Shown here in pieces: positions 1-64,000 of a DNA stretch of 64,000 nt. How positions within the stretch are numbered: the first letter of the stretch is position 1; each line of letters starts with the position of its first letter. The stretch is taken from assembly GCA_017396085.1 (NCBI GenBank), contig JAFQNC010000012.1, positions 1 through 64,000 on the forward strand, given 5' to 3'. The position numbers and the translations under genes were made by a program. The notes beneath the pieces are model-generated. The model searched no databases. It saw only the letters and a program-made list of their open reading frames with translations, and was not told the DNA's origin. Source of the DNA: Tidjanibacter sp. GTDB lineage: Bacteria > Bacteroidota > Bacteroidia > Bacteroidales > Rikenellaceae.

Positions 1-104
1 CATCAATTTAACGCAAGTCTGCATCGCTTAATGCTATTTTATCGAAACTTTTACGATTCCCGTCTATTGAATTTTTACCTCCATAAATCCACAACAACAA
101 ACAA

Positions 105-136
105 GCCTGCCTAACAAAAAAACTTGTTAGACAGGC
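105..136 (-). terminator. Terminator-like hairpin after tRNA-Lys
   Basis: The arms 105-117 and 124-136 pair with a single mismatch (C110/A131) around a 6-nt A-rich loop. Read on the minus strand, the hairpin follows the tRNA gene and is trailed by a T-rich stretch (TTGTTTGTTGTTG). It is probably the tRNA terminator. Bases 1-104 show no recognisable feature. Confidence 0.6.
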
Positions 137-149
137 TCTTTCATTGCTG

Positions 150-222
150 TGCTCCCTCTGGGGCTCGAACCCAGGACCCCAACATTAAGAGTGTCGTGCT
201 CTACCAGCTGAGCTAAAGAAGC
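150..222 (-). tRNA. tRNA-Lys (anticodon CTT)
   Basis: The reverse complement folds as a complete 73-nt tRNA. The acceptor stem GCTTCTT pairs with AGGGAGC and is followed by discriminator A. The D arm is GCTC/GAGC. The anticodon stem CGACA/TGTTG encloses the loop CTCTTAA, giving anticodon CTT, which reads AAG lysine codons. The T arm is CTGGG-TTCGAGC-CCCAG. CCA is not encoded. A hairpin with a T-rich tail follows at once on the same strand. Confidence 0.95.
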
Positions 223-385
223 ATTTGCGGTGCAAAGGTAGTGCAAAAAATCTTTACTCCAAATTTTTTCGCACAAAAAATTATCTTTTTTTTCGACACA
301 TCCTGCTCTACCCTACCCGTGCAACACCCTTCATCGCCCATTTTCAGCACTTTGGCACCTATCTTCCAGCAACTTCGGGCTCTTT

Positions 386-418
386 TTTGTCAAAACCGAA
401 TATTTTTGTCTACCTTTG
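386..418 (+). promoter_or_regulatory. Bacteroides-type promoter of the CotH gene
   Basis: A -33 TTTG at 386-389 and a -7 TACCTTTG at 411-418 are separated by 21 bp. This matches the Bacteroidetes consensus TTTG-N19-21-TAnnTTTG. The start codon lies about 77 nt downstream. Confidence 0.65.
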
Positions 419-494
419 CTACGCAAAGCCCCACACACACAAGGCGGGAGCGACACTGAACAAGTTAGACACAAGCGTAACATATACACACACA

Positions 495-2513
495 ATGAAC
501 AAAGTTTTCCGATTCTTCACCCTATTGGTGGCAGCACTGACTCTCGGAGCGTGCGACCTCATCACCTTTGTCCCCATTGAGAGCACCGACCTTGACATTG
601 TCATCAACGAGGTAAACACCGATGCAAAGTACATCGAGCTCTACAATCGTAGCGAGCAGTCGGCCGACATCAGCGGTCTGACCATCATCAAGAACAACGA
701 GGGCCCCATCGCCAACATTGACGGCTCGGCCGATTTCGTGGTAGCCGAGGGCACCGTGCTCCCTGCCAAGGGGTTTGCGGTGATTGGTTGCAAGGGCAAC
801 ACCAACACCTACGAGGGTCTTTCGCTCGGCACCAGCAAGTCGGGCATCTCGGGCAGCAAGTCGCTCCTGCTGGAACTCGTAGACAAGGAGGGCAACCGCT
901 TGGACTACTTTGTGAACACCGCCACCGAAAACCCCACAGCCGAAGGCCCTTGGGATGGAGCCATCAACCAGTCCTTCGATGTTGCGGTGCGTATTCCCGA
1001 TGGCAGTACCTATTGGTACATCATTGAGGAGCCCACCCCCGGAGCGACCAATGGTGGCACTCTGGTGAGCAGTTTCAAGATGCCTGTGGTTAATTTCGAC
1101 TCTTCCGACAATGGCGAGGATGACAACCAGCAGGGCGGAGGCTCCACCACACCCGAAAACCCCGACCCGGGTACTTCCTCGTTGGCCCAGAGTGTGGCCT
1201 ACGTGTGGGACGAGAGCACCTTTCCCGAAATCACCCTCAAAGTGAGCGAGGATGAGTGGAACAGGATGCTTGCCACCTTTGACCAGAACAACGCCACCAA
1301 ACAATATTTCAAGGGTGATGTAACCTTCTTCAACGGCACCAAGACCTATGAGTTCAAGGAGGCCGGTTGGAGGTTGCGTGGCAACACCTCCCGCAGACGC
1401 CCCGAGGGTAACGGAGGCGAGGTACACCAGAAGGACAACGCCGATTGGCACCACTTCCACACCCAAATCAACTTCCGCAAGTTCCACAAGGACAACGACC
1501 ACACCATTGGTGGCGTAAGGAAAATACACCTCAAATGGTTCAAAGACGACCCCGCCTATGTGAGGGAGGTCTACTGCTACGACCTCTTCCGCCGCTATGG
1601 TGTGTGGACTGCCATCAACGACATCTACTGCCGCTTGTGGATACACGTTGAGGGCGACTCGCAGCCTGCCTACTATGGCGTCTACGAGATGCTCGAAACG
1701 GTTGATGATGAGTACCTTGAAGTGCGCTCCGACAAATTCGGAGGCCACAAGGGTAACCTCTGGAAGTGCTCCTACAACGCCAAGGGTAAGGCCGACCTGA
1801 AGGAGTACTCCGACAACAACAAGTTTGGCCTTGACCAAGACACCGATGAGGAGTGGCCCTATGAGCTCAAAACCGAGCACAACTCCTTTGAGTCGGCCAA
1901 AGCGCAGTTGGTGGACTTTATGCAGAAGCTCAACTCAAAGAGCGGTCAGGAATTGCACGATTGGTTGGGCGAGATTATGGACATTCCGCTCTTCCTTAGG
2001 ACCTATGCTGTGAACGTAACGGTTGGTATGTGGGACGACTACTGGAACAACGCCAACAACTACTATATGTACTTCAATGCCCCCGGCACAAGTGGCTACA
2101 AGTTCTACTTCATCCCCTACGACTACGACAACACCCTCGGCACCTCGCAGGCACTCTTCCGCCTGAGCGACTCGGGCCGCGACACTCCGCTCAAATGGGG
2201 TAGCAACGCCCAGCACCCGCTGGTGAACGCAGTCGTTCAGTTTGAGGACTACAAGGCCATCTACGTGGAATACCTCAAGGAGTTGGTGGACCCCACAAAG
2301 GGCTATTTTGACCAGACCACCAGCGTGGCCCGCATACGTGCTTGGCACAGCAAGATTGCCCCCTATGTGAGCAACGACACGGGCGAGGATATGTCCATAG
2401 AGGATAGGCCCGCCTCGTGGGGCAACCACGGAGAGTATAGGCTATTGGAGGATAGCAACAACAACTTCTTCAAAGTTAAGGCAGAGAGTTACCACAACCA
2501 CCTGAACTATTAA
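495..2513 (+). CDS. CotH kinase family lipoprotein with lamin-tail domain
   Basis: This is a predicted surface lipoprotein of 672 residues. I start at ATG 495 because it opens a standard lipoprotein signal peptide (hydrophobic stretch ending LTLGAC); the frame is open further upstream but without a signal. After the Cys comes a lamin-tail (LTD) domain at about residues 30-190, with the motif INEV...YIELYN. A Gly/Pro-rich linker follows, then a CotH domain from about residue 235 to the end (VSEDEWNRM, GWRLRGNTS, a DDYWNN region, FIPYDYDNTLG). CotH-family proteins are atypical protein kinases in Bacillus spores. Many Bacteroidota have lipoprotein versions with LTD domains whose substrates are unknown. 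The gene is monocistronic with its own promoter. The family call is firm; activity is inferred only from the family. Confidence 0.85.
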   Translation: MNKVFRFFTLLVAALTLGACDLITFVPIESTDLDIVINEVNTDAKYIELYNRSEQSADISGLTIIKNNEGPIANIDGSADFVVAEGTVLPAKGFAVIGCKGNTNTYEGLSLGTSKSGISGSKSLLLELVDKEGNRLDYFVNTATENPTAEGPWDGAINQSFDVAVRIPDGSTYWYIIEEPTPGATNGGTLVSSFKMPVVNFDSSDNGEDDNQQGGGSTTPENPDPGTSSLAQSVAYVWDESTFPEITLKVSEDEWNRMLATFDQNNATKQYFKGDVTFFNGTKTYEFKEAGWRLRGNTSRRRPEGNGGEVHQKDNADWHHFHTQINFRKFHKDNDHTIGGVRKIHLKWFKDDPAYVREVYCYDLFRRYGVWTAINDIYCRLWIHVEGDSQPAYYGVYEMLETVDDEYLEVRSDKFGGHKGNLWKCSYNAKGKADLKEYSDNNKFGLDQDTDEEWPYELKTEHNSFESAKAQLVDFMQKLNSKSGQELHDWLGEIMDIPLFLRTYAVNVTVGMWDDYWNNANNYYMYFNAPGTSGYKFYFIPYDYDNTLGTSQALFRLSDSGRDTPLKWGSNAQHPLVNAVVQFEDYKAIYVEYLKELVDPTKGYFDQTTSVARIRAWHSKIAPYVSNDTGEDMSIEDRPASWGNHGEYRLLEDSNNNFFKVKAESYHNHLNY

Positions 2514-2560
2514 AGAACAAGTGTTCTTGCCCCGTTACTGCTAAAAAAATAACAGAAATG

Positions 2561-2591
2561 TTTGCAGTGCGGAAAATAAAACATATCTTTG
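2561..2591 (+). promoter_or_regulatory. Promoter of gcvH
   Basis: TTTG at 2561-2564 and TATCTTTG at 2584-2591 are separated by 19 bp, an exact Bacteroidetes consensus promoter. It lies about 57 nt upstream of the gcvH start. Confidence 0.8.
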
Positions 2592-2647
2592 TGGATGGAT
2601 AACCTACAAGCAAACAATAAACTAACAAACATAACTCACATACTACT

Positions 2648-3025
2648 ATGAACATTCCGGCAGAATTGAGGTACTCAAAGGACCACGAGTGGATTAAGGT
2701 AATCGAAGGTGGCGAGGCATTGGTTGGCATTACCGACTTCGCACAGGGCGAACTTGGCGACATCGTTTTCGTTGATGTTCCCACCGTTGGCGAGAGCGTG
2801 GGTGCCCACGAGGTGTTCGGCTCCATTGAGGCCGTAAAGACCGTTAGCGATGTATTCCTCCCCGTTGGTGGCGAGATTCTTGAACTCAACCCCGAGGTGG
2901 ATGCAGACCCCTCGCTTGTGAACAAAGAGCCCTATGAGGGTGGTTGGCTTGTGCGCATCCGTATGGAGAACCCCGCCGAACTTGACGACCTGCTTGACGC
3001 AGAGGGCTATGCCGCAATGCTTTAG
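2648..3025 (+). CDS. gcvH: Glycine cleavage system H protein
   Basis: The 125-residue lipoyl carrier protein shuttles the aminomethyl group between the P, T and L proteins of the glycine cleavage system in the cytoplasm. The length is normal for the family. The lipoylation site is Lys64 in the context SIEAVKTVSD, and the N-terminal SKDHEWI motif is typical. Genes for GcvP and GcvT are not nearby, so H is encoded alone here, as often happens in Bacteroidota. It has an exact consensus promoter. The mdh gene follows after about 77 nt with no terminator visible between, so the two may be co-transcribed. Confidence 0.95.
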   Translation: MNIPAELRYSKDHEWIKVIEGGEALVGITDFAQGELGDIVFVDVPTVGESVGAHEVFGSIEAVKTVSDVFLPVGGEILELNPEVDADPSLVNKEPYEGGWLVRIRMENPAELDDLLDAEGYAAML

Positions 3026-3102
3026 TGGCAGCGGGCAAACCAAAAGCAAAAGACAAACATATTTTTTTACAAAACCATACACTAAAACACTTTTTTACAG
3101 AA

Positions 3103-4053
3103 ATGGCAACAAAAGTTACGGTAGTGGGCGCAGGTAATGTGGGCGCAACTGCTGCAAATGTGATGGCTATCCGCAAAGTTGCAAGCGAGATTTGCCTCAT
3201 CGACATCAAACCCGACCTCTCGGAGGGTAAAGTATTGGATATGTATCAGACCTCGACTCTGCTCGACTTCGATACCAAACTCGTGGGCGTAACCAACGAC
3301 TATAAGGCTACCGCCAAGAGTGATGTTGTGGTTATCACTTCGGGTGTGCCCCGCAAGCCCGGTATGACTCGCGAGGAGCTCATCGGCGTGAATGCCAACA
3401 TCGTGAAGTCGGTTGTAAACAACATCCTTCAGTACTCCCCCAAAGCAATCTTCGTGATTGTTTCCAACCCTATGGACACTATGGCTTATCTGACCCTGAA
3501 GTCCACCGGTCTGCCCAAAAACAGGGTTATCGGTATGGGTGGCGCACTCGATTCTTCGAGGTTCCGTTGCTACTTGGCAAAGGCTCTGAAAGCCGACATC
3601 CGCGATGTGGATGGTATGGTTATCGGTGGCCACGGCGACACCACAATGATTCCTCTCGTTGAGAAGGCAAGTTACCGTGGTGTGCCCGTTAGCCAGTTGC
3701 TCAGCAAGAAAAAATTGGAGGAGGTTGCTGCCGCCACAATGGTTGGTGGTGCCACTCTGACCAAACTGCTCGGCACTTCGGCTTGGTATGCTCCCGGTGC
3801 AGCCATCGCAAGCGTTGTGGAGAGCATCTTGGGCGACCAGAAGAGGGTTATCTCTTCGAGTTGCTACTTGGAGGGCGAGTATGGCGCAGAGGATTTGTTC
3901 ATCGGCGTTCCTGCTGTTATCGGCAAGAATGGTATCGAGAAGATTCTGCCCCTCAAACTCACTGCAACCGAGAAAGCTAAATTTGAGGCCAGCGTTGCAG
4001 CAGTGAAAAAGACCAACGAGGTACTCTACGAGATTGGCGCACTGACCAAATAG
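3103..4053 (+). CDS. mdh: Malate dehydrogenase
   Basis: NAD-dependent malate dehydrogenase, 316 residues, interconverting malate and oxaloacetate. I choose ATG 3103 because MATKVTVVGAGNVG is the canonical start of the Rossmann fold; an earlier in-frame GTG overlapping the gcvH stop would add 26 unlikely residues. Visible motifs are the NAD-binding GAGNVGA, the mobile-loop region GVPRKPGMTREEL with substrate-binding arginines, NPMDTMAYL, and the catalytic His in GGHGDTTM. It resembles the LDH-like MDH group of Bacteroidota and Chlorobi. A strong terminator follows 25 nt after the stop. Confidence 0.96.
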   Translation: MATKVTVVGAGNVGATAANVMAIRKVASEICLIDIKPDLSEGKVLDMYQTSTLLDFDTKLVGVTNDYKATAKSDVVVITSGVPRKPGMTREELIGVNANIVKSVVNNILQYSPKAIFVIVSNPMDTMAYLTLKSTGLPKNRVIGMGGALDSSRFRCYLAKALKADIRDVDGMVIGGHGDTTMIPLVEKASYRGVPVSQLLSKKKLEEVAAATMVGGATLTKLLGTSAWYAPGAAIASVVESILGDQKRVISSSCYLEGEYGAEDLFIGVPAVIGKNGIEKILPLKLTATEKAKFEASVAAVKKTNEVLYEIGALTK

Positions 4054-4077
4054 GCCATCGCCGGTACCTACACCAAG

Positions 4078-4125
4078 AGTGGAGGGAGAAGCACATCGCA
4101 GGCTTCTCTCTCCACTCGTTTTTTT
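4078..4125 (+). terminator. Rho-independent terminator of mdh
   Basis: A 15-bp stem (4078-4092 with 4102-4116, one G-T wobble) with a 9-nt loop is followed by CG and seven T residues (4119-4125). It is a textbook terminator ending the gcvH-mdh unit. Confidence 0.92.
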
Positions 4126-4190
4126 GAGCAAAGGATTTGTTTTGAAACAGATTATATGGTTAGCCGATGGCTTGCGCCATCCCATCGTTT

Positions 4191-4871
4191 TTATCTTAAC
4201 ACGTATCCAACGCCTCTGACGCTCTCTATTTCTACGGTCGGGTCGGCCTTGAAATGGTTGCGCAGGCGTGTGATATAGACATTGAGGCTGCGGAGGTTAA
4301 AATAGTTATCATCGCCCCAAAGTTCCTTCAAGAGTTCCGATGCCTCAACAATACGCCCTCTCTTGCGGCACAACCTAACCAACACAGCTGCCTCTCGTGC
4401 CGCCAAGGTTGTATGCTGACCTCGTATGATTAGCTCCTTCGAAGATGGGTTAAACTCATATTCCCCTATAACATAAGATGTCTCTTGCGTATCCCTAACC
4501 TCGGCTCTTCCGGCCAAAGCCTTAACCCTTACGATGAGTTCATCGATGGCAAAAGGCTTTTTCAAGAAGTCGTTAGCTCCTGTTTCAAATCCCTTAACAA
4601 CATCCTCGGTTGCAGATAGTGCCGTAAGGAAAAGTATTGGAGTATTGCATCCCTCGTTTCTTAGCTTTTTCGCAAGAGAGTAGCCATCAAGATTGGGCAT
4701 CATCACATCGCTGACAATAACATCGAAAGGCTCCTTTTTTATGGCCTCCAATGCGTGGATTCCATCATACGCAAGACGAACATCGAAGTTCCTATCAGAT
4801 AGCGTATCTGATAGTATTTCGGCCAACATCTTTTCGTCTTCTACTAAAAGTATCTTTATTCTATTGTTCAT
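4191..4871 (-). CDS. OmpR-family response regulator
   Basis: 226 residues. The receiver domain (about 1-125) has acidic residues in LLVEDE, the phosphoacceptor Asp55 in VIVSDVMMP, a Thr in LFLTA, and Lys in FLKKPF. The C-terminal winged-helix DNA-binding domain (about 130-226) ends VRGVGYVLR, typical of the OmpR/PhoB class. Its start overlaps the 3' end of the histidine kinase gene by 11 nt, so the two are translationally coupled. The pair resembles RprX/RprY-type systems of Bacteroides, but orthology is not proven. The upstream TTAAC array is a likely binding site. The system is lower in GC than the surrounding housekeeping genes. Confidence 0.92.
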   Translation of the reverse strand: MNNRIKILLVEDEKMLAEILSDTLSDRNFDVRLAYDGIHALEAIKKEPFDVIVSDVMMPNLDGYSLAKKLRNEGCNTPILFLTALSATEDVVKGFETGANDFLKKPFAIDELIVRVKALAGRAEVRDTQETSYVIGEYEFNPSSKELIIRGQHTTLAAREAAVLVRLCRKRGRIVEASELLKELWGDDNYFNLRSLNVYITRLRNHFKADPTVEIESVRGVGYVLR

Positions 4872-6084
4872 TCTTAGGTAGTTTAATGGTTACGGTCGTA
4901 CCCTTGCCGACACTACTCTTAATCGATATTGTACCCTTGTGCAGCTGTACAACCTGCTTTGCATAATAGAGCCCCAATCCGTAACCTCTGACAGTGTGTA
5001 TATCACCAGTAGGTACGCGATAGAACTTCTCGAAAATATGCGAAAGGTGCTCTTTGGCTATGCCACATCCGTTGTCCGCCACATCTATCGTAACACTTCC
5101 ATTCTCATCAGAAACACTTACATTGACAACGGGCTCTTCGGCATATTTAACAGCGTTATCTATGACTGTCGCCAGAAGGTTTTTGATATGGAATTCATCT
5201 GCCAACACGGTAATGTTAGAAGGACAATCAATATGGAATTTTGGCTCCTTGCCTACATTCATTCCGGCACCTTGAACTACTCCATTGATAATATCATAAA
5301 TGTGTAGATTGGTAGGATTGTATCTATACTCTCTGCCCTCAACAGATACCGATAGTATATGTTCAACCATTGTCGATAGTTGGGTAAGTTGCGCCTCAAC
5401 AATCTCAAGGTAGCGACTTCTCCTTTCGGGATTGGCATCGGCAGAGAAATTACGCAGCGCATCAGTTGCTGTTACGGCAACTGAAATGGGCGTTTTCAGC
5501 TCGTGGGTTATATTGTGTGTAAAATCTCGCCTCATCTCTTCAAGGGTTTTCTGTCGAAACATAGTTCTTACCAAGTATAACAAGACGACCGACAATAGCA
5601 GGACAATAGCCACAGACGAAAGGATTAATCCCCGCATTCTCTCCAAAAATGCCTTAAACGGCGTTTCTATCGACAGCCTAAGCGAATATAGCTCGTCGTC
5701 ATCAATCGGCACAACGATAACCATCGGATTATTCAAACTCGGCCTTTCTCCTTTAGTCATCATCACTCGCGTAGTGCCAGCATCGTGAAATAACACCTCT
5801 GCATAATATGGCTGTAATGCATCAAGTTCCATCAGATTTGGCTCGAAGTAGAGGCTAAAATCATCAAGATTCATCTTAATATGGGTTGCGTTGGCCAAGC
5901 CGGGAATGGCATCCATACGGAATGCCTTATATATACTTTTGTATGTGGCAGACTCCACTCTGCGTTGGAAGTCAGACACGGAATCATTGTACATTCTATA
6001 CACCCATACAGCCTGCACCACTGCGAGGCATAGCAATGATGCCACAGCAATAATTGATATGTTTCGAAAGAATTTCTTTGACAT
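4861..6084 (-). CDS. Sensor histidine kinase (HisKA/HATPase)
   Basis: A membrane histidine kinase of 407 residues. TM1 is at about 9-30, a periplasmic sensor region at 31-152, TM2 at about 153-173, then the HisKA domain with the H-box HNITHELKTP (phospho-His194). The HATPase domain shows the N-box NLLATVIDNAVKYA, G1 DVADNGCGI and G2 GYGLGLYYAK. The periplasmic segment matches no domain I recognise. It is the first gene of a two-gene unit with the response regulator and is transcribed away from a small secreted plug-like protein, which is a candidate ligand or target. A TAnnTTTG box lies upstream at 6102-6109. Confidence 0.93.
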   Translation of the reverse strand: MSKKFFRNISIIAVASLLCLAVVQAVWVYRMYNDSVSDFQRRVESATYKSIYKAFRMDAIPGLANATHIKMNLDDFSLYFEPNLMELDALQPYYAEVLFHDAGTTRVMMTKGERPSLNNPMVIVVPIDDDELYSLRLSIETPFKAFLERMRGLILSSVAIVLLLSVVLLYLVRTMFRQKTLEEMRRDFTHNITHELKTPISVAVTATDALRNFSADANPERRSRYLEIVEAQLTQLSTMVEHILSVSVEGREYRYNPTNLHIYDIINGVVQGAGMNVGKEPKFHIDCPSNITVLADEFHIKNLLATVIDNAVKYAEEPVVNVSVSDENGSVTIDVADNGCGIAKEHLSHIFEKFYRVPTGDIHTVRGYGLGLYYAKQVVQLHKGTISIKSSVGKGTTVTIKLPKNEQ

Positions 6085-6101
6085 AGCTATTACTTTATTG
6101 G

Positions 6102-6109
6102 CAAAAGTA
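6102..6109 (-). promoter_or_regulatory. -7 element for the two-component operon
   Basis: Read on the minus strand, 6102-6109 is TACTTTTG, matching TAnnTTTG, 18 nt upstream of the kinase start. No good TTTG sits at the expected -33 position. The first TTAAC repeat (6137) begins just beyond it, which fits an activator-dependent promoter. Confidence 0.5.
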
Positions 6110-6136
6110 GTTATTATTTCTCATTCATAACACGAG

Positions 6137-6172
6137 TTAACATTAGTTAACAGTTATTAACAACCAGTTAAC
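6137..6172. promoter_or_regulatory. Four phased TTAAC repeats (putative response-regulator site)
   Basis: TTAAC occurs at 6137, 6147, 6157 and 6168, with spacings of 10, 10 and 11 bp, so all copies face the same side of the helix. OmpR-family regulators bind tandem direct repeats with this spacing. The array lies in the divergent spacer between the two-component operon and the plug-like gene and abuts both predicted promoters. Confidence 0.6.
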
Positions 6173-6194
6173 TCACAATAGCCATTCTTGCACT

Positions 6195-6202
6195 TATCTT
6201 TG
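6195..6202 (+). promoter_or_regulatory. -7 element for the plug-like protein gene
   Basis: TATCTTTG at 6195-6202 is a perfect -7 box. The expected -33 position is occupied by the last TTAAC repeat instead of TTTG, again suggesting dependence on a bound regulator. Confidence 0.55.
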
Positions 6203-6255
6203 CACTAAGAAAACCGGTTTCATTGTTGTTGAATCTATTAAAAGTGAATGTTACT

Positions 6256-6918
6256 ATGAAAAAGTTGTTTTTTATTTTCTTAATGAGCATTGCAACTAAC
6301 TTTGCATTTGCACAATCTGGTGAGGGACAAACTCTCTACATTATCGATGGAGTCTTGGCGACCAAAGCAGCAGTTGATGAATTGCCAAGCGATATGATTC
6401 GCAATATGAATGTTGTCAAAGGTGTAGAGTCAGTGGTTATCATCACTACCCAAAATGGTAGAGAAATTTCTGGACGAGTTGTCGATACCGAGGAAAAGCC
6501 TATGGCCGGAGTGCTTGTAATGGTGCCAAAGACCAAAGCAGGCGTTGCAACAGATGCCAATGGATATTACAAGATTAATCTTGCAGCTGGCGAGGCTTTC
6601 CTCCAATATATGTATGTAGATTATCCTACAATAACCGTTCAAGTTGACAAGGCTAATATGGACGATGTTGTTATGGATAAGAACGCTCGGCCGAATACTG
6701 TCGTGGTTAAGGATGTCAGCACACCAAGCGACCCTGCGGCTGGCAAACCTCTTTGCGTTATCAAAAAGTCTAATGGTAACCTTTATGTGGGTGATATGAA
6801 ATCTATCTCTCCTAATGATATAAAGACTATGCACGTGTTTAAGGGAGGAGAACAAGCAGAGGCATACAAGAAATATGGCGACACATCCAATGGAGTAATT
6901 CTGATTGAGCTGAAGTAG
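6256..6918 (+). CDS. Secreted protein with two TonB-plug-like motifs and a CarboxypepD_reg-like domain
   Basis: 220 residues, started at ATG 6256 because it opens a clean signal peptide (MKKLFFIFLM... ending FAFAQ). An upstream in-frame start would add 11 residues before it. The mature protein has three parts. First is a plug-like segment (TLYIIDGV...MNVVKGVESVVIITTQNG). Second is a carboxypeptidase-regulatory-like fold (ISGRVVDTEEKPMAGVLVMVP...TDANGYYKI). Third is another plug-like segment ending HVFKGGEQAEAYKKYGDTSNGVILIELK. SusC-type receptors and some M56/BlaR-like peptidases carry such segments, but there is no barrel here. The first plug-like copy lacks the KYG part. It faces the sensor kinase gene across the TTAAC array, so it may be its regulon member or periplasmic partner. 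Function is unknown. Confidence 0.7.
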   Translation: MKKLFFIFLMSIATNFAFAQSGEGQTLYIIDGVLATKAAVDELPSDMIRNMNVVKGVESVVIITTQNGREISGRVVDTEEKPMAGVLVMVPKTKAGVATDANGYYKINLAAGEAFLQYMYVDYPTITVQVDKANMDDVVMDKNARPNTVVVKDVSTPSDPAAGKPLCVIKKSNGNLYVGDMKSISPNDIKTMHVFKGGEQAEAYKKYGDTSNGVILIELK

Positions 6919-6928
6919 TCTGCAAATC

Positions 6929-6983
6929 ACCCCCCTCCCTTGCATTTTCCTTTCCGAAAATTTGGAAAATTCGTGGGGGGGGT
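6929..6983. repeat. C6/G8 two-tier inverted repeat overlapping a promoter
   Basis: ACCCCCC (6929-6935) can pair with GGGGGGT (6977-6983), and inside it TTTTCC (6945-6950) pairs with GGAAAA (6964-6969). It lies between the plug-like gene and the next lipoprotein gene and includes a run of eight G (6975-6982) in the promoter spacer. It could end the upstream transcript, but no T-run follows. Confidence 0.45.
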
Positions 6984-6990
6984 AACTTTG
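6961..6990 (+). promoter_or_regulatory. Promoter with G8 homopolymer in its spacer
   Basis: TTTG (6961-6964) and TAACTTTG (6983-6990) are separated by 18 bp, of which the last eight are G (6975-6982). The spacing is at the short edge of the usual 19-21 bp, so tract-length changes would alter promoter geometry. Confidence 0.55.
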
Positions 6991-7016
6991 TGGGCGACAA
7001 ATTAAAGCGTAGAACA

Positions 7017-7409
7017 ATGAAAACACTAAGAAATCTATTGATGTGCGCGGTGATGCTTTTCGCAGTCGGCTGCGATGAGGAAGAAACCTTTGATGTTACA
7101 CCACAAACTCTTGCTCAAACTGTATGGGATGCGGAGATTGAATATTTTGATGAAAACGGCAACGCAACAGGTAACAATAGTTGTATTGTAGAATTTCTAT
7201 CCGAGACAGAGGGTAAATACAGCGAGCCTGATATGAATACCGTGCGCCAATTCACCTATGAGGTAGATAGAGCAATTATTGTTATCGATAGCGGCATCTA
7301 CACTCTTTTGAATGGAACGTGGCATATTGTAGAGAAATCGGAACAGCAAATCCTCCTGCAAGGCTATGGCCCAAACAAGGTACTGATAACATTGGATAGA
7401 GTGCTATAA
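7017..7409 (+). CDS. Small lipoprotein of unknown function
   Basis: 130 residues. Translation is taken from ATG 7017, giving a lipoprotein signal (MKTLRNLLMCAVMLFAVGC); an in-frame extension of nine residues upstream is unlikely. The mature part starts with acidic residues, then a predicted all-beta region (VWDAEIEYFDENG, CIVEFLSETEGKY, FTYEVDRAIIVI, LNGTWHIVEKSEQQILLQGYG). This pattern resembles lipocalin-like small lipoproteins of Bacteroidota, but I recognise no family with certainty. It has its own predicted promoter, and a hairpin shared with the convergent catalase gene follows. Confidence 0.6.
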   Translation: MKTLRNLLMCAVMLFAVGCDEEETFDVTPQTLAQTVWDAEIEYFDENGNATGNNSCIVEFLSETEGKYSEPDMNTVRQFTYEVDRAIIVIDSGIYTLLNGTWHIVEKSEQQILLQGYGPNKVLITLDRVL

Positions 7410-7436
7410 TTATAGGAGAATATACGATAGCAATAG

Positions 7437-7480
7437 AAAAATGGCGACTGCTTAAATTACAGAGCAGTCGCCATTGCTTT
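7437..7480. terminator. Bidirectional terminator between the lipoprotein gene and katA
   Basis: AATGGCGACTGCT (7440-7452) pairs perfectly with 7463-7475. It is followed on the plus strand by GCTTTT and on the minus strand by a run of T. It serves two convergent genes. Confidence 0.85.
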
Positions 7481-7484
7481 TATG

Positions 7485-8987
7485 CTACCTACAATCCCAC
7501 TTGGGGTGGGCAGGGTCGGGAGCGGAGAGGGCCTCGGAGAGCGATAGTCCCAAGGCCGTTGCCACACCCTCGCCGTAGGTGGGGTCGGCACGGTGGCAGT
7601 TGCGGATGTGGCGTTGCTTGATGAACACCTCCGCATCGCCCATAGCGCGGGCGGTATTCTCACAAGTGGCTCGTTGGTCTTCGGCCGACATCAGTCGCCA
7701 CAGTTTTCCCGGTTGCGTATAGTAGTCGCTATCCAGTTCTCGTTCATCGTAGTTGTAGACCTCGCCCACAACCGCCAAAGGTGGCTCCTTCAGCGTGGGT
7801 TGGTCTTGCCACTCGCCATAGCTGTTCGGCTCATAGGAAATCGTGCGCCCTGCGTTATCGTCTGTCCGCATCTGCCCATCGCGGTGGTAGGAGTGATATG
7901 GGCAACGAGGCTTGTTGATGGGTATCAGGTGGTGATTTACGCCCAAGCGGTAGCGTTGTGCATCGCCATAGGAAAAGAGTCGCCCTTGCAACATCTTATC
8001 GGGCGAAAAGCCTATGCCGTCAATGATGTTCATCGGATTGAAAGCAGCCTGTTCGGTCTCGGCAAAGAAGTTTTCGGGGTTGCGGTTAAGTTCCAGAATA
8101 CCGACATCACGCAGCGGGAAATCGCCGTGATACCACACCTTCGTAAGGTCAAACGGGTTGATGTGATACTTGCGAGCCTCCTCCTCGCTCATAAGTTGCA
8201 CCTGCATCAGCCAGCGTGGGTAGTCGCCCCGCTCAATGGCATCAAAGAGGTCGCGCTGGTGCGACTCCCTATCCTTTGCAATCACAGCCTCGGCCTCTGC
8301 ATCAGTCAAGTTCCTGATACCCTGCAATGTGCGCAGGTGGAATTTAACCCACGTGCGGCGATTGTCGGCACTGATAAAACTATAGGTGTGGCTGCCAAAG
8401 CCGTGCATATGGCGGAATGAGAGTGGTATACCTCGTGGCGACATTGTAATTGTAACCTGATGCAATGCCTCAGGCAGAAGGGTCCAAAAGTCCCAATTAC
8501 TATTTGCCGAGCGCATACCTGTGCGGGGGTCGCGCTTGATGGCGTGGTTGAGGTCGGGGAATTTCAGCGGGTCGCGCAGAAAGAATACGGGGGTGTTGTT
8601 GCCCACAAGGTCCCAATTGCCCGTATCGGTGTAGAACTTCATCGCAAAGCCACGAATATCTCGCTCGGCATCGGCAGCACCACGCTCGCCCGCAACGGTC
8701 GAAAAACGCACAAAACAGTCGGTCTTCTTGCCCACCTCGGCAAAAATGGAGGCTCTGGTGTAGGCAGTAATGTCGTGCGTAACGGTGAATGTGCCGTAGG
8801 CTCCCGAGCCTTTGGCGTGCATACGCCTTTCGGGGATTACCTCTCGGTCGAAGTGTGCGAGTTTCTCCGTAAACCAAGGGTCCTGCAATGTTACGGGGCC
8901 ACGTACCCCTGCGGTCTGAATGTTCTGATTGTCGGCAACGGGGCGGCCATTCTCAGCTGTCAGTTGTTTTTTATCGTTCTGTTTCAT
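7485..8987 (-). CDS. katA: Catalase (heme, clade 3 type)
   Basis: Monofunctional heme catalase, 500 residues counted from ATG 8987 ([21 protein letters not shown]), the usual N-terminus. A longer in-frame extension of 16 residues is not conserved-looking. The distal His57 lies in [12 protein letters not shown], the active-site Asn in [12 protein letters not shown], and the heme-ligand Tyr in [14 protein letters not shown]. The length suits small-subunit catalases. It degrades hydrogen peroxide in the cytoplasm. With PerR and rubrerythrin a few kilobases away it forms part of an oxidative-stress neighbourhood. No consensus promoter is obvious upstream. The gene is complete. Confidence 0.95.
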
Positions 8988-9081
8988 AGTGGGAATTTGT
9001 AAGTATCTGTGATTTAATTCCCAAAATTGTGCCACAAAACAGAATGTGGGGCTTCGTAATGCTCAATCAATCTATGGATAC

Positions 9082-9120
9082 AAAAAAGCCTGCCCAATCA
9101 TTCGCAGGTTTGGCAGGCTT
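9082..9120 (-). terminator. Terminator of the HD-Hsp90 gene
   Basis: AAGCCTGCC (9086-9094) pairs with GGCAGGCTT (9112-9120). On the minus strand the stem is followed by six T residues. It lies 24 nt past the stop of the HD/ATPase gene. Confidence 0.85.
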
Positions 9121-9143
9121 CTTAGAGTCTATAGGCTAAATGG

Positions 9144-12026
9144 TTAATCATCTCCATTTACCCTATCCACTATAGGTTGATACTCAGTCCTAAATCTCTC
9201 AAATGCTGCACGAATCTCCTGCTTGGTGGTTGCCTCATCGTAGCGATGTTCATACACGTAATCCACCACAATGTCATCGACACGATATACCAATTTTTTA
9301 TATGCAATGAAGACCGAATATTCATCTACGGCCGACTTAACATAAGGGCAAAGCATTATAGGATACACACAGCCAAAATCTCTAAAAGTCCAATCATTGT
9401 TTCGCTCCTTAATTCTCAACTTCTCATAGTCCGATACACAAGGCATATATCCCCTTGCATAAGCTCCCCTACTCAAAAAAACCTTAAACCAACGCTCCTT
9501 TGCGGCAACCGTATTTTCGATTAAGTCGCCGACATAATCTTTCGAGAGCACTATGCACTCCGCCGTATACGAAATGTGAGGGAACTGGGTGTGAAGAATA
9601 CCACGAAGGAAACGCGATACTTCGACATCCATCCTGCCACTATTGTGATTGGTTGTGAATGACGCTTTTTTCTTCGTTTTACCAAAGAATTGGAGCTCTT
9701 CCCTACTGCCGACATTCACACACTCCACTCGATAATAGTTCAATAATTTGCGAATTGTACAGGCTGTTTCCTTTCCCTTATCATTCACACCATATATCTT
9801 AATACGCTGCCAATCAGTGGGAAAAAACTGCTTGATTTCTTGGTGGTAATATTCAATAAACTCTCTATTACTTTCAAGGAAAGCGGCTGCCAATGGGCGA
9901 ATTTCGGTTGAGGGGTATTTAATCTCTTTGTCAAATTTTTCATACCCATCTATCAAGTAACGGCACACAGCCTTGCGCACATTCTCACTCACAGAATCTC
10001 GTGCCTCCATACGCACGTCATTTCTACTCAATTCAAGCAAATCTTTCGCATCTCCTTTGAGTATGTTTACACTGAAATTCAAGAGTTCTATGTCCGTCTT
10101 GAACTTCTCCACGTATTGATTTCTGTAATACAAGGCAGTCCTATGGTATTTTGAGCCAAGTGTAACCTGAATCCCCGTCTCTTTGTCATAATACTCATAA
10201 CTTTGAGGAGTGTTTGTACCATAAGAAATGTGCTCCCCATCCTTGTACAATTCAACATCAACGCGAGAAAGTTCCTTAAACTTTTCTATTTCATCCACAA
10301 GTTTCGCAGCCTCAATATCCAACGATTGGTCGCGTGCAAAGTCATAGGTGCATATTGTTTCAAGCGAGGCTCGCTCTCCTGAGTGCACAGTCCACCCCGA
10401 ATGACGGTGGAAGAGTATATCACATTCTATGACCGTACCGAAAGGAATCGTATTATCTTTATACGTTCTTTTCAAAATATTGCCTTTCTCCGGACCGGCC
10501 GGATTATACAATTCCAGTTCAACGGTGTGTTCTGCACCCAACTTACGAGTCCTCATATTCACCTTGTCAGTGATGAGGAATATGCTCTGAAAACCGATAC
10601 CAAAGGTACCGGAAGGCTTCATCCAAGCCGGCATCTGCTCGACAATTTTATTCTTCTGCTCGTTTTGGTCGGAACTACCTGTTTTGGACAAAAATATCAT
10701 CTCTTCCGGAGCCATTCCGATACCTTCGTCAGTTATTCGCAAATGCCACTGCACATTTTCATCTCCAACACTATGCTTGTCGAGTTCAACCTTTATTTTG
10801 CGTTTACGACACTCATCCCAAAACTTATTCATATCAGTAATGGAAGGAGTTTCCACAAAAGTTCTCAGATAGATGGCATCCACCGAATTTTGCAACAACT
10901 CGCGAATACATTGGCTGGCATCATTATAGAGTCCTGCTCCTTGTAACAGCCTAATAGCCTTGGTGTTGTCTATATCAAAACGCAAACGGTTCTTTCCGCT
11001 TATATCATCCCATCCTTTTAATTTTACAATAAGTTGGCCTACGGAAGGAAGAGAACCAAAATCGACCGATGGCGCGATTTTATACCAATTTCTTGTCTGA
11101 AATGCGAGCTCTTCATCAATCATTTTAAACCACCCATTCAAGAGTTCGGCGACTTTGTATTCAGAGCACTCTGCCGTTATTTCCACGACCTTGCGGTCAA
11201 TGTTCAGATGTGTAATATCGTGATTTGTTTGGTTGTAGGCTTGTGAATCACAAGGTATACTCGGCAGGGTGCTTAACAACACAGCTGACACGCGATTGGT
11301 GTCAATGTCAAGCAGGTCGCCCAAACGAAGCATACACGCGACAAATAATGGGTGGCATTTCTCCGTACCACAACCCGAATTCTCCTCAACGGGAAGCGAC
11401 AACAATTGTTCTTGGCTTTGGGTATGAGCGTGGCATATTCTACCCAACAATTTAATAATTCTTTCCGGAATCGGATTGCCCGGCAGGTGTAGGGATGATG
11501 CGTTATTTACGTAGGTATTTGAACGCTCTGCGTGACTATTGCGAACAAAATCCGCTATGAGAAATTTCTGAGAATCAATATTTTCTGCTGTTATCTCACA
11601 ATTACGATAAAAAAGCCTGCCATCTTTGACCTCAAAACACTTTGCATACTCATACATTGGAGAGTTTGTGTCCTTCTGCTTTGCCACAACATATTCCACA
11701 AATTTGGAACCATCTTTCAGATACTCCACCTTGTCTTCTTTGGTTACAACCATACCCAAATCGTGATAATAAGCTGCGGTCAGAAGCAACCACAAGTCCA
11801 CCACTGACAATTTACTGATAACATCGCGTCCCATTATCAGTTCTATGTTATTTAGGATAGTTTGGGAGTGAGTCGCATCGTGCAAACTATAGTGAGGAAA
11901 AAAATGCGATATGGTGTTCAAAATCTGCGGGACATAATCCTTGGCAAGTTCCCATTGTTGTACATATTTCTTTGCTTCGTTAATGGTGGCTGCCTTTTCA
12001 CAGAGAGTCTGTTCGATATAGCTCAT
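9144..12026 (-). CDS. HD-domain / Hsp90-like (GHKL) ATPase fusion protein
   Basis: 960 residues, started at ATG 12026 (MSYIEQTLCE); the upstream in-frame start is only a TTG. The N-terminal half is an HD-type metal phosphohydrolase-like domain (about 40-250), with His/Asp at HYSLHDATH (45-53), AYYHDLG (86-91) and RLGDLLDID (234-242). A GHKL ATPase follows (about 340-600): N-box RELLQNSVDA (375-384), G1 DEGIGM (433-438) and G2 GTFGIGFQS (473-481), in the Hsp90/MORC style. The last 350 residues have no domain I know. It is not HtpG, which lacks an HD domain. Composition is visibly more AT-rich than katA, suggesting acquisition. It is monocistronic with its own terminator. Similar HD plus Hsp90-like ATPase proteins have been proposed as conflict effectors; that role is inference here. 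Confidence 0.8.
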   Translation of the reverse strand: MSYIEQTLCEKAATINEAKKYVQQWELAKDYVPQILNTISHFFPHYSLHDATHSQTILNNIELIMGRDVISKLSVVDLWLLLTAAYYHDLGMVVTKEDKVEYLKDGSKFVEYVVAKQKDTNSPMYEYAKCFEVKDGRLFYRNCEITAENIDSQKFLIADFVRNSHAERSNTYVNNASSLHLPGNPIPERIIKLLGRICHAHTQSQEQLLSLPVEENSGCGTEKCHPLFVACMLRLGDLLDIDTNRVSAVLLSTLPSIPCDSQAYNQTNHDITHLNIDRKVVEITAECSEYKVAELLNGWFKMIDEELAFQTRNWYKIAPSVDFGSLPSVGQLIVKLKGWDDISGKNRLRFDIDNTKAIRLLQGAGLYNDASQCIRELLQNSVDAIYLRTFVETPSITDMNKFWDECRKRKIKVELDKHSVGDENVQWHLRITDEGIGMAPEEMIFLSKTGSSDQNEQKNKIVEQMPAWMKPSGTFGIGFQSIFLITDKVNMRTRKLGAEHTVELELYNPAGPEKGNILKRTYKDNTIPFGTVIECDILFHRHSGWTVHSGERASLETICTYDFARDQSLDIEAAKLVDEIEKFKELSRVDVELYKDGEHISYGTNTPQSYEYYDKETGIQVTLGSKYHRTALYYRNQYVEKFKTDIELLNFSVNILKGDAKDLLELSRNDVRMEARDSVSENVRKAVCRYLIDGYEKFDKEIKYPSTEIRPLAAAFLESNREFIEYYHQEIKQFFPTDWQRIKIYGVNDKGKETACTIRKLLNYYRVECVNVGSREELQFFGKTKKKASFTTNHNSGRMDVEVSRFLRGILHTQFPHISYTAECIVLSKDYVGDLIENTVAAKERWFKVFLSRGAYARGYMPCVSDYEKLRIKERNNDWTFRDFGCVYPIMLCPYVKSAVDEYSVFIAYKKLVYRVDDIVVDYVYEHRYDEATTKQEIRAAFERFRTEYQPIVDRVNGDD

Positions 12027-12059
12027 AGGACTTTGTATTAAATGGATTGGTAGATACAA

Positions 12060-12067
12060 CAAATTTA
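12060..12067 (-). promoter_or_regulatory. -7 element of the HD-Hsp90 gene
   Basis: The minus strand reads TAAATTTG at 12060-12067, 33 nt upstream of the start. Only a weak TTG lies at a -33-like position (12091-12093). Confidence 0.4.
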
Positions 12068-12151
12068 GTAAAAATATACCTATTCCTATTCAATTTTAGA
12101 GTTTTTTTTCACATCTTTGTAAGTATAAAGTGCTGAAAATGCAGACTGCGA

Positions 12152-12814
12152 ATGAAACGATTACTGATTATCGGCCTATTGTTTATGGTTGCTTGCGGTG
12201 GGAGCACAAAGTCCACCAACAGGCTGCTTGCCGAGGTTAGGGAGGCCGACCAAGGCATACGGCACCAAATGGCAGCACTGACCAAAGCCGTTACCGTGGA
12301 AGGGCACACCGAACTCATTGATTCGCTCATCCTCACAAGTGAGCAGGTGGAGCGCATCGACACCCGAAACGTGGTCATCGTGGACAGTCTGCTACAAGGC
12401 GGACTCCCCAAGGGGCTCTCCACCGAGTCCTATGAAACCATTTGGCTCGTGATTGACCACGCACCACTACAAATGCAACAAAAGCACCTTCCGCTCATTG
12501 AGCAGATGGCCGCACAAGGTCTTATCGCTCAGAGCGACTATGCCACCCTCTTTGACCGCATAGCAATGGGCCAACACAAGCCACAACGATATGGTAGTCA
12601 GGCCGTTCAGTTCGGCACAGACGAGAAGCAACACCTCTATTTGTGGCCGGTGGAGTGCGTGCAAAAATTAGACTCTTTGCGCACAGCAGTTGGGATGTCG
12701 CCCATTGACGAATATCTCCTGCTATTGACCGAAGCAACAGGCATTGAGGCTCAATTTGACCCTGCAATCACGGTGGAGGAAATGGAGCATTTGCGGGGCA
12801 AAGGGCAGCAGTAG
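12152..12814 (+). CDS. DUF6624-like lipoprotein
   Basis: 220 residues with a lipoprotein signal (MKRLLIIGLLFMVAC). The C-terminal half contains the pattern TIWLVIDHAP...YATLFDRIAMGQHKPQRYGSQ, which I recognise from the DUF6624 family of bacterial secreted or lipoproteins with no assigned function. The N-terminal part (LLAEVREADQGIR) fits the same family. It starts the plus-strand string of small envelope genes up to 14792. A weak CATCTTTG box lies at 12112-12119. The stop is followed by a gap holding the hydrolase remnant. Confidence 0.7.
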   Translation: MKRLLIIGLLFMVACGGSTKSTNRLLAEVREADQGIRHQMAALTKAVTVEGHTELIDSLILTSEQVERIDTRNVVIVDSLLQGGLPKGLSTESYETIWLVIDHAPLQMQQKHLPLIEQMAAQGLIAQSDYATLFDRIAMGQHKPQRYGSQAVQFGTDEKQHLYLWPVECVQKLDSLRTAVGMSPIDEYLLLLTEATGIEAQFDPAITVEEMEHLRGKGQQ

Positions 12815-12838
12815 GACCATCAACCCAATCAGCGCAAT

Positions 12839-12973
12839 ATGAACTTTCGGACTTTTGGCAAGCAGGAGGCTCCGGTGGTGGTGTTCTCAAAGATGAACCA
12901 CGGGGAACTCCTCATTGACCATCCCGAAGAGGTGGCCCAAAGAATCATTGCAATTTGTAATGCGGAATGGTAG
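12839..12973 (+). pseudogene. Internally deleted alpha/beta-hydrolase remnant
   Basis: A 44-codon reading frame starts MNFRTFGKQEAPVVVF, which looks like the first strand of a small alpha/beta hydrolase (the usual next residues would be a loop such as HGGG). It then jumps straight to NHGELLIDHPEEVAQRIIAI, which looks like the catalytic-His loop and last helix of the same fold. The oxyanion loop, nucleophile elbow and acid are missing. The simplest reading is an in-frame deletion of about 150-200 codons from an intact hydrolase gene. It may still be translated. The call rests on two short motifs. Confidence 0.45.
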
Positions 12974-13012
12974 CCAACAAGAAAAACTCGTTTTCCAACA
13001 TAACAATAGACT

Positions 13013-13510
13013 ATGAATAAAACGTATCGTCAGTACATCGGAATTGTGGTTGCAGTGTTGCTTTACTACATCATCCACGAAGGTGCCCATCTTGTGGTTG
13101 CCCTATCACAAGGGGTATTCAAGCAGATAAACCTGATTGGGTTAGGTGTGCAGATTGACGTGTGGGCCGACCGAATGAGCGATTGGCAGATGGGCATTTT
13201 CTGCCTTGCAGGCCCCGTGGCCACTTTGTTGGCCGGTTGGTTGATGGTGGCCTTTGTGCGCCAAATTTGCCACTGCAAATCGAGCGTAGTGCGTGCTTGT
13301 GGGTGGTACACATCGCTCACTCTGCTTATGCTTGACCCCATCTACTTGAGCATCTTCTATCGCTGGGTGGGAGGTGGAGATATGAATGGTATCGCCCTGC
13401 TGTGGCCCACAGGGGTGGTGTCAGCAGCGGCAATCGTGGTGGGTATAATCAACTTGCTGCTCATCTGGAAGATACTCTATCCAACATACACCAAATCGTT
13501 TGCAAAATAA
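13013..13510 (+). CDS. Small M50-like membrane metalloprotease
   Basis: 165 residues with about four hydrophobic segments. The motif HEGAH (in YYIIHEGAHLVVAL, first membrane helix) matches the zinc-binding HExxH of site-2 proteases. LDPIYL in a later helix matches the N/LDP-type third-ligand motif of family M50. It is about half the length of standard RseP-type enzymes and has no PDZ domain, so it is either a minimal M50-like protease or an inactive relative. It is followed 6 nt later by the methyltransferase gene, so the two are probably co-expressed. Substrate unknown. Confidence 0.6.
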   Translation: MNKTYRQYIGIVVAVLLYYIIHEGAHLVVALSQGVFKQINLIGLGVQIDVWADRMSDWQMGIFCLAGPVATLLAGWLMVAFVRQICHCKSSVVRACGWYTSLTLLMLDPIYLSIFYRWVGGGDMNGIALLWPTGVVSAAAIVVGIINLLLIWKILYPTYTKSFAK

Positions 13511-13516
13511 ACTATT

Positions 13517-14188
13517 ATGAAAGAAAATCTGACCATTCAGGCTTTGGCCAAGTTCTCCCTTGGGGTGCTCCTCGTGTGGGTGCTGATATTCCTCCCTGCG
13601 GGCACGCTCTCCTACTGGCAGGGGTGGCTACTGATGCTGATTTTGTTTGTTCCGATGCTTGTGGCCGGCTTTGTGATGTTAGCCAAGAGCCCCTCGCTGT
13701 TGCAGAAGCGGCTCAATGCCAAGGAGCAGCAAGGCGAACAAAAGACCGTGGTGAGGCTCAGTGGAGTGCTGTTCGTGGCGGCCTTTGTGGTTGCGGGACT
13801 CAATCGGAGGTTTCAATGGTGCGAGTTGCCCGATTGGTGTGTGTGGACAGCGGCGGGTGTGTTCCTCTGTTCCTACCTTATGTATGCCGAGGTGTTGCGT
13901 GAGAATGCCTACCTCTCGCGCACCATTGAGGTGCAGGAGGGCCAAAAGGTCATCGACACGGGGCTCTACGGCATCGTGCGCCACCCGATGTACACCGCCA
14001 CAACCATACTCTTTCTCTCTATGCCATTGGTGTTGGGTTCGTTGTGGGCCTTCCTCATTATGTTACTCTATATCCCACTGATTGTCAAGAGGATAAAAAA
14101 CGAGGAGAAGGTGCTGACCAAGGGTTTGGAAGGCTATGGGGAGTACAAGCAGAAGGTAAAATACAGACTCATTCCCTTTGTGTGGTAA
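13517..14188 (+). CDS. ICMT/PEMT-like membrane methyltransferase
   Basis: 223 residues with about five or six hydrophobic segments. The C-terminal signature YGIVRHPMYTA...RIKNEEKVLTKGLEGYGEYKQKVKYRLIP is that of the isoprenylcysteine carboxyl methyltransferase / phospholipid methyltransferase superfamily, where RHPxY and the EE pair contribute to S-adenosylmethionine binding. Bacterial members methylate lipids, isoprenoids or unknown substrates. The gene lies 6 nt after the M50-like gene and 7 nt before the YdeI-family gene. The superfamily is certain, the substrate is not. Confidence 0.8.
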   Translation: MKENLTIQALAKFSLGVLLVWVLIFLPAGTLSYWQGWLLMLILFVPMLVAGFVMLAKSPSLLQKRLNAKEQQGEQKTVVRLSGVLFVAAFVVAGLNRRFQWCELPDWCVWTAAGVFLCSYLMYAEVLRENAYLSRTIEVQEGQKVIDTGLYGIVRHPMYTATTILFLSMPLVLGSLWAFLIMLLYIPLIVKRIKNEEKVLTKGLEGYGEYKQKVKYRLIPFVW

Positions 14189-14195
14189 CGCAGTT

Positions 14196-14792
14196 ATGTC
14201 GGATAGTCGCCCAATAGCATATTGCACCAACCGCCAAGAGTGGCGGCAGTGGCTTGTGGCCAACTTTGAGAGCGCAAGAGAGGTGTGGTTTGTTTTTCCC
14301 ACCAAGGCTTCGGGCGAGGTGGGTGTGGCCTACAACGATGCGGTGGAGGAGGCGCTCTGCTTTGGGTGGATTGACGGCGTGGCGGGCACACTCGACCCAC
14401 TGCACCAGCTGAGGCGTTTCACCCCAAGGCGTAAGGGTAGCCCCTATTCAAGGCCCAACATTGAGCGGCTCATTTGGCTCAACGAGCAGGGACTACTCCA
14501 CCCTTCGGTGCGCACCTCGGTGGCCGACCTCATCACCCTGCCGTTTCAATTCCCTGCCGACATCATCGCCACGCTGCAACAGGACCAGAAGGTGTGGGAG
14601 CACTATTGCGCCTTCTCGGAGCCCTACAAGCGAATTCGTGTGGCCTACATTGATGCGGCCCGCAAAAGGCCGGAAGAGTTCAAACGCCGACTGGATAATT
14701 TCCTCGCCAAAACTCGCCAAAACAGACTTATCGTTGGCTATGGAGGCATTGAGAAATACTATTCCACTGCCCACAACACGCCCAATAAATAG
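14196..14792 (+). CDS. YdeI/OmpD-associated family protein
   Basis: 198 residues from ATG 14196. A TTG six codons upstream would overlap the previous stop and is less likely. Motifs EVWFVFPTKASG, ALCFGWIDG and RRFTPRRKGSPYSRPNIERL are the N-terminal signature of the YdeI/OmpD-associated family (bacteriocin-protection or stress-linked proteins in other bacteria). The C-terminal part has the usual ARKRPEEFKRRLDNFLAKTRQN region. Role uncertain; cytoplasmic. It is the last gene of the 12152-14792 string. Confidence 0.8.
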   Translation: MSDSRPIAYCTNRQEWRQWLVANFESAREVWFVFPTKASGEVGVAYNDAVEEALCFGWIDGVAGTLDPLHQLRRFTPRRKGSPYSRPNIERLIWLNEQGLLHPSVRTSVADLITLPFQFPADIIATLQQDQKVWEHYCAFSEPYKRIRVAYIDAARKRPEEFKRRLDNFLAKTRQNRLIVGYGGIEKYYSTAHNTPNK

Positions 14793-14863
14793 TTGTGCCA
14801 CACCCACTTACACTCTGCACCCAACAATGATGCGATTTTTCTTGCAAAAAAGTGCACAAAAAA

Positions 14864-14894
14864 TTTGCAGTTTACCGAAAAGTGAGTATTTTTG
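14864..14894 (+). promoter_or_regulatory. Promoter of perR
   Basis: TTTG (14864-14867) and TATTTTTG (14887-14894) are separated by 19 bp, a consensus Bacteroidetes promoter 67 nt upstream of the start codon. Confidence 0.75.
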
Positions 14895-14919
14895 TAATGA
14901 TTTCAAAAACGAAACGACT

Positions 14920-14934
14920 ATAAAATAATTATAA
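14920..14934 (+). promoter_or_regulatory. PerR-box-like operator
   Basis: The 15-bp segment matches the Bacillus PerR consensus TTATAATnATTATAA at 12 of 14 defined positions, with a perfect right half (14928-14934). It lies about 20-30 nt downstream of the predicted transcription start, so binding would block elongation and give autorepression. Confidence 0.55.
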
Positions 14935-14961
14935 ATAGGTAAAACCACACACTCACAGGTT

Positions 14962-15378
14962 ATGATTGTAGCAAGAGAGTATCTTCAGAGTTTCGGCATC
15001 AGGCCTTCGGTGCAGCGCGTGGCGGTGATGCACTATCTGCTCACACACCGCACCCACCCCACCGTTGACGAGATTTACAGCGAGTTGGTCAATGAGATTC
15101 CAACTCTTTCGCGCACAACCGTCTACAACACCCTGCACCTGCTCTATGAGCACGGAGCCATCTTGGCACTCTGCATTGACGGAGTGAACACCCACTTTGA
15201 CGGCTACACTTCGCCCCACGCCCACTTTATGTGTTCGCAGTGTGGCAAAATCTACGATGTAGACCTTGACGATGTGGCCTTTGTGGAGCGCAACACCCCC
15301 AAGAACGCCTCCATAGTTACCGATGCGCAACTCTACTACAAGGGTGTGTGCGCCACTTGTGCCAACAAAAGCAACTAA
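14962..15378 (+). CDS. perR: Fur-family peroxide regulator (PerR-like)
   Basis: 138 residues. The winged-helix DNA-binding domain (about 1-80: RPSVQRVAVMHYLLTHRTHPTVDEIY, LSRTTVYNTLHLLYEHG) is followed by a dimerisation domain. The latter has His and Asp metal ligands (HFDGYTSPHAHFMC) and two CxxC pairs (CSQC, CATC) for structural zinc. It lies directly upstream of reverse rubrerythrin, the classic PerR target. A PerR-box-like palindrome in its leader suggests autoregulation. Peroxide sensing rather than iron sensing is inferred from this context. Confidence 0.85.
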   Translation: MIVAREYLQSFGIRPSVQRVAVMHYLLTHRTHPTVDEIYSELVNEIPTLSRTTVYNTLHLLYEHGAILALCIDGVNTHFDGYTSPHAHFMCSQCGKIYDVDLDDVAFVERNTPKNASIVTDAQLYYKGVCATCANKSN

Positions 15379-15426
15379 CAGAAAATCAAACAATAAACAA
15401 ATTAAACACAAAACACACATTTAGCT

Positions 15427-15975
15427 ATGAAAAAATTCCGTTGTACCGTATGCGGCTACATCCACGAGGGCGATGCCGCACCCGAGAAATGCCCCCTTTG
15501 CAAAGTAGGTCCCGAGAAATTCGTAGAGGTAGTTGAGAGCGATGAGGCTCTTCAGTTTGCCGATGAGCACACTTTGGGTGTTGCCAAAGGTTGCCCCGAG
15601 GAGATTTGGAAGGGCTTGCAGGAGCACTTTATGGGCGAGTGTACCGAGGTGGGTATGTACCTTGCAATGTCGCGTCAGGCCGACCGCGAGGGCTATCCCG
15701 AGATTGCCGAGGCCTTCAAGCGTTATGCTTGGGAGGAGGCAGAGCACGCAGCCAAATTTGCCGAGTTGATTGGCGAGGTTGTTTGGGACACCAAGACCAA
15801 TGTCTACAAACGTATGATGGCCGAGCACGGTGCTTGCGATGGCAAGAAACACATTGCAACGCTCGCCAAGCAGAACAACCTTGACGCCATTCACGACACC
15901 GTTCACGAGATGGCCAAAGACGAGGCTCGCCACGGCAAGGGCTTCGAGGGCCTCTACAACCGCTATTTCAAATAG
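15427..15975 (+). CDS. Reverse rubrerythrin (N-terminal rubredoxin)
   Basis: 182 residues. The order of domains is inverted relative to classical rubrerythrin. A rubredoxin-like iron site comes first ([20 protein letters not shown], residues about 5-24). Then comes a four-helix diiron domain with two EExxH-type motifs ([10 protein letters not shown] and DEARHGKGF). Reverse rubrerythrins of anaerobes reduce hydrogen peroxide and oxygen with NAD(P)H-derived electrons. It lies 48 nt after perR, likely the same operon, and ends in a strong terminator. Confidence 0.92.
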
Positions 15976-16019
15976 CAAGTTGAACGAGTAACACACAAGG
16001 ATATACACCCAAACGCAAA

Positions 16020-16058
16020 CAAGGCTCGGAGAGAATTCTCCGAGCCTTGTTGTTTTTG
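16020..16058 (+). terminator. Terminator of perR-rubrerythrin
   Basis: A perfect stem (16020-16032 with 16037-16049) and 4-nt loop are followed by TGTTTTTG. This marks the end of the oxidative-stress operon. Confidence 0.9.
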
Positions 16059-16125
16059 TGAGCATTGCCACACACTTGGGGACCACACACTCCCAAACGT
16101 GCGACACCCACCGCCCTGTGGTGGG

Positions 16126-17100
16126 TTATTTGAGGTTTGCAACCACGAAGTCTACGGTTTTGTAGAATATCTCGCCGGCCTTATCGCTCTTCTTTGCGGC
16201 AATGTTGTGGTCGTAGTAGGGGTACTCGAGGTACTCCACTACTCCACCCTTCGCTTTGAGCGCAGCGGCAAAATCCCTACTCTGGGTGTACTCCACCACC
16301 GAGTCGCCAGTGCCACACACCAACATAGCGGCGGGCAGGTTTTTCTTGGGAATGCGATACTGGGGCGAAGCCTTCTTCAACACCGAGGGGGCCAAATCTT
16401 TGAAATAGGCCAACCTCTGGGGGTCTTTGGCACGGGTGGTGATGGCGGCGGTGGTGAGGTCATAGATACCTGAATAGCCAACCAACACCTTTGCGCCCTT
16501 GATGGTCATTGCGGCCAAGCCGGAGAGGTGCCCACCGGCCGAAGCACCGCAGAAACCGAACACCTTGGGGTTGATACCCAACTCCTCGGCGTGCTCCTGC
16601 ACCCACTTCACGGCGTCCTCAACGTCTTGTGCCGACACCTCAACACTTGCGTCCGGCTTGTCGGCCAGCGTGTAGGAGATGCGCACACCTGCGATACCGT
16701 GCTGCACGGCGAGATACTTGGAGAGCGACTTGTTGGACTCCTTTGTGCCCCTTGCCCAACCACCACCGTGGATGTAGACCATAAAAGGTGCGGGCTGCTC
16801 GCTCACTGCCTTGTCCACTGTGAGCACGAGTTCGTAGTCGGAATAGGTTTTGTAGACATAGTCCACACTCTCACACCCTTTGTAGAGTTTGCTCGACACG
16901 AAGTTCACGGGCTCGTAGGGCACGAGCAGGTCGGGCACTTCGGCGAGGTTGATGTATTTGTACTTCTTGGGGGTGAGGATTTCATACTTACCCTCGCCCA
17001 CCTCTTTGAGTTTCATTGCATAGCGGTTGGTGATGTCCTGTGCCGAGAGGGCTGTGGATGCGGCCAACGCCAGTGCAACGAGAATGAATAGTTTTTTCAT
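16126..17100 (-). CDS. Secreted alpha/beta-hydrolase esterase
   Basis: 324 residues with a Sec signal peptide (cleavage near ALSAQ, residue 20). The oxyanion motif HGGGW (111-115), nucleophile Ser188 in GASAGG, probable acid Asp266 (CGTGDS) and base His298 (YYDHN) define an active carboxylesterase of the HSL/acetyl-esterase type. Its start overlaps the GntR stop (ATGA), so translation is coupled and it is probably controlled with the alginate locus. Bacterial alginates carry O-acetyl groups, so removal of acetyl is a reasonable guess. No carbohydrate-binding module is seen. Confidence 0.75.
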   Translation of the reverse strand: MKKLFILVALALAASTALSAQDITNRYAMKLKEVGEGKYEILTPKKYKYINLAEVPDLLVPYEPVNFVSSKLYKGCESVDYVYKTYSDYELVLTVDKAVSEQPAPFMVYIHGGGWARGTKESNKSLSKYLAVQHGIAGVRISYTLADKPDASVEVSAQDVEDAVKWVQEHAEELGINPKVFGFCGASAGGHLSGLAAMTIKGAKVLVGYSGIYDLTTAAITTRAKDPQRLAYFKDLAPSVLKKASPQYRIPKKNLPAAMLVCGTGDSVVEYTQSRDFAAALKAKGGVVEYLEYPYYDHNIAAKKSDKAGEIFYKTVDFVVANLK

Positions 17101-17819
17101 CGGTTAATTGGGGTTTGACTTTTCTTGTGCATCTGCGAGAACTCGAGCAGGGTTGATAGGTGCTGCCTTACGACTGCCATAGCGCCATCGCTGTCGTGGT
17201 TTACGATACAATCGTAGAGTTCTTTGTGCTCACGCAAGACATCCTCACGCGGCACTGCGCAGACTTTGTATTTCTGAAAATACTTCAACACATCGGGGGT
17301 AATAATGAGCAACAGAGATGACATCACAGGGTTGTGTGCTGCGCGTGCTACGGCTTGGTGGAACTCAAAGTCTTTGGGGACTTGGTCCTCCGTACCGAAC
17401 TTTTCCTCGCACCCCACCATTGCGGCTTTCATTGCCTCAATGTCGGTTTCATCGCGATTTTGCGCTGCGAGCCTTGCGGTTTCCACCTCCAAGAGCAACC
17501 TCACATCCACGAGCGAGGAGAAGTCGTAGCGGTCAATTTTGAGCATATCCGTGAAGAGGCTCTCCATCTGCTGCAACTTCATCTGCGTAACCACGGTACC
17601 ACTCTGGGGATAGGTTTTAGCCAACCCATAGAACTCCATCTTCTGGAAGGCGCACCTAACGTGTGCTCGGCTTACTCCGAGATGTTCGGCCAACTTGCGT
17701 TCTGCGGGCAGACGGTCGCCCGAGGATAGTCGTCCGAAGTAGAGTTGGTCTTTCACATAGTTGAGCACTTTCTCGACTTCATCGGAGAGTGCGATGTTTT
17801 TGTTCTGTTGGTTAGTCAT
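17097..17819 (-). CDS. GntR/FCD transcriptional regulator of the alginate locus
   Basis: 240 residues. The N-terminal winged helix (about 12-80) has RLPAERKLAEHLGVSRAHVRCAFQ and ends in SGTVV. The C-terminal FCD domain (about 95-225) keeps metal-ligand His residues in EFHQAVARAAH, REHKELYDC and RQHLSTL. FCD GntR proteins bind organic acids and sugar acids, so KDG or DEH is a plausible effector. Its own promoter is flanked by TGGTCA half-sites, and related TGGT palindromes follow the SusC promoter. A GntR repressor, AusR, controls alginate genes in Zobellia galactanivorans. No hybrid two-component regulator is present in this locus. The repressor role is inference. Confidence 0.88.
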   Translation of the reverse strand: MTNQQNKNIALSDEVEKVLNYVKDQLYFGRLSSGDRLPAERKLAEHLGVSRAHVRCAFQKMEFYGLAKTYPQSGTVVTQMKLQQMESLFTDMLKIDRYDFSSLVDVRLLLEVETARLAAQNRDETDIEAMKAAMVGCEEKFGTEDQVPKDFEFHQAVARAAHNPVMSSLLLIITPDVLKYFQKYKVCAVPREDVLREHKELYDCIVNHDSDGAMAVVRQHLSTLLEFSQMHKKSQTPINR

Positions 17820-17853
17820 CTGTGTGTTAAATTATTACCTCGTGTTTCTCAAG

Positions 17854-17888
17854 AAAAAGCCGTGCCCTTCGCGGGCGAAAGACACGGC
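17854..17888 (-). terminator. Terminator ending the alginate operon, inside the gntR promoter region
   Basis: On the minus strand, CACGGC/GCCGTG outer arms (17883-17888 with 17859-17864) and an inner GCCC/GGGC stem precede TTTTTC. The 5' arm abuts the gntR -7 box, so transcripts from the gntR promoter would probably start within or after it and escape termination. Confidence 0.65.
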
Positions 17889-17920
17889 CAAAGTTAGTAA
17901 TAATTTCCCTATTGGTCAAA
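17889..17920 (-). promoter_or_regulatory. Promoter of gntR
   Basis: On the minus strand, TTTG (17917-17920) and TAACTTTG (17889-17896) are separated by 20 bp. The TTGGTCA half-site at 17912-17918 overlaps the -33 element. Confidence 0.7.
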
Positions 17921-17950
17921 AATTGGTCAGAAAAATTCAACCATTGACCA
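17912..17950. promoter_or_regulatory. Putative GntR operator half-sites at its own promoter
   Basis: TTGGTCA occurs at 17912-17918 and 17923-17929 (11 bp apart), and the reverse complement TGACCA at 17945-17950. They cover and extend upstream of the -33 element, as expected for negative autoregulation. The TGGT half-site matches those of the SusC operator array. Confidence 0.5.
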
Positions 17951-17963
17951 TTTTGCAGTGCGA

Positions 17964-20030
17964 CTAATTCAGCCTCTTCGACCAATACATATCGAAGGTA
18001 ATCTTACCATCGCGCTTCTCAGTATCAGGGTTGACAGTAATAAGCTGATAGATTTCATTGCCATTACTATCTTTACCAAGACCTCCCAAAGTTACATCAA
18101 TATTCTTAATCCAAATATAACCCTCATTGATTTTGGTAGTTTTATCGCTGTAATCCTTATACTGAACAACAATCACACTGTCTTCTGTCCAAATACTATT
18201 TGACGTTTTATCTGGAGCCGCCAATGCGGGAGCATCAGTTGTCGGCGTGGTGCCGCTGTAAAGCATACCGGTAAGACTACCATCTTTCACAGCTTTTGCG
18301 TGTTCCAACTCGGTACTGCTCTTCATCACTCGGTACTGCATAAACGGAGTACCCCAAGTTTGTCCGACATAGGTATTGTAGGAAGAAGCACCTTCGCCTT
18401 TGTAGCGGTGGTTTTTCAAAATCATATCTGTATTTGTTGGATTAACCATACTTAGTTTACCTGACGAATCCGTTACAAATGCTATGTACGGTTTCACAGC
18501 CGCATACAATGCCGGTGTCATAGCTGCATCATAAGTTTTCTTTGCTGTTACATAGGGGTTTACAACACCCGTTCCAAGACCGATACCATAGTCCTCGTTG
18601 GTTGCAGCAAAGTCCTTTGCCGAATAAACCCTACCATCATCGGGAACAAAATATGCATTATCAGACGAGAAATCCGAATAAGTTGCAGCAGAATTGGAAC
18701 CCATACCAAGAGTGATATTCTCGTAGTGGTAGAAAGGATAGATGCTGATTGTGCCAAGAGTACCCTCCTCGTCCTCGTAGGTGTAGGTAATATCGTAGTC
18801 GGCAGCAGTGGTGGCAGTACCGGTGCAATCGGGCACCTTCACAACCAACTCGGTACCGGTCTGCGAAACAACCTCGGCAGCAACACCACCAACCTTAACG
18901 GCTTGTGCGTTGAGCAGGTTGGTTCCGGTAATAGTAATGGTGTTGTTCAGGTAGAATTTGTCCTCACTGCTGTCGTTGCTCACAACCGAGGTTGCATTGG
19001 GCTCACCTGCGGGGATAGCCTCAAGAGTGATGCTCTTGCCGGCACGTGCTCCACGCAGCAGTGCACCTGCGGTGAACTGTACGGCGGGGTGAGTACCCTT
19101 GTTGGTCTTGATGCGTACAGTGAAGGTGTCGCCCTCAAGGTAGGAGGTAGTCTCATCGTAGTAGGGAGACTCTGCCTTGGGCGCATAACCAGCATTAAGC
19201 ATAAACCTAACATCTATCTTCTTAGTTGCAGCCACAGCGCCATTGCTAACGGTGGTTGTGATGGTCGATTTGGTCGATTTCCAGTAGCCATAGTTGGTGC
19301 CATTCGCAACAGTGTGGCTGGTAAGTCCTTGTTCTACTTCACCTTTAGAAGTGTTTGCAATAAACTCTCCTGCCAAAACCTTACCACCCTCCGAAGTAAG
19401 GCTCACCTCCTCAATGGTAACATCCTCGCCGGTGGCGTTGGTGATACCAAGCCTCAAAACGGCAAAGGCTCGTTTGATTTTGAGTTCTACAGCACTTTCG
19501 GGCATAGCCTTACTGTTGTTGGCATAGACAAAGTCGTAGGCCGACATATCCCACTTCGATGCAGTGGCATCGTAGGTCTGCTCAGCAGGGAGAATACCGT
19601 GAACTTTGGTGTGGCTCTCGGTGTCCTCATTATAGGGATAGTAGAAATAGAACTTGTGGGCAGACGCATCAACATCAACCCATTCGGCTTCTCCTGTAAA
19701 AGTAGCAGTAGCCGAGTCAGAGCCAAGAGTGGCAGTATATACAATATTCTGCGCATTGGCGACCTTTGTGTCGGAGCCGGCTCCTGTTGCCCTATAGTTG
19801 TAGTACAAACCGGCCGTTTCGGTGCCGTTCCAAAGGGTGGTTGCACCATCCTCAAGGTCAAGGGCGGTGCGGCCCTCTGCGTCAGTCTCAGGACCGACAA
19901 CAAAGGTGATGGTGTTCTCGGAGCCCTCTCCACCATTGAGTGCGGGGCCCTCATCTTCAAATGCGTTGTTGCAAGCGGAAATGGTCATCGCAGCAGCAAC
20001 AAGTGTCAAAATGTAATAAATCTTTTTCAT
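17964..20030 (-). CDS. Fimbrillin-like / TIG surface lipoprotein, putative alginate-binding
   Basis: 688 residues with lipobox Cys20 (MKKIYYILTLVAAAMTISAC). The N-terminal 300 residues resemble Mfa/fimbrillin-like domains (ATTLWNGTETAG, KFYFYYPYN, MSAYDFVYANN, KRAFAVLRLGITN). This block is closely similar to the same region of the lyase encoded at 20247-22079. A TIG-like domain follows at about 345-430 (NTITITGTNLLNAQAVKVGGV). The last 250 residues (YPFYHYENITLGMG to DMYWSKRLN) match the C-termini of the two TIG proteins near SusD. I infer a surface glycan-binding protein. It is the last gene of the alginate operon. Confidence 0.72.
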   Translation of the reverse strand: MKKIYYILTLVAAAMTISACNNAFEDEGPALNGGEGSENTITFVVGPETDAEGRTALDLEDGATTLWNGTETAGLYYNYRATGAGSDTKVANAQNIVYTATLGSDSATATFTGEAEWVDVDASAHKFYFYYPYNEDTESHTKVHGILPAEQTYDATASKWDMSAYDFVYANNSKAMPESAVELKIKRAFAVLRLGITNATGEDVTIEEVSLTSEGGKVLAGEFIANTSKGEVEQGLTSHTVANGTNYGYWKSTKSTITTTVSNGAVAATKKIDVRFMLNAGYAPKAESPYYDETTSYLEGDTFTVRIKTNKGTHPAVQFTAGALLRGARAGKSITLEAIPAGEPNATSVVSNDSSEDKFYLNNTITITGTNLLNAQAVKVGGVAAEVVSQTGTELVVKVPDCTGTATTAADYDITYTYEDEEGTLGTISIYPFYHYENITLGMGSNSAATYSDFSSDNAYFVPDDGRVYSAKDFAATNEDYGIGLGTGVVNPYVTAKKTYDAAMTPALYAAVKPYIAFVTDSSGKLSMVNPTNTDMILKNHRYKGEGASSYNTYVGQTWGTPFMQYRVMKSSTELEHAKAVKDGSLTGMLYSGTTPTTDAPALAAPDKTSNSIWTEDSVIVVQYKDYSDKTTKINEGYIWIKNIDVTLGGLGKDSNGNEIYQLITVNPDTEKRDGKITFDMYWSKRLN

Positions 20031-20048
20031 AGTCGTTGTTGCTGTTTT

Positions 20049-20188
20049 TTAGAGTTCATCATCCCAACTGCTTTCCTCGCCCAAGCCGGGGAGTTCGAGT
20101 CCAATCTGCGAGGGGTCCGAAAATGCGATACCTTGCTCAATATCAACACTTTCCATCTCTAATAGGGGGGGTAATAAAGCGTTTTCAT
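20049..20188 (-). pseudogene. Small ORF put out of frame by a C7 tract (possible phase-variable peptide)
   Basis: ATG 20188 opens a frame that stops after nine codons, just past seven C residues (20165-20171 on the complement). Adding one C joins it, with no other change, to the 35-codon frame that starts at ATG 20156 and stops at 20049. The resulting 46-residue product begins MKTLYYPPLLEMESV, has EQGIAFSD in the middle and ends EESSWDDEL. Small peptides of this kind (M-K-x-Y-x-x-P...E-x-G-x-A-x-S...) are, as I recall, common beside fimbrillin-type genes in Bacteroidales, and here it sits between two fimbrillin-like genes. Either it is a phase-variable gene in the off state, a sequencing indel, or translation begins at ATG 20156. 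Confidence 0.5.
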
Positions 20189-20246
20189 TGTGTTTTGTTT
20201 GTTGTTTAATTTGTGTTTATAGTTTATTGTGAGTATTTTTTTCTCT

Positions 20247-22079
20247 CTATTTTTCCTCAATGGTGAAGTCGGTGAAGAGTAGCGATTCATCCCTCAGGCT
20301 GCCATCGGTGCGCATACTGCCATTCTCGCCCACATAGCGGTAGATACCCCACTTTGGACGAATTGCATCGGCTCCATCGCGCCAAATGTCGATGTTGTCG
20401 GTCTGGTAGGAGAGCAGCACCTTATCATCACGCAAGCGCACAATCTCAATCTCATAGGCACCCGAGTGGCTATAAGTCGCCGTCTCCGTGGCCATAACCC
20501 ACTCGCCCTCAAAATCGCTCAGAAGAGCCGTCTTGAGTTTCACGGCCGAAGCCCCATTGGGGCCATAGTGGGTGAGTTCGAGATATTGCGTCTCATTAAC
20601 CAAACGAGCCACAAGGATAATCAGCGGGTTGCCCACATCATCACCACCATAGCCTTTGAGTTGGTGCAGGTGGCAGAACTTGCTTGTAGCCTTGAAGCCC
20701 TTGGGAATCTGGAATTTCCAAGTGTAGGTGTGAGTTTCGCCCTCCGCCGCAACCATATTCTCAGGCGATTTTTCGTAGGTCTTAATCTCGTTGCGCTGGC
20801 GGTCGGTAACGTCTGCTTTGCCACGGTCGTCATCAATGGCGATGTGGATGTCGAAGCGGTAGACATAGCGAGCCAAAGTGGTGTCCCACACCTGTGTGAT
20901 GTGCCTCACGGGGCTCTCGGCGTGGCTACCCGACTCATCGGGGCACTCCTCATAGTAGCCGTGGGCGTTCATATAGGCATAGGTGTCGCTCACGCCATCG
21001 GGCACAAGCGCACAAGGCTGACCCGTAACCGCAGGATAGCGGCTCGCAATGCTATTGCCCTTCAGAGTGATTTTCTTCACAGCACTTCCACCACGCATCA
21101 GCCCACCGGCCTTGAACTCCACAACAGGGTGAGTACCCTTGTCGCTCTCCACAACCACACTGAAGGTGTCGCCCTCAAGATAGGCCGTGGTCGAGTCATA
21201 ATAGGGAGAGGAGGCCTTGGGCGCATAGCCCGCATTGAGCATAAGCCTCACATTCATCTTCTCGCCCGCCTTCAAGGTACCATTGGCCACATTGGTCGCC
21301 ACCTCCGAAGAGGTAGAGGTCCAGTAGCCATAGTTGGTACCATTCGCCTCGGTGTGGTTGGAAAGTCCTTGGTCTACGGTGCCTTTGGATATGTTGGCCA
21401 AAAAATCACCCGCCAAAATCCTACCTCCCTTTGAGGTGAGCGTCACTTTGCTGACCACCACGTCCTCGCCGGAGGCGTTGGTAATCTCAAGCCTCAGCAC
21501 AGCAAATGCACGCCTGAGTTTGTTCAGCGCCACTTGGCTACCATAGGCGATGTCGTTCTTGTTGGCATAGACAAAGTCGTAGGCCGACATATCCCACACC
21601 GCTGCGGTCGCATCGTAGTTCTGCTCGGCAGGAAGAGTACCCTTAACCTTCGTGTGGCTCTCGGAGCCCTCTCGGTAGGGGTAGTAGAAGTAGAATTTGT
21701 GGGCCGCACTCTCGGTGCCCTCACCGTCATACCACTCCGCATCGCCCCCGAAAGTGGCCGAAGCCGAAGCGGGGGTTGCTGTGGCAGTGTAGATGATGTT
21801 TTGGGCCCCACTTACCTTTGTGTCCTTAGACGCACCGGAGAGTCGGTAGGAATAGAAAAAGCCCGCCTCCTCGGTGCCGTTCCAGAGGGCTGTTGTCCCA
21901 TCCGAAAGACTAAGCACCGAGCGAGCCTCTTCGCTACCGTCATCCCCAACGGTGAAGGTGATTTTGTCGGTCCCGCCCACGTTTACCTCAGGCGAGCCCT
22001 CCTCCACACCATTGTCGCACGCCACAAAGGTCAGCGCAACAACCGCAAGTGTCGCAACTCGTTTTGCAATCTTCATCAT
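20247..22079 (-). CDS. Fimbrillin-like domain fused to jelly-roll polysaccharide lyase
   Basis: 610 residues, started at ATG 22079 (MMKIAKRVATLAVVALTFVAC, lipoprotein). The N-terminal half (about 25-330) is a fimbrillin-like domain closely similar to that of the gene at 17964. The C-terminal half (about 345-610) is almost the same as the neighbouring lyase at 22178. Lyase motifs are RNEIKTY, FCHLHQLKGYGG, YLELTHYGPNG and RPKWGIYR, which resemble the RxE, QxH and YFKxGxY blocks of PL7/PL13/PL20-type beta-jelly-roll lyases. I cannot fix the CAZy family. Context implies endo-acting alginate lyase on the cell surface. Fusion of a fimbrillin-like module to a lyase is unusual. Confidence 0.65.
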   Translation of the reverse strand: MMKIAKRVATLAVVALTFVACDNGVEEGSPEVNVGGTDKITFTVGDDGSEEARSVLSLSDGTTALWNGTEEAGFFYSYRLSGASKDTKVSGAQNIIYTATATPASASATFGGDAEWYDGEGTESAAHKFYFYYPYREGSESHTKVKGTLPAEQNYDATAAVWDMSAYDFVYANKNDIAYGSQVALNKLRRAFAVLRLEITNASGEDVVVSKVTLTSKGGRILAGDFLANISKGTVDQGLSNHTEANGTNYGYWTSTSSEVATNVANGTLKAGEKMNVRLMLNAGYAPKASSPYYDSTTAYLEGDTFSVVVESDKGTHPVVEFKAGGLMRGGSAVKKITLKGNSIASRYPAVTGQPCALVPDGVSDTYAYMNAHGYYEECPDESGSHAESPVRHITQVWDTTLARYVYRFDIHIAIDDDRGKADVTDRQRNEIKTYEKSPENMVAAEGETHTYTWKFQIPKGFKATSKFCHLHQLKGYGGDDVGNPLIILVARLVNETQYLELTHYGPNGASAVKLKTALLSDFEGEWVMATETATYSHSGAYEIEIVRLRDDKVLLSYQTDNIDIWRDGADAIRPKWGIYRYVGENGSMRTDGSLRDESLLFTDFTIEEK

Positions 22080-22177
22080 TAAGTCTAAATATCGTTTATC
22101 TTCTCTCACGCACACGCCCACCTCTCGGCCACACCACACACAGCGGAACATCGGCGGAGGGGCGTTGTGTTTGTTTT

Positions 22178-23161
22178 CTACTCCTCCTTGATGGTAAAGT
22201 CGGTGAAGAGCAGCGACTCATCCCTCATCTGGTCCTTAATGCTGCCGCCTGCACCAAAGGAGCGGTAGATGCCCCATTTGGGACGTATGGCCGTGGCACC
22301 ATCGCGCCAGATGTCGATGTTGTTCGTCTTGTAGTAGAGGAGCGTTTTGTCGTCCCTCATACGCACAATCTTCACCTCATACTTACCCTTGTGGAGGTAG
22401 GTGGCCTTCTCCTCAACCATCACCCATTCGCCCTCAAACTGGTCGAGCAGTGCGCTCTCCAACTTCACCGCCGAGGCTCCATTGGGGCCATAGTGGGTAA
22501 GTTCGAGGTACTGCTTGCCACTGCGCAGGCGGGCCACAAACGTAATCAGCGGGTTGCCGATGTCATCCCCACCGTAGCCTTTGAGTTGGTGCAGGTGGCA
22601 AAACTTGCTTGTAGCCTTGAAGCCCTTGGGAATTTGGAATTTCCAAGTGTAGGTGTGAGTTTGGCCCTCGGCCGCAACCATATTCTCGGGCGAGGCAGCG
22701 TAGGTCTTAATCTCATTACGCTGACGGTCGGTAATCTCGGGCTTGCCCCTATCGTCATCAATATCAATATGAATATCAAAACGATAGACGTAGCGAGCCA
22801 GTGAGTCATCCCACACCTGAGTGATGTGTTTTACGTGGCTCTTGGCGTGGAGGCCCGAACTATCGGGGCACTCCTGATAATAGCCACGAGCATTCATGTA
22901 GGCATAGGTGTCGCTCACACCATCGGGCACAAGCGCACAGGGCTGACCCGTAGCCGCAGGATAGCGTTCTGCCATAGGCTTGGGCCTCGCCGGTGTGGTC
23001 TGTGTGGTGGTGTCCTCACTCCCGCTACCCCCACCGGAGGAGCTTCCTCCTCCGGGTTGGGGTGTGGGAATTTCAAAATCAACACCCGTGCAGGCAAACA
23101 TTGCAGCCGCCAGCACAATCTGTGTCAAAATCGTCATCGTATGTCTACGCTTTGCTGTCAT
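22178..23161 (-). CDS. Jelly-roll polysaccharide lyase lipoprotein
   Basis: 327 residues. The ATG overlaps the SDR stop (TAATG), and the resulting N-terminus (MTAKRRHT, then a hydrophobic stretch to MFAC) is a good lipoprotein signal. After a Ser/Gly/Thr-rich linker (about 30-60) comes the same catalytic module as in the gene downstream, with RNEIKTY, FCHLHQLKGYGG, YLELTHYGPNG and RPKWGIYR. It lacks the fimbrillin-like domain. The fold appears to be the concanavalin-like jelly roll of PL7-related families; alginate as substrate is inferred from the locus. The linker would hold the enzyme away from the membrane. Confidence 0.68.
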   Translation of the reverse strand: MTAKRRHTMTILTQIVLAAAMFACTGVDFEIPTPQPGGGSSSGGGSGSEDTTTQTTPARPKPMAERYPAATGQPCALVPDGVSDTYAYMNARGYYQECPDSSGLHAKSHVKHITQVWDDSLARYVYRFDIHIDIDDDRGKPEITDRQRNEIKTYAASPENMVAAEGQTHTYTWKFQIPKGFKATSKFCHLHQLKGYGGDDIGNPLITFVARLRSGKQYLELTHYGPNGASAVKLESALLDQFEGEWVMVEEKATYLHKGKYEVKIVRMRDDKTLLYYKTNNIDIWRDGATAIRPKWGIYRSFGAGGSIKDQMRDESLLFTDFTIKEE

Positions 23162-23913
23162 TAGGAGAAGAGTACGCCGCCGTTGATGTCGATGGAGGTA
23201 CCGGTGATGTAAGACGACTCATCGCAAGCGAGGAAGCACACGAGGTCGGCAATCTCCATAGCGGTACCCTCACGGCGCAGAGGTGCAGTCTTGTGGAGGT
23301 TCTCACGTGCCTCAGGTTTGGTGAAGCGGTCGTGGAACGAGGTGTTAATCATACCGGGAGCAAGTGCGTTCACGCGGATGCCCTGAGGACCAAGCTCCTT
23401 GGCCATCGAGCGGGTGTGGCACATAACAGCAGCCTTGGCGGTTGCATACATCGAAGCACCGGGGCCACCACCATCGCGAGCAGCCTGCGAAGAGAAGTTC
23501 ACAATCGAACCACCCTCTTTCATCAAGGGCACCACCTCGCGAGTGCAGAGGAACACGCTACGCATATTCACATCCATCAGGAAGTCATACCAAGCCTCGT
23601 CCTGCTCAACGATAAGTTTGCGGCCAACAATACCGCCAACCACGTTCACGAGCACGTGTACGGTGTCGCCAAATGCCTCAACAGCCTTCTCAAAGAGGTT
23701 CTTAACATCGGCTGCCTTGGTCATATCGCCTTGAACAGCGATAGCCTGACCACCATCGGCCTCAATCATCTTAACAGTCTCGGCTGCATCCTCGGGGTTA
23801 TCAAAGTAGTTCAAGCACACCTTTGCGCCCTCTGCTGCAAGTTTCACAGATACTGCACGACCCAAGTCGCGTGCGCCACCGGTTACGATGGCAACTTTTC
23901 CTTCAAGTTTCAT
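23161..23913 (-). CDS. SDR-family reductase, probable DEH reductase
   Basis: 250 residues of the classical short-chain dehydrogenase fold. The cofactor motif TGGARDLG (11-18), active-site Ser141/142 in NFSSQAA, and Tyr156-x3-Lys160 in SMYATAK are intact. In alginate pathways an SDR reduces 4-deoxy-L-erythro-5-hexoseulose uronate (DEH) to 2-keto-3-deoxygluconate using NAD(P)H. Position between the hexuronate carrier and the lyases strongly favours this role. Its stop overlaps the start of the following lyase by one base (TAATG), indicating coupled translation. Confidence 0.85.
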   Translation of the reverse strand: MKLEGKVAIVTGGARDLGRAVSVKLAAEGAKVCLNYFDNPEDAAETVKMIEADGGQAIAVQGDMTKAADVKNLFEKAVEAFGDTVHVLVNVVGGIVGRKLIVEQDEAWYDFLMDVNMRSVFLCTREVVPLMKEGGSIVNFSSQAARDGGGPGASMYATAKAAVMCHTRSMAKELGPQGIRVNALAPGMINTSFHDRFTKPEARENLHKTAPLRREGTAMEIADLVCFLACDESSYITGTSIDINGGVLFS

Positions 23914-23970
23914 AACTTTTTTTGTTTTTTTTAAGTTTGTTATTTTGGTTAATTTGCAAAAACATTTCTC

Positions 23971-25428
23971 TTATTCAGCCGATTTGGTCTGCTCGATTTT
24001 GCCACCAAAGATGAAAATCGACAGCAACGACAGCGGTACCAATGCTGCACCCACGATGAAGAAGGGCACCCAGTTGCCACCGGCGGTGATGATGGGCACA
24101 AGCCAAGTCATAATCAGCGTGCCACACACTGCGGCAGCACCACCGATACCGGCCAAAGTACCCACGCTCTTACCAGTTTGGAGGTCGCTGGCAACGGTCT
24201 GGATGTTGGTCATCATAAACTGGTAGCCACCCAAAATCAGAGCCATCATCACAACAGCCATAATGGGCGAACTTGCCATAGCGGCCAAAATCATACCCGG
24301 AATTACCATACAGGCACCAACGCACACAGCGCACTTGCGAGCGAAGTTCACACTCTTGCCCTTCTTGATGAGCCAGCCACTAAACCAGCCACCTGCAATG
24401 GAGCCCACAGCAGCACCCACGTAGGGTACCCAAGCCGACATTGCAATCTGCTTAATATCAAGGCCAAAGACCTCAATGAGGTAAATAGGCAACCAAGTTA
24501 CGAACATCCACCAGATGGGGTCCAAGAAGAAACGACCGAGAATTACGGCGTAGTTCTTCTTCTCGCTGAAGAGGCGGCCGTAGGTCTTGCTCTTGGTGTT
24601 GTTCACCACGTTCTCGGGCTGGCCCTCAATGATGTATTTCTGCTCCTTCTCGGTAATCCAAGGGTGCTCCTTCGGGCCCTTCTTGTTGATGATGAGCCAA
24701 GGCACAACCCAAATGATACCGAGCGAGCCCACGATGATGAAGGTAATCTTCCAACCGAAGGCAATGAACAACACGGGAATCAGAATGGGAGCGATGATGC
24801 TACCTGCCGAAGCGGCTGCACCAAAGATACCCTGTGCCAAAGCACGCTCCTTCTGGGGGAACCACTCGGCATTCGACTTGGTGGTGCCGGGCCAAGGACC
24901 AGCCTCACCCAAACCGAGCATAACCCTGAAGAAGGTGAGCGATTTGAGGCCCGAGGAGAGCGATGCAAGTGCATCGGCAGCACCCCACAGCAGGGCCGAC
25001 AGAGTGAAGCCCTTGCGGGTACCAATCTTGTCGTAGACCTTGCCGGAGAAGAGTTGGCTCACTCCATAGGCAATCATAAAGAACATTGTGATGACAGCCA
25101 GCATACTCTTGGCCTGCTTCTGCTGCTCCTCTTGTGGTGCGGAGGTGTCCACAAGGCCGAGGTCTTTGGCAATACCGCCATACTTGATGTAGGTCAGCGA
25201 GCCGTTGTCGCCCAGTGTAACCTCGTCTGCTTTCAGTTCGAGCACGCCCTCTTGTGCCTGTACGAGATAGAGGTTGGTGGAATCCACAACGCTCCACTCG
25301 CCTGCGGGCACTTCCACCTTGGTGTTGGCCACCCACATATAGTTGAGCGTACCTCGGTCGAGGTAGTTGATGATGGTTACCAGCACAATCAGCGACAGTA
25401 CCACCCATCTCAATCCTTTAACTTTCAT
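23971..25428 (-). CDS. MFS transporter, hexuronate-type, with long periplasmic insert
   Basis: 485 residues with about 12 membrane helices. NYLDRGTLNYM after TM1, and GLGEAGPWPGTTKSNAEWFPQKERALAQGIF, are signatures of the ExuT/anion:cation symporter group that imports hexuronates. In alginate loci such carriers move DEH or unsaturated uronate from periplasm to cytoplasm. An insert of about 75 polar residues (33-107) lies between TM1 and TM2 and makes the protein longer than the usual 430. It has no signature I know and would face the periplasm. Downstream of kdgF and upstream of the SDR, matching the pathway order. Confidence 0.85.
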   Translation of the reverse strand: MKVKGLRWVVLSLIVLVTIINYLDRGTLNYMWVANTKVEVPAGEWSVVDSTNLYLVQAQEGVLELKADEVTLGDNGSLTYIKYGGIAKDLGLVDTSAPQEEQQKQAKSMLAVITMFFMIAYGVSQLFSGKVYDKIGTRKGFTLSALLWGAADALASLSSGLKSLTFFRVMLGLGEAGPWPGTTKSNAEWFPQKERALAQGIFGAAASAGSIIAPILIPVLFIAFGWKITFIIVGSLGIIWVVPWLIINKKGPKEHPWITEKEQKYIIEGQPENVVNNTKSKTYGRLFSEKKNYAVILGRFFLDPIWWMFVTWLPIYLIEVFGLDIKQIAMSAWVPYVGAAVGSIAGGWFSGWLIKKGKSVNFARKCAVCVGACMVIPGMILAAMASSPIMAVVMMALILGGYQFMMTNIQTVASDLQTGKSVGTLAGIGGAAAVCGTLIMTWLVPIITAGGNWVPFFIVGAALVPLSLLSIFIFGGKIEQTKSAE

Positions 25429-25453
25429 ATACGTTTTGCGCTGTTTTAGGGGA

Positions 25454-25798
25454 TTAGAGTTTCAAGAAATCGGCCCTCACAGGCGAGAAAGTGTCGATGA
25501 GGATACCCTCCTCCAAGCACACACAGCCGTGGAGTTCATCGGGGGCAACATAGTAGCCATCGCCAGCAACCAGCACCTCTTTTTTGTCGCCGATGGTGAG
25601 TTCAAACTTACCACTTGCCACATAGGTAGCCTGCGAGTGGTAGTGCTCGTGCATCGAGCCCACTGCGCCCTTCTCAAATTTAACCTTCACAATCATCAGC
25701 TGGCCATCGTAGCCCATAATCTGACGAGTGATACCGGGGCCGGGGTTCTCCCAAGCCATCTGACTTTCAATCTGGAAAGTTTCGCTTCTTGTCTTCAT
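25454..25798 (-). CDS. kdgF: KdgF-type cupin (unsaturated uronate linearisation)
   Basis: 114-residue single-domain cupin. The metal-binding set is visible as His50-x-His52 (SMHEHYHSQATYV), Gln56 and His90 (DELHGCV), as in KdgF. KdgF converts the unsaturated monouronate released by exolyases into linear DEH. It stands between the PL17 exolyase gene and the transporter gene, which is the expected place. Start at 25798. Length and motif fit well, so this assignment is strong. Confidence 0.88.
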   Translation of the reverse strand: MKTRSETFQIESQMAWENPGPGITRQIMGYDGQLMIVKVKFEKGAVGSMHEHYHSQATYVASGKFELTIGDKKEVLVAGDGYYVAPDELHGCVCLEEGILIDTFSPVRADFLKL

Positions 25799-25856
25799 TG
25801 TTGATTAAAGTTTTTGTTAATGATTGGTTTATTATGTTGTTAATTTTCAATTTGTT

Positions 25857-28046
25857 CTACTCAACAGCCCACACGCCGTTCCACTTGTAGGTCTTACCAC
25901 CGGCTTTCACCTTGTGGTCGCCCTCGGGGTTGCGGTTGGCAAGGCAGTAGGTGCGGCTTTGACCACCCACGAAATCAACCCTCACGATGGTGTAGTCGGC
26001 ATTATCCACAACCACCACAACATCCTTCACCGAGGATTTGGCATTGGCGGTCTTTTCCACCTGAAGGTTGTAGACACCGTGGCTCTCAATGGTCGAGGCG
26101 AAGGTGTGGTTGGTAGCCTTTTGGCGCAGCAGGTAACCACCATCGGGGCGCAGGTTGAAATCGGGGTCGTTGGCACCCAGTCGCAACATCTTCATCTCCG
26201 TGGTGGGAGTTGTTGCGGTGGAGATGCTGTAGAACCTATCGCCTTCAAGGAAGGTGTAGCAACTTGTGCTGCTCTGCTCGTTGCGGCCCTCGGCCTCCAC
26301 CCAAATGTGCTGGTAGCCATTCTTATCGCCGAGTGTAGACATTGTGGTGAGTGCCTTTGTGTAGGGGAAATTGAGGCTTACCATATGTCCATTGTACCAG
26401 AAGGGGAGGTCGTAGGTGTGCTCGGTGTCGCTCTCCAAACGGAACACATCCACAATCAGCGGATACTGCAACCACTCCACATCATCGTAAATCACCGTGC
26501 GGTGCATCTTCACACCCTTCACGGCAGCATTCTCCTTGGCCGAGATAATACTCCTCTGGTCGCCCGACTCAAAGTAGTAGACATCCGAGTGGTGCTTTGA
26601 CGACTCCTTGATTTTGCCGTCAAAGTGCGACTTACCATCAACAGTTACGGTGCTGTGGGCGATGGTCTGCATTGCAAAGCTCTTGTTCTCACGGGTGTAG
26701 TGGCCCTTGTACTTAGCCTCAATATTGAGGAACCTTGATGCGCCATAGTCGGGCAACACCACGTTGTCGTTGTCGTAGTAGGAGATGACGAGTTTGTCGT
26801 AGTGTCCGTGCGAAAGGCCGTGGGAGGTTGCCTTCAAGGTGAGTGCGCTGTTCACATCGGGGCGCACCGAGCGGATTACTCCAATACCGCCCTGCGAGCC
26901 ATCGGCACCATCGCGCCACATTGCGCTGTAGAGTTTGATGGGCTCGGCCTTACCGGCAGCAATATCACGAGCCACAGCATAGCCTGCATCGCAAGGGATA
27001 AACTTGTTTTGGTAACGCTGGGCAACGTCCAACAGCATAGGATTCTTGTAGGCATTGTAGGCGATGTCCACAGCGAACAGCAACTCCTGACAGTCAAGTT
27101 GTTTGGTCAGCGCATCGTTGAACTTCATAAACACGCCGTTGTAGTTGAGTTGCATCAGTGCCTCCACAGCCTTGGAAAGAATGGCATCGCGGTGGGCAAA
27201 AATCTTCACCTCGGGTTTGTTGTGCTCTATACACTGCGCAAAGAGCATCATAGGCCAGATGGCATAGCGTAGGTAGTAGGCACCCTCGGTGTAGTAGCCA
27301 TCGGGCGAGAGGAGGTTGTCGAGTTGCATCATAAAACCGCCATTCTTGCCCGTCTTGTCGCTACCATAGAGTGCCTGCTGGATGTACTCCTCCTCGCCCA
27401 TAACCATACCGAGCATACCCACCGAAGCAGCGGCCCAAGTACCGTGGTTGTGAATGAGGTTGAAGGTTTTGTTGTTGGCAGGGTTCTCCTTGGTGCCGTT
27501 CATCACAAAGTCGGCATAGGGGCGGAAGAAATCTCTCTCCAACTGCTCACGTTTTTCGGGCGCAATGTAGTCATACACGCAGTCGTAGGCGATGGAGGTG
27601 TGCACCAACCACACACACTCGTTGAGTGTCTGCCAGAATATCCTACCCGGGGTTTTTGACAACGTAACGGGGTGGAAGTCAAGCGAGGGGTAGAGTGCGG
27701 CATAGGCATCGAGAATATCCACCACCTTCTGCGCATACTCCTCTTTGCCGGTGAGTTGATAGGCGATGCCGCAGTAGTACATCACATAGTAGTTGTCTTT
27801 GTGTTTCTCGTGGGTGTAGCCACCGCCACCGTCTTTCGGCACGGGCACCACGATGGGCTCCTCAAACGAGCGGTCGGCCTCAGTCAGTACCTCTGCCACC
27901 GAAGCGTCAAAGCCTACATTGGTACCGAGTGCAGCACGTATCTCTGCCACGCCCTCCGGGGTAAGCAGCAGACAAGGGTGCTGTTTTTGACCAAAGGCCA
28001 AAGTTGCAACCACAAGGGTTGTCAATGTCAGGAGTAGTTTTTTCAT
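25857..28046 (-). CDS. PL17-like oligo-alginate lyase (heparinase II/III fold)
   Basis: 729 residues with a Sec signal (cleavage near LAFGQ20, no lipobox), so probably periplasmic. An alpha/alpha toroid (about 25-370) is followed by a heparinase II/III-type beta-sandwich. Residues equivalent to the PL17 catalytic set are visible: Asn200-His201 in LIHNHGTW, Tyr257/258 in EGAYYLRY, and a His in SHGLSHGHYDKL. Length matches family PL17 exolyases, which cut oligo-alginate to monomers. It follows three PL6 genes, so it would act on oligomers imported by SusC. Confidence 0.9.
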   Translation of the reverse strand: MKKLLLTLTTLVVATLAFGQKQHPCLLLTPEGVAEIRAALGTNVGFDASVAEVLTEADRSFEEPIVVPVPKDGGGGYTHEKHKDNYYVMYYCGIAYQLTGKEEYAQKVVDILDAYAALYPSLDFHPVTLSKTPGRIFWQTLNECVWLVHTSIAYDCVYDYIAPEKREQLERDFFRPYADFVMNGTKENPANNKTFNLIHNHGTWAAASVGMLGMVMGEEEYIQQALYGSDKTGKNGGFMMQLDNLLSPDGYYTEGAYYLRYAIWPMMLFAQCIEHNKPEVKIFAHRDAILSKAVEALMQLNYNGVFMKFNDALTKQLDCQELLFAVDIAYNAYKNPMLLDVAQRYQNKFIPCDAGYAVARDIAAGKAEPIKLYSAMWRDGADGSQGGIGVIRSVRPDVNSALTLKATSHGLSHGHYDKLVISYYDNDNVVLPDYGASRFLNIEAKYKGHYTRENKSFAMQTIAHSTVTVDGKSHFDGKIKESSKHHSDVYYFESGDQRSIISAKENAAVKGVKMHRTVIYDDVEWLQYPLIVDVFRLESDTEHTYDLPFWYNGHMVSLNFPYTKALTTMSTLGDKNGYQHIWVEAEGRNEQSSTSCYTFLEGDRFYSISTATTPTTEMKMLRLGANDPDFNLRPDGGYLLRQKATNHTFASTIESHGVYNLQVEKTANAKSSVKDVVVVVDNADYTIVRVDFVGGQSRTYCLANRNPEGDHKVKAGGKTYKWNGVWAVE

Positions 28047-28103
28047 AGTGTTTTTTGTTGTATTATCGTTTTGTGTTATATCTCTCTTTCGGTTTCCACT
28101 CTT

Positions 28104-30224
28104 TTACAAAGCCCTATTGGCCACGATGCGGCCCGAGTTACGCAGGGTGCAACCCCTGACCGTAATCTTCTCCCACGGAGTGTCGTCCAAACGGATGGAT
28201 GCACCTCCACGGCCACTGTCCACAAACCTACACCCCGCAATGGTGAGGTCCTGCACACCAATAGCCCTCAGTGCGCTACCACGACCTCGGTTGCACACGT
28301 TGCGGAACTCACACTCCTCAATCACCACACAGGGGCCACCGGTGCTCTCATCGCTACCACCACGGTAGATGTTCACACCCAAGCCGAGCAGATTTTCAAA
28401 CACACACCTGCGAATGGTGATGTTCTCCGCATTGTAGCGACCGATATCCTCCCTCTCGGCACCAAAGTCCACAGCATTGCCCGAGATGTCGTGGAAGTAG
28501 CAATCCTCAATCACAATGTTGTCCGAGAATGTGTTTTGGGCACCCCTGATGGCAAAATTGGTGCTCTCGCCAAAGTCGTAGAAAGCGCACCCACGCACCT
28601 CCAACAGGTAGGGCTGAATCATCCCCTCGGCGGTGGTGATGGCGTGGCGTGCCCCAGCAGTACCGATGGCGAGTTTGCCACTGAAATCAAGGCCCTGCAC
28701 CTTCAGGCTACCGCCGTCCACAATCGTAACAAGGCTTGACTTCTTGCTCCCTGCAAAACTAATCACAGGGTTGGCCTTTGCTCCCTCGGCAGCACGCAGC
28801 GTGATAGCAGCACCAACCTGCAAACCTTTGGTCAGTGGGTAGCGGCCCTCGGAGAGTACAATCACATCGCCCTCCTCGGCCTCTGCCACAGCCTTTTGCA
28901 GTTGCTCGGCACCTGCCACCTCCACGGTGCGGCCATTCTCCACAGCCACCTTCGGCTCGGCCACATACCAGCCTGCTCCCCTACCCTTACGCATTGCCTC
29001 AACATCAACAGCGGGGCACTCCACGGAGCCATTGGTAAAGCCCTTCAAGTAGACCTTGCGGCCCAGTTCTACGGTGTTGTTGCGGAAAGTAAACCCGCTG
29101 GTGCGGTCAATGGCCATAAAGGGAGCCACAAGTTCCTTATTCTTAATCTGATTGCCCTCAAACAAGATGCGCTCGGGCGCCAACGTGCGTTCCTCATCGC
29201 AACCCGTGCCAAACTCAATGTTGGCGCAGTCGATGAAGGTATTGTTCACAATCTCAACATTTTCCACCAAGCAGTAGCGGTTGGGCAGCGAGTTGGGCAC
29301 AGCGTTCATCAGTGCCAAAGCCGAGAAAAACCTCTCGCCACGCACGCCCACAAAGGTGTTGCCAACAACCTTGTGGCCCGCATTAACCACCCTCACACCG
29401 CCGGTGTGTTTCACTCCGTTACCCATAAAAACATTGCCCTCAGCCACATTCCTATCGCCGTGGCGCAGAGCCAACACACCCTGACACTCCCAGAAGAGGT
29501 TGCGGCGCACGATGTTGTCGCTCGATTTGATGGACACAACCTCCACCTCGCCATTGCAGTGGTCAAACACGTTGTCCTCAATGACCACCTGCGAAGAGGT
29601 GTAGGCGTGTTGCGAAGCACCCACACGGATGGTTTCGGCCCCATTGGAGCCAAACAGGTGACGATTGGCAAAGAGGTTGTGGTCGATGCGGTGTGCGCAC
29701 CCTGCGCTGTTGTCGTGATTGAGGTTTACGCCCACGAGCAGGCCACGGTTGAGTTTGCCGGTTTGGGTGTTGTGGTCGTACCTATTGGCACGCCCCGCAA
29801 TAATCACATCATCATAGAAATCGTTGCGCTGTGCGGGGTTGTAGTCCTCAATCACACACTCGGTCATCCTACACTCCTCGGCATACTCCTTGCCTTTGCG
29901 GAACTCCACGATGGCTCCCTCGGGCGAATAACCACCCTTGAAGTGGAGGCCACACACGGTCAGTCCACGCCCCACAATGCGCAGGTTGGAGGCTCCGGTG
30001 ATAACCACGCCGCCCTCGCTCTCGGGCACAACCACGATGGGTTGCTCGGCCGTGGCAGCACCCTTCCACACGAGCCTTACATCACTATAAGTACCATTGG
30101 CAACCACGATGGTGTCGCCACCTTTGGCAGCGGCCACCTTGTCGGCCACCTTCTCAATATTCACGGGTCCGCCACAAGCCACAAGCCCGATGGCCAACAC
30201 CAAGAGTGTAAACTGTTTCTTCAT
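28104..30224 (-). CDS. Two-domain PL6 alginate lyase (lipoprotein)
   Basis: 706 residues with lipobox Cys17. It has two parallel beta-helix domains: an N-terminal chondroitinase-B-like domain (about 20-400), then a second beta-helix (about 420-706), as in long PL6 enzymes such as AlyGC. Catalytic Lys233 (VVSIKSSDN) and Arg254 (LALRHGDRN) are present; these correspond to the Lys base and Arg acid of PL6. Upstream conserved blocks NGAETIRVG and NVFDHCNGEVEVV are also typical. It is the third of three PL6 genes in transcription order. The membrane anchor suggests surface or periplasmic-face action. Confidence 0.92.
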   Translation of the reverse strand: MKKQFTLLVLAIGLVACGGPVNIEKVADKVAAAKGGDTIVVANGTYSDVRLVWKGAATAEQPIVVVPESEGGVVITGASNLRIVGRGLTVCGLHFKGGYSPEGAIVEFRKGKEYAEECRMTECVIEDYNPAQRNDFYDDVIIAGRANRYDHNTQTGKLNRGLLVGVNLNHDNSAGCAHRIDHNLFANRHLFGSNGAETIRVGASQHAYTSSQVVIEDNVFDHCNGEVEVVSIKSSDNIVRRNLFWECQGVLALRHGDRNVAEGNVFMGNGVKHTGGVRVVNAGHKVVGNTFVGVRGERFFSALALMNAVPNSLPNRYCLVENVEIVNNTFIDCANIEFGTGCDEERTLAPERILFEGNQIKNKELVAPFMAIDRTSGFTFRNNTVELGRKVYLKGFTNGSVECPAVDVEAMRKGRGAGWYVAEPKVAVENGRTVEVAGAEQLQKAVAEAEEGDVIVLSEGRYPLTKGLQVGAAITLRAAEGAKANPVISFAGSKKSSLVTIVDGGSLKVQGLDFSGKLAIGTAGARHAITTAEGMIQPYLLEVRGCAFYDFGESTNFAIRGAQNTFSDNIVIEDCYFHDISGNAVDFGAEREDIGRYNAENITIRRCVFENLLGLGVNIYRGGSDESTGGPCVVIEECEFRNVCNRGRGSALRAIGVQDLTIAGCRFVDSGRGGASIRLDDTPWEKITVRGCTLRNSGRIVANRAL

Positions 30225-30249
30225 ACTATCGTTTTGTGTCTTATGCTCC

Positions 30250-31761
30250 CTACTTAATTTTCCAACTCACACCACAATTCTTCGCCGAGGGGAGGTCCAC
30301 TTTGAGTTTGCCCATAATCTCCACGGCACCCGATGTGGTTTGTGCTCCACGGGGCTGACCGAGCAGGTCCTTGTCAATGCCCTCCACAGCGGCAACCCTA
30401 TTCTTATCAAGAAAACTCTTCTTCAGAGGGCCAACTACGCCCTTTACCTCGCGCACCAAAGGATTGACCTCCTCGGCACCAAACTCCTCGGCAGTGAGGC
30501 CCTTCACCTTACCGCCCCAAAGCACGTTGCCACCATAGCGCATATCGGTTGGGGGCTCGGGTTTGAGGCCCACCTTCACATTCTCCACCTTTTTGTCCTC
30601 GGAGAGATTGACAACCACGTTATTCACAATATCGTTATCCTTGATTGCCAACTTGTTGCGTTTGCCCGTGTGGTTAATATTGAAGCCCATCTGGCAGTTG
30701 TAAATCGTGTTGTGCGCCACCAAGCAATGGTCGGCAGCGAAGTAGCCATTGAGGGCCGAGTCGGGCTCGCCCTGAATTAGCGAAATGGCCGCATAGTAGC
30801 CCCTACCGGTGAGGTTCATCAGCAGGTTGTTGTAGACCTTGTGGCCCACACCAATGAGCCTGATACCGCCCGTGCTGGTTGCAATGCCCTCATAGAGGCC
30901 ACCGCCGCCACTCTTGCCTGCGCCATCGAACACATTGCCCTCCACGGTGCAGTAGTCGCCGTGGCGAAGAGTGAGTGTACCCAAGCACTCACGGAAGAGG
31001 TTGCCACGGTAGGTATTGCGGCACGACTTGTTGGAGATAATCTCCACCTCGCCATTGCACTCATAGAAGTAGTTACCCTCCACCAAGCAGCCGCCATCCT
31101 GCATAGAGAAGTGGCTGGTGCCGATACGGATGGTCTCTTGTCCGTTCTTTGAGCCACCATCCTCGCCCAGCAGACTACGTGGGCGGGTAAAGTAGTTATT
31201 CCTGATGGTGTGGGCGGGCACAACCCCCTCACGAAACCACACCACCAAGGTGGTGCCCATATTGGCCTTGTCCAATAGCGAGCAACCCTCCACGGTGTTG
31301 CCACTGCCATAGAGCGACACCCATTTGAAGTCGGTGGGGTCCATAGGAGCACCAATGGCCGTTATGGCACAATCTCGGAGGGTGCAGTTGTAGGCCTCCT
31401 GCTCGGATGAGGTGCGCATAGCCACAACCTCGCCCTTGATACCTGCGATGTCCTTGAACCAAAGGCCGCTGACCACAATCCACTCGCCACTGAAACCAAA
31501 CTTCGAGGCACCCGTGAAGACGGTCTGTCCCTTCTCCTCGGCCACAATGTGGATGGGTGCCTGCTCGGTACCCACGGCGTGGATTTTTACCACTTGGTCC
31601 CTCCACTCGCCCGCTTTGAGCACAAGCGTATCTCCCGCAGAAAGTTGCACCTTCTTAATCTCCGCAGCCGAAGCGGCCTCCACTCTGCGTGCCTCTGCTG
31701 TGGGTACAAAGCCCACAATCAAACCTGCGGTCAGAGCCACGATTGCAGCAAACTTTTTCAT
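30250..31761 (-). CDS. Single-domain PL6 alginate lyase (secreted)
   Basis: 503 residues with a Sec signal that has no lipobox (MKKFAAIVALTAGLIVGFVPTAEA), so unlike its two neighbours it is likely soluble in the periplasm. It is a one-domain beta-helix PL6 enzyme. NGQETIRIGTS, Lys245 (IISNKSCRN) and Arg266 (LTLRHGDYC) are intact. A Gly-rich insertion (DGAGKSGGGGLYEG) follows. It lies 25 nt upstream of the two-domain PL6 gene. Different localisation implies division of labour with the two lipoprotein PL6 enzymes. Confidence 0.92.
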   Translation of the reverse strand: MKKFAAIVALTAGLIVGFVPTAEARRVEAASAAEIKKVQLSAGDTLVLKAGEWRDQVVKIHAVGTEQAPIHIVAEEKGQTVFTGASKFGFSGEWIVVSGLWFKDIAGIKGEVVAMRTSSEQEAYNCTLRDCAITAIGAPMDPTDFKWVSLYGSGNTVEGCSLLDKANMGTTLVVWFREGVVPAHTIRNNYFTRPRSLLGEDGGSKNGQETIRIGTSHFSMQDGGCLVEGNYFYECNGEVEIISNKSCRNTYRGNLFRECLGTLTLRHGDYCTVEGNVFDGAGKSGGGGLYEGIATSTGGIRLIGVGHKVYNNLLMNLTGRGYYAAISLIQGEPDSALNGYFAADHCLVAHNTIYNCQMGFNINHTGKRNKLAIKDNDIVNNVVVNLSEDKKVENVKVGLKPEPPTDMRYGGNVLWGGKVKGLTAEEFGAEEVNPLVREVKGVVGPLKKSFLDKNRVAAVEGIDKDLLGQPRGAQTTSGAVEIMGKLKVDLPSAKNCGVSWKIK

Positions 31762-31798
31762 ACTCTCTCTTCAAATTAACTCCTCCGTTTGGCGGAGG

Positions 31799-33331
31799 TC
31801 AGTCCATATTTATATCTATTTTTTTTATCTCACTTTTCCATTTTGGGCCGCACTCACTCTCAACCTTTGCCACCGCCGCCGTAACGGAGCCGATTGAGGG
31901 GGCTGCGGAGAGGGTTGCCAGACTAACTCCGTTTTGCTTACCCCCATAGATTTTGTTGCCACTCCAAGTGATGGTCGGTGCAGGCGATGTGTAGAGGTAG
32001 ACTGCATAGTCGCCACCGGAGGTGCAATAGATTGTGTTGTCGGCGATGGTGCTCTCAATCACGGGCATTGTCATCCCATCTTTGCCGTAGTTCACGTGCA
32101 ACGAGTAGCGACAGCCAACGATGGTGTTATTCCTCACAACGGCACCCTTCACCTGTGCATAGCCGCTTAGGGCGGCGTTGGGCTCTCCTCTCACGAGGCA
32201 GATGGCGGTTTTGTAGCCACTGCCACGCAGTTTTTCCAAATAGTTGTTCTCCACTCGGTGCCCTTCGCCAATGATGCGCACACCTCCTGTGTTGGAACGG
32301 CCCTCGCCCAGAAACCAGTTGCCCCTTACGATGCAATCGTTGCCGTGGCGAAGTGTGAGCACCCCTTCCGAAGCCCTGAAAAGGTTGCCCTCGTATGTGT
32401 TGCCGCACGACTTGTTGGACACAATCTCCGTCTCGGCATTACACTCGTGGAAAACATTTCCACGCACCACACACTCGGCCCTGTTGAGCGAGTAGTCGCT
32501 CGTTCCGATGCGTATGGTCTCTTGTCCGTTGGTCCCATTGTCAATGGAGTAGGGACGCGAAAAGTAGTTACCCTCGATGGTGTGGCGGGGCACAACCCCA
32601 CTCTCCATCCACACAACCAACAGCGCACCCATATTGCGTTTGTCGGCAAAGTAACAATTCCGTATGGTGTGGTCGCTACCATAGAGCGACACCCATTTGT
32701 AGTCTTTTGAGTTTTCGGCTGTGCCGAAACCCGTTATGGCACACTCGCTCACCACAATGTGGGAGGAGCCGCCGGAGAGCGTGAGAGGTGTTTTTGAGGG
32801 GTCTTTCCACCAGAGGTTTTTCACCTCCACATAGCGGCCACCCACCTTGAGTTGGCTGCTGCCGGTGAATACCACCTCTCCTCCCCTCTCGCCTGTGAGT
32901 ACAATCGGCTTTGAGGCTGTTCCAGTGGCCGAAAGGCTTATGCTCACATTGGAGTAGGTACCACTGCGCCAAACGATTGTGTCGCCCGCCACAATGGTGA
33001 GTTTTTCCAAATCCTCCACCGAGGCTACCCACTTCACCTTTGCCGAATAGGTCGGCTCGGAGGGCGTATCGCTCGGATTGGAGGGCGTGGTTGGTGTGTC
33101 GGTGGGTGTATCGGGGTCGGTGGGCGTATCGCTCGGTGAGGAAGGCTTATCCGTTGGCTCCTCGGGCTTATCCGTTGGCTCCTCGGGCTCTTCGTTGGGC
33201 TCGGAGGGTTTTTGGGTGTTCTCACTCCCCTCCTCCTTCTGCACCGGCTCGGGAATGACAAAATCGACACCCGTGCAACCGCCCAAAGCGAGCAGTGCCA
33301 CCAATGCCAATATTGCAAAATCTCTTCTCAT
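31799..33331 (-). CDS. PL6 alginate lyase with long Pro/Glu/Thr linker (lipoprotein)
   Basis: 510 residues from ATG 33331, which opens the signal MRRDFAILALVALLALGGC (lipobox Cys19). A GTG eight codons earlier is an alternative. Residues 31-93 are a low-complexity linker rich in Pro, Thr, Ser, Glu and Asp, including EEPTDK repeats. The PL6 beta-helix follows (about 97-510), with NGQETIRIGTS, Lys307 (IVSNKSCGN) and Arg328 (LTLRHGNDC). The lipid anchor plus flexible spacer suggests a cell-surface endolyase. It is the first enzyme gene after the binding-protein genes, and an intercistronic hairpin separates the two groups. Confidence 0.92.
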   Translation of the reverse strand: MRRDFAILALVALLALGGCTGVDFVIPEPVQKEEGSENTQKPSEPNEEPEEPTDKPEEPTDKPSSPSDTPTDPDTPTDTPTTPSNPSDTPSEPTYSAKVKWVASVEDLEKLTIVAGDTIVWRSGTYSNVSISLSATGTASKPIVLTGERGGEVVFTGSSQLKVGGRYVEVKNLWWKDPSKTPLTLSGGSSHIVVSECAITGFGTAENSKDYKWVSLYGSDHTIRNCYFADKRNMGALLVVWMESGVVPRHTIEGNYFSRPYSIDNGTNGQETIRIGTSDYSLNRAECVVRGNVFHECNAETEIVSNKSCGNTYEGNLFRASEGVLTLRHGNDCIVRGNWFLGEGRSNTGGVRIIGEGHRVENNYLEKLRGSGYKTAICLVRGEPNAALSGYAQVKGAVVRNNTIVGCRYSLHVNYGKDGMTMPVIESTIADNTIYCTSGGDYAVYLYTSPAPTITWSGNKIYGGKQNGVSLATLSAAPSIGSVTAAVAKVESECGPKWKSEIKKIDINMD

Positions 33332-33371
33332 TCCCTCTGTGCGCTTATTTCCCACTCATTTTATGTGGCAA

Positions 33372-33403
33372 CTCCTGCCCCGAACAAAATCTCGGGGCAG
33401 GAG
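33372..33403 (-). other. Intercistronic hairpin between binding-protein and lyase genes
   Basis: CTCCTGCCCCGA (33372-33383) pairs perfectly with 33392-33403 around an 8-nt loop. No T-run follows on the minus strand, so it is more likely an mRNA processing or stability element than a full terminator. Confidence 0.65.
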
Positions 33404-33440
33404 ACCACTCAAAACCTCTTTTACATTACCATACCAATCA

Positions 33441-35378
33441 CTAATTCAGAGGTTTAGACCAATATACATCCATAGTAATAGTGGATGTCTTCGGCAGGTT
33501 GCTGGCCGAAGTAGGCTCGGGATTTATAGACTTAACATAGATGAAGCCTGTGTTGCGAACACCACTTGCGGGCAGGCTCTTCAACTGACCATACTCATAG
33601 GTTACATACTGTACCAACAGCACCGAACCAACAGTAAAGTTATTGTTGGCAGGATTTTCAAGCACAAACTTGGGAGCACCCGAAGAGGCCCTCTTGTCGG
33701 GCAACTCATCGGTGAGCGAGGTGATGTCGTTGGTCTTCACCTTCTGTTCCCAAGCCTGCTCGCTCTCGGTTGCTCCGCTATAACCCAAGTTGCGATAAGC
33801 CACGATAGGTGTACCCAGTATTGACTGACCATCAACCACATCCGTACCATCCTCCTTCTTCATATTCTTCAACTGACTGGTGGAGTTGGTGGGGCAGATG
33901 AATGCCATACTACTACCGCTTGTAGCGAAGATGTAGGGTTTCACGGAGTAGTACTGCTCCTCGGTAAGTTTGGTCTTATCCAAAACATTCGCTGTGCTAT
34001 TAACTCCTGCGTAGGGGTCGCTCCACTGCTCGGCCGAGATAATGCCACCCATATCGGGCACGAAGAAGGCCTTGTCGTGGTTGCTCTTGTCGCCCACACC
34101 CAAAACAACATCTTTCCAGTAGTAGAAGGGATAGACGGTAACCTTGCCGAAGTCCACGGGGTTGGCACCGTTGTAGAGAGCGGTGAGAGCAACCTCTTTG
34201 GCTGCGGTGAAGTTCACTCCATCGGGCACGATGAACTGCACCTCGGTGTCGCTACCACCCTCAACGAGTGTGGCTGCCACGCCGTCCACCTCAAAGCCCT
34301 CAATGCTGATGAGGTTTTGGCCCTTGACGGTAACCACCTTCTTCAGGTAGAGGCGGTTGTCGGCGCCACCATCCTCGGCAGTGAGCGAAGTGAACACAGG
34401 TTTGGCAGGACCCACAGGAGTGGTATCCACCTTGTAGTTCTCGGCCAAAGTGTAGGTCTGCACGGGGGCACCCCACTCTGCCACAATGTTTGCGCTCTGC
34501 ACCACGGGGTCAGCCTGCTCAATGCTGCTGGGAGTTTTGAGCACAAGTTTGGTTGCGCTCTGCTCCACGAGTACCATCTCGTGGGCACCCCAAGTGGTCT
34601 TGGTGATAAGGTCGAGGTTTTCGCCACTGAAACTTACCTCATCGCCAATCTTGGCGCTCTGGTCGGCACCCTGAGCGGCATCAATGGTTGCCTTGGGGGT
34701 CTTCATTGTGAAGGTGCTCTCCTCGCCGGTTACGGCCAAAGTACCACCTGCCCACTCGGCAGTGATAGCGATGGTGCTGTTGCCTGCCTCGTAGGTACCC
34801 ACGGGAACGACAAACTTCACTGCATCGGCAGCGAGTGTGAGAGCCTCGCCCTCCAACTTCACGCCACCAAAACTTACGGAAGTAATCTGCTCCAAGTTGC
34901 GGCCCTTGATGGTAATCTCGGTGCCGATGGTACCCTCTGCGGGAGTGAAACCACCCACGATAGCGTCAGTTACGGGCACAGTGAGGTAGAAGTTAGCACG
35001 ATAGATGGTGTCCAACTTGTTGTCGTCAAGAATGTAGAGCATCGAGTAGTGGGGGTTGTCCTGCTGGGCAAAACCCACATCGGGCACCTTGAAGGTCATC
35101 TGACGGATGGTCTTCTCCACGATTTCGGCCTCGGTCTTATTGATGAGCACCTTTGCCACGTGGTCGAGATTTTGGCCCGCTACCACCACCTCATCGCCTA
35201 CAAATACCCTCTTGGTACCGCTTTCATCGGTCTCGGGGGTAACTGTCTGCACGGCGGCAACGTGGGTAGGATGTTTACCTGCCTCCACCTGCTCGGAAAA
35301 ATCGGTGTCGGCGCAGGCGACCATTGCTGTAGCCATCAGTGCGGCTACAAATATTGAAATTATTGTCTGTTTTTTCAT
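33441..35378 (-). CDS. Multi-TIG surface glycan-binding lipoprotein
   Basis: 645 residues with a lipoprotein signal (MKKQTIISIFVAALMATAMVAC). Four TIG/IPT-like immunoglobulin folds can be traced at about 45-130, 140-225, 230-320 and 330-420, each with a G-x-x-L/I-x-x-I/V strand pattern (DEVVVAGQNLDHV, TEITIKGRNLEQI, DEVSFSGENLDLI, KVVTVKGQNLISI). The last 225 residues, from VYPFYYWKDVVLGVG to TMDVYWSKPLN, resemble the C-terminus of the gene at 17964. Tandem Ig folds with a distal binding domain are typical of SusE/F-position proteins, so alginate binding at the surface is inferred. Confidence 0.8.
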   Translation of the reverse strand: MKKQTIISIFVAALMATAMVACADTDFSEQVEAGKHPTHVAAVQTVTPETDESGTKRVFVGDEVVVAGQNLDHVAKVLINKTEAEIVEKTIRQMTFKVPDVGFAQQDNPHYSMLYILDDNKLDTIYRANFYLTVPVTDAIVGGFTPAEGTIGTEITIKGRNLEQITSVSFGGVKLEGEALTLAADAVKFVVPVGTYEAGNSTIAITAEWAGGTLAVTGEESTFTMKTPKATIDAAQGADQSAKIGDEVSFSGENLDLITKTTWGAHEMVLVEQSATKLVLKTPSSIEQADPVVQSANIVAEWGAPVQTYTLAENYKVDTTPVGPAKPVFTSLTAEDGGADNRLYLKKVVTVKGQNLISIEGFEVDGVAATLVEGGSDTEVQFIVPDGVNFTAAKEVALTALYNGANPVDFGKVTVYPFYYWKDVVLGVGDKSNHDKAFFVPDMGGIISAEQWSDPYAGVNSTANVLDKTKLTEEQYYSVKPYIFATSGSSMAFICPTNSTSQLKNMKKEDGTDVVDGQSILGTPIVAYRNLGYSGATESEQAWEQKVKTNDITSLTDELPDKRASSGAPKFVLENPANNNFTVGSVLLVQYVTYEYGQLKSLPASGVRNTGFIYVKSINPEPTSASNLPKTSTITMDVYWSKPLN

Positions 35379-35404
35379 AACTATCTCTCTCTGCTATTGT
35401 GGGA

Positions 35405-37099
35405 TTAAAGTTTAGAGTAGTCGTAGTCGTACTTCTGCCAGTAGCAGTTGAAGGTGATGTCGCTCGATGAGGGAGCGAGGGTGTTGTTGTACAAGCGGAA
35501 GTTCACCTTGGTGATGTGTACAAAACCGAGGCGTTTAACGTTCTCTGCAAAGTTGGTTTTGCTGGGGCTACCATTGTGGTTGTAGTACATCACCATAATA
35601 ACGATATCATCCTCCACGGTCACAACATTGGTGTTGAAAGCGGAAGGAATGGTGTACTGCGGACACCAATCTTTGCTCTGCAAACCACCGCTTGCCGAGG
35701 TAACACCCACACCTGCAATGGTCTGTGCAGTCACGTCAATCGGGAAGTCCTGCTCGTTGATAACCTCAATCTTCTTGCCCACAACCTTGTCGATGATAGC
35801 CTTCTCATCGGCGTTGGCGGGATTCAGATAGCGATAGCGCAGTACGGGAGTACCATAGACGTTACCATTGACACCGGGGCAACGATAGTCATTGGCCGAG
35901 TTGTTCTCAAAGTAGAAGTTCTTGAGCTGACCGGTGGAGTTGGCAGGACCGTTGATTTGGAGGTGGCCTGCGCTCACACCCGAGAAGAAGAAGTAGGGAT
36001 TAACCGAGTTGTAGTCTGCCTCGCTAACTGCGGGTTTGTTGGCTTCCGAGCAGGTGTTAGCCAAATTTGCATAACTAACAGGGTCTACCTCGGTACGCCA
36101 AGCGGAGTTGTGGTAGACACGACCGGTCTCGGGCGAGAAGAAGCTTGCCATCTCCTCAACATCGCGGCCTTGGCCATAGACCTTCATACCCTCCCAATAC
36201 TTAACCATAGGAACAAAGGCGATGAAGTTCTCTGTCAGAGTCTGGCTCTCGTGGCCATCGAAGTAGTAGATGACCACATTGGTGGTGTTGTCGCCATCCA
36301 CAAACTCGCCTGCGGGCACTGCAAACTGCAACGAGGTCTCGGTGCGGTTGCCAATGACAGCCTCGTGGCCACCAACGGTAATCTTCTCAATCTTGTGGAT
36401 GTTCTCACCCTCCAACACCACAGCACTACCAACAGCGGTGCGCTCGAAGGTCTTGGTGCTCACCGAAGGTACATACCTCACGATGCCAATCGAAGGAGCC
36501 GAAGCGAGGTCGGTGGAGGCCACCTTCTCGCCATCGTTGTAGGTCAAGGTGATTTTGGCCGTTACGTCTTCCACATAGGGGACCTTCACGAGCAACTCGG
36601 TATTGTTGCGGGTGCGGATTGTACCGGCGTGGCCCTCGTGGCCCTCGGCAGTGAACAGCACCTCTTGAACTGCATTGAGGTTCCTGCCCGCAATGAGCAA
36701 CATACCACCCATCTCGGCATCCTTTGCCAAAGCCGAAGCAATCACTTCGGGCACAGCGTAGGTGCAAGTGAACACCTCATCGGTGGTGAAATCGCCATAG
36801 GGGTTCTCCACCCTAATCTTGCCCGAGGTAGCCTCGGCCGACACGGTGAAGGAGAATTGGCTATCCGACACACGCTCATAGAGGGGTACCTCGGTGGTGC
36901 CGATATAGACCTTGGTTACGCCATTGAGGTACTTACCGGTTACGGTAATAACATCGCCAGCCGAGCCGGATGTGGGCGCAAAACTCTCCACCTCCGGAGC
37001 ATTCAGCACAGGCTCCTCAACATAAATCTGTTCGTTACAAGCCAGACCAATAACAGTCATAGCCAGCAACATAGCATATCTAAAAAGTTTGTTTTTCAT
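35405..37099 (-). CDS. TIG-domain surface glycan-binding lipoprotein
   Basis: 564 residues with lipoprotein signal (LLAMTVIGLAC). A clear first TIG domain (VESFAPTSGSAGDVITVTGKYLNGVTKVYIG) is followed by two more divergent Ig-like repeats (GMLLIAGRNLNAVQEVLF; SAVVLEGENIHKIEKITVGG). The C-terminal 250 residues (VPMVKYWEGMKVYGQGRDVEEM to ITFNCYWQKYD) are a diverged copy of the C-terminal module of the two other binding proteins in this locus. It directly follows susD, 18 nt away, the place of SusE-type binding proteins. The ligand is presumed to be alginate. Confidence 0.8.
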   Translation of the reverse strand: MKNKLFRYAMLLAMTVIGLACNEQIYVEEPVLNAPEVESFAPTSGSAGDVITVTGKYLNGVTKVYIGTTEVPLYERVSDSQFSFTVSAEATSGKIRVENPYGDFTTDEVFTCTYAVPEVIASALAKDAEMGGMLLIAGRNLNAVQEVLFTAEGHEGHAGTIRTRNNTELLVKVPYVEDVTAKITLTYNDGEKVASTDLASAPSIGIVRYVPSVSTKTFERTAVGSAVVLEGENIHKIEKITVGGHEAVIGNRTETSLQFAVPAGEFVDGDNTTNVVIYYFDGHESQTLTENFIAFVPMVKYWEGMKVYGQGRDVEEMASFFSPETGRVYHNSAWRTEVDPVSYANLANTCSEANKPAVSEADYNSVNPYFFFSGVSAGHLQINGPANSTGQLKNFYFENNSANDYRCPGVNGNVYGTPVLRYRYLNPANADEKAIIDKVVGKKIEVINEQDFPIDVTAQTIAGVGVTSASGGLQSKDWCPQYTIPSAFNTNVVTVEDDIVIMVMYYNHNGSPSKTNFAENVKRLGFVHITKVNFRLYNNTLAPSSSDITFNCYWQKYDYDYSKL

Positions 37100-37117
37100 A
37101 GTCGTAGGAGGAAAATT

Positions 37118-38641
37118 TTAGTAACCAACATTTTGTGCCACATCGGGGTTGATGTCCTTGACCGACTGCGGAATGGGCAGGCGGAGTTGCCAATCCTCAA
37201 TGGGGTTGATAACATAGGAGTAGGTTGCGTAGTAGTCGGCATCCTTCACTGCAAACGAGTCGTTGATGGTCTCGGTGGCGATACCCCAACGCAGCAGGTC
37301 AAAGAAGCGGTGGTTCTCAAATGCCAACTCAAGCCTACGCTCGGCACGAACAGCCTCCCTGAAAAGGTACTTCGAGCCAACCTCGGCCAAAGTGAGCGCA
37401 GGGATACCTGCCCTCTGGCGGGTGATGTTCAGGTAGCCCAAAGCCTTCTCGCTGGGGCCCTGCAACTCGTTGAGCAACTCGGCATAGAGCAGCACCACAT
37501 CGCCAACACGGATGATGGGCCAATCGCTCTCGCCATCGTAGTTCACCGTTACGGGCGACATAAACTTGTTCACATAGCGGCAAGTACCGGTATCTACCCA
37601 CACGCCCGTTTGTGCGTTCCAGTAACGCTCCTTCAGGCTCACATCCTTACGCAGGTCGCCCTCGTTGGCGTTGAATGCGTTGATGATGTCGTTGGAGGGG
37701 TAGTTGTTGGAGTTGGCATTACCTGCAATCACGTTTGCACCGTTGTTGATGGGAGCAAAGTAGTTGCCGAAGGGCGAGCCGAGGCCCTTGTTGCCCGACA
37801 TATAGCGGCAAGTGAAGATAATCTCATCGTTCATCTCGTTCTCAATGCTGAACACCTTGTCGAAAGGCACCAAGTCGCTACCGCTGGTGGGGTTACCAAC
37901 CCATTCGATAACGTCCTCAAGCAGGTCGGCAGCAGCGGCATACTTCTCATCGCCAAGTTGGTAGTGGGTCATATAAACCTTTGCCAACAGCGAAGCAGCA
38001 GCCACGCGGGTGGCCCTACCGGTCTGGTCCGAAGCATATTTCACGGGCAGAGCCTCCGAAGCCAAGATGGCCTCCAAATCGCCCTCTATGAGTGCGTAGA
38101 CATCCTCCACGGGGCTACGCTGCATATAGCGAGCCTCATCGGCACCGGTGGTCTTGGTTACGAGGAACACAGGACCCCACAGGCGCACCAAGTTGAAGTA
38201 GAAGTGGGCACGCAGGAATTTGGCCTCGGCCTCAAACTGTGCACTCAGAGCCTCATCGTCAGCCACACCGAGTTTCTCCAACACGAGGTTGCAACGGGCA
38301 ATACCCGCATAGGAGCTATCCCAGTAGCTGTTTACATACTCGCTCGCCGAAGGAATGTTACCTTGGTCGAGGTATTCAAGAGCTTTGGTGGTGTTGGATG
38401 TGGAGCCCGCACCATAAAGACGTGTGTTGTCGGTACGCAACTCCGTAACAGCCCACTCATATTGGAGCACGCCCTGCATTGCGTTGTAGCAACCCAGAAC
38501 GGTCGAATTGAGAGCCGCAGTCGATGTGATGTAGGCATCGGCACTCACCTCGCTCTCGGGATAGCTATCCAGCAAATCCTCGCACGAGCACAGGAGTGTC
38601 ATTGCGGCCAAAATGGAGATATAGTATTTAATGTTTTTCAT
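37118..38641 (-). CDS. SusD/RagB-family lipoprotein
   Basis: 507 residues with lipobox Cys20. It is a typical SusD fold: N-terminal SusD-like segment (DLLDSYPESEVSADAY, AALNSTVLGCYNAMQG), TPR-like helices, and the C-terminal RagB block (RERYWNAQTG-like region, LLYAELLNEL, LNITRQRAGIPAL, LFREAVRAERRLELAFENHRFFDLLRWG). It forms the lid on the SusC porin and captures oligosaccharide. It lies 20 nt after susC. Length is normal and nothing is missing. Confidence 0.95.
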   Translation of the reverse strand: MKNIKYYISILAAMTLLCSCEDLLDSYPESEVSADAYITSTAALNSTVLGCYNAMQGVLQYEWAVTELRTDNTRLYGAGSTSNTTKALEYLDQGNIPSASEYVNSYWDSSYAGIARCNLVLEKLGVADDEALSAQFEAEAKFLRAHFYFNLVRLWGPVFLVTKTTGADEARYMQRSPVEDVYALIEGDLEAILASEALPVKYASDQTGRATRVAAASLLAKVYMTHYQLGDEKYAAAADLLEDVIEWVGNPTSGSDLVPFDKVFSIENEMNDEIIFTCRYMSGNKGLGSPFGNYFAPINNGANVIAGNANSNNYPSNDIINAFNANEGDLRKDVSLKERYWNAQTGVWVDTGTCRYVNKFMSPVTVNYDGESDWPIIRVGDVVLLYAELLNELQGPSEKALGYLNITRQRAGIPALTLAEVGSKYLFREAVRAERRLELAFENHRFFDLLRWGIATETINDSFAVKDADYYATYSYVINPIEDWQLRLPIPQSVKDINPDVAQNVGY

Positions 38642-38661
38642 CGTTTTGTTGCATCTTTGGG

Positions 38662-41600
38662 TTAGAAATTAACATCCACACCGAAGGTAACAGTGCTGGT
38701 CAGGGGGAATCCACCTCGCTGGTAGCCACTAATCAGAGGCGAAGAGTAGTTGGAGGAGGTGTAGCGAGCCTCGGGGTTGATACCCTTATAGTCATCGCTC
38801 CACCAGTAGAAGAGGTTGTTGCCCGAAGCGTAAACCCTCAAGCCCCTCAAACCAAGGCTCTTGGCCACCTTCTTGGGCAGCGTGTAGCCAAAGGTTACGT
38901 TGCGCAAGCAGAAGTAGGAGCCATCCTGCAAAGGATAGTCGGTCAGCAGCAAGTCGATACCCTTCTTCTGGTAGGGAATCATACCGCTACCGGGGTGGCT
39001 CTCGCTCACCCAGCGGTCTTTGATGTAGGCCTTGTTCCATTTGTGGGTCTCGTTGTAATAGACATCACCGTTGAACACCGTGATGCCCTGCACGCCCTGC
39101 AAGAGGAACGAAAGGTCGAAATCACCCATCTTGAAGGTGTTGGTCATACCCCAAGTGAAATCGGGATAGGGGTCGCCAAGCACCTGATAGTCATCGGGAG
39201 TGATGTTGCCATCACCGCTCTTGTCCTCAATCCTCAAACCACCGGGAACATCCGAAGAGTTGTGGGGATTGGCCGCAATCTCCTCAGTGGAGTTCCACAC
39301 ACCGATGGTCTTGTAGCCGTAGTACTGAATCAGCGGACCGCCAACGATGGCGATGTAGCTCTCGTTACGCTCGCCGTGGCTGATGGCCTGTTTCTCGCCA
39401 CCATACTCAAGCAGGCGGTTGCGGTTGAGCGAGAGGTTGAACGAAGTGTCCCAAGTGAAGTTACGCTGATTGATGTTGCGAGTCTCAAGCAGCACTTCAA
39501 GACCTTTGTTGCGCACCTTACCGATGTTGTTCCAGTTGTACTTGAAGCCTGTGAAAGACTGGGTGGGCTGCTCCAAAAGCAGTGCACGGGTGGTCGAGTA
39601 GTAGGCATCCACGCTCAGGCTGATGCGGTTGTCAAACACGCTAACATCCAAACCCACGTTGTACTCATCGGTCTGCTCCCAAGTTACCAGCGGGTTAGCC
39701 AGTGTGGACTTGGTGATAGCCGAGCCCGAAGAGAGCGAGCCATTACCGGTGCCGAGGATGTAGTTGGCCTGCGACATCATATTCTGGGTTGCATTATAGT
39801 CGATGTCGTTGTTACCGGTAACACCATAACTACCACGCAATTTCAGGTTCGAGAGCCACCAAACGGTTTTGAGGAATTCCTCCTCCGAAGCCCTCCAACC
39901 AAGCGACACCGAGGGGAACCAAGCGTTGCGGTGGCCACGAGTGAAGAGCGAACTGCGGTCCAAACGAGTCGAAACCGATGCGAGGTAACGCTCATCGTAG
40001 TTCCAAGTTACACGACCAAGGAACGAAGAGAGGAGGCGTTTGGGATATTTGAAGGTACCGGTGCCGTCAATATCAAACATTGTGGCGGCATTCAGCGTGT
40101 GGATGTCATCGGTGGCAAAGCCCGAGCCGAGCATATCCACATTGTCCACGCGGGTGCTTTGGAGAGTGTAGCCTGCCAGCACGTCAAACGAGTGTGCACC
40201 TGCCTTGAAGGCATAGTTCAGGGTGTTCTCGGTCAGCAGGTCCATATAGAGCGAGTTGCCATAGTAGCCGGTGGCGTCAATGTTGTCCTTCACAGCATCC
40301 TTATTATAATAGTAGTAGGAAGGAGCAAAGCGCACGTTGTAGCCATTGGAGGTCTTGAACACAAGGTTCTTCAAAATCTCATACTGGAAGTAGAAACTAC
40401 CCACGCTCTGGAACGACTCCCTCGAGCGGAATGTGTTCTCCATAACCTTGCGGGGGTTGTTGTTGGCCGAGCTGAAGGGGTTTGATTTGTCCCAAGTGGG
40501 GTTGCCCATCTCGTCAGGAGCACCGGTAGGAGTCTGCACATTATTAAAGTGGCTACCACGAGCATAGCCGCTATAACCGGTCAGTGCGGTGGACCACTCG
40601 TTGTGGTACAGAGGCAGGAACGAAGGGGTACGATAGAAATCAATGTAGTTGCTGTAGGGACGTGTTGCGTAGGTGTAGGTCAGCGACACGTTGGTACCGA
40701 ACTCTGCACGAGCCGAGAGTTTGGTGTTGAGTTTTGAGCGGAAGTTGAACTTCTGCACCTCATTCTGCAACATAATACCTTGGTCTGACGAGAGCGAAGC
40801 CGAAGTGTAGTAGCGAGTTTGGTCCTTACCGCCCGAAATGTTGAACTGGATGTTGCTGGTCTTTGCGGGATTACGCAGAGCCAAACGCTGCCAATCGGTG
40901 TAGCCCATATTCTCCTCCAACCAAGCAGCCGCGCGAATCTGTGCCGTAACGGCAGGGCCACCAATACTCTCCTCCCACTGGGCGAGTTGGAGTGCCTCAT
41001 CAGAGTTGAGCAGGCTGTGGAGCTGGTAGGCATACTTGAAGCCACTGAAAGCCTTAACGGTGTAGCGGGGAGCGTTGGCTGCGCCCTCCTTGGTGGTAAT
41101 CAGAATCACACCATTTGCAGCCCTTGAACCATAGATGGCAGCCGAAGCAGCATCTTTCAGCACCTCAATGCTCTTGATGTCCGACTGGTTAATCATCGAA
41201 AGACCGTCTGCCACAGGGTAGCCGTCAATCACAACCAGAGGGCTTGAACTTGCACTGATGGAGCCGATACCACGCACACGAATCTGCGGAGCCACACCAA
41301 TCTCGGAGGTGTTGTTGTTGATGGTAACACCGGGGAGTTGTCCCTGCAATGCGGTGGTAACATCGGTGGTGGGGGTGTCAATAAACCTGTCGCCCTCCAC
41401 ACGGGAAATTGAGCCGGTCAGGTGCGATTTCTGTTGCACACCATAACCAATCACCACAACCTCATCCGCAACAACAACACCCGCATCCATTGCCACATTG
41501 ATGGTCGTGCGACCCTCAATGGGAATAACCACGGTCTTGTAGCCGATGTAGGAGAAGTTCAAACTGGCCGAACTGTTGGCCTTGATGGAGTAGGAGCCAT

Positions 41601-41778
41601 CGACACCGGTGATGACGCCGTTGAGCTCATCGCCTTCGACAACTACGGAAACTCCAATGAGAGGCTCACCTCCTCCGGTAACCACACCTTTGATGGTCTT
41701 TTGTTGTGCAAAAACGCCAACAGACATCAAAAGCGAAATTACGAGAAATAGAGCCTTGGTTAGGGTAGTTTTTCTCAT
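38662..41778 (-). CDS. SusC/RagA TonB-dependent transporter
   Basis: 1038 residues from ATG 41778 (MRKTTLTKALFLVISLLMSVGVFAQQ signal); an extension of 22 residues upstream lies inside the leader region and is rejected. Carboxypeptidase-regulatory-like domain at about 28-105 (IKGVVTGGGEPLIGVSVVVEGDELNGVITGVDG is its core), plug domain with TTALQGQLPGVTI and GSRAANGVILITTKEG, then a 22-strand barrel. It imports oligo-alginate across the outer membrane, paired with SusD. It is the first gene of the alginate operon and follows a predicted promoter with a triple operator. Confidence 0.96.
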   Translation of the reverse strand: MRKTTLTKALFLVISLLMSVGVFAQQKTIKGVVTGGGEPLIGVSVVVEGDELNGVITGVDGSYSIKANSSASLNFSYIGYKTVVIPIEGRTTINVAMDAGVVVADEVVVIGYGVQQKSHLTGSISRVEGDRFIDTPTTDVTTALQGQLPGVTINNNTSEIGVAPQIRVRGIGSISASSSPLVVIDGYPVADGLSMINQSDIKSIEVLKDAASAAIYGSRAANGVILITTKEGAANAPRYTVKAFSGFKYAYQLHSLLNSDEALQLAQWEESIGGPAVTAQIRAAAWLEENMGYTDWQRLALRNPAKTSNIQFNISGGKDQTRYYTSASLSSDQGIMLQNEVQKFNFRSKLNTKLSARAEFGTNVSLTYTYATRPYSNYIDFYRTPSFLPLYHNEWSTALTGYSGYARGSHFNNVQTPTGAPDEMGNPTWDKSNPFSSANNNPRKVMENTFRSRESFQSVGSFYFQYEILKNLVFKTSNGYNVRFAPSYYYYNKDAVKDNIDATGYYGNSLYMDLLTENTLNYAFKAGAHSFDVLAGYTLQSTRVDNVDMLGSGFATDDIHTLNAATMFDIDGTGTFKYPKRLLSSFLGRVTWNYDERYLASVSTRLDRSSLFTRGHRNAWFPSVSLGWRASEEEFLKTVWWLSNLKLRGSYGVTGNNDIDYNATQNMMSQANYILGTGNGSLSSGSAITKSTLANPLVTWEQTDEYNVGLDVSVFDNRISLSVDAYYSTTRALLLEQPTQSFTGFKYNWNNIGKVRNKGLEVLLETRNINQRNFTWDTSFNLSLNRNRLLEYGGEKQAISHGERNESYIAIVGGPLIQYYGYKTIGVWNSTEEIAANPHNSSDVPGGLRIEDKSGDGNITPDDYQVLGDPYPDFTWGMTNTFKMGDFDLSFLLQGVQGITVFNGDVYYNETHKWNKAYIKDRWVSESHPGSGMIPYQKKGIDLLLTDYPLQDGSYFCLRNVTFGYTLPKKVAKSLGLRGLRVYASGNNLFYWWSDDYKGINPEARYTSSNYSSPLISGYQRGGFPLTSTVTFGVDVNF

Positions 41779-41858
41779 AAGTTTATAAATTTGGTTAGTT
41801 AAGTAAGTTGCTTTCAACGCGCACGTGGGGCACATCTCTTCCAAGATTGCCCAAAAAT

Positions 41859-41894
41859 TGGTAAACCACTTTGGTTAGCCAGATTGGTAAACCA
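41859..41894. promoter_or_regulatory. Triple TGGT-N2-RCCA operator array
   Basis: TGGTAAACCA at 41859-41868, TGGTTAGCCA at 41872-41881 and TGGTAAACCA at 41885-41894 start exactly 13 bp apart. Each is a palindrome (the middle one with one mismatch). The array begins about 7 nt after the predicted susC transcription start, a roadblock position for a repressor such as the local GntR protein. Confidence 0.65.
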
Positions 41895-41905
41895 ATTCTC
41901 AAAGG

Positions 41906-41936
41906 CAAATTTAGGAATAATTTGGAGAGTTCCAAA
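41906..41936 (-). promoter_or_regulatory. Promoter of the alginate operon (susC)
   Basis: On the minus strand, TTTG (41933-41936) and TAAATTTG (41906-41913) are separated by 19 bp. The leader to ATG 41778 is about 120 nt and holds the operator array. Confidence 0.8.
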
Positions 41937-42013
41937 CATTTTTGAAATTTTTTGTTTTACACTGAAATACAACCACTTACAGCCCAATTTGACCGAAAAA
42001 GAGAAGAAAATAA

Positions 42014-42030
42014 TTGGTTGAAAATTGGTC
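42014..42030. promoter_or_regulatory. Distal TTGGT pair resembling the gntR-promoter site
   Basis: TTGGTTGAAAATTGGTC matches 17912-17928 (TTGGTCAAAAATTGGTC) in 15 of 17 positions, including the 11-bp spacing of the two TTGGT half-sites. It lies about 100 bp upstream of the susC promoter and may be a second regulator site. Confidence 0.45.
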
Positions 42031-42095
42031 TTATCACCAGACTCTATGTGCGAATTTTCCGCCACCATTATACCCATTTTGCCATCTTCGGGCAC

Positions 42096-42146
42096 AAAAA
42101 AAGCAGGTGGTGCGCACCGTTTCCGTCTGCACACCACCTGCTTTTT
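42096..42146. terminator. Bidirectional terminator-like hairpin upstream of the alginate operon
   Basis: AAGCAGGTGGTG (42101-42112) pairs with CACCACCTGCTT (42132-42143). There is a T5 tail on the plus strand and a T7 tail on the minus strand. It ends the M23/LysM-ddl-DUF3109 unit, whose last gene stops at 42231. Confidence 0.8.
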
Positions 42147-42230
42147 GCGTGGCAACTCTACCCTATTTTCATCGTAGTCTTATGACCACTCTCTAATTAT
42201 TCTCCTTGATTTTTCGCTCCAATTAACCCT

Positions 42231-43268
42231 CTACTTCACCCTCAGTCGTTGGCCCGGGCGGATGGGGGAAGAGCTCTTTATGCCGTTGAGTCGGCAGATG
42301 TTCCCCACGGTGGTGCCATACTTGGCGGCAATTTTGGAGAGGTTGTCGCCCGACTTTACCTTATAATATATAGCGTCATTCACCGTTGGGCGAGGTTTTG
42401 CAGCCGCCTTTTCAAGGTTGCTCACAATCTCCTCACTGGTCAGTGGCTCGCCATTCTTGTCGGTGAAAATTCCCTCCATATCGTCATCCTCCTCCAAAGC
42501 CTCTGTGAGTTTTGACGACACATTGAAATAGCCCCTTTCAAGCACAAAAGTGTGGTATTTGAGGTCGCCAGTGGAGAAGTCAATAATTCGCTCGGGGTCA
42601 AACGTGAGGTCGGCATAGCGCACCTCAAAGTGGAGGTGCGGACCACGACTGCGGCCCGTGTTGCCGCCATAGCCAATTACTTGTCCTGCAACCACATAGT
42701 CATTCGCAGACACATTCAATTTGCACAAGTGGCCATAGTAGGTTTCCAGTCCGTTGGGGTGGCGCAAAATGACCAAATAGCCATAGCCACCGGAGTTGTA
42801 GCGGGCATACCTCACCTTACCCTCAAAGGTGGCATAGATGGGCTCGCCCACGGGCAGGCCGATGTCGATACCCTTGTGCATTCCCCTACCCCTCGGGCCA
42901 TAGCGCGAAGAGACCCTGCCGAGCACGGGCGGGTGGTAGTCGCCGAGGTTGTCGATGAGTTTTATCTCCATAGTTTCGGGCACATCGCTCAGGTGTACAT
43001 CACGATAGGCGAACACTCCACTTGTAACCCAGTGGTCCTGAAAGACTTTCTGATTGGCTCTTGCAGAGTAGTCGGTCAGCAGGTAACGCCACGTGTTGTT
43101 GGTGTAGGTGATAATTTTCACTCCCGGGCGGTCGGTGGGTAGCGTATCCAGCGGTACCTGCGGGAGGTCCTCCACGTTGTAGGTCTTACGCTGGGCCGCC
43201 ACCTCTCCACAAAGCAGCAACACAGCGACCACAAGTCCACATCTACTCAACACGCTCAGGCTCTTCAT
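42231..43268 (-). CDS. M23 peptidase with C-terminal LysM domain
   Basis: 345 residues with Sec signal (cleavage near EVAAQ). A LytM-type M23 metalloendopeptidase domain (about 110-220) has the zinc ligands in GMHKGIDIG (His, Asp) and GPHLHFEV (His-x-His), so it should be active on peptidoglycan crosslinks. A LysM domain closes the protein (YYKVKSGDNLSKIAAKYGTTVGNICRLNGI, about 300-345), giving cell-wall binding. It is the last gene of a minus-strand run starting at yicC and 20 nt after the DUF3109 gene. Confidence 0.93.
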   Translation of the reverse strand: MKSLSVLSRCGLVVAVLLLCGEVAAQRKTYNVEDLPQVPLDTLPTDRPGVKIITYTNNTWRYLLTDYSARANQKVFQDHWVTSGVFAYRDVHLSDVPETMEIKLIDNLGDYHPPVLGRVSSRYGPRGRGMHKGIDIGLPVGEPIYATFEGKVRYARYNSGGYGYLVILRHPNGLETYYGHLCKLNVSANDYVVAGQVIGYGGNTGRSRGPHLHFEVRYADLTFDPERIIDFSTGDLKYHTFVLERGYFNVSSKLTEALEEDDDMEGIFTDKNGEPLTSEEIVSNLEKAAAKPRPTVNDAIYYKVKSGDNLSKIAAKYGTTVGNICRLNGIKSSSPIRPGQRLRVK

Positions 43269-43288
43269 CTTGTTCTACTTTTTTCCTC

Positions 43289-43864
43289 CTACTCTTCGTT
43301 CTCAACATAGAGTGCCGCTTGGCACAACTGCTCATAAAAGTCCTCTCCAAAGGCCCTCACGATGGGCTCCCTGAGGGCTCGGTAGAGTTTCACACCGTTC
43401 TTCTTCCCACACTCAAAGGCGCACTTGCAGATGTTCCAGCGGTGCAGATTAAGGCCATAGTCGCCCGTGGAAAAGCGTTTCACACGGATGGGATAGAGGT
43501 GGCACGAGATGGGTTTGAGGAATGTTGTCTTACCCTCCCTATAAGCCCTCTCAATGGCGCAAAAAGTGATGCCGTTCTCCTTGAAAGCGTAGGCACACTG
43601 GGCACCATCCACAAGGGGCGTGGTGTAGTCGCCATCCACGTCTACGACCATAAATCCCTGACACTCAACTTCCTCCACACCTTCCGGAGTCATATAGGGC
43701 TTGTAGTTTTCCCACTCCTGCTCCAGCAAATCGACCTCCTCAATGTCAAGTGGTGCGCCCGAGTCGCCCTCAACGCAGCACTCGCCCTTGCACACCGACA
43801 AGTCGCAACAGAACTCCTCGGTGAGCAGGTCGGTGGCAATGATTTTGCCGTCAATCTCAATCAT
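43289..43864 (-). CDS. DUF3109 family cysteine-rich protein
   Basis: 191 residues counted from ATG 43864 (MIEIDGKIIATDLL), which overlaps the ddl stop by 8 nt; two earlier in-frame ATGs are possible but not family-like. Conserved features of DUF3109: FCCDLSVCKGECCVEGDSGAPL, AFKENGITFCAIE, KPISCHLYPIRV and WNICKCAFECG. The many Cys resemble the CxxxCxxxCC and C-terminal Cys sets of the related UPF0153 zinc/iron-binding proteins. Function unknown, cytoplasmic. Its position after ddl in Bacteroidota is common. Confidence 0.85.
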   Translation of the reverse strand: MIEIDGKIIATDLLTEEFCCDLSVCKGECCVEGDSGAPLDIEEVDLLEQEWENYKPYMTPEGVEEVECQGFMVVDVDGDYTTPLVDGAQCAYAFKENGITFCAIERAYREGKTTFLKPISCHLYPIRVKRFSTGDYGLNLHRWNICKCAFECGKKNGVKLYRALREPIVRAFGEDFYEQLCQAALYVENEE

Positions 43865-44855
43865 CGACTGCCTCATAGGTATCTTCAATTACTGCGGTGA
43901 GTGCCTCGGTCATACTTATGCCCGCCTCACGCAACTGTTTGGGCACAATGCTACCACCACTCATTCCGGGGATGGTGTTAATCTCAATAAGGTAGGGCTC
44001 GCCCTCGGGGGTTACGATGAAATCAACCCTCGCAAGTCCACTGCAGCGGCAGGCTTTGTAGGCCGCCAGAGTCATCTCGTGGAGCCTATCGGCCAACTCT
44101 GCGGGGATGTCGGCCGGAGTAATCTCATCGCTCATACCGGCGGTGTACTTGGCCTCGTAGTCGAAAAACTCGTTCTTGGCCACCACCTCCGTAATGGGCA
44201 GCAACCACTCCTTGTCGGCCGTAACCAACACTCCGCAGGCCATCTCCCTACCCGCAACGAACTCCTCAACGAGCACCTCGCTGCTCTCCTCAAAGGCTTT
44301 GAAAATGGCTTCGGGCAGTTCCTCCACCCTCTTCACCTTCGTTACGCCACAACTGCTACCGCTGGCATTGGGTTTCACAAAAAGCGGCAGGCCCAATTCG
44401 GCCACAATAGCCTCGGGAGCAATCCAATCGTCTTCCCTCAAAAGAATATCCTTGGCCAGTCCCACCCCTGTGTGAGCCACTGCCCTCTTGGTGGTAATCT
44501 TGTCAAAGGTAATCACACTTGACACCATATCGCACGAGGAGAAGGGCACGCCCATCATCTCCAAGTAGCCCTGCAAGTGTCCATCCTCGCCGGGGGTGCC
44601 GTGAATCATAATGTAGGCGTAGTCAAACACCGTCTTGGTCCCCTCCACGGTGAGCGAAAAGTCGTTCAAATCAACGCCATATTCAACGCCCTCGGCCGTG
44701 CGGTGGGTGAACTTGCGTCCACACACATCCACCAGCCACACATTGTACTTCTCCGCATCAAAAGCGGCAGCCACCTGTGCAGCACTCTGCAAGGCAATCT
44801 CCCTCTCCGAGGAGTTGCCACCCGCCAGCAGTGCCACATTCAATTTCTTCAACAT
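43857..44855 (-). CDS. ddl: D-alanine--D-alanine ligase
   Basis: 332 residues of the ATP-grasp fold. The N-terminal GGNSSEREIALQSA, the HGTPGEDGHLQGYLEMMGVPFSSC block and the C-terminal ARVDFIVTPEGEPYLIEINTIPGMS with Mg-binding residues are all present. It makes the D-Ala-D-Ala dipeptide for peptidoglycan. The stop overlaps the DUF3109 start by 8 nt. It follows nadD by 9 nt. Confidence 0.96.
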   Translation of the reverse strand: MLKKLNVALLAGGNSSEREIALQSAAQVAAAFDAEKYNVWLVDVCGRKFTHRTAEGVEYGVDLNDFSLTVEGTKTVFDYAYIMIHGTPGEDGHLQGYLEMMGVPFSSCDMVSSVITFDKITTKRAVAHTGVGLAKDILLREDDWIAPEAIVAELGLPLFVKPNASGSSCGVTKVKRVEELPEAIFKAFEESSEVLVEEFVAGREMACGVLVTADKEWLLPITEVVAKNEFFDYEAKYTAGMSDEITPADIPAELADRLHEMTLAAYKACRCSGLARVDFIVTPEGEPYLIEINTIPGMSGGSIVPKQLREAGISMTEALTAVIEDTYEAVDD

Positions 44856-44864
44856 CTTATCTCT

Positions 44865-45614
44865 TTATGGATTATAGTAATCTTTGTGTCGGAAGGCCAA
44901 AATGTCCTCAATCATAGTGAGCCATTGGGTGGCCTCCTCGCACCCTGCATCAAGCCTTTGGGCCTGCTCAAAGTGGTTGATGGCCTCGCCAAAGGCCCCG
45001 CGGGCATAGGCCTCCTTGCCCGCCCTTACACACTCCTTAACGCTCCTCGCCCCGTAGAGATTGTGCTCCACCACCAACTCGGCCACCACCGCAGGCACAA
45101 GGCCCCGCCACTGCCCATCTTCGGTGGCTATCATTTGGCGTATTTGGGTGGAAGAGTGGGTCATCATCGGAGCCCCCGAGAGCATCCTGAATGGTGCCCC
45201 AAAATGTTCGTGCTCCCCACGTGGGTAGATGTAAATATCATTCTCACTCACAAGCCTTTGGGCCTCCTTCCAAGTGTGTATCGTGGCGGCCACATCACCC
45301 CCACCGAGCAGCGCAAACTCCTTGTCGGGGAATTGTCTGCGCAGGTGGTCCAATGTGTCAATCGTGTAGGAAGGTCGGGGCAGCCCGAACTCCACATCGC
45401 ACACCTCCAAACCCTCAACGCTCTCCACCGCCCTACGGGCCATCTCCAACCTCAACTGTTCCTCCGCAAGGTCGCTCTGCTGCTTGTGTGGATTTTGGGG
45501 CGACACCACCAGCCACACCTCATCCGCAAGCCCCTCGCGCAGCACATACTCCGCCACCGCAAGGTGCCCATTGTGGATGGGATTAAACGAGCCAAAATAG
45601 AGAAAAGTCTTCAT
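44865..45614 (-). CDS. nadD: Nicotinate-nucleotide adenylyltransferase with TPR-like C-terminal extension
   Basis: 249 residues. The adenylyltransferase domain (1-190) has GSFNPIHNGHL (ATP-binding H-x-G-H) and the SSTQIRQMI signature. It makes deamido-NAD from NaMN and ATP. The last 60 residues (VKECVRAGKEAYARGAFGEAINHFEQAQRLDAGCEEA) look like a TPR unit, which normal NadD (about 190-200 residues) lacks. The frame is continuous, so it is a real fusion. The order yicC-gmk-nadD is conserved in Bacteroidota. Confidence 0.92.
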   Translation of the reverse strand: MKTFLYFGSFNPIHNGHLAVAEYVLREGLADEVWLVVSPQNPHKQQSDLAEEQLRLEMARRAVESVEGLEVCDVEFGLPRPSYTIDTLDHLRRQFPDKEFALLGGGDVAATIHTWKEAQRLVSENDIYIYPRGEHEHFGAPFRMLSGAPMMTHSSTQIRQMIATEDGQWRGLVPAVVAELVVEHNLYGARSVKECVRAGKEAYARGAFGEAINHFEQAQRLDAGCEEATQWLTMIEDILAFRHKDYYNP

Positions 45615-45623
45615 AAATGTGGG

Positions 45624-46184
45624 TTAGGCAATGAACTCTTCCACCGCTTTGCGCACCTGCGCCACGGCTTCATCCAGATTGTCATTGACCACCGTTACGT
45701 CAAACCTCGGAGCGTAGCCCAACTCCTCGTCTGCCTTTGCCACACGTTGGGCAATCTTCTCGGGCGAATCGGTGGCCCTACCCTCCAGCCTACGGCGCAG
45801 TTCCTCAACCGAAGGGGGCATAATGAAAATGGAGAGTGCCTTGTCGCCAAAAATCTCCTTCAGCCTCACTCCACCCTTCACATCCACGTCAAACAGAATG
45901 GTGTGCTCCTTGGCCCAAATGCGCTCCAACTCGCTACGCAAAGTGCCATATTTGGTGCCCGCATAGACCTCCTCCCACTCCACAAAACTATCCTCCGCAA
46001 CAAGGCGGTCAAACTCCTCGGTGGAGAGGAAATAGTAGTCCCTGCCGTGTTGTTCGGCCCCGCGAGGAGCCCTCGAAGTGGCCGATACGGAAAACTCCAG
46101 CCCCTCAATCTCCTCCATCAGGCGGCGCACAATGGTCGTCTTGCCGGAGCCGGAGGGAGCCGAGAATATAATCAGTTTGCCCAT
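45624..46184 (-). CDS. gmk: Guanylate kinase
   Basis: 186 residues from ATG 46184 (MGKLIIFSAPSGSGKTT); a TTG three codons earlier is less likely. The P-loop SAPSGSGKTT, GMP-binding SATSRAPRGAEQHGRDYYFL and the lid region RRRLEGRATDSPEKIAQR are intact. It phosphorylates GMP to GDP. It sits between yicC and nadD with short spacers, so it is an operon member. Confidence 0.97.
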   Translation of the reverse strand: MGKLIIFSAPSGSGKTTIVRRLMEEIEGLEFSVSATSRAPRGAEQHGRDYYFLSTEEFDRLVAEDSFVEWEEVYAGTKYGTLRSELERIWAKEHTILFDVDVKGGVRLKEIFGDKALSIFIMPPSVEELRRRLEGRATDSPEKIAQRVAKADEELGYAPRFDVTVVNDNLDEAVAQVRKAVEEFIA

Positions 46185-46206
46185 AGGTGTCAAGTGTCTG
46201 TGTGTG

Positions 46207-47091
46207 CTACAAAATATTGAGTACCTGCTCCTTAATCTTCTCCAACTCGTCTTTCATCTTCACCACCAAAATCTGCATCTCGGAGTCGTTGGACTTGGAG
46301 CCCATAGTGTTAATCTCACGGCCCATCTCCTGCGCCACAAAGCCGAGTTTGCGGCCCACGCTATCCTCCTCGGTGGCCACCGCACGGAAGTAGGCACAGT
46401 GTTTGTCCAAGCGCACCTTCTCCTCGGTGATGTCGAGTTTTTCGAGGTAGTATATCATCTCCTGCTCCAAGCGGGCCGCATCGTAGGCAACACCCACTTG
46501 GGCAAATTGGTCAAGGATGCGTTTTTTGATTGTCTCGGTGCGGGCCTGCTCGTAGGGCTCAACAGCCTTACGGTAGCCCTCAATCATCTCCACCCTGTGC
46601 AGCAGGTCGGCAATGAGAATTTGTCCCTCGTGCTGGCGGAATTCGTTGTGCTGCCTCAGAGCCTCGTCTACGGCCTGCAACAGAGCGGCCTTCTCCTCCT
46701 CGCCAACGGTATCCACCTCTGTGGCAACCACATCGGGCATACGCATCACCGCAGCAAGCACCTGCGACTGCACCTCGTTACCGCATCCCAAGCCAGCCTC
46801 AAAAGCCAAACCCATAAGTTGCTCCGAGTAGGCCTTGAAGAGTGGCTCGTTGATGGCCACCGAAGCCTCCTTGCCCGAGGTATTCTCAACGGTTACGAAC
46901 AAATCAACCTTACCACGCTGGAGTTCTTTGGCAACCTTGTTGCGCACCTCATACTCAAACTGGCGATAGCGGGCCGGCATCTTGACCGACAAGTCGAGTT
47001 GCTTACCATTGAGTGAGCGTGTTTCCACCGTGATTTTGCGTTCTGCTGTGGTGATTTCGGCCTTACCGAAACCGGTCATTGACTTAATCAT
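46207..47091 (-). CDS. yicC: YicC-family endoribonuclease
   Basis: 294 residues, start MIKSMTGFGKAEI and end typical of the family (RFRTEREVNTMGSKS-like block here MGREINTMGSKSNDSEMQILVVKMKDELEKIKEQVLNIL). YicC proteins are metal-dependent endoribonucleases in other bacteria. First gene of the minus-strand operon yicC-gmk-nadD-ddl-DUF3109-M23. A TATCTTTG -7 box lies 24 nt upstream on the minus strand. Confidence 0.93.
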   Translation of the reverse strand: MIKSMTGFGKAEITTAERKITVETRSLNGKQLDLSVKMPARYRQFEYEVRNKVAKELQRGKVDLFVTVENTSGKEASVAINEPLFKAYSEQLMGLAFEAGLGCGNEVQSQVLAAVMRMPDVVATEVDTVGEEEKAALLQAVDEALRQHNEFRQHEGQILIADLLHRVEMIEGYRKAVEPYEQARTETIKKRILDQFAQVGVAYDAARLEQEMIYYLEKLDITEEKVRLDKHCAYFRAVATEEDSVGRKLGFVAQEMGREINTMGSKSNDSEMQILVVKMKDELEKIKEQVLNIL

Positions 47092-47114
47092 TTTTCTTCG
47101 TTTGTTTCAACCTA

Positions 47115-47200
47115 CAAAGATAACGCATTTTTCTTTATGTTGAAAATTAAAATAAAAAAGAGAGAGGTGTTGTAATTTTATTAGAAATTATTTATATTTG
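47115..47200. promoter_or_regulatory. Divergent promoters yicC / serC
   Basis: Minus strand: TATCTTTG at 47115-47122, with no clear -33. Plus strand: GTTG at 47169-47172 and TATATTTG at 47193-47200, 20 bp apart, 78 nt upstream of serC. Confidence 0.65.
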
Positions 47201-47277
47201 CGAATGAAACATTACGATTTGTAACCAATAGCGAATACAAAGCATAAAATAACAACCTAATAACTACACAAAAAACT

Positions 47278-48345
47278 ATGAAACACAATTTTAACGCAGG
47301 CCCCTCCATTCTGCCCCAAGAGGTTTTGGAGAAAGCAGCACAGGCTGTTTTGGATTTCAACGGTAGCGGTCTTTCGCTCCTCTCCATTTCGCACCGCACA
47401 AAAGAGTTTGATGCTGTGATGGACGAGGCCAAGGCTCTCTTCCGTGAGTTGCTGGAGATTCCCGACAACTACCAAATCTACTTCGTGGGCGGTGGCGCAA
47501 GCACCCAATTCTTCCACGTGCCCTACAACTTCCTCGGCACCAAAGCCGCCTATGTAAACACCGGCGTGTGGACCAAGAAGGCCATCAAAGAGGCCAAACT
47601 CTTTGGCGAGGTGGAGGTGATTGCAAGTGGCGAGGAGAGCGGTTTCTCGGCAATTCCCAAGGGATACACCATCCCCACCGATTGCGACTATCTCTACACC
47701 TGTATGAACAACACCATCTACGGCACAGAGAACCACACCGACATCGACTCCCCCATTCCTCACATCTGCGATATGAGTTCCGACATTCTGAGCCACCCTG
47801 TGGATGTGTCGAAATATGCCATCATCTATGGTGGTGCACAGAAAAACCTCGCCCCCGCAGGCGTTACCTTCGTGATTATCCGCGATGATATGGTGGAAAA
47901 ACTCGTGCGCCCCGTGCCCAGTATGGTCAATCCCAAGAGCCACATCGACAACAACTCGATGTTCAACACTCCCCCCGTGTTCCCCATCTACGTGCTGATG
48001 GAGACACTGCGCTGGATGAAGAGCATTGGCGGTATGAAGGAGATGTATCGCCGCAACTGCGAGAAGGCCGAAATGCTCTATGCCGAGATTGACCGCAACA
48101 AACTCTTCCGTGGTACTGCCGCAGTGGAGGACCGCTCAAGGATGAACATCTGCTTTGTGATGCAACCCGAGTATGAGGCTCTGGCAGGCGAGTTCTTGGA
48201 GTTTGCCAAGGAGAAGGGTATGGTCGGCATCAAGGGCCACCGCTTGGTGGGCGGCTTCCGTGCAAGTTGCTACAACGCTCTGCCCATTGAGAGCGTGAAG
48301 GCACTGGTGGAGTGTATGCAGGAGTTTGAGAGGCTCCACGCATAG
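47278..48345 (+). CDS. serC: Phosphoserine aminotransferase
   Basis: 355 residues. N-terminal [21 protein letters not shown]-lysine motif [14 protein letters not shown] and SFR-like C-terminal [23 protein letters not shown] are diagnostic. It converts 3-phosphohydroxypyruvate and glutamate to phosphoserine. Start is clear. It leads the cluster serC-serA-DUF1015, conserved in Bacteroidota. Confidence 0.97.
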
Positions 48346-48401
48346 CCCACGCACCCGACACTAATAGAGAAATACCAATAACCTAAAACACACTACAAAC
48401 G

Positions 48402-48478
48402 TAGAAGTCCGCAACCCCAATGGCTATCATTGTACCATACACCTATGAGCACAAGCGCGAGAGGGCTGTGGACTTCTA
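48402..48478 (+). other. Long-range stem in the serA leader
   Basis: TAGAAGTCCGCA (48402-48413) pairs with TGTGGACTTCTA (48467-48478) over 12 bp with one G-T, enclosing 53 nt and ending 16 nt before the serA start. A 25-codon in-frame stretch starts at ATG 48420 inside the loop. Confidence 0.4.
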
Positions 48479-48494
48479 TGGCCTAATAGAACCT

Positions 48495-49418
48495 ATGAAA
48501 ATTTTAGTTGCAACCGAAAAACCCTTTGCAAAAGCAGCCGTAGAGGCCATTGCGAAGGTGGTAGAGGAGGCAGGCTACGAACTTGCCCTGCTGGAAAAAT
48601 ATACCGACAAGAGCCAACTGCTGGAGGCAGTGGCAGATGCCGATGCACTCATCGTGCGTAGCGACAAGGTTACCGCCGAGGTAATTGCTGCCGCACCCAA
48701 CCTCAAAATCGTTGTGAGGGCCGGTGCCGGCTACGACAACGTGGACTGCGCAGCAGCCACCGAGAGGGGTATCGTGGTGATGAACACCCCCGGGCAGAAC
48801 GCCAACGCTGTGGCAGAGTTGGCTTTGGGCCTGATGATTTATATGTCGCGAGGCACCTTCAAACCCGGCACAGGCAGGGAGATTAGTGGCAAGAAGCTCG
48901 GTCTTCACGGCTACGGAGCCATCGGTCAGATTGTCGGCCGCTATGGCAAGGCACTCGGTATGGAGGTCTACGCATTGTCGCCCTCGATTACCGACCTGAG
49001 CATCTTTGAGAACAATGGCGTTAGGCGTGTGGAGAGCGCAGAGGAACTCTACAAGACCTGCGACTACATCTCGTTGCACATTCCCGCAACGGAGAAATAC
49101 AAAAAATTCGTAGACCGCCACCTCTTGGAGAGCCTGCCAAAGGGTGCCATCATCGTGAACACCGCCCGCAAGGAGGTTGTAAACGAGGAGGACCTGCTGG
49201 CCGTACTCGGCGAGAGGGAGGACCTCAAATATGCCACCGACATCGCAGCAACGTGTCAGGCCGAGTTGAACGAGCGATTTGGCAACAGGGTCTTTGCAAC
49301 CCCCAAGAAGCAGGGTGCAGAGACCGCCGAGGCCAACTATAATGCCGCCAAAGCGGCCGCCTCGCAGATTGTCGATTTCTTCAAGACCGGCAACCGCAAG
49401 TATCAGGTGAACAAATAG
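48495..49418 (+). CDS. serA: D-3-phosphoglycerate dehydrogenase (short form)
   Basis: 307 residues from ATG 48495 (MKILVATEKPFAKAAVEAI), which matches the family start; the frame continues 25 codons upstream to ATG 48420 but those residues are not family-like. Rossmann motif LGLHGYGAIGQIVGRYGKALG, NAD-binding ARAGAGYDN-like VRAGAGYDNVD, and NTARKEVVNEEDL. The usual catalytic His region is replaced by TPKKQGAETAEANY, as seen in the short Bacteroidota type without ACT domain. First step of serine synthesis, adjacent to serC. Confidence 0.9.
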   Translation: MKILVATEKPFAKAAVEAIAKVVEEAGYELALLEKYTDKSQLLEAVADADALIVRSDKVTAEVIAAAPNLKIVVRAGAGYDNVDCAAATERGIVVMNTPGQNANAVAELALGLMIYMSRGTFKPGTGREISGKKLGLHGYGAIGQIVGRYGKALGMEVYALSPSITDLSIFENNGVRRVESAEELYKTCDYISLHIPATEKYKKFVDRHLLESLPKGAIIVNTARKEVVNEEDLLAVLGEREDLKYATDIAATCQAELNERFGNRVFATPKKQGAETAEANYNAAKAAASQIVDFFKTGNRKYQVNK

Positions 49419-49433
49419 CAGACAGCGGACACT

Positions 49434-50669
49434 ATGGTTAAGATTAAGGCATTTTGCGGAGTACGTCCTCCGCAGGAGTTGGCACACGAGGTGGCCTCAC
49501 GCCCCTATGACGTGCTGAACTCCACCGAGGCTAAAGCCGAGGCCGGCGAAAAGAGTCTGCTGCACATCATCAAGCCCGAGATTGACTTTGAGCCGATGAT
49601 TGACGAGCACGATGAGGCTGTCTACGGCAAGGCTGTGGAGAACTACAAGGAGTGGAAACACAAAGGGTGGCTCAAACAGGAACCCAAGGAGTGTTACTAC
49701 ATCTATGCACAAACGATGAACGGCAAGAGGCAGTATGGTCTGGTGGCCTGCTGCCACTTTGAGGACTACGTGGAGGGTCGCATCAAAAAGCACGAACTCA
49801 CAAGGGCCGACAAAGAGGAGGACCGAATGAAACACGTGAACGCCCAAAGCGCAAACCTTGAGCCCGTGTTTTTCGCCTACCCCGAGAGGGAGGATATGAA
49901 CGCCATTGTGGAGCGCATCGTGGCGGGCAAGCCCGAGTATGACTTTGTGAGCGAGGATGGCGTGGGCCACACCTTGTGGATGATAGACAACAAAGAGGAC
50001 ATTGCACTGATTACCAACATATTTGAACAAATACCCGCACTCTATGTGGCTGACGGACATCACCGCACAGCCGCAGCGGCAAGGGTTGGTCAGGAGCGTA
50101 TGAAGGCCAATCCGGCCCACACCGACAATGAAGAGTATTGTTGGTTTTTGGCAGTGATTTTCCCCGGCGAACAACTCAACATCATTGACTACAACCGCCT
50201 TGTGAGGGACCTCAATGGTTTGAGCACGGAGGAGTTCATAGCCGCCGTGGAGGAGAATTTCGAGGTGCAAGAGGTGGGCGAGGAGATTTACAAACCCAAC
50301 GCTCTGCACAACTTCGGAATGTACTTGGAGGGTAAGTGGTACTCACTCACCGCCAAGGCGGGTACCTACGATGACGAGGACCCAATCGGGGTGTTGGACG
50401 TTACGGTGCTCTCCAACCTTGTGTTGGACAAAGTATTGGGCATCAAGGACCTGCGCAGGGACAAACGTATCGACTTTGTGGGCGGCATACGTGGTCTGGG
50501 CGAGTTGCAGAAGAGGGTGGATAGTGGCGAGATGAAGGTTGCCTTTGCTCTCTACCCCGTGTCGATGCAGCAGATTATAGACATTGCCGACAGTGGCAAC
50601 ATTATGCCCCCCAAGACCACTTGGTTTGAGCCCAAGTTGCGTAGCGGTGTGGTAATCCACGAGTTTTAG
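49434..50669 (+). CDS. DUF1015 family protein
   Basis: 411 residues. N-terminal KIKAFCGVRPPQELAHEVASRPYDVLNSTEA and the central YVADGHHRTAAAARV (ParB/sulfiredoxin-like catalytic-type block) define DUF1015. In some archaea, relatives of this fold act as free-serine kinases (SerK). Linkage with serC and serA suggests a role in serine metabolism here, but this is inference. It lies 15 nt after serA in an operon. Confidence 0.9.
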   Translation: MVKIKAFCGVRPPQELAHEVASRPYDVLNSTEAKAEAGEKSLLHIIKPEIDFEPMIDEHDEAVYGKAVENYKEWKHKGWLKQEPKECYYIYAQTMNGKRQYGLVACCHFEDYVEGRIKKHELTRADKEEDRMKHVNAQSANLEPVFFAYPEREDMNAIVERIVAGKPEYDFVSEDGVGHTLWMIDNKEDIALITNIFEQIPALYVADGHHRTAAAARVGQERMKANPAHTDNEEYCWFLAVIFPGEQLNIIDYNRLVRDLNGLSTEEFIAAVEENFEVQEVGEEIYKPNALHNFGMYLEGKWYSLTAKAGTYDDEDPIGVLDVTVLSNLVLDKVLGIKDLRRDKRIDFVGGIRGLGELQKRVDSGEMKVAFALYPVSMQQIIDIADSGNIMPPKTTWFEPKLRSGVVIHEF

Positions 50670-50759
50670 GCCCACCACACAACAAGGGTGGCTGTAACAA
50701 CATACAACACATTTGGTAAAGAAGATACCTATATATTATAATTAACACTAACTGAAAGT

Positions 50760-50987
50760 ATGGCAAAAATCAAGGGAACAATCGTTGTAGACACCGAGCG
50801 TTGCAAAGGCTGCGAGGTGTGCGTTGCCTCGTGCCCGTGCGATGTGTTGGCACTCGCACCCGCAGTGAACGGCAAAGGCTATCACTATGCACATATGGCA
50901 AATCCCGACAACTGCACCGGCTGTGCAAGTTGTGCAATTATTTGCCCCGACACTTGTATCACTGTTTACAGACAAAAATTTGAGTAG
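50760..50987 (+). CDS. korD: Ferredoxin-like delta subunit of 2-oxoacid:ferredoxin oxidoreductase
   Basis: 75 residues with two [4Fe-4S] motifs, CKGCEVCVASCP and CTGCASCAIICP. It is the small electron-transfer subunit of the following KOR/VOR complex. It is first in the four-gene operon and 5 nt before the alpha subunit. A TTTG at 50712-50715 upstream is a weak promoter candidate. Confidence 0.93.
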   Translation: MAKIKGTIVVDTERCKGCEVCVASCPCDVLALAPAVNGKGYHYAHMANPDNCTGCASCAIICPDTCITVYRQKFE

Positions 50988-50992
50988 GTGCT

Positions 50993-52078
50993 ATGGGAGA
51001 GATTAAACTGATGAAAGGCAACGAGGTTATTGCAGAGGCTGCAATCCGTTGCGGAGCCGATGGCTACTTCGGCTACCCCATCACCCCCCAAAGCGAGGTG
51101 ATGGAGACACTTATGGAGCGCAAGCCTTGGGAAACCACAGGTATGGTGGTTGTACAGGCCGAGAGCGAAGTGTCGTCAATCAATATGGTCTATGGCGGTG
51201 CCGCCTGCGGCAAGAGGGTTATGACCTCTTCGTCAAGCCCCGGCATCAGCCTTATGTGTGAGGGACTGACCTATCTGGCCGGTGCAGAACTCCCGTGCGT
51301 GGTGGTGAACGTAACCCGAGGTGGCCCCGGTCTGGGCACCATTCAGCCCGCACAAAGCGACTACTATCAGGCCGTCAAGGGTGGCGGACACGGCGACTAC
51401 AAGATTATCGTGCTCGCACCCGCATCGGTGCAGGAGATGCACGACTTCGTGTTTGACGCCTTCGACTTGGCATTCAAATATCGCAACCCCGTGATGATTC
51501 TCTCCGATGGTGTCATCGGTCAGATGATGGAGAAGGTGGAACTCGCCGAGCAGAGGCCAAGGTGGACCGATGAGGAAATCAAGCAGATGCACGATAGTTG
51601 GGCTTGCACCGGCAAGAGCGCAGGCCGAAATGGCAACATCGTAACCTCGTTGGAGTTGGACCCCTACCGTCAGGAGCAGTTCAACTACAAGATTTTTGAG
51701 AAATATGCTCGTTGCGAGGCCGAGGAGGTGCGCTATGAGGAGTATCTGACAGAGGATGCCGACTACCTGTTGGTGGCCTTCGGCTCTTCGGCACGCATCT
51801 GCAAGAAAACCATTGAGATAGCACGCGAGCAGGGCTACAAAGTGGGACTCATTCGCCCCATTACCCTCTGGCCCTTCCCCAGCAAGAAAATCAAAGAGGT
51901 GGCTGTGCAGACCAAGGGTGTGCTGGTGGCCGAACTCAATATGGGCCAAATGGTCGATGACGTGAGGTTGGCTGTCAATGGCGCAGTGCCTGTGGAGCAC
52001 TATGGGCGCACCGGTGGTGCCGTCTACTCGCCCGAGGAGGTCTTTGAGGCCCTGAAAACCAAAATCATTAACAAGTAG
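50993..52078 (+). CDS. korA: 2-oxoacid:ferredoxin oxidoreductase alpha subunit
   Basis: 361 residues. Pyrimidine-binding domain of the TPP enzyme: GNEVIAEAAIRCGADGYFGYPITPQSEVMETL, VQAESEVSSINMVYGGAACGKRVMTSSSSPGISLM, and domain II ARCEAEEVRYEEY. It binds the 2-oxoacid with the beta subunit and reduces ferredoxin. Either 2-oxoglutarate or branched-chain 2-oxoacids may be the substrate, as sequence reading does not separate KOR from VOR. Confidence 0.92.
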   Translation: MGEIKLMKGNEVIAEAAIRCGADGYFGYPITPQSEVMETLMERKPWETTGMVVVQAESEVSSINMVYGGAACGKRVMTSSSSPGISLMCEGLTYLAGAELPCVVVNVTRGGPGLGTIQPAQSDYYQAVKGGGHGDYKIIVLAPASVQEMHDFVFDAFDLAFKYRNPVMILSDGVIGQMMEKVELAEQRPRWTDEEIKQMHDSWACTGKSAGRNGNIVTSLELDPYRQEQFNYKIFEKYARCEAEEVRYEEYLTEDADYLLVAFGSSARICKKTIEIAREQGYKVGLIRPITLWPFPSKKIKEVAVQTKGVLVAELNMGQMVDDVRLAVNGAVPVEHYGRTGGAVYSPEEVFEALKTKIINK

Positions 52079-52102
52079 CAAGAGAGAGAGGAGAAAATCA
52101 CT

Positions 52103-52867
52103 ATGGCAGAATATATCGTTGAAAAGACCAAAGAGAATCTGGTCTATTCCAAGACTCCCGTTTTGACCGACAATGTGATGCACTACTGCCCCGGCTGTAG
52201 CCACGGCACCATCCACAAACTCATCGCCGAGGTTATCGAGGAGATGGGTGTGCAGGACAAAGCCATTGGCGTATCGCCCGTGGGTTGCTCGGTGTTTGCA
52301 TACAACTACCTCAATATCGACTGGGTGCAGGCCGCCCACGGTAGGGCCGCTGCTGTGGCTACCGCTGCCCACAGGCTCTATCCCGACAAACTCGTCTTCA
52401 CCTATCAGGGCGATGGCGACTTGGCGGCTATCGGTACAGCCGAGAGCATCCACGTCTGCAACCGTGGCGAGAGCATTGCGGTGTTCTACATCAACAACGC
52501 AATCTATGGTATGACAGGTGGTCAGATGGCCCCCACTACCCTGCTCGGTATGAAGACCGCAACCTGCCCCTATGGTCGCGACCCGCAGTTGCACGGCTAT
52601 CCCTACAAGGTGGCCGACTTCGTGTGCCAACTCCCCGGCGTGTGCTACGTAACCCGCCAGAGCGTTCACACCCCCGCCAATGTGCGCAAGGCCAAAAAGG
52701 CCATCCGCAAGGCTTTTGAGAACGCACTCGCAGGCAAGGGCCTTTCGTTTGTGGAGTTTGTGGCCACCTGCAACAGCGGTTGGAAGATGACCCCCGTGCA
52801 GGCCAACAAGTGGATGGAGGAGAATATGTTGCCCGCCTACCCGCTGGGCGACATCAAAAATGAGTAA
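52103..52867 (+). CDS. korB: 2-oxoacid:ferredoxin oxidoreductase beta subunit (TPP-binding)
   Basis: 254 residues. TPP-binding signature GDGDLAAIGTAESIHVCNRGESIAVFYINNAIYGMTGGQ, preceded by HYCPGCSHGTIHKL and the GCSVFAYNY/HGRAAAVATAAHR regions. It carries the TPP diphosphate site of the complex. Order delta-alpha-beta-gamma is the common Bacteroidota arrangement. Confidence 0.93.
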   Translation: MAEYIVEKTKENLVYSKTPVLTDNVMHYCPGCSHGTIHKLIAEVIEEMGVQDKAIGVSPVGCSVFAYNYLNIDWVQAAHGRAAAVATAAHRLYPDKLVFTYQGDGDLAAIGTAESIHVCNRGESIAVFYINNAIYGMTGGQMAPTTLLGMKTATCPYGRDPQLHGYPYKVADFVCQLPGVCYVTRQSVHTPANVRKAKKAIRKAFENALAGKGLSFVEFVATCNSGWKMTPVQANKWMEENMLPAYPLGDIKNE

Positions 52868-52899
52868 ATTAACCCTAAAACAACAGACAAAATAGAGAG

Positions 52900-53454
52900 A
52901 TGAAAGAAGAATTGATTATCGCAGGTTTCGGAGGACAGGGTGTTCTCTCGACCGGTAAAATTTTGGCCTATTCGGGTATGTTGCAGGGTTATGAGGTGAG
53001 TTGGTTGCCAAGTTATGGCCCCGAGATGCGTGGCGGTACTGCCAACGTTACGGTGGTGGTGAGCGACAAGCCCGTGAGTTCGCCCATCGTGCAGGTCTAC
53101 GACACGGCCATCATTCTCAACCAGCAGAGTATGGATAAGTTTGAGGGCAGTGTGCGCCCCGGTGGTACGCTCATCTATGACACCAATGGTATCACCCACC
53201 ACCCCACTCGCACCGACATCAACATCTACACCATCAACGCCACCGAGGAGTGTGCCAAGATGGGTAATGCCCGCTTGTTCAACACGATGATTTTGGGCGG
53301 CTACCTGAAGGTGTGCCCCATCGTTACGATGGACTACGTGAAGGTGGGCCTGAAGAAATCGCTCCCCGAGCGTGCTTGGAAGACTTTGCCCGACAACGAG
53401 AAAGCCATTGAGCACGGAGGCGAAATCATCCAACTTGTGCGCAGAGCCGAGTAG
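52900..53454 (+). CDS. korC: 2-oxoacid:ferredoxin oxidoreductase gamma subunit
   Basis: 184 residues of the POR gamma family: IAGFGGQGVLSTGKILAYSGM, YGPEMRGGTANVTVVVSD, NARLFNTMILGGYL. It completes the KorDABC complex. It is the last gene of the operon, followed by a possibly structured 3' region and a terminator. Confidence 0.93.
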   Translation: MKEELIIAGFGGQGVLSTGKILAYSGMLQGYEVSWLPSYGPEMRGGTANVTVVVSDKPVSSPIVQVYDTAIILNQQSMDKFEGSVRPGGTLIYDTNGITHHPTRTDINIYTINATEECAKMGNARLFNTMILGGYLKVCPIVTMDYVKVGLKKSLPERAWKTLPDNEKAIEHGGEIIQLVRRAE

Positions 53455-53564
53455 GTTTTGTTGTGGGCCACAAGGCGTGGTAAACTTTTGAAGTCGCTAA
53501 GACAACGTGGCGGGAGTGCTACCCGACAAGCAGCCACGCAGGTGGAACACCCCACAAAAACCAA
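53454..53564 (+). ncRNA. Possible structured RNA downstream of korC
   Basis: TTGTGGG (53461-53467) pairs with CCCACAA (53551-53557), extended by GGTTT/AAACC. Inside are CCAC/GTGG, ACTT/AAGT, CGTGGC/GCCACG and GGTG/CACC stems. The segment inside CGTGGC/GCCACG can form an H-type pseudoknot (GGG/CCC and TGCT/AGCA). It matches no family I know. It could be an unknown ncRNA or 3'-UTR element. Only base pairing supports it. Confidence 0.3.
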
Positions 53565-53627
53565 ACAACGAAATCTCCGTAAATATAGCACGATTGTTAC
53601 CTGAACTCTTAAAACTTCACGGAGAAG

Positions 53628-53661
53628 GGGCGCAACCCACAAAGGTTGCGCCCATATTTTT
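53628..53661 (+). terminator. Terminator of the kor operon
   Basis: GGGCGCAACC (53628-53637) pairs perfectly with 53644-53653 and is followed by ATATTTTT. Confidence 0.9.
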
Positions 53662-53679
53662 GCGTTATGATTGAGCAGC

Positions 53680-53719
53680 AAAAAGAGAGAAGCAGGCTTG
53701 CGTGCCTGCTTCTCTCTTT
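53680..53719. terminator. Terminator of gpmI
   Basis: A 16-bp perfect stem (53682-53697 with 53704-53719) has a 6-nt loop. On the minus strand it ends in a T-run after the gpmI stop. Confidence 0.92.
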
Positions 53720-53754
53720 GGGAATATCTCTGCCCCAAGTGTGGTGCTTGGGGA

Positions 53755-55287
53755 TTATTTCAGTGCCACGAGGGCTTTGCCGTTCATTTCGGCAGGTTGT
53801 TCAAGGCCCATAAGTTTGAGCACCGTGGGAGCAACATCGGCCAAAACACCATTCTCCACGCTCGCTACCCTATCCGACACCACGATGATGGGCACGGGGT
53901 TGAGTGAGTGGGCAGTGTTGGGCGAGCCATCCTCGTTCACAGCGTTGTCAGCGTTGCCGTGGTCGGCAATAATCACCACCTCATAGCCATTCTCCACTGC
54001 GGTGGTAACCACGTCCTTCACGCACGCATCCACCGTCTTAACTGCCTTGTAGATGGCATCCCACACGCCGGTGTGGCCAACCATATCGCCATTGGCAAAG
54101 TTCAGCGCAATGAAGTCGTACTCCTGCTTCTTCAACTCAGCCACCAGCGCAGCAACCACCTCGGGTGCGCTCATCTCGGGCTGGAGGTCGTAGGTGGCAA
54201 CCTTAGGCGAGGGTATCAAAATGCGGCTCTCACCTTCAAACTCTGCCTCGCGACCACCATTGAGGAAGAAGGTAACGTGGGCATACTTCTCCGTCTCGGC
54301 AATACGCAACTGCTTCAATCCCAGCGAGGAAACATACTCGCCAATGGTATTGTTTACATTCTCCTTGTCGAAGAGGATGTGGAGACCCTCAAACTTGGCA
54401 TCATAGGGAGTCATACAGCAGTAGTACAAGGGCAGGGTGTGCATACCCTCCTCGGGCATATCCTGTTGGGTGAGCACGATGGTGAGCTCCTTGGCCCTAT
54501 CGTTGCGGAAGTTGAAGAAGATGACCATATCGCCCTCCTCAATCAGGCCGATGGGTTTATCCTCGGCATCCACGGCCACAATGGGTTTCACAAACTCATC
54601 CGTGATACCCTCATCGTAACTCTCCTGCATTGCGGCAACCATATCGGTGGCGTGGCGGCCCTCACCACGGACAATCTGGTCGTAGGCAATCTTAACCCTC
54701 TCCCAGCGTTTGTCGCGGTCCATTGCGTAGTAGCGACCTATGATGGAGGCAATCTTGCCACCGCTCACTTTGAGGTGGTCCTCCAAAGCCTCAATGTAGC
54801 CCTTACCGCTCTGGGGGTCGGTATCACGACCGTCCATAAAGCAGTGTACGAAGGTCCTATCGGAGAGTCCGTAGGCCTGTGCAATGTCAAAGAGTTTGTG
54901 CAGGTGGCTCTGCTGGCTGTGTACGCCACCATCGCTCACAAGGCCCATAAAGTGTACCTTTGCACCCTTCTCCACTGCATACTCAAAGGCAGCCTTAACC
55001 TCGGGGTTCTCCATAATGGAGTTATCCCTGCAAGCACGGTTAATCTTCACGAGGTCTTGGTACACCACCCTACCTGCGCCAATGTTGAGGTGGCCCACCT
55101 CGGAGTTACCCATCTGGCCCTCGGGCAGGCCCACATTTTCGCCATCGGTACGCAACTCGGCCGAAGGATATTTTGCCTCCAGCGAGTCAATAAACTCGGG
55201 CTGGGCGGTGTAGATAACATCCCCCTTGGAGTGGTTACCTTTGCCCCAGCCGTCCAATATCATCAAAAGAACTTTTTGTTGTGCCAT
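53755..55287 (-). CDS. gpmI: 2,3-bisphosphoglycerate-independent phosphoglycerate mutase
   Basis: 510 residues of the alkaline-phosphatase superfamily. [10 protein letters not shown] holds a metal-binding Asp and [19 protein letters not shown] the nucleophile Ser; [27 protein letters not shown] and the C-terminal IIADHGNAD and [10 protein letters not shown] metal sites follow. It interconverts 3- and 2-phosphoglycerate in glycolysis. Start at 55287, 40 nt from the end of alaS. Confidence 0.97.
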
Positions 55288-55327
55288 ATTTTATTGATTG
55301 GTTTTAATCTCCTTTTATTCCACAAAA

Positions 55328-57946
55328 TTACAGTTTTGCCAAAATCAGCTCCTCGGCCACAGCGATAGCCTTCTCCAAGCCCTCGGGATTCTTACCACCT
55401 GCGGTTGCATAGAAGGGCTGACCGCCACCGCCACCCTGCATCTCCTTTGCAGCGGTGCGCACGATGTCGCCTGCCTTCACGCCCTTGGCCACAAGTGCAT
55501 CGCCCACTGCCACAGCCAACATAGGCTTGCCGCCCTCACGGCTACCAAGCACGATGGCAACCTCGGGGTTGGCAGTGCGCAGAGCGTAGATTGCATCCTT
55601 GACCATATCCACGGGCATATCGACAACCTTGCTGAACACCTTTTGGTCACTCTCGGCAATAATTTTGCCAATCGCATCGGCCAAGCCCCTCGCCTTCTCG
55701 GCACGGAAGCCCTCAATCTCCTTGCGAAGTTCGGCGTTGTCGTCAATCATCTTCTTGATGGCCTGCAACAGTGCGGGCGAGCCAACGCTCTTCTGCACCT
55801 CCTTGAGGGTATCCTCAATGGTGTAGAGTTTCTCCTCGGCCACGCCACCTGCAACAGCCTCAATACGCCTTACGCCTGCCGAAATTGCGCTCTCGGCAAC
55901 AATCTTGAAGAGGCCAATCTGGCCCGTAGCAGCCACGTGGGTACCGCCACAGAGTTCCACACTCTCGCCAAAGCGAATCATCCTCACCTTGTCGCCATAC
56001 TTCTCGCCAAAGAGCATCATTGCACCGGCCTGCTGTGCCTCCTCAATGGAGCAGTTGCGGTTCTCCTCCAAGGCGTAGTTGGCCCTAATCATCTTGTTCA
56101 CAGCCTTCTCCACTTGGCGGAGTTCCTCATCGGTAACTTTCTGGAAGTGGGAGAAGTCGAAGCGGAGGTAGTCGGGGCACACGAGCGAGCCTTTCTGCTC
56201 AACGTGGGTGCCGAGAATATCCCTCAGTGCCTTGTGCATCAGGTGAGTTACGGAGTGGTGGCGAGCCGAAGCGAGCCTATCCTCCTCGTTCACGGTGGCA
56301 ACAAATGTGGCGCTTACATCCTCGGGCAACTCAGCCACGATGTGGATGGGAAGTCCGTTCTCCTTGATGGTATCAACAACCTTGATGCTCTTGCCTGCGG
56401 CCTCGATGGTACCATTGTCGCCCACCTGACCACCACTATTGGCGTAGAAGGGAGTGCGGTCGAAGACGAGTTGGTAGAGAGTCTTGCCCTTGGTGGTTAC
56501 CCTGCGGTAGCGCACAATCTTCACCTCGGCGGTGAGGCTGTCGTAGCCCACAAACTCGCTGCTCACACCTGCCTGCAACTCCACCCAGTCGTCATTCTCC
56601 ACAACAGCGGCATTGCGTGAGCGGGCCTTCTGTGCCTGCAACTCCACATCGAATGCCTCCAAATCAACACCCATACCATTCTCTTTGGCAATGAGTTCGG
56701 TGAGGTCGATGGGGAAGCCGTAGGTGTCGTAGAGTGTGAAGGCCGACTTGCCGTCAATGGTGTTGCCACCGGCCTTGCGCACCTTGGCAATCACACCCTC
56801 CAAGAGGTTGATACCAGTAGCAAGGGTTTTGAGGAATGCGCTCTCCTCCTCGCAAATTACGCTCACAATGAGGTTCTGCTGTGCTTTAAGTTCGGGGAAT
56901 TGCTCACCCATCTGCTCCACCAATCCGGGAACGAGTTTGCAGATGAAGGGCTCGTTGAAGCCGAGGTAGGTGTAGCCATAGCGCACTGCACGGCGCAAGA
57001 TGCGGCGAATAACATAGCCCGCCTTCACATTGCTCGGCAGCTGACCATCGGCAATGGAGAAGGAAATGGTGCGGAGGTGGTCGGCAATAACCCTCATTGC
57101 GATGTCTGCCTTCTCATCCTCGCCATATTTCTTGCCCGACAGGGCGGCTATCTCTGCGATGCGTGTCTGGAATACATCGGTATCGTAGTTGCTCTGCTTG
57201 TTCTGCAACACCATACACAGGCGCTCAAAGCCCATACCGGTGTCGATGTGTTTGTGGGGCAGAGGCTCCAGCGAGCCGTTTGCCTTGCGGTTGAACTGCA
57301 TAAACACAAGGTTCCAAATCTCAATCACAAGGTGGTGGCCCATATTGACCATCTCCCTACCGGCTTTGGCAGCCCTCTCCTCCTCACTGCGGAGGTCGAA
57401 GTGAATCTCGCTACAAGGACCGCAAGGACCCGTTTCGCCCATTTCCCAGAAGTTGTCGTGCTTGTTGCCGAGGATGATGTGGTCCTCGGGCAGATACTGT
57501 TTCCAATAGTCGTAAGCCTCTTGGTCCATAGGCACGCCCTCCTCGGGGGCACCCTCAAACACGGTGGCGTAGAGCCTATCCTTGGGCATACCATATACCT
57601 CGGTCAGCAACTCCCAAGCCCAATCAATGGCCTCCTTCTTGAAGTAGTCGCCAAAGGACCAGTTGCCGAGCATCTCGAACATTGTGTGGTGGTAGGTGTC
57701 GTGTCCAACCTCCTCAAGGTCGTTGTGCTTACCCGACACACGCAGACACTTTTGGGTGTCGGCAGCGCGTGGATACTTGCGCTCGGCATTGCCAAGGAAG
57801 ATGTCCTTAAATTGGTTCATACCTGCGTTGGTAAACATCAGCGTGGGGTCGTTCTTCACCACCATGGGAGCCGAGGGCACGATGGTGTGGCCCTTGCTCT
57901 CAAAGAATTTCAGGAACTTTGCCCTGATTTCGTTAGAAGTCATCAT
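55328..57946 (-). CDS. alaS: Alanine--tRNA ligase
   Basis: 872 residues from ATG 57946 ([20 protein letters not shown]); ten extra upstream residues in frame are not family-like. Class II catalytic core ([23 protein letters not shown]), editing domain with [11 protein letters not shown] and [10 protein letters not shown] zinc motifs, and the Gly-rich C-Ala domain ([16 protein letters not shown]) are all intact. It charges tRNA-Ala. Confidence 0.97.
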
Positions 57947-57989
57947 ATCTATATTTGAGTTATTACGTTTGTTCACACTTTTTCAAGGT

Positions 57990-58027
57990 TGCAAATTTAC
58001 ATATTTTACTCTAAATTTGCCCCCAAA
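57990..58027. promoter_or_regulatory. Overlapping divergent promoters alaS / M23 peptidases
   Basis: Plus strand: TTG 57990-57992 and TAAATTTG 58013-58020, 20 bp apart. Minus strand: TAAATTTG at 57993-58000 with TTTG at 58024-58027, 23 bp apart. The elements interleave, so the two polymerases would compete. Confidence 0.5.
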
Positions 58028-58047
58028 GAGCACTATTTTTACACCAA

Positions 58048-59046
58048 ATGGCAAAAAAAGAGTACATTTTCAACCCCTCCACCCTCGCATACGAGCCTGT
58101 TCGTCAGCCTGAAAGGCTGCGAAGGTTTGTGATGGTGCGCCGTGGGGTGCTCTTTTTCATCGCCGCAGCGGTGGTCAATCTGGTCTACTCCTTCGGGTTC
58201 TACACCCCAAAAATGAAAAACCTTGAAAAGCAACGCAGGGAAATTCTCGGCCGCTATGAGGTGCTCTCCGAGCGCATCGGCTCAATGGAGGGGACTATCG
58301 GCGAGATTGCCCAGCGAGATAACAATGTCTACCGCCCACTGTTTGGTGCCGACACACTCTCCGTGGAGGGTGTCTACACCCCATTTGCGACCGACTTCTA
58401 CGACCACTACTCGGAAGATTGGCAGCGGGTGGTGGGCTCGGTGTGGCAGCAACTCGATGGCCAAACCCGCCTACTCTACCGTCAGAGCCTCTCGCTTGAC
58501 CAGTTGCAAGTGCTCTCCAAAGACAAAGAAAAAATGGCCGCTTCCATTCCTGCCATCTGGCCCATCAACCGCAAAGACCTGCGTGGTCCCATTGGCGCCT
58601 ATGGTCGTAGGCTTCACCCCATCTACAAGCGTTACATTCACCACAAGGGCATCGACTTTGGTGGCCGCCGTGGCGACCCCATCTATGCCACCGGCAATGG
58701 AGTGGTGTCGCACACCGAAAAGGGCCTGCGCCGCAAGGGCTATGGTCAGCAGATTGTCATAGACCACGGCTTCGGCTACAAAACACGCTATGCCCACCTC
58801 AACGAGCGACTTGTCAAAAAGGGCCAAGAGGTCAAGCGTGGCGAGTTGATTGGTTATATGGGCAACACGGGTGGCTCCACCGGCCCACACCTACACTACG
58901 AGGTAATCTATATGGGGCGCGATGTGGACCCCATCAACTACTTCCGCCGAGATATGAGCGAGGCCGAATTTGAGCGCATAATCTCCTCGGCCAAAGCGAC
59001 CACCTTTGAAACCCTCGACAACAACGAAAGCAGCGTGAACGAATAG
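58048..59046 (+). CDS. M23 family metallopeptidase (membrane-anchored)
   Basis: 332 residues. A single TM at about 30-50 (GVLFFIAAAVVNLVYSFGF), a coiled-coil-prone segment, then the M23 domain with zinc ligands HHKGIDFGGRRGD and GPHLHYEV. Likely cleaves peptidoglycan peptides at the cell envelope. Followed 29 nt later by a paralogue. Confidence 0.9.
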   Translation: MAKKEYIFNPSTLAYEPVRQPERLRRFVMVRRGVLFFIAAAVVNLVYSFGFYTPKMKNLEKQRREILGRYEVLSERIGSMEGTIGEIAQRDNNVYRPLFGADTLSVEGVYTPFATDFYDHYSEDWQRVVGSVWQQLDGQTRLLYRQSLSLDQLQVLSKDKEKMAASIPAIWPINRKDLRGPIGAYGRRLHPIYKRYIHHKGIDFGGRRGDPIYATGNGVVSHTEKGLRRKGYGQQIVIDHGFGYKTRYAHLNERLVKKGQEVKRGELIGYMGNTGGSTGPHLHYEVIYMGRDVDPINYFRRDMSEAEFERIISSAKATTFETLDNNESSVNE

Positions 59047-59075
59047 TTTAGCCACAGCACCTCAAACGATTAGGA

Positions 59076-60029
59076 ATGAGCAGAATATACAAAAAATATC
59101 CACCCAGCGAAAGCCGCCGAGGCCGCATAGGTCGTGCGGCCGGAAGTGCCATCCTCAACGTGGTGGCCTTTGGGGGTATGCTGGTGGTGTGCTACCTGCT
59201 CTTCTCGCTCTTCGACACCCCCGCACAGCACGCCACAAGGAGCGAAAACCGCTCGCTTGAAGCCGAGTATGCAGCCATTGAGGCCCGCTACGACACAGTG
59301 GCGCTGGTGCTGGACAACGTGATAGAGAGGGACAAAAATGTCTTTCGCATACTCTTTGAGTCGGAGCCATACGACTTCAAGGAGAGCGCCATAGAGAGCC
59401 GACTCGACAACTACGACCGCTTGTCGGGCCTTAGCGAGAGCGAACTCTACCGAGAGATGACCGAGCGTATGCGCCGTCTGGAAAAGGGCCAGCACCACAC
59501 CGTGGGGCTCTTTGGGCGCATCAATGCCGTGGTTGATAGTGTGGGCTCAAAGGCTAACAATATCCCTGCAATTCAGCCTGTTATCAACAAGGAACTCACC
59601 CTGCTGACCGCCTCCTACGGTATGCGCATCCACCCCTTCTACAAGAGCCTTGCCTCGCACCAAGGTGTGGACTATACCGTGCCGGTTGGCTCACGCGTGT
59701 TTGCCACAGCCGATGGCACCGTGAAAGAGGTAAAAACCCGCAAGACCACCTCCGGTCGTACCATAGTCATCAACCACGGCGGAGGCTACGAAACCCAATA
59801 CAGCCATCTCTCGCGCATTGACGTGAAGAGGGGCCAGAAGGTGCGCCGTGGCGACATCATTGGTCTGACGGGCAACAGCGGACTTTCGCTCTCGCCCCAC
59901 CTGCACTACGAGGTGAGGTTCAATGGAATGAGGGTGGACCCCATTCACTACTTCTTTATGGAACTCTCTCCCGAGGAGTATCAACGCATTATGGAGATTG
60001 CCCAGAGCGGTATGCAGTCGTTTGATTAG
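59076..60029 (+). CDS. M23 family metallopeptidase (paralogue)
   Basis: 317 residues with the same layout as the upstream gene: basic N-terminus, TM at about 22-45 (AILNVVAFGGMLVVCYLLFSL), coiled-coil region, M23 domain with HQGVDYTVPVG and SPHLHYEV. Active-site residues are intact. The two genes look like an old tandem duplication and are probably one operon. Confidence 0.9.
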   Translation: MSRIYKKYPPSESRRGRIGRAAGSAILNVVAFGGMLVVCYLLFSLFDTPAQHATRSENRSLEAEYAAIEARYDTVALVLDNVIERDKNVFRILFESEPYDFKESAIESRLDNYDRLSGLSESELYREMTERMRRLEKGQHHTVGLFGRINAVVDSVGSKANNIPAIQPVINKELTLLTASYGMRIHPFYKSLASHQGVDYTVPVGSRVFATADGTVKEVKTRKTTSGRTIVINHGGGYETQYSHLSRIDVKRGQKVRRGDIIGLTGNSGLSLSPHLHYEVRFNGMRVDPIHYFFMELSPEEYQRIMEIAQSGMQSFD

Positions 60030-60081
60030 CACTCCTCCCGAAGGGCAAACATCACACTCCCTAAGCTCCTTAAAGCCCAGC

Positions 60082-60125
60082 CCTTAAAGTCCTTAAAGTC
60101 CTTAAAGTCCTTAAAGTCCTTAAGG
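60082..60125 (+). repeat. 9-bp tandem repeat (CCTTAAAGT)
   Basis: Four perfect tandem copies of CCTTAAAGT (60082-60117) and a partial fifth (CCTTAAGG, 60118-60125) lie in the 230-nt spacer between the M23 gene and glnA. A degenerate copy precedes them at 60068-60075. Copy number may vary between strains. Confidence 0.9.
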
Positions 60126-60171
60126 CCCTTATTGACTGGCAACAAGAATCGGATGAGTTCACAAGGCACAC

Positions 60172-60221
60172 AAAAAAACCACCTTCGCAGTTTACTGAAC
60201 GTAAATGCGGAGGTGGTTTTT
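60172..60221. terminator. Bidirectional terminator between the M23 gene and glnA
   Basis: AAAACCACCTTCGCA (60175-60189) pairs with 60206-60220 (one mismatch), with T-runs on both sides. Confidence 0.9.
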
Positions 60222-60259
60222 CGCAGTGCAACGTCTAAATCGCCTATTTTATCTGCGCT

Positions 60260-61765
60260 TTAGCCTACGTTGAGAAACTTATCTACCAATTCCTTAATCA
60301 TTTCGGGATTGGCAGCCAACTCCTCTCGCAGGTTGGCATCGCCATAGGAGCGCAACATCTTGGCCCAGCCATCAATCAGGCTCGCACTGAAAACTCCCCT
60401 GCTCTCAAAAATGGCACGCTTGGCCTCCAGTGCATCGGCCGACACGGCGCAACTATCGGGCAGGTGGTCGAGCCTTTCGGCCACAGCCTTGTGCTCCTCC
60501 TCAAAGATGTTCACGCCCACATACCTCTCCTCGGCATAGGCAACCGCATTCTCCATCTCAAAGCCGTGGCGTGCAGCGGTAACAAGGCCCGCAAGCAGCA
60601 GGTAGACATCGGCCGAGCCATCGGGGCAACGGAACTCCACGGTCTGCTTATCCTTCGGCGGTAGCACCTCTCCCTGCTCGGCAGGGTTGGCATTGCGTAT
60701 CATCTCACCCGCACCTGTGGTCCAGCCCAGAGGCACCCTCACGAGCACCGAGCGGTTCCTATCGCCCCAGCAGATGTTGGTGGGAGCCTCTTGGTGAGGC
60801 ACAAGGCGTAGGTAGGAGGTGGGGTTGGTGTTTCCAAAGGCTGTCAGCGCATCGGCTGCATCAAGGATGCCGGCAATGACAGTCTTGGCCACATCAGTAA
60901 GTTTGCCATCCTTGAGGTACATATTCTCTCCATTCTTAACCACCTTGGTGTGGATGTGCATACCGCTACCTGCCTTACCCACAGTGATTTTCGGAGCAAA
61001 TGTGAGGTTTACGCCATAGCGGTAGGCCAACTCGCGCAATATCCACTTGGCAACAAGCAGTTGGTCGGCAGCCTCCTCAACATCCACCGGCAAGAACTCA
61101 ATCTCGTTCTGCTCATACATCAGTCCGTCTACGGCAAAATTGCCCACCTCGCTGTGGCCATACTTAATCTTTCCGCCTGCCTCGGCAATAGCCTTCATCG
61201 CCTCGCGGCGCATATCGCCCCACTTGCAGAACGGGCCACTCTCGTGGTAGCCCCTCTGGTCGGGAGTGATGTAGAGTTCGTCTACCTCGCTGACAACGTA
61301 GTACTCCAACTCGCCCATTGCGTGGAACTCCATACCCGTGAGTTTCTTAAACTCCTCGTGGGCACGGTGGAGGGCTTGGTCGGGAGCCGAAGCAAAGGGC
61401 TGTCCATCCTTGTCGTAGTAGCCGCAGAGGATGTCCAGTGTGGGTATTTCGCTAAAAGGATTGAGGAAAGCGGTGCGGTAGCGGGGCACAACGTAGAGGT
61501 CGCTGGCTCCGGCCTGCACGAAGTTGGGGAAGAGGCTTGAGCCATCCACCCTCTCGCCATAGGTCAGAATGGTGTCGAGGTAGTCGAGGTCGTTGATGAT
61601 GAAATTGAGCGATTTGAGCCTGCCATCGGCTGCTGCATAGCGGAAATTGACCATCTCAACATCGTTGGCCACGATGAACTTAACAAGGTCTGCTTTGGTG
61701 AAGTCCTTGGGCTCCTTCTTCAGAAAGCGCACCAGCGGATTGGGATGAATTGAGTACTTATCCAT
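60260..61765 (-). CDS. glnA: Glutamine synthetase
   Basis: 501 residues. Catalytic-domain motifs are MGELEYYVV, GSGMHIHTKV (with the active-site His), the TSYLRLVPHQEAPTNICWGDRNRSVLVRVP block and VEFRCPDGSADVYLLLAGLV. It makes glutamine from glutamate and ammonia. Its length is like type I rather than the 700-residue type III enzyme that many Bacteroidota also have. Adenylylation-loop residues are not obvious. Monocistronic. Confidence 0.92.
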   Translation of the reverse strand: MDKYSIHPNPLVRFLKKEPKDFTKADLVKFIVANDVEMVNFRYAAADGRLKSLNFIINDLDYLDTILTYGERVDGSSLFPNFVQAGASDLYVVPRYRTAFLNPFSEIPTLDILCGYYDKDGQPFASAPDQALHRAHEEFKKLTGMEFHAMGELEYYVVSEVDELYITPDQRGYHESGPFCKWGDMRREAMKAIAEAGGKIKYGHSEVGNFAVDGLMYEQNEIEFLPVDVEEAADQLLVAKWILRELAYRYGVNLTFAPKITVGKAGSGMHIHTKVVKNGENMYLKDGKLTDVAKTVIAGILDAADALTAFGNTNPTSYLRLVPHQEAPTNICWGDRNRSVLVRVPLGWTTGAGEMIRNANPAEQGEVLPPKDKQTVEFRCPDGSADVYLLLAGLVTAARHGFEMENAVAYAEERYVGVNIFEEEHKAVAERLDHLPDSCAVSADALEAKRAIFESRGVFSASLIDGWAKMLRSYGDANLREELAANPEMIKELVDKFLNVG

Positions 61766-61834
61766 ACTGTGTGTGTCAATTATTGTTTGTTATGTTATTG
61801 TTTTTTATTTGGTTGCAAATGTGTACATCCGAGA

Positions 61835-64000
61835 TTACTTGCGCTTGCACAGCCCCGCAAAGTCGCACCACTCACACCGAGCCCTGTCCTCCGTGGCCAC
61901 AAATGGCACCGCAGGGTCAAAAAGTGTGGTGAGGCTCTTGGCCAAGGCGGCCTCAAAATCCTTGGCATAGTCGCCATAGGCGAGCACATCGCCCGCAAGT
62001 CTATCGTTCAGCAGTGGCGAGTAGTCGGGGTTATTCATATAGCGCACATAGTAGAGCGAGGGGGCTGCGCCATTGCCATCGGGCAGTGCCCCACTCTGCT
62101 GTGCCCTCTCGGCCATCATAGAGTAGATGAGTGTTTGGGTGGTAGCCCCAACACCCTTTGAGTCCTCGCGTTCAAAGAGAGGCTCAATGCCGGCAAATTG
62201 CAGACGCTCCCCTGCTTTGTAGCCGGAGTGTGGACGGCCCGTCTTGTAGTCAATGATACGCACACGCCCACCCACAAGGTCAAGTCGGTCGGAGGTGCCA
62301 CCAAAGGATATGGACCTTTGGCCGTCAAAGCAGAAGGGGCACTCCATCTTATACTCCAATTCGAGGATTTGATAGGGCTCGGTGCGTGTCGCATCGTAGG
62401 ACAGAACGCAGTTGTTGATATACTTTTCAATGGTGTCCCTCACGATGATAAGATTGCCGCCATAGTCGGCCTCCGGCACCCTCTCGCCTGCGAAGTAGTC
62501 GCTACTGATGGCATCCACCACAGCCTTGTGTACCTCCTGAGAGCCAATCAGTGCGGCAATTCTCTTCTGCGGGTTGGGCAGACGTTTTAGGGGTGTGTAG
62601 AGGGTTTCCATCGCTCGGTGGAAAATCGTTCCGAAGAGGGAGTTGTCAATCTCCTCCTCAATCTCCTCCTCGGGTTTGATTTCGGCCACAGCCTTGAAGT
62701 AGAACTTCAACGGGCAGTCGAGGTAGTTATTGAAGGTCGAAGGGGAGAGTATCTTATCCCCACCCACGAGGAAACGTTCAAGGCGTTGCATCACCTGCGG
62801 GCTCTTTGCCACCTGCAACCCGTCCGAGGGCGAGAGGTTCACATTGAGTCCCTTCTTCACGCGCTCAAGTTCGTGGGGGCTCTCATAGTCAAGTTGGTAG
62901 ATATAGCGACTCTGCTCGCCCGAGGTGCGGTCATCGGCCACCGAGCAGTAGACCATATCCACACGCTTGGCCCTCTGCACAAGGCGGTAGAAGTAGTAGG
63001 CATAGACTCCCTCGCTCTCCCTGCTGGTGGGTAGGCCATAGCCGAAGCGGAGGTTGTACGGGATGAACGATATGTCGTTGATGCGCCCCGATGGGAAGTT
63101 GTCGTCATTCATCGAGAGCAGCAACACGTTGTCAAAGTCGAGGTTGCGGGTCTCCAAAATACCCATCACCTGCACCCCACTCAGGGGCTCGCCCTTGTAG
63201 GGTATGCGCACCCCCTGCAACACACGGCGCATCAGGGCGTTGTAGGTGGCAAAGGACATCTCCAATCCGCAACTCTCCAAGGCCGCAGCGGTCTTTGCCA
63301 CAGCCTCCACAATCAGGCCGAAACACTCCCTGCGCAGGGCCCTGCTCTCCTTGTCCTCGCCCTGCACATCAACCTGCATTACCCCCGTTAGCACACTCTC
63401 AATGTAGGCTCCCACCTCGTGCCAATCGGTGTGGAGGGTAAAAATGGTTTGTACGGCAGGGTGCAATTCGGCAAAGTGGTCGGTCGAAACATAAATTCGC
63501 CCGTGCTTGACAATGTTGCGATAGACTCTCCCACAGCCCTCCATATCGGCCGCCACCACAAAGGGGTGTTGCAGCAGTCCCTCAACATCGGTGTGGTAGA
63601 ACGCAACGGAGCCACTCTTCTGGGCCCTTGCCCTATGTTGAAGTTGCAGGAGTCGCTCCACAAAGCTGTATGCAAGGGTGTTTTTGAGCGGGTAGCCCAT
63701 CGTTACGTTATACTTCACCTCACTCTTACCAACCACATTGGGCAGCGAGTAGAGCAGCGGAGAGAGCAGGTTTTCATCGGTCAGCACAATGGCGGTGCGT
63801 TTGTCCACGGGCCTATCCTTACGCTCGCCCGCAACGCTCTCTATGAACTCGGCCGCATACTTACACTGCAACGAGTTGGAAGCCATAGCGACCACCTTCA
63901 TCTGCTTGGGCTGTTCAAAGGAGTCCTCGTGTCGGAAGGTGGGCGGAGCGGGATAGCGGTGCAGGTTTTCTCTCACAAAGAGGCCCGCCTCCTGCCCTCG
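61835..64000 (-). CDS. PD-(D/E)XK nuclease family protein, AddB-like (5' end off window)
   Basis: At least 721 residues, open to the right edge, so the N-terminal part is missing. The seen region is the C-terminal helicase-like half and nuclease domain: GVQVMGILETRNLDFDNVLLLSMNDDNFP, then SFNNYLDCPLKFYF, IGGTSDRLDLVGGRVRIIDYKTGR (nuclease D...DYK motif) and the terminal Cys set CEWCDFAGLC for an iron-sulphur cluster. This layout fits the AddB subunit of the AddAB recombination nuclease. Without the N-terminus I call it AddB-like. Confidence 0.8.
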   Translation of the reverse strand, partial: RGQEAGLFVRENLHRYPAPPTFRHEDSFEQPKQMKVVAMASNSLQCKYAAEFIESVAGERKDRPVDKRTAIVLTDENLLSPLLYSLPNVVGKSEVKYNVTMGYPLKNTLAYSFVERLLQLQHRARAQKSGSVAFYHTDVEGLLQHPFVVAADMEGCGRVYRNIVKHGRIYVSTDHFAELHPAVQTIFTLHTDWHEVGAYIESVLTGVMQVDVQGEDKESRALRRECFGLIVEAVAKTAAALESCGLEMSFATYNALMRRVLQGVRIPYKGEPLSGVQVMGILETRNLDFDNVLLLSMNDDNFPSGRINDISFIPYNLRFGYGLPTSRESEGVYAYYFYRLVQRAKRVDMVYCSVADDRTSGEQSRYIYQLDYESPHELERVKKGLNVNLSPSDGLQVAKSPQVMQRLERFLVGGDKILSPSTFNNYLDCPLKFYFKAVAEIKPEEEIEEEIDNSLFGTIFHRAMETLYTPLKRLPNPQKRIAALIGSQEVHKAVVDAISSDYFAGERVPEADYGGNLIIVRDTIEKYINNCVLSYDATRTEPYQILELEYKMECPFCFDGQRSISFGGTSDRLDLVGGRVRIIDYKTGRPHSGYKAGERLQFAGIEPLFEREDSKGVGATTQTLIYSMMAERAQQSGALPDGNGAAPSLYYVRYMNNPDYSPLLNDRLAGDVLAYGDYAKDFEAALAKSLTTLFDPAVPFVATEDRARCEWCDFAGLCKRK

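Follow-up and report, generated by a model that had tools for sequence, protein, structure and literature searches.

A phased TTAAC repeat array between two divergent promoters as the probable operator of an OmpR-family two-component system in Rikenellaceae

Introduction

The closest described counterparts of the regulatory site analyzed here come from Escherichia coli and from the Bacteroidota. E. coli ArcA recognizes sites in which three to five direct repeats follow one another at 11 bp, according to the available part of the published description (PMC3798270). For PhoP of Riemerella anatipestifer, DAP-seq yielded the motif TTTAACA, which resembles that of ArcA, and 583 peaks genome-wide; PhoP binds upstream of its own operon, and its targets comprise GLPGLI, outer-membrane β-barrel, and TonB-dependent receptor genes (PMC9603813). 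The parts of that paper available to us do not describe repeat number, spacing, or the register to a −7 box. In Porphyromonas gingivalis, RprY binds its own promoter by EMSA (PMC3646045), and the regulator of the PG0719/PG0720 pair (HaeSR) also binds its own promoter, its loss changing GLPGLI genes (PMC3764172, PMC8757827). No binding motif is described for RprXY in the available portions of PMC3646045 and PMC6032018, nor a repeat motif for HaeSR in those of PMC3764172 and PMC8757827. Our literature search gave one published binding motif for a comparable Bacteroidota regulator, that of Riemerella PhoP.

Here, we analyze a 64,000-nucleotide stretch of DNA from Tidjanibacter sp. (referred to as the window), in which four TTAAC repeats lie between the genes of a two-component system and a divergently oriented gene. 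No prior description of this array, of its −7 register, or of its spread was found in the literature searched, which was thin for subscription journals.

Results

Genes flanking the spacer

The array is located in a 171-bp spacer flanked by the following genes:

4191..4871, minus strand: OmpR-family response regulator with Response_reg and Trans_reg_C domains (Pfam), overlapping the kinase gene by 11 bp
4861..6084, minus strand: sensor histidine kinase with HisKA and HATPase_c domains (Pfam) and two membrane spans recognized by eye
6256..6918, plus strand: divergent gene and proposed target; its product is small and secreted, with a CarboxypepD_reg-like domain between two plug-like stretches

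The best NCBIfam match of the regulator is RprY (NF051850), at 218.4 bits. This is below the equivalog cut-off of 370, which rules out naming the protein RprY, and function can therefore not be borrowed from RprY. Among 10 relatives scanned, only L088 passed this cut-off. The plug likeness of the divergent protein rests on visual inspection and on a Pfam match below threshold. Its structure model has a mean pLDDT of 72 and a pTM of 0.41, and the best Foldseek match is the SusC N-terminal-extension domain (9hfj, TM 0.85 on the target), a match that fits the Pfam call and is silent on the function of the protein.

Further along the plus strand, the stretch that separates the divergent gene from its downstream neighbor (6925-6985) holds a C run and a G run about 40 bp apart (CCCCCCTCCC ... 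GGGGGGGG), followed by a −7-like box, TAACTTTG. The gene that comes next (7017-7409, plus strand) resembles the BSAP-5i immunity family (NF053773; 64.2 bits, cut-off 150). A similar-looking small lipoprotein, as judged by eye, is found in L173 and L174, next to TTAAC repeats that lack promoter geometry.

A phased array of TTAAC repeats

Direct reading of the plus strand bore out the four TTAAC positions and the 10/10/11-bp spacing given in the first-pass annotation, with units starting at 6137, 6147, 6157, and 6168 (steps of 10, 10, and 11 bp):

6137..6172, plus strand: TTAAC direct-repeat array of four units, the proposed operator, identified from sequence, genome scan, shuffles, and relatives
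6137..6141, plus strand: U1, TTAACATTAG, the unit nearest the kinase promoter; no variation at its five positions across 13 nonredundant spacers, partly built in for both U1 and U2 by a search form that demanded two TTAAC at 10 bp
6147..6151, plus strand: U2, TTAACAGTTA; five positions invariant in 13 nonredundant spacers, with the same proviso
6157..6161, plus strand: U3, TTAACAACCA; 1.6–2.0 bits per position, missing from L043 and L044
6168..6172, plus strand: U4, TTAAC in the window, proximal to the divergent promoter; 0.9–2.0 bits per position
6127..6131, plus strand: ATAAC, perhaps a weak fifth unit, 10 bp ahead of U1 and within the kinase promoter's −33 zone

No four-unit phased chain (steps of 9–12 bp) arose when the 171-bp spacer was dinucleotide-shuffled 20,000 times; the longest chain had three units and was seen in three shuffles. 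In 200 shuffles of the window, the longest TTAAC chain had two units. TTAAC is rarer in the 64-kb window than expected (64 found vs 99 in shuffles), and since it is not over-represented, the array is a local feature. A genome scan for the repeat pattern, proposed with the original annotation, located the strict three-unit form TTAAC-N4-6-TTAAC-N4-6-TTAAC a single time in the 2,020,692-base genome, at the array. No second operator emerged above the control count when this genome was scanned with looser forms: TTAAC-N5-6-TTAAC gave eight matches (five in the reversed control), four of them inside the array and four outside it without a −7 box in register, and TTAAC-N32-33-TAnnTTTG gave two matches (one in the control), one being the array.

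Three of the four units in the window read as the palindrome GTTAAC. Relatives retain only the directional TTAACAnT and not the palindrome, so that direct repeats are the conserved reading. Judged from sequence comparison, the array is a selected element and very probably a real operator, to which a regulator would bind.

Two promoters without a −33 box

A −7 box was found on each side of the array:

6195..6202, plus strand: −7 box of the divergent gene, TATCTTTG, 27 bp after the start of U4
6102..6109, minus strand: −7 box of the kinase-regulator operon, TACTTTTG, 28 bp before U1

Promoter numbering is borrowed from Flavobacterium, for which the available part of PMC9723704 maps TAnnTTTG at −12..−5. 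Good −7 boxes and poor −33 boxes had been annotated for both directions, and this description holds, since TTG is absent from −36..−30 of both promoters (ACTCACA and GTGTTAT) while both −7 boxes are present. The array had moreover been placed in the −33 zone of each promoter, and the proximal units do lie in or next to that zone, with U4 covering about −39..−35 of the divergent gene and U1 about −44..−40 of the kinase operon. The proximal unit is 5 bp further away on the kinase side than on the divergent side. On this numbering, transcription is predicted to start at about 6207 (plus strand) and 6097 (minus strand). In terms of position, this is the layout of class II activation, with an array that abuts or overlaps the −33 zone of promoters lacking that box, at fixed distances of 27 and 28 bp. 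A scan for E. coli-type promoters gave one match, at shuffle level.

Conservation of the array and its promoter register

Relatives were chosen by the kinase alone, which gave 17 full-length loci with kinase identities of 33–98% and an available spacer (L004, L005, L006, L033-L044, L046, and L047; L045 was left out because it shares its contig with L005). Among named relatives, Alistipes assemblies of ruminant-gut origin (L033 and L034) are the closest, with kinases 98% identical. Phased TTAAC repeats stand upstream of the kinase in all 17 loci, and in 15 of these there are three exact units in 10-10 register directly upstream of it; L043 and L044 have two units, the third and fourth being gone with the −7 distances unchanged. 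Both −7 boxes are in register in 17/17 relatives, as they are in the window. The divergent-side box lies 27 bp from the start of the fourth slot (26 bp in two relatives; a one-off box at 27 bp in another two), and the kinase-side box is found 28–30 bp before the first unit. The first-pass annotation had staked its proposal on the phased repeats being conserved together with the flanking genes, and they are: every one of the 17 kinase-selected relatives keeps TTAAC and both −7 boxes, and the opposite case, flanking genes conserved and phased repeats lost, is absent.

In 13 nonredundant gapless rows, the flanks average 0.5 and 0.4 bits per position, compared with the much higher values given for U3 and U4 above, and the consensus reads G-TTAAC-AnTnn-TTAAC-AnTTn-TTAAC-nnnnnG-TTnAC, followed by TATnTTTGC at 27 bp. 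U4 is exact in the window and degenerate (TTnAC and others) in many relatives. Five-unit chains are present in L033 and L034, and the weak extra unit is absent from most relatives. The orientation of the units is kept in relatives, as in direct repeats, and the spacing of about one helical turn (10-10-11 bp) is found in the window and in relatives alike.

Directly beside the orthologous system, L037 holds a second regulator gene (1901-2593) and a second TTAAC array (L037:217-241), whose kinase-side −7 box is 28 bp away.

A wider set comprised 33 loci, 16 of which the array pattern itself had brought in, and 25 of which remained once near copies were set aside. Among these 25, the divergent-side box lies at 27 bp in 20 loci and at 26 bp in 3, with a one-off box at 27 bp in 2, and the kinase-side box lies at 28 bp in 18, 29 bp in 5, and 30 bp in 2.

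Co-occurrence with the kinase and arrays elsewhere

We then considered the family as a whole. The strict array TTAAC-N5-TTAAC-N5-TTAAC is present in 48 of 268 Rikenellaceae genomes. A kinase match at E ≤ 1e-80, a threshold fixed after the list was seen, was obtained in 36 of the 268, and all 36 carry the strict array, as do 12 of the 232 genomes without such a kinase. An OmpR-family regulator is present at the locus, in addition to this 36/36 co-occurrence of kinase and array. Comparison of coordinates placed the array directly upstream of the E ≤ 1e-80 kinase in 31 of the 36 genomes. In G196, G207, G236, and G238, the strict array is found not at the closest kinase but near a second, more distant one; G107 has a partial kinase, and its arrays are elsewhere, close to the ends of contigs. 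As to the 12 genomes, the kinase match is weaker in four (G025, G287, G288, and G289; E 6e-80 to 9e-70) and remote or lacking in the other eight. Each site read in these eight genomes was a minisatellite-like or odd repeat with no −7 box in register (one locus each was read in G126, G127, G132, G135, G139, and G146, and G126 has 14 listed sites).

Arrays located away from the kinase differ in the boxes that accompany them. An exact divergent-type box at 26–27 bp is the only one in L143, L147, L146, the second L150 array, L151, L152, L158, L171, and L172, and a one-off divergent-type box is found in L160, L161, L163, L164, L165, and L168. L166 and L169 have an exact kinase-type box at 30 bp and no divergent-type box, and neither type accompanies L144, L170, L173, L174, L175, or the minisatellites. 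The divergent-type arrays adjoin genes for thioredoxin/DUF4369 lipoproteins, PepSY/plug-like proteins, and OMP_b-brl_3 proteins; in L166 and L169, with no kinase nearby, it is the kinase-type end that faces OMP_b-brl_3 genes. Because off-kinase arrays carry one geometry alone, the two ends of the array resemble separate promoter modules.

A paralogous system with 10-12-10 spacing

TTAAC arrays spaced 10-12-10 accompany a second kinase family, which matches the query at E values of about 1e-60 to 1e-76. We found 46 such arrays in 36 of the 268 genomes and none in the reversed control; 29 of the 46 lie 50–567 bp upstream of a listed kinase, in all 29 cases on the opposite strand. Based on 30 loci, the divergent-side box is 37 bp from the last unit in 23 and 38 bp in 6, and the commonest kinase-side distance is 39 bp (17 loci). 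In the window, the divergent box lies 38 bp from U3, which means that the last strong unit is at about the same place in both systems. When the spacing was mapped on a 72-regulator tree, 4 changes accounted for the 10-12-10 label, which 22 rows carry (shuffled mean 18.9, with 0/500 as low), and by this measure array spacing follows regulator phylogeny. Three genomes (G114, G167, and G170) hold both kinds of array at their kinases, and each kinase adjoins its own pattern.

One idea is that spacing acts as a code, that is, that the two paralogous Rikenellaceae systems, with the same TTAAC and nearly the same recognition helix, are insulated mainly by 10-10-11 vs 10-12-10 spacing, in which case dimers would start 20 bp or 22 bp apart, respectively. 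If true, this would be a simple way for paralogous two-component systems to stay insulated. We regard the idea as rather doubtful. The two kinds also differ in their linker bases (TTAACATT vs TTAACACT type). Among Bacteroides and Prevotella relatives, a single regulator clade contains both spacings, as does one spacer (L050), so that spacing is not a universal code.

Exchange of target genes and spread beyond the family

The gene facing the kinase varies while the promoter frame stays. Close relatives have CarboxypepD_reg/plug-like proteins in this position, and L006 and L047 have GLPGLI (Porph_ging) proteins. In L004, a peptidase S51 protein (2162-3262, plus strand) replaces the divergent gene with the array and the −7 register unchanged; L005, of the same genus, retains a plug-like divergent protein. 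Out of 66 divergent frames, we took those from Bacteroidales loci and L112, omitting near copies, and with the protein of the window obtained 33 divergent proteins, among which OMP_b-brl_3 (11), Plug (8), Porph_ging (6), and CarbopepD_reg_2 (5) domains were found.

For comparison across larger distances, chains of TAA[CG] units were counted, excluding L093, whose spacer was not available. Chains of at least three units occur upstream of the kinase in 15 of 19 Rikenellaceae loci and in 7 of 18 loci from other Bacteroidales, 10 of these 18 reaching p < 0.05 by shuffling. At 42 loci from other Bacteroidota, a pair or more is found on the array strand in 29 and on the opposite strand in 2, in a set where per-locus p values are mostly 0.05–0.2 and many rows are related. 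The unit reads TAAGACT/TAACACT in Bacteroides and Prevotella. L050 (Bacteroides clarus) has six TAA[CG] units upstream of the kinase at 10-12-10-10-11 bp, as if both types of array were joined. In Chitinophagaceae loci, TTTAAC pairs are conserved at 11 bp; these loci give weak support, because a regulator was not found beside most of the kinases and many loci are near copies.

Discussion

Taken together, these data make it likely that the cognate OmpR-family regulator (4191-4871) uses the array as an operator of four units and controls two divergent promoters that lack a −33 box. The suggestion that an OmpR-family regulator binds the tandem repeats, made from the sequence at the outset, is supported by the Pfam domains, the co-occurrence of kinase and array, the match between spacing and phylogeny, and precedents in the available parts of PMC3798270 and PMC9603813. 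In the mechanism we propose, phosphorylated regulator molecules would occupy the units in a head-to-tail row, with one molecule for each helical turn and probably as two dimers (U1–U2 and U3–U4). The filled array would end beside two −7-only promoters, at which the regulator would replace the absent −33 contact, switching on the divergent envelope-protein gene in a class II-type manner and feeding back on its own kinase-regulator operon.

The array itself, its conservation, the constant distances to both −7 boxes, its co-occurrence with the kinase, and the fit of its spacing to regulator phylogeny are observed here. We infer that the regulator binds the array, that phosphorylation matters, and that activation goes in both directions; for the divergent gene, activation is suggested by the class II-like position of the array. 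Feedback on the kinase-regulator operon is likely, with a sign that could go either way because the kinase promoter sees the other end of the array. Given the opposite array ends and the extra 5 bp, one activation contact cannot simply serve both promoters, and the data also allow for the kinase operon being repressed or receiving weak feedback.

The main alternative, which we consider somewhat unlikely, retains the same operator and regulator and assumes that the divergent gene is activated and the kinase-regulator operon repressed or unaffected. Such an asymmetric logic would agree with the geometry, in which the proximal unit lies at −39..−35 of the divergent gene vs −44..−40, and inverted, for the kinase operon, and with P. 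gingivalis RprY, which binds its own promoter and was suggested by its authors to be, maybe, a repressor (available part of PMC3646045). However, the kinase-side geometry occurs alone at OMP_b-brl_3 genes without a nearby kinase (L166 and L169), and a purely repressed promoter without a −33 box would presumably be unusual. It is improbable that the array is bound not by the neighboring regulator but by a different OmpR-family protein, global, RprY-like, and encoded elsewhere. The recognition-helix regions are almost identical across relatives in this regulator family, and TTAAC-type direct repeats are also found upstream of related kinases without an adjacent regulator, both of which would suit such a protein; yet, among the genomes read, arrays with promoter geometry are confined to those that hold the kinase, and spacing tracks the phylogeny of the adjacent regulator.

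Two further readings have very little to recommend them. Rikenellaceae genomes do contain 10-bp TTAAC-containing minisatellites (G126, G127, G132, and G139), and the window has another 10-bp repeat between genes (about five copies of CCTTAAAGTC, 60063-60130), so one could imagine that a 10-bp minisatellite lies in the spacer by chance. This is contradicted by the array, which does not consist of near-identical units in variable copy number: the linkers differ, nearly all relatives have a fixed number of three to four copies, and both −7 distances are preserved, whereas no −7 box stands in register in the minisatellites sampled. The other reading, just as hard to credit, takes the GTTAAC found in three of the four window units as palindromic sites for a dimeric repressor of another family. 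In relatives, however, the leading G varies (C, A, or T) while the A and T after TTAAC are kept at 2.0 bits each (U1 and U2), and TAA[CG] chains in other Bacteroidota keep one orientation to the kinase (29/42 vs 2/42), a conserved directionality that contradicts palindromic sites.

The sensor, the regulator, the likely operator, and the promoter geometry follow here from comparison alone, and the rule that an array is followed, after 26–27 or 28–30 bp, by TAnnTTTG predicts targets in other genomes, the predicted classes being outer-membrane barrels, GLPGLI proteins, and thioredoxin-like lipoproteins.

Comparison with known systems

The following comparisons are with the published descriptions as far as available. 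With ArcA, the system shares an OmpR/PhoB-family regulator and more than two direct repeats one helical turn apart. It differs from ArcA in belonging to another phylum, in its spacing (10-10-11 bp in the window, mainly 11 bp for ArcA), and in having one operator between two −7-only Bacteroidota promoters at fixed distances. Riemerella PhoP is likewise an OmpR-family regulator from the Bacteroidota; the core TTAACA is shared, and its target classes are those of the divergent genes in relatives. In the window, TTAACA is common to U1–U3, the preceding base being G, G, and A (often T in the 10-12-10 arrays). Unlike PhoP, with its 583 peaks, the array has one strict site in this genome. The likeness to RprXY of Bacteroides and Porphyromonas (PMC3646045, PMC6032018) lies in RprY being the best NCBIfam match of the regulator, and that to HaeSR (PMC3764172, PMC8757827) in its being a kinase-regulator pair from the Bacteroidales. 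Multi-repeat sites of OmpR-family regulators (ArcA) and the TTTAACA motif (Riemerella PhoP) are already published, so the kind of element is known. What is new is the geometry-locked bidirectional promoter, its spread in Bacteroidales with swapped targets, and the paralogous system at 10-12-10.

Follow-up and report, generated by a model that had tools for sequence, protein, structure and literature searches.

The locus analysed here lies in the window, i.e. the whole 64-kb stretch of Tidjanibacter DNA under study, and forms a block on the - strand that runs, in order, through susC, susD, TIG-domain genes, PL6/PL17 lyases, an MFS transporter, an SDR reductase, lyase-like genes, gntR, and an esterase gene (Table 1). 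The start codon of susC was placed at ATG 41778 on the - strand, and not at the TTG 41844 selected by the ORF finder. The top NCBIfam match of the PL17-type gene product is oligoalginate lyase, under its cut-off, and the SDR reductase is 84-87% identical to most of its Alistipes counterparts. The GntR protein matches Pfam GntR (44.4 bits) and FCD (86 bits), both above cut-off, and is the sole FCD match in the genome. Residues D150, H154, H198, and H220 of its FCD domain, which we take to be the metal ligands of the pocket, are invariant in 14 aligned proteins; arginines 41, 51, and 55 and the PQSGT wing, presumably the DNA contacts, are invariant across the Rikenellaceae and flavobacterial regulators aligned.

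Table 1. Genes, promoters, and putative regulatory elements of the alginate locus (positions refer to the window).
Feature	Position	Strand	Evidence or remark
susC promoter, sigma-ABfr type, TTTG-N19-TAAATTTG	41906-41936	-	TTTG 41936-41933, 19 bp spacer, TAAATTTG 41913-41906; N19 layout kept in G086 and G083
Putative operator copy 1, promoter-proximal	41885-41894	-	TGGTTTACCA on coding strand, TGGTAAACCA on + strand; arms kept in G086 and G083
Putative operator copy 2, middle	41872-41881	-	TGGCTAACCA on coding strand, TGGTTAGCCA on + strand; one arm mismatch
Putative operator copy 3	41859-41868	-	TGGTTTACCA on coding strand, TGGTAAACCA on + strand
ACCAAT-N5-ACCAAT, second copy	42013-42029	-	repeat search; ~100 bp upstream of susC -7 box
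susC, TonB-dependent transporter, first locus gene	38662-41778	-	Pfam Plug, CarbopepD_reg_2
susD	37118-38641	-	Pfam SusD_RagB
Two TIG-domain surface lipoprotein-like genes	35405-37099, 33441-35378	-	syntenic in Alistipes
Three PL6-type lyase genes	31799-33355, 30250-31761, 28104-30224	-	Pfam Chondroitinas_B
PL17-type oligoalginate lyase	25857-28046	-	Pfam Alginate_lyase and Hepar_II_III_C
MFS transporter	23971-25428	-	syntenic in Alistipes
SDR reductase, possible DEH reductase	23161-23913	-	syntenic in Alistipes
Two polysaccharide-lyase-like genes and TIG gene	22178-23161, 20247-22151, 17964-20030	-	weak Pfam matches
gntR promoter, TTTG-N20-TAACTTTG	17889-17920	-	promoter search of locus gaps
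ACCAAT-N5-ACCAAT over -33 box of gntR promoter	17911-17927	-	possible autoregulatory site
GntR/FCD repressor, inferred array reader	17097-17819	-	Pfam GntR and FCD

Only two full promoters of the TTTG/TAnnTTTG type were found in the 11 locus gaps examined, those of susC and gntR. The susC promoter matches the Bacteroides consensus, with TTTG and TAnnTTTG at -33 and -7 (PMC7366714), which predicts a transcription start at about 41899-41902. The earlier note had described three palindromes at strict 13-bp intervals directly after this promoter; its sequences and coordinates are right, the start-to-start step being exactly 13 bp and the first copy lying 11 bases past the -7 box. The array reads TTGGTTTACCAATCTGGCTAACCAAAGTGGTTTACCAAT on the coding (-) strand, occupies 41859-41936 together with the promoter, and would span roughly +5 to +42 relative to the predicted start. 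Copies 1 and 3 are perfect TGGT-N2-ACCA palindromes and the middle copy has a single arm mismatch.

Base composition predicts such a triple about 3e-8 times in 64 kb, counting both strands, and no 13-bp triple arose when the 452-bp intergenic gap was put through 20,000 dinucleotide shuffles (any three palindromes: 1 of 20,000); on these numbers a chance origin of the triple is excluded. Lone copies of TGGTNNACCA are unremarkable in the 64-kb window (3 observed versus 1.4 expected), and the significance of the array is in its clustering and phasing, not in single palindromes. The genome-wide motif search that the earlier note had proposed counted 29 occurrences of TTGGTNNACCA over the two strands of the 2 Mb genome and 19 of the reversed control; of eleven single palindromes inspected as candidate sites just one (C16:99584) was promoter-like, and without context they are uninformative.

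Two close Tidjanibacter genomes, G086 and G083, whose susC is 99% and 92% identical to that of the window, retain all three copies, the 13-bp steps, and the distance to the promoter. Among the three sequences the palindrome arms show at most one difference in 24 positions, whereas pairwise matches amount to 4/6, 2/6, and 1/6 in the centres and to 91/104, 62/104, and 63/104 in the flanks (in comparisons against G083, 1-2 of 6 centre positions and ~60% of the flanks). Copy 3, for example, is TGGTTTACCA in the window, TGGTAGACCA in G086 (same arms, altered centre), and TGGTTAACCA in G083. Constant arms with drifting centres are the signature of a protein-binding palindrome whose centre is not read.

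Two structures flank the array and promoter. Just past the array, the susC leader holds a hairpin (41828-41852, - strand) whose pairing is kept in G083 despite many differences, the 5' arm GGGCAAUCUU becoming GGCAUAUUCU; the changes are apparently compensatory, and the hairpin matched no Rfam family at gathering score. On the other side, between a LysM/M23 peptidase gene and susC, a strong inverted repeat with T/A-rich ends (42093-42151) is probably the terminator of the upstream gene, and was not among the calls of a simple terminator scan.

Beyond Tidjanibacter, Alistipes-like genomes with the same alginate cluster carry a two- or three-copy 13-bp array ahead of susC. Their clusters also contain a single TTGGT-N2-ACCAA, with promoters on both sides, between divergent esterase and lyase genes adjoining gntR. 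A search of 268 Rikenellaceae genomes for the 13-bp pair matched 13 genomes, versus 0 for the reversed-pattern control. Allowing spacings of 10-34 bp in the same 268 genomes gave 16 pairs, 14 of them spaced by 13 or 26 bp; each 26-bp pair contains a recognisable copy in between, and two-copy arrays are also spaced by exactly 13. The GntR gene is present in all 10 array genomes among the 200 tested, versus 25 of the 200 overall (p ~1.5e-10, a value that ignores kinship, as relatives are not phylogenetically independent), and two further array genomes beyond the 200 encode it as well. The exception among array genomes is G214, whose match lies away from any promoter; this match and that of G773, which falls inside a susC-like gene, were discarded for want of a preceding promoter. 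No array was found near the close GntR relative of seven Alistipes-like genomes (G054, G100, G127, G151, G159, G187, and G192); either the regulator also exists without such an operator, or these genomes lack the alginate locus or have it in another place.

The Rikenellaceae triples vary in their details. In most of them the middle copy has its defect at one and the same position, the T on the inner side of the upstream arm (TGGC or TGGA), although the replacing base differs between lineages. One susC promoter (L123, G122:C8:36282) has, besides one perfect and two degenerate copies downstream of the -7 box, a further palindrome, TTGGTTAACCAA, upstream of that box.

At the level of the phylum, perfect pairs were found in 9 of 395 genomes with a pattern itself fixed at 13-bp spacing, and 8 of the 9 matches belong to one family, taken as flavobacterial, each genome carrying between one and five arrays of two or three copies. 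The flavobacterial arrays inspected precede PL6, PL17, susC, or SDR genes, and all 8 flavobacterial genomes with a promoter array encode a GntR homologue (35-38% identical) on the same contig. In these arrays the TG of the first copy belongs to the -7 box as well (TAnnTTTGGT), which puts the offset at -2, whereas it is +11 at Tidjanibacter susC and +12 to +15 bases past TAnnTTTG in most Alistipes-like genomes. This shift of the array in Rikenellaceae, off the -7 box and to its downstream side, appears to be new. An order-level search matched 3 genomes versus 1 for the control: in G383, a bacteroidal genome from a different family, the match is a real promoter array of the -2 layout ahead of a PL17 gene, and the matches in G409 and G271, in neither of which a GntR relative was detected, look incidental. 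A second perfect three-copy 13-bp array, also of the flavobacterial -2 layout, was observed in G086 (L079, G086:C110:16832-16867), where the gene that follows is a relative of the lyase-like and TIG genes at 20247-22151 and 17964-20030 of the window.

Taken together, conservation, spacing, and co-occurrence with the regulator support the proposal of the earlier note that the array is an operator for the FCD GntR protein of the locus, and we put the probability that it is the three-copy operator of an AusR-like alginate repressor at about 0.87. Counting against this reading are the GntR-bearing relatives near whose regulator no array was found, the lack of a palindrome at the promoter of gntR, the imperfect middle copy, and the kinship of the genomes compared. 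As described in papers that cite it, AusR of Zobellia is a GntR-family protein that represses alginate genes via single, double, or triple operator copies (PMC7874173, PMC8286568). By these descriptions, AusR of Z. galactanivorans and the regulator of the window are both GntR-family proteins within an alginate locus, and alginate breakdown products relieve repression by AusR, as is proposed here for the GntR protein. In the window gntR lies inside an alginate locus with PL6, PL17, SusCD, SDR, and MFS genes, with a triple at susC and singles and doubles in relatives. The motif also occurs in flavobacterial genomes with alginate genes, the likeness to AusR being one of regulator family, locus, and operator copy number, as described in the citing papers. 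The hosts differ, AusR being from a marine flavobacterium and the window from gut Rikenellaceae, and so does the layout: in the flavobacterial genomes searched, two bases of the first copy fall within the -7 box, whereas in the window the first copy starts 11 bases past it. Since multi-copy operators have been described for AusR, at least in those accounts, the array of the window belongs to a known kind, found in a gut lineage and shifted in position.

The boxes themselves agree in part with what the earlier note had called a typical FCD half-site arrangement. TGGT and ACCA conform to the FadR-subfamily boxes, but the 2-bp gap is that of the UxuR/GntR-type minority, 3 bp being commoner (PMC4494728). 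Operators of the UxuR/GntR type consist of a TKGT/ACMA palindrome with 2 bp between GT and AC (PMC4494728), as do the copies in the window; they are described as having weaker flanking half-sites 7-12 nt from the centre, in place of tandem full palindromes at 13 bp.

The gntR promoter itself contains no such palindrome, only direct repeats of the half-site. Its ACCAAT-N5-ACCAAT, in which the operator half-site is repeated directly at 11 bp, is kept in four Tidjanibacter genomes and absent near Alistipes-like gntR. Only three perfect occurrences exist in the genome, the third (C9:97550) lying inside or near a susC-like gene; the one upstream of susC is identical in G086 and partly retained in G083. 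The repeat might be bound by the same regulator in a second mode, or else be the site of another factor.

We infer binding, repression, and ligand from the arrangement of the locus as follows. Without alginate, one repressor dimer would occupy each TGGT-N2-ACCA palindrome, and, from their position at about +5 to +42, the bound dimers would obstruct clearance of the susC promoter or the early phase of elongation and thereby keep the long susC-to-lyase block off; in flavobacteria, the -7 box itself would lie under the first dimer. Basal lyases would free unsaturated uronates, and a breakdown product, with DEH or KDG as the likely ligand of the FCD metal pocket, would release the repressor. The 13-bp step would pack the dimers side by side, probably giving a steeper and tighter switch than one copy.

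How the copies would act together is a separate question. The 13-bp step corresponds to about 1.24 turns, placing neighbouring dimers ~44 angstroms apart and rotated by ~85 degrees; the earlier note had remarked that such phasing would turn them relative to each other and may allow a cooperative filament. A comparison is offered by E. coli NanR, three FCD dimers of which pack closely and cooperatively on one (GGTATA)3 operator by means of a 32-residue N-terminal extension (PMC8012715). Both NanR and the regulator of the window are FCD GntR repressors of a sugar-acid pathway with three closely spaced repeats, and NanR is the best NCBIfam subfamily match of the latter, far below cut-off. NanR, however, reads direct GGTATA repeats and not palindromes at 13 bp, and its extension is absent from the GntR protein of the window, whose winged helix begins at residue 16 and whose homologues also have a short N terminus; any dimer contact would therefore need another surface.

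The exact spacing argues for dimer-dimer contact. Tentatively, with the odds somewhat against it, the phylum-wide 13-bp lattice may reflect a cooperative GntR/FCD stack without a NanR-like arm, in which the middle site is deliberately weakened and which in Rikenellaceae has slid from the -7 box past the start, turning occlusion into a block of clearance or elongation. The same regulator may equally bind the copies independently, or just the two perfect outer ones may matter, copy number raising occupancy without dimer contact; we hold this, too, to be possible and short of an even chance. It would accord with the lack of the NanR-like extension, with the single copies present in the same regulon, and with a middle copy that is imperfect in 11 of 13 Rikenellaceae triples, although an imperfect middle copy would fit a site held by its neighbours as well as a dispensable one. 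Against independent binding, two-copy arrays are also at exactly 13 bp in both Rikenellaceae and flavobacteria (a spacing preset in the flavobacterial search), and a recognisable copy stands inside each 26-bp pair; independence does not need so fixed a step.

That the palindromes are read by a transcription factor other than the FCD GntR protein is improbable: the regulator count covered the FCD proteins, which leaves a factor of another GntR subfamily some room, but the genome has one FCD protein only, the TKGT/ACMA boxes are the FadR-subfamily consensus (PMC4494728), and arrays co-occur with the GntR gene and the locus across Rikenellaceae and flavobacteria. It is still more doubtful that the element works as RNA, with copies 1 and 3 pairing in a 5'-leader hairpin that controls susC expression. 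Tidjanibacter leaders do fold better than shuffles (z -3.5 to -5.2), scores partly owed to the second hairpin just downstream, but pairing of palindromic copies follows by construction, Alistipes-like leaders are no better than shuffles (z -0.9 to +0.2), and in flavobacteria the overlap with the -7 box leaves the first copy almost untranscribed. Activation is known for some GntR/FCD proteins, but a role of the array in activation rather than repression is scarcely credible, as the sites of promoter arrays lie on or downstream of the -7 box, a position unsuited to an activator, and AusR, as described, is a repressor.

With a GntR/FCD repressor as the preferred reader of the array, what appears new relative to AusR, as known from the citing papers' descriptions, is the occurrence in a gut lineage, the shifted position, and a 13-bp lattice kept strictly throughout the phylum. 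GntR repressors in Bacteroidota polysaccharide loci are far less studied than hybrid two-component or SusR-like regulators, and the multi-copy operator principle of AusR, known from marine flavobacteria, would here be extended to Rikenellaceae of the gut. TGGT-N2-ACCA recurring in 13-bp steps, either on TAnnTTTG or past it, may serve as a simple DNA signature for alginate loci and their regulons, and the compact natural series, with one, two, or three copies placed either across the -7 box or beyond it, would suit the study of how switch sharpness depends on operator number and spacing.
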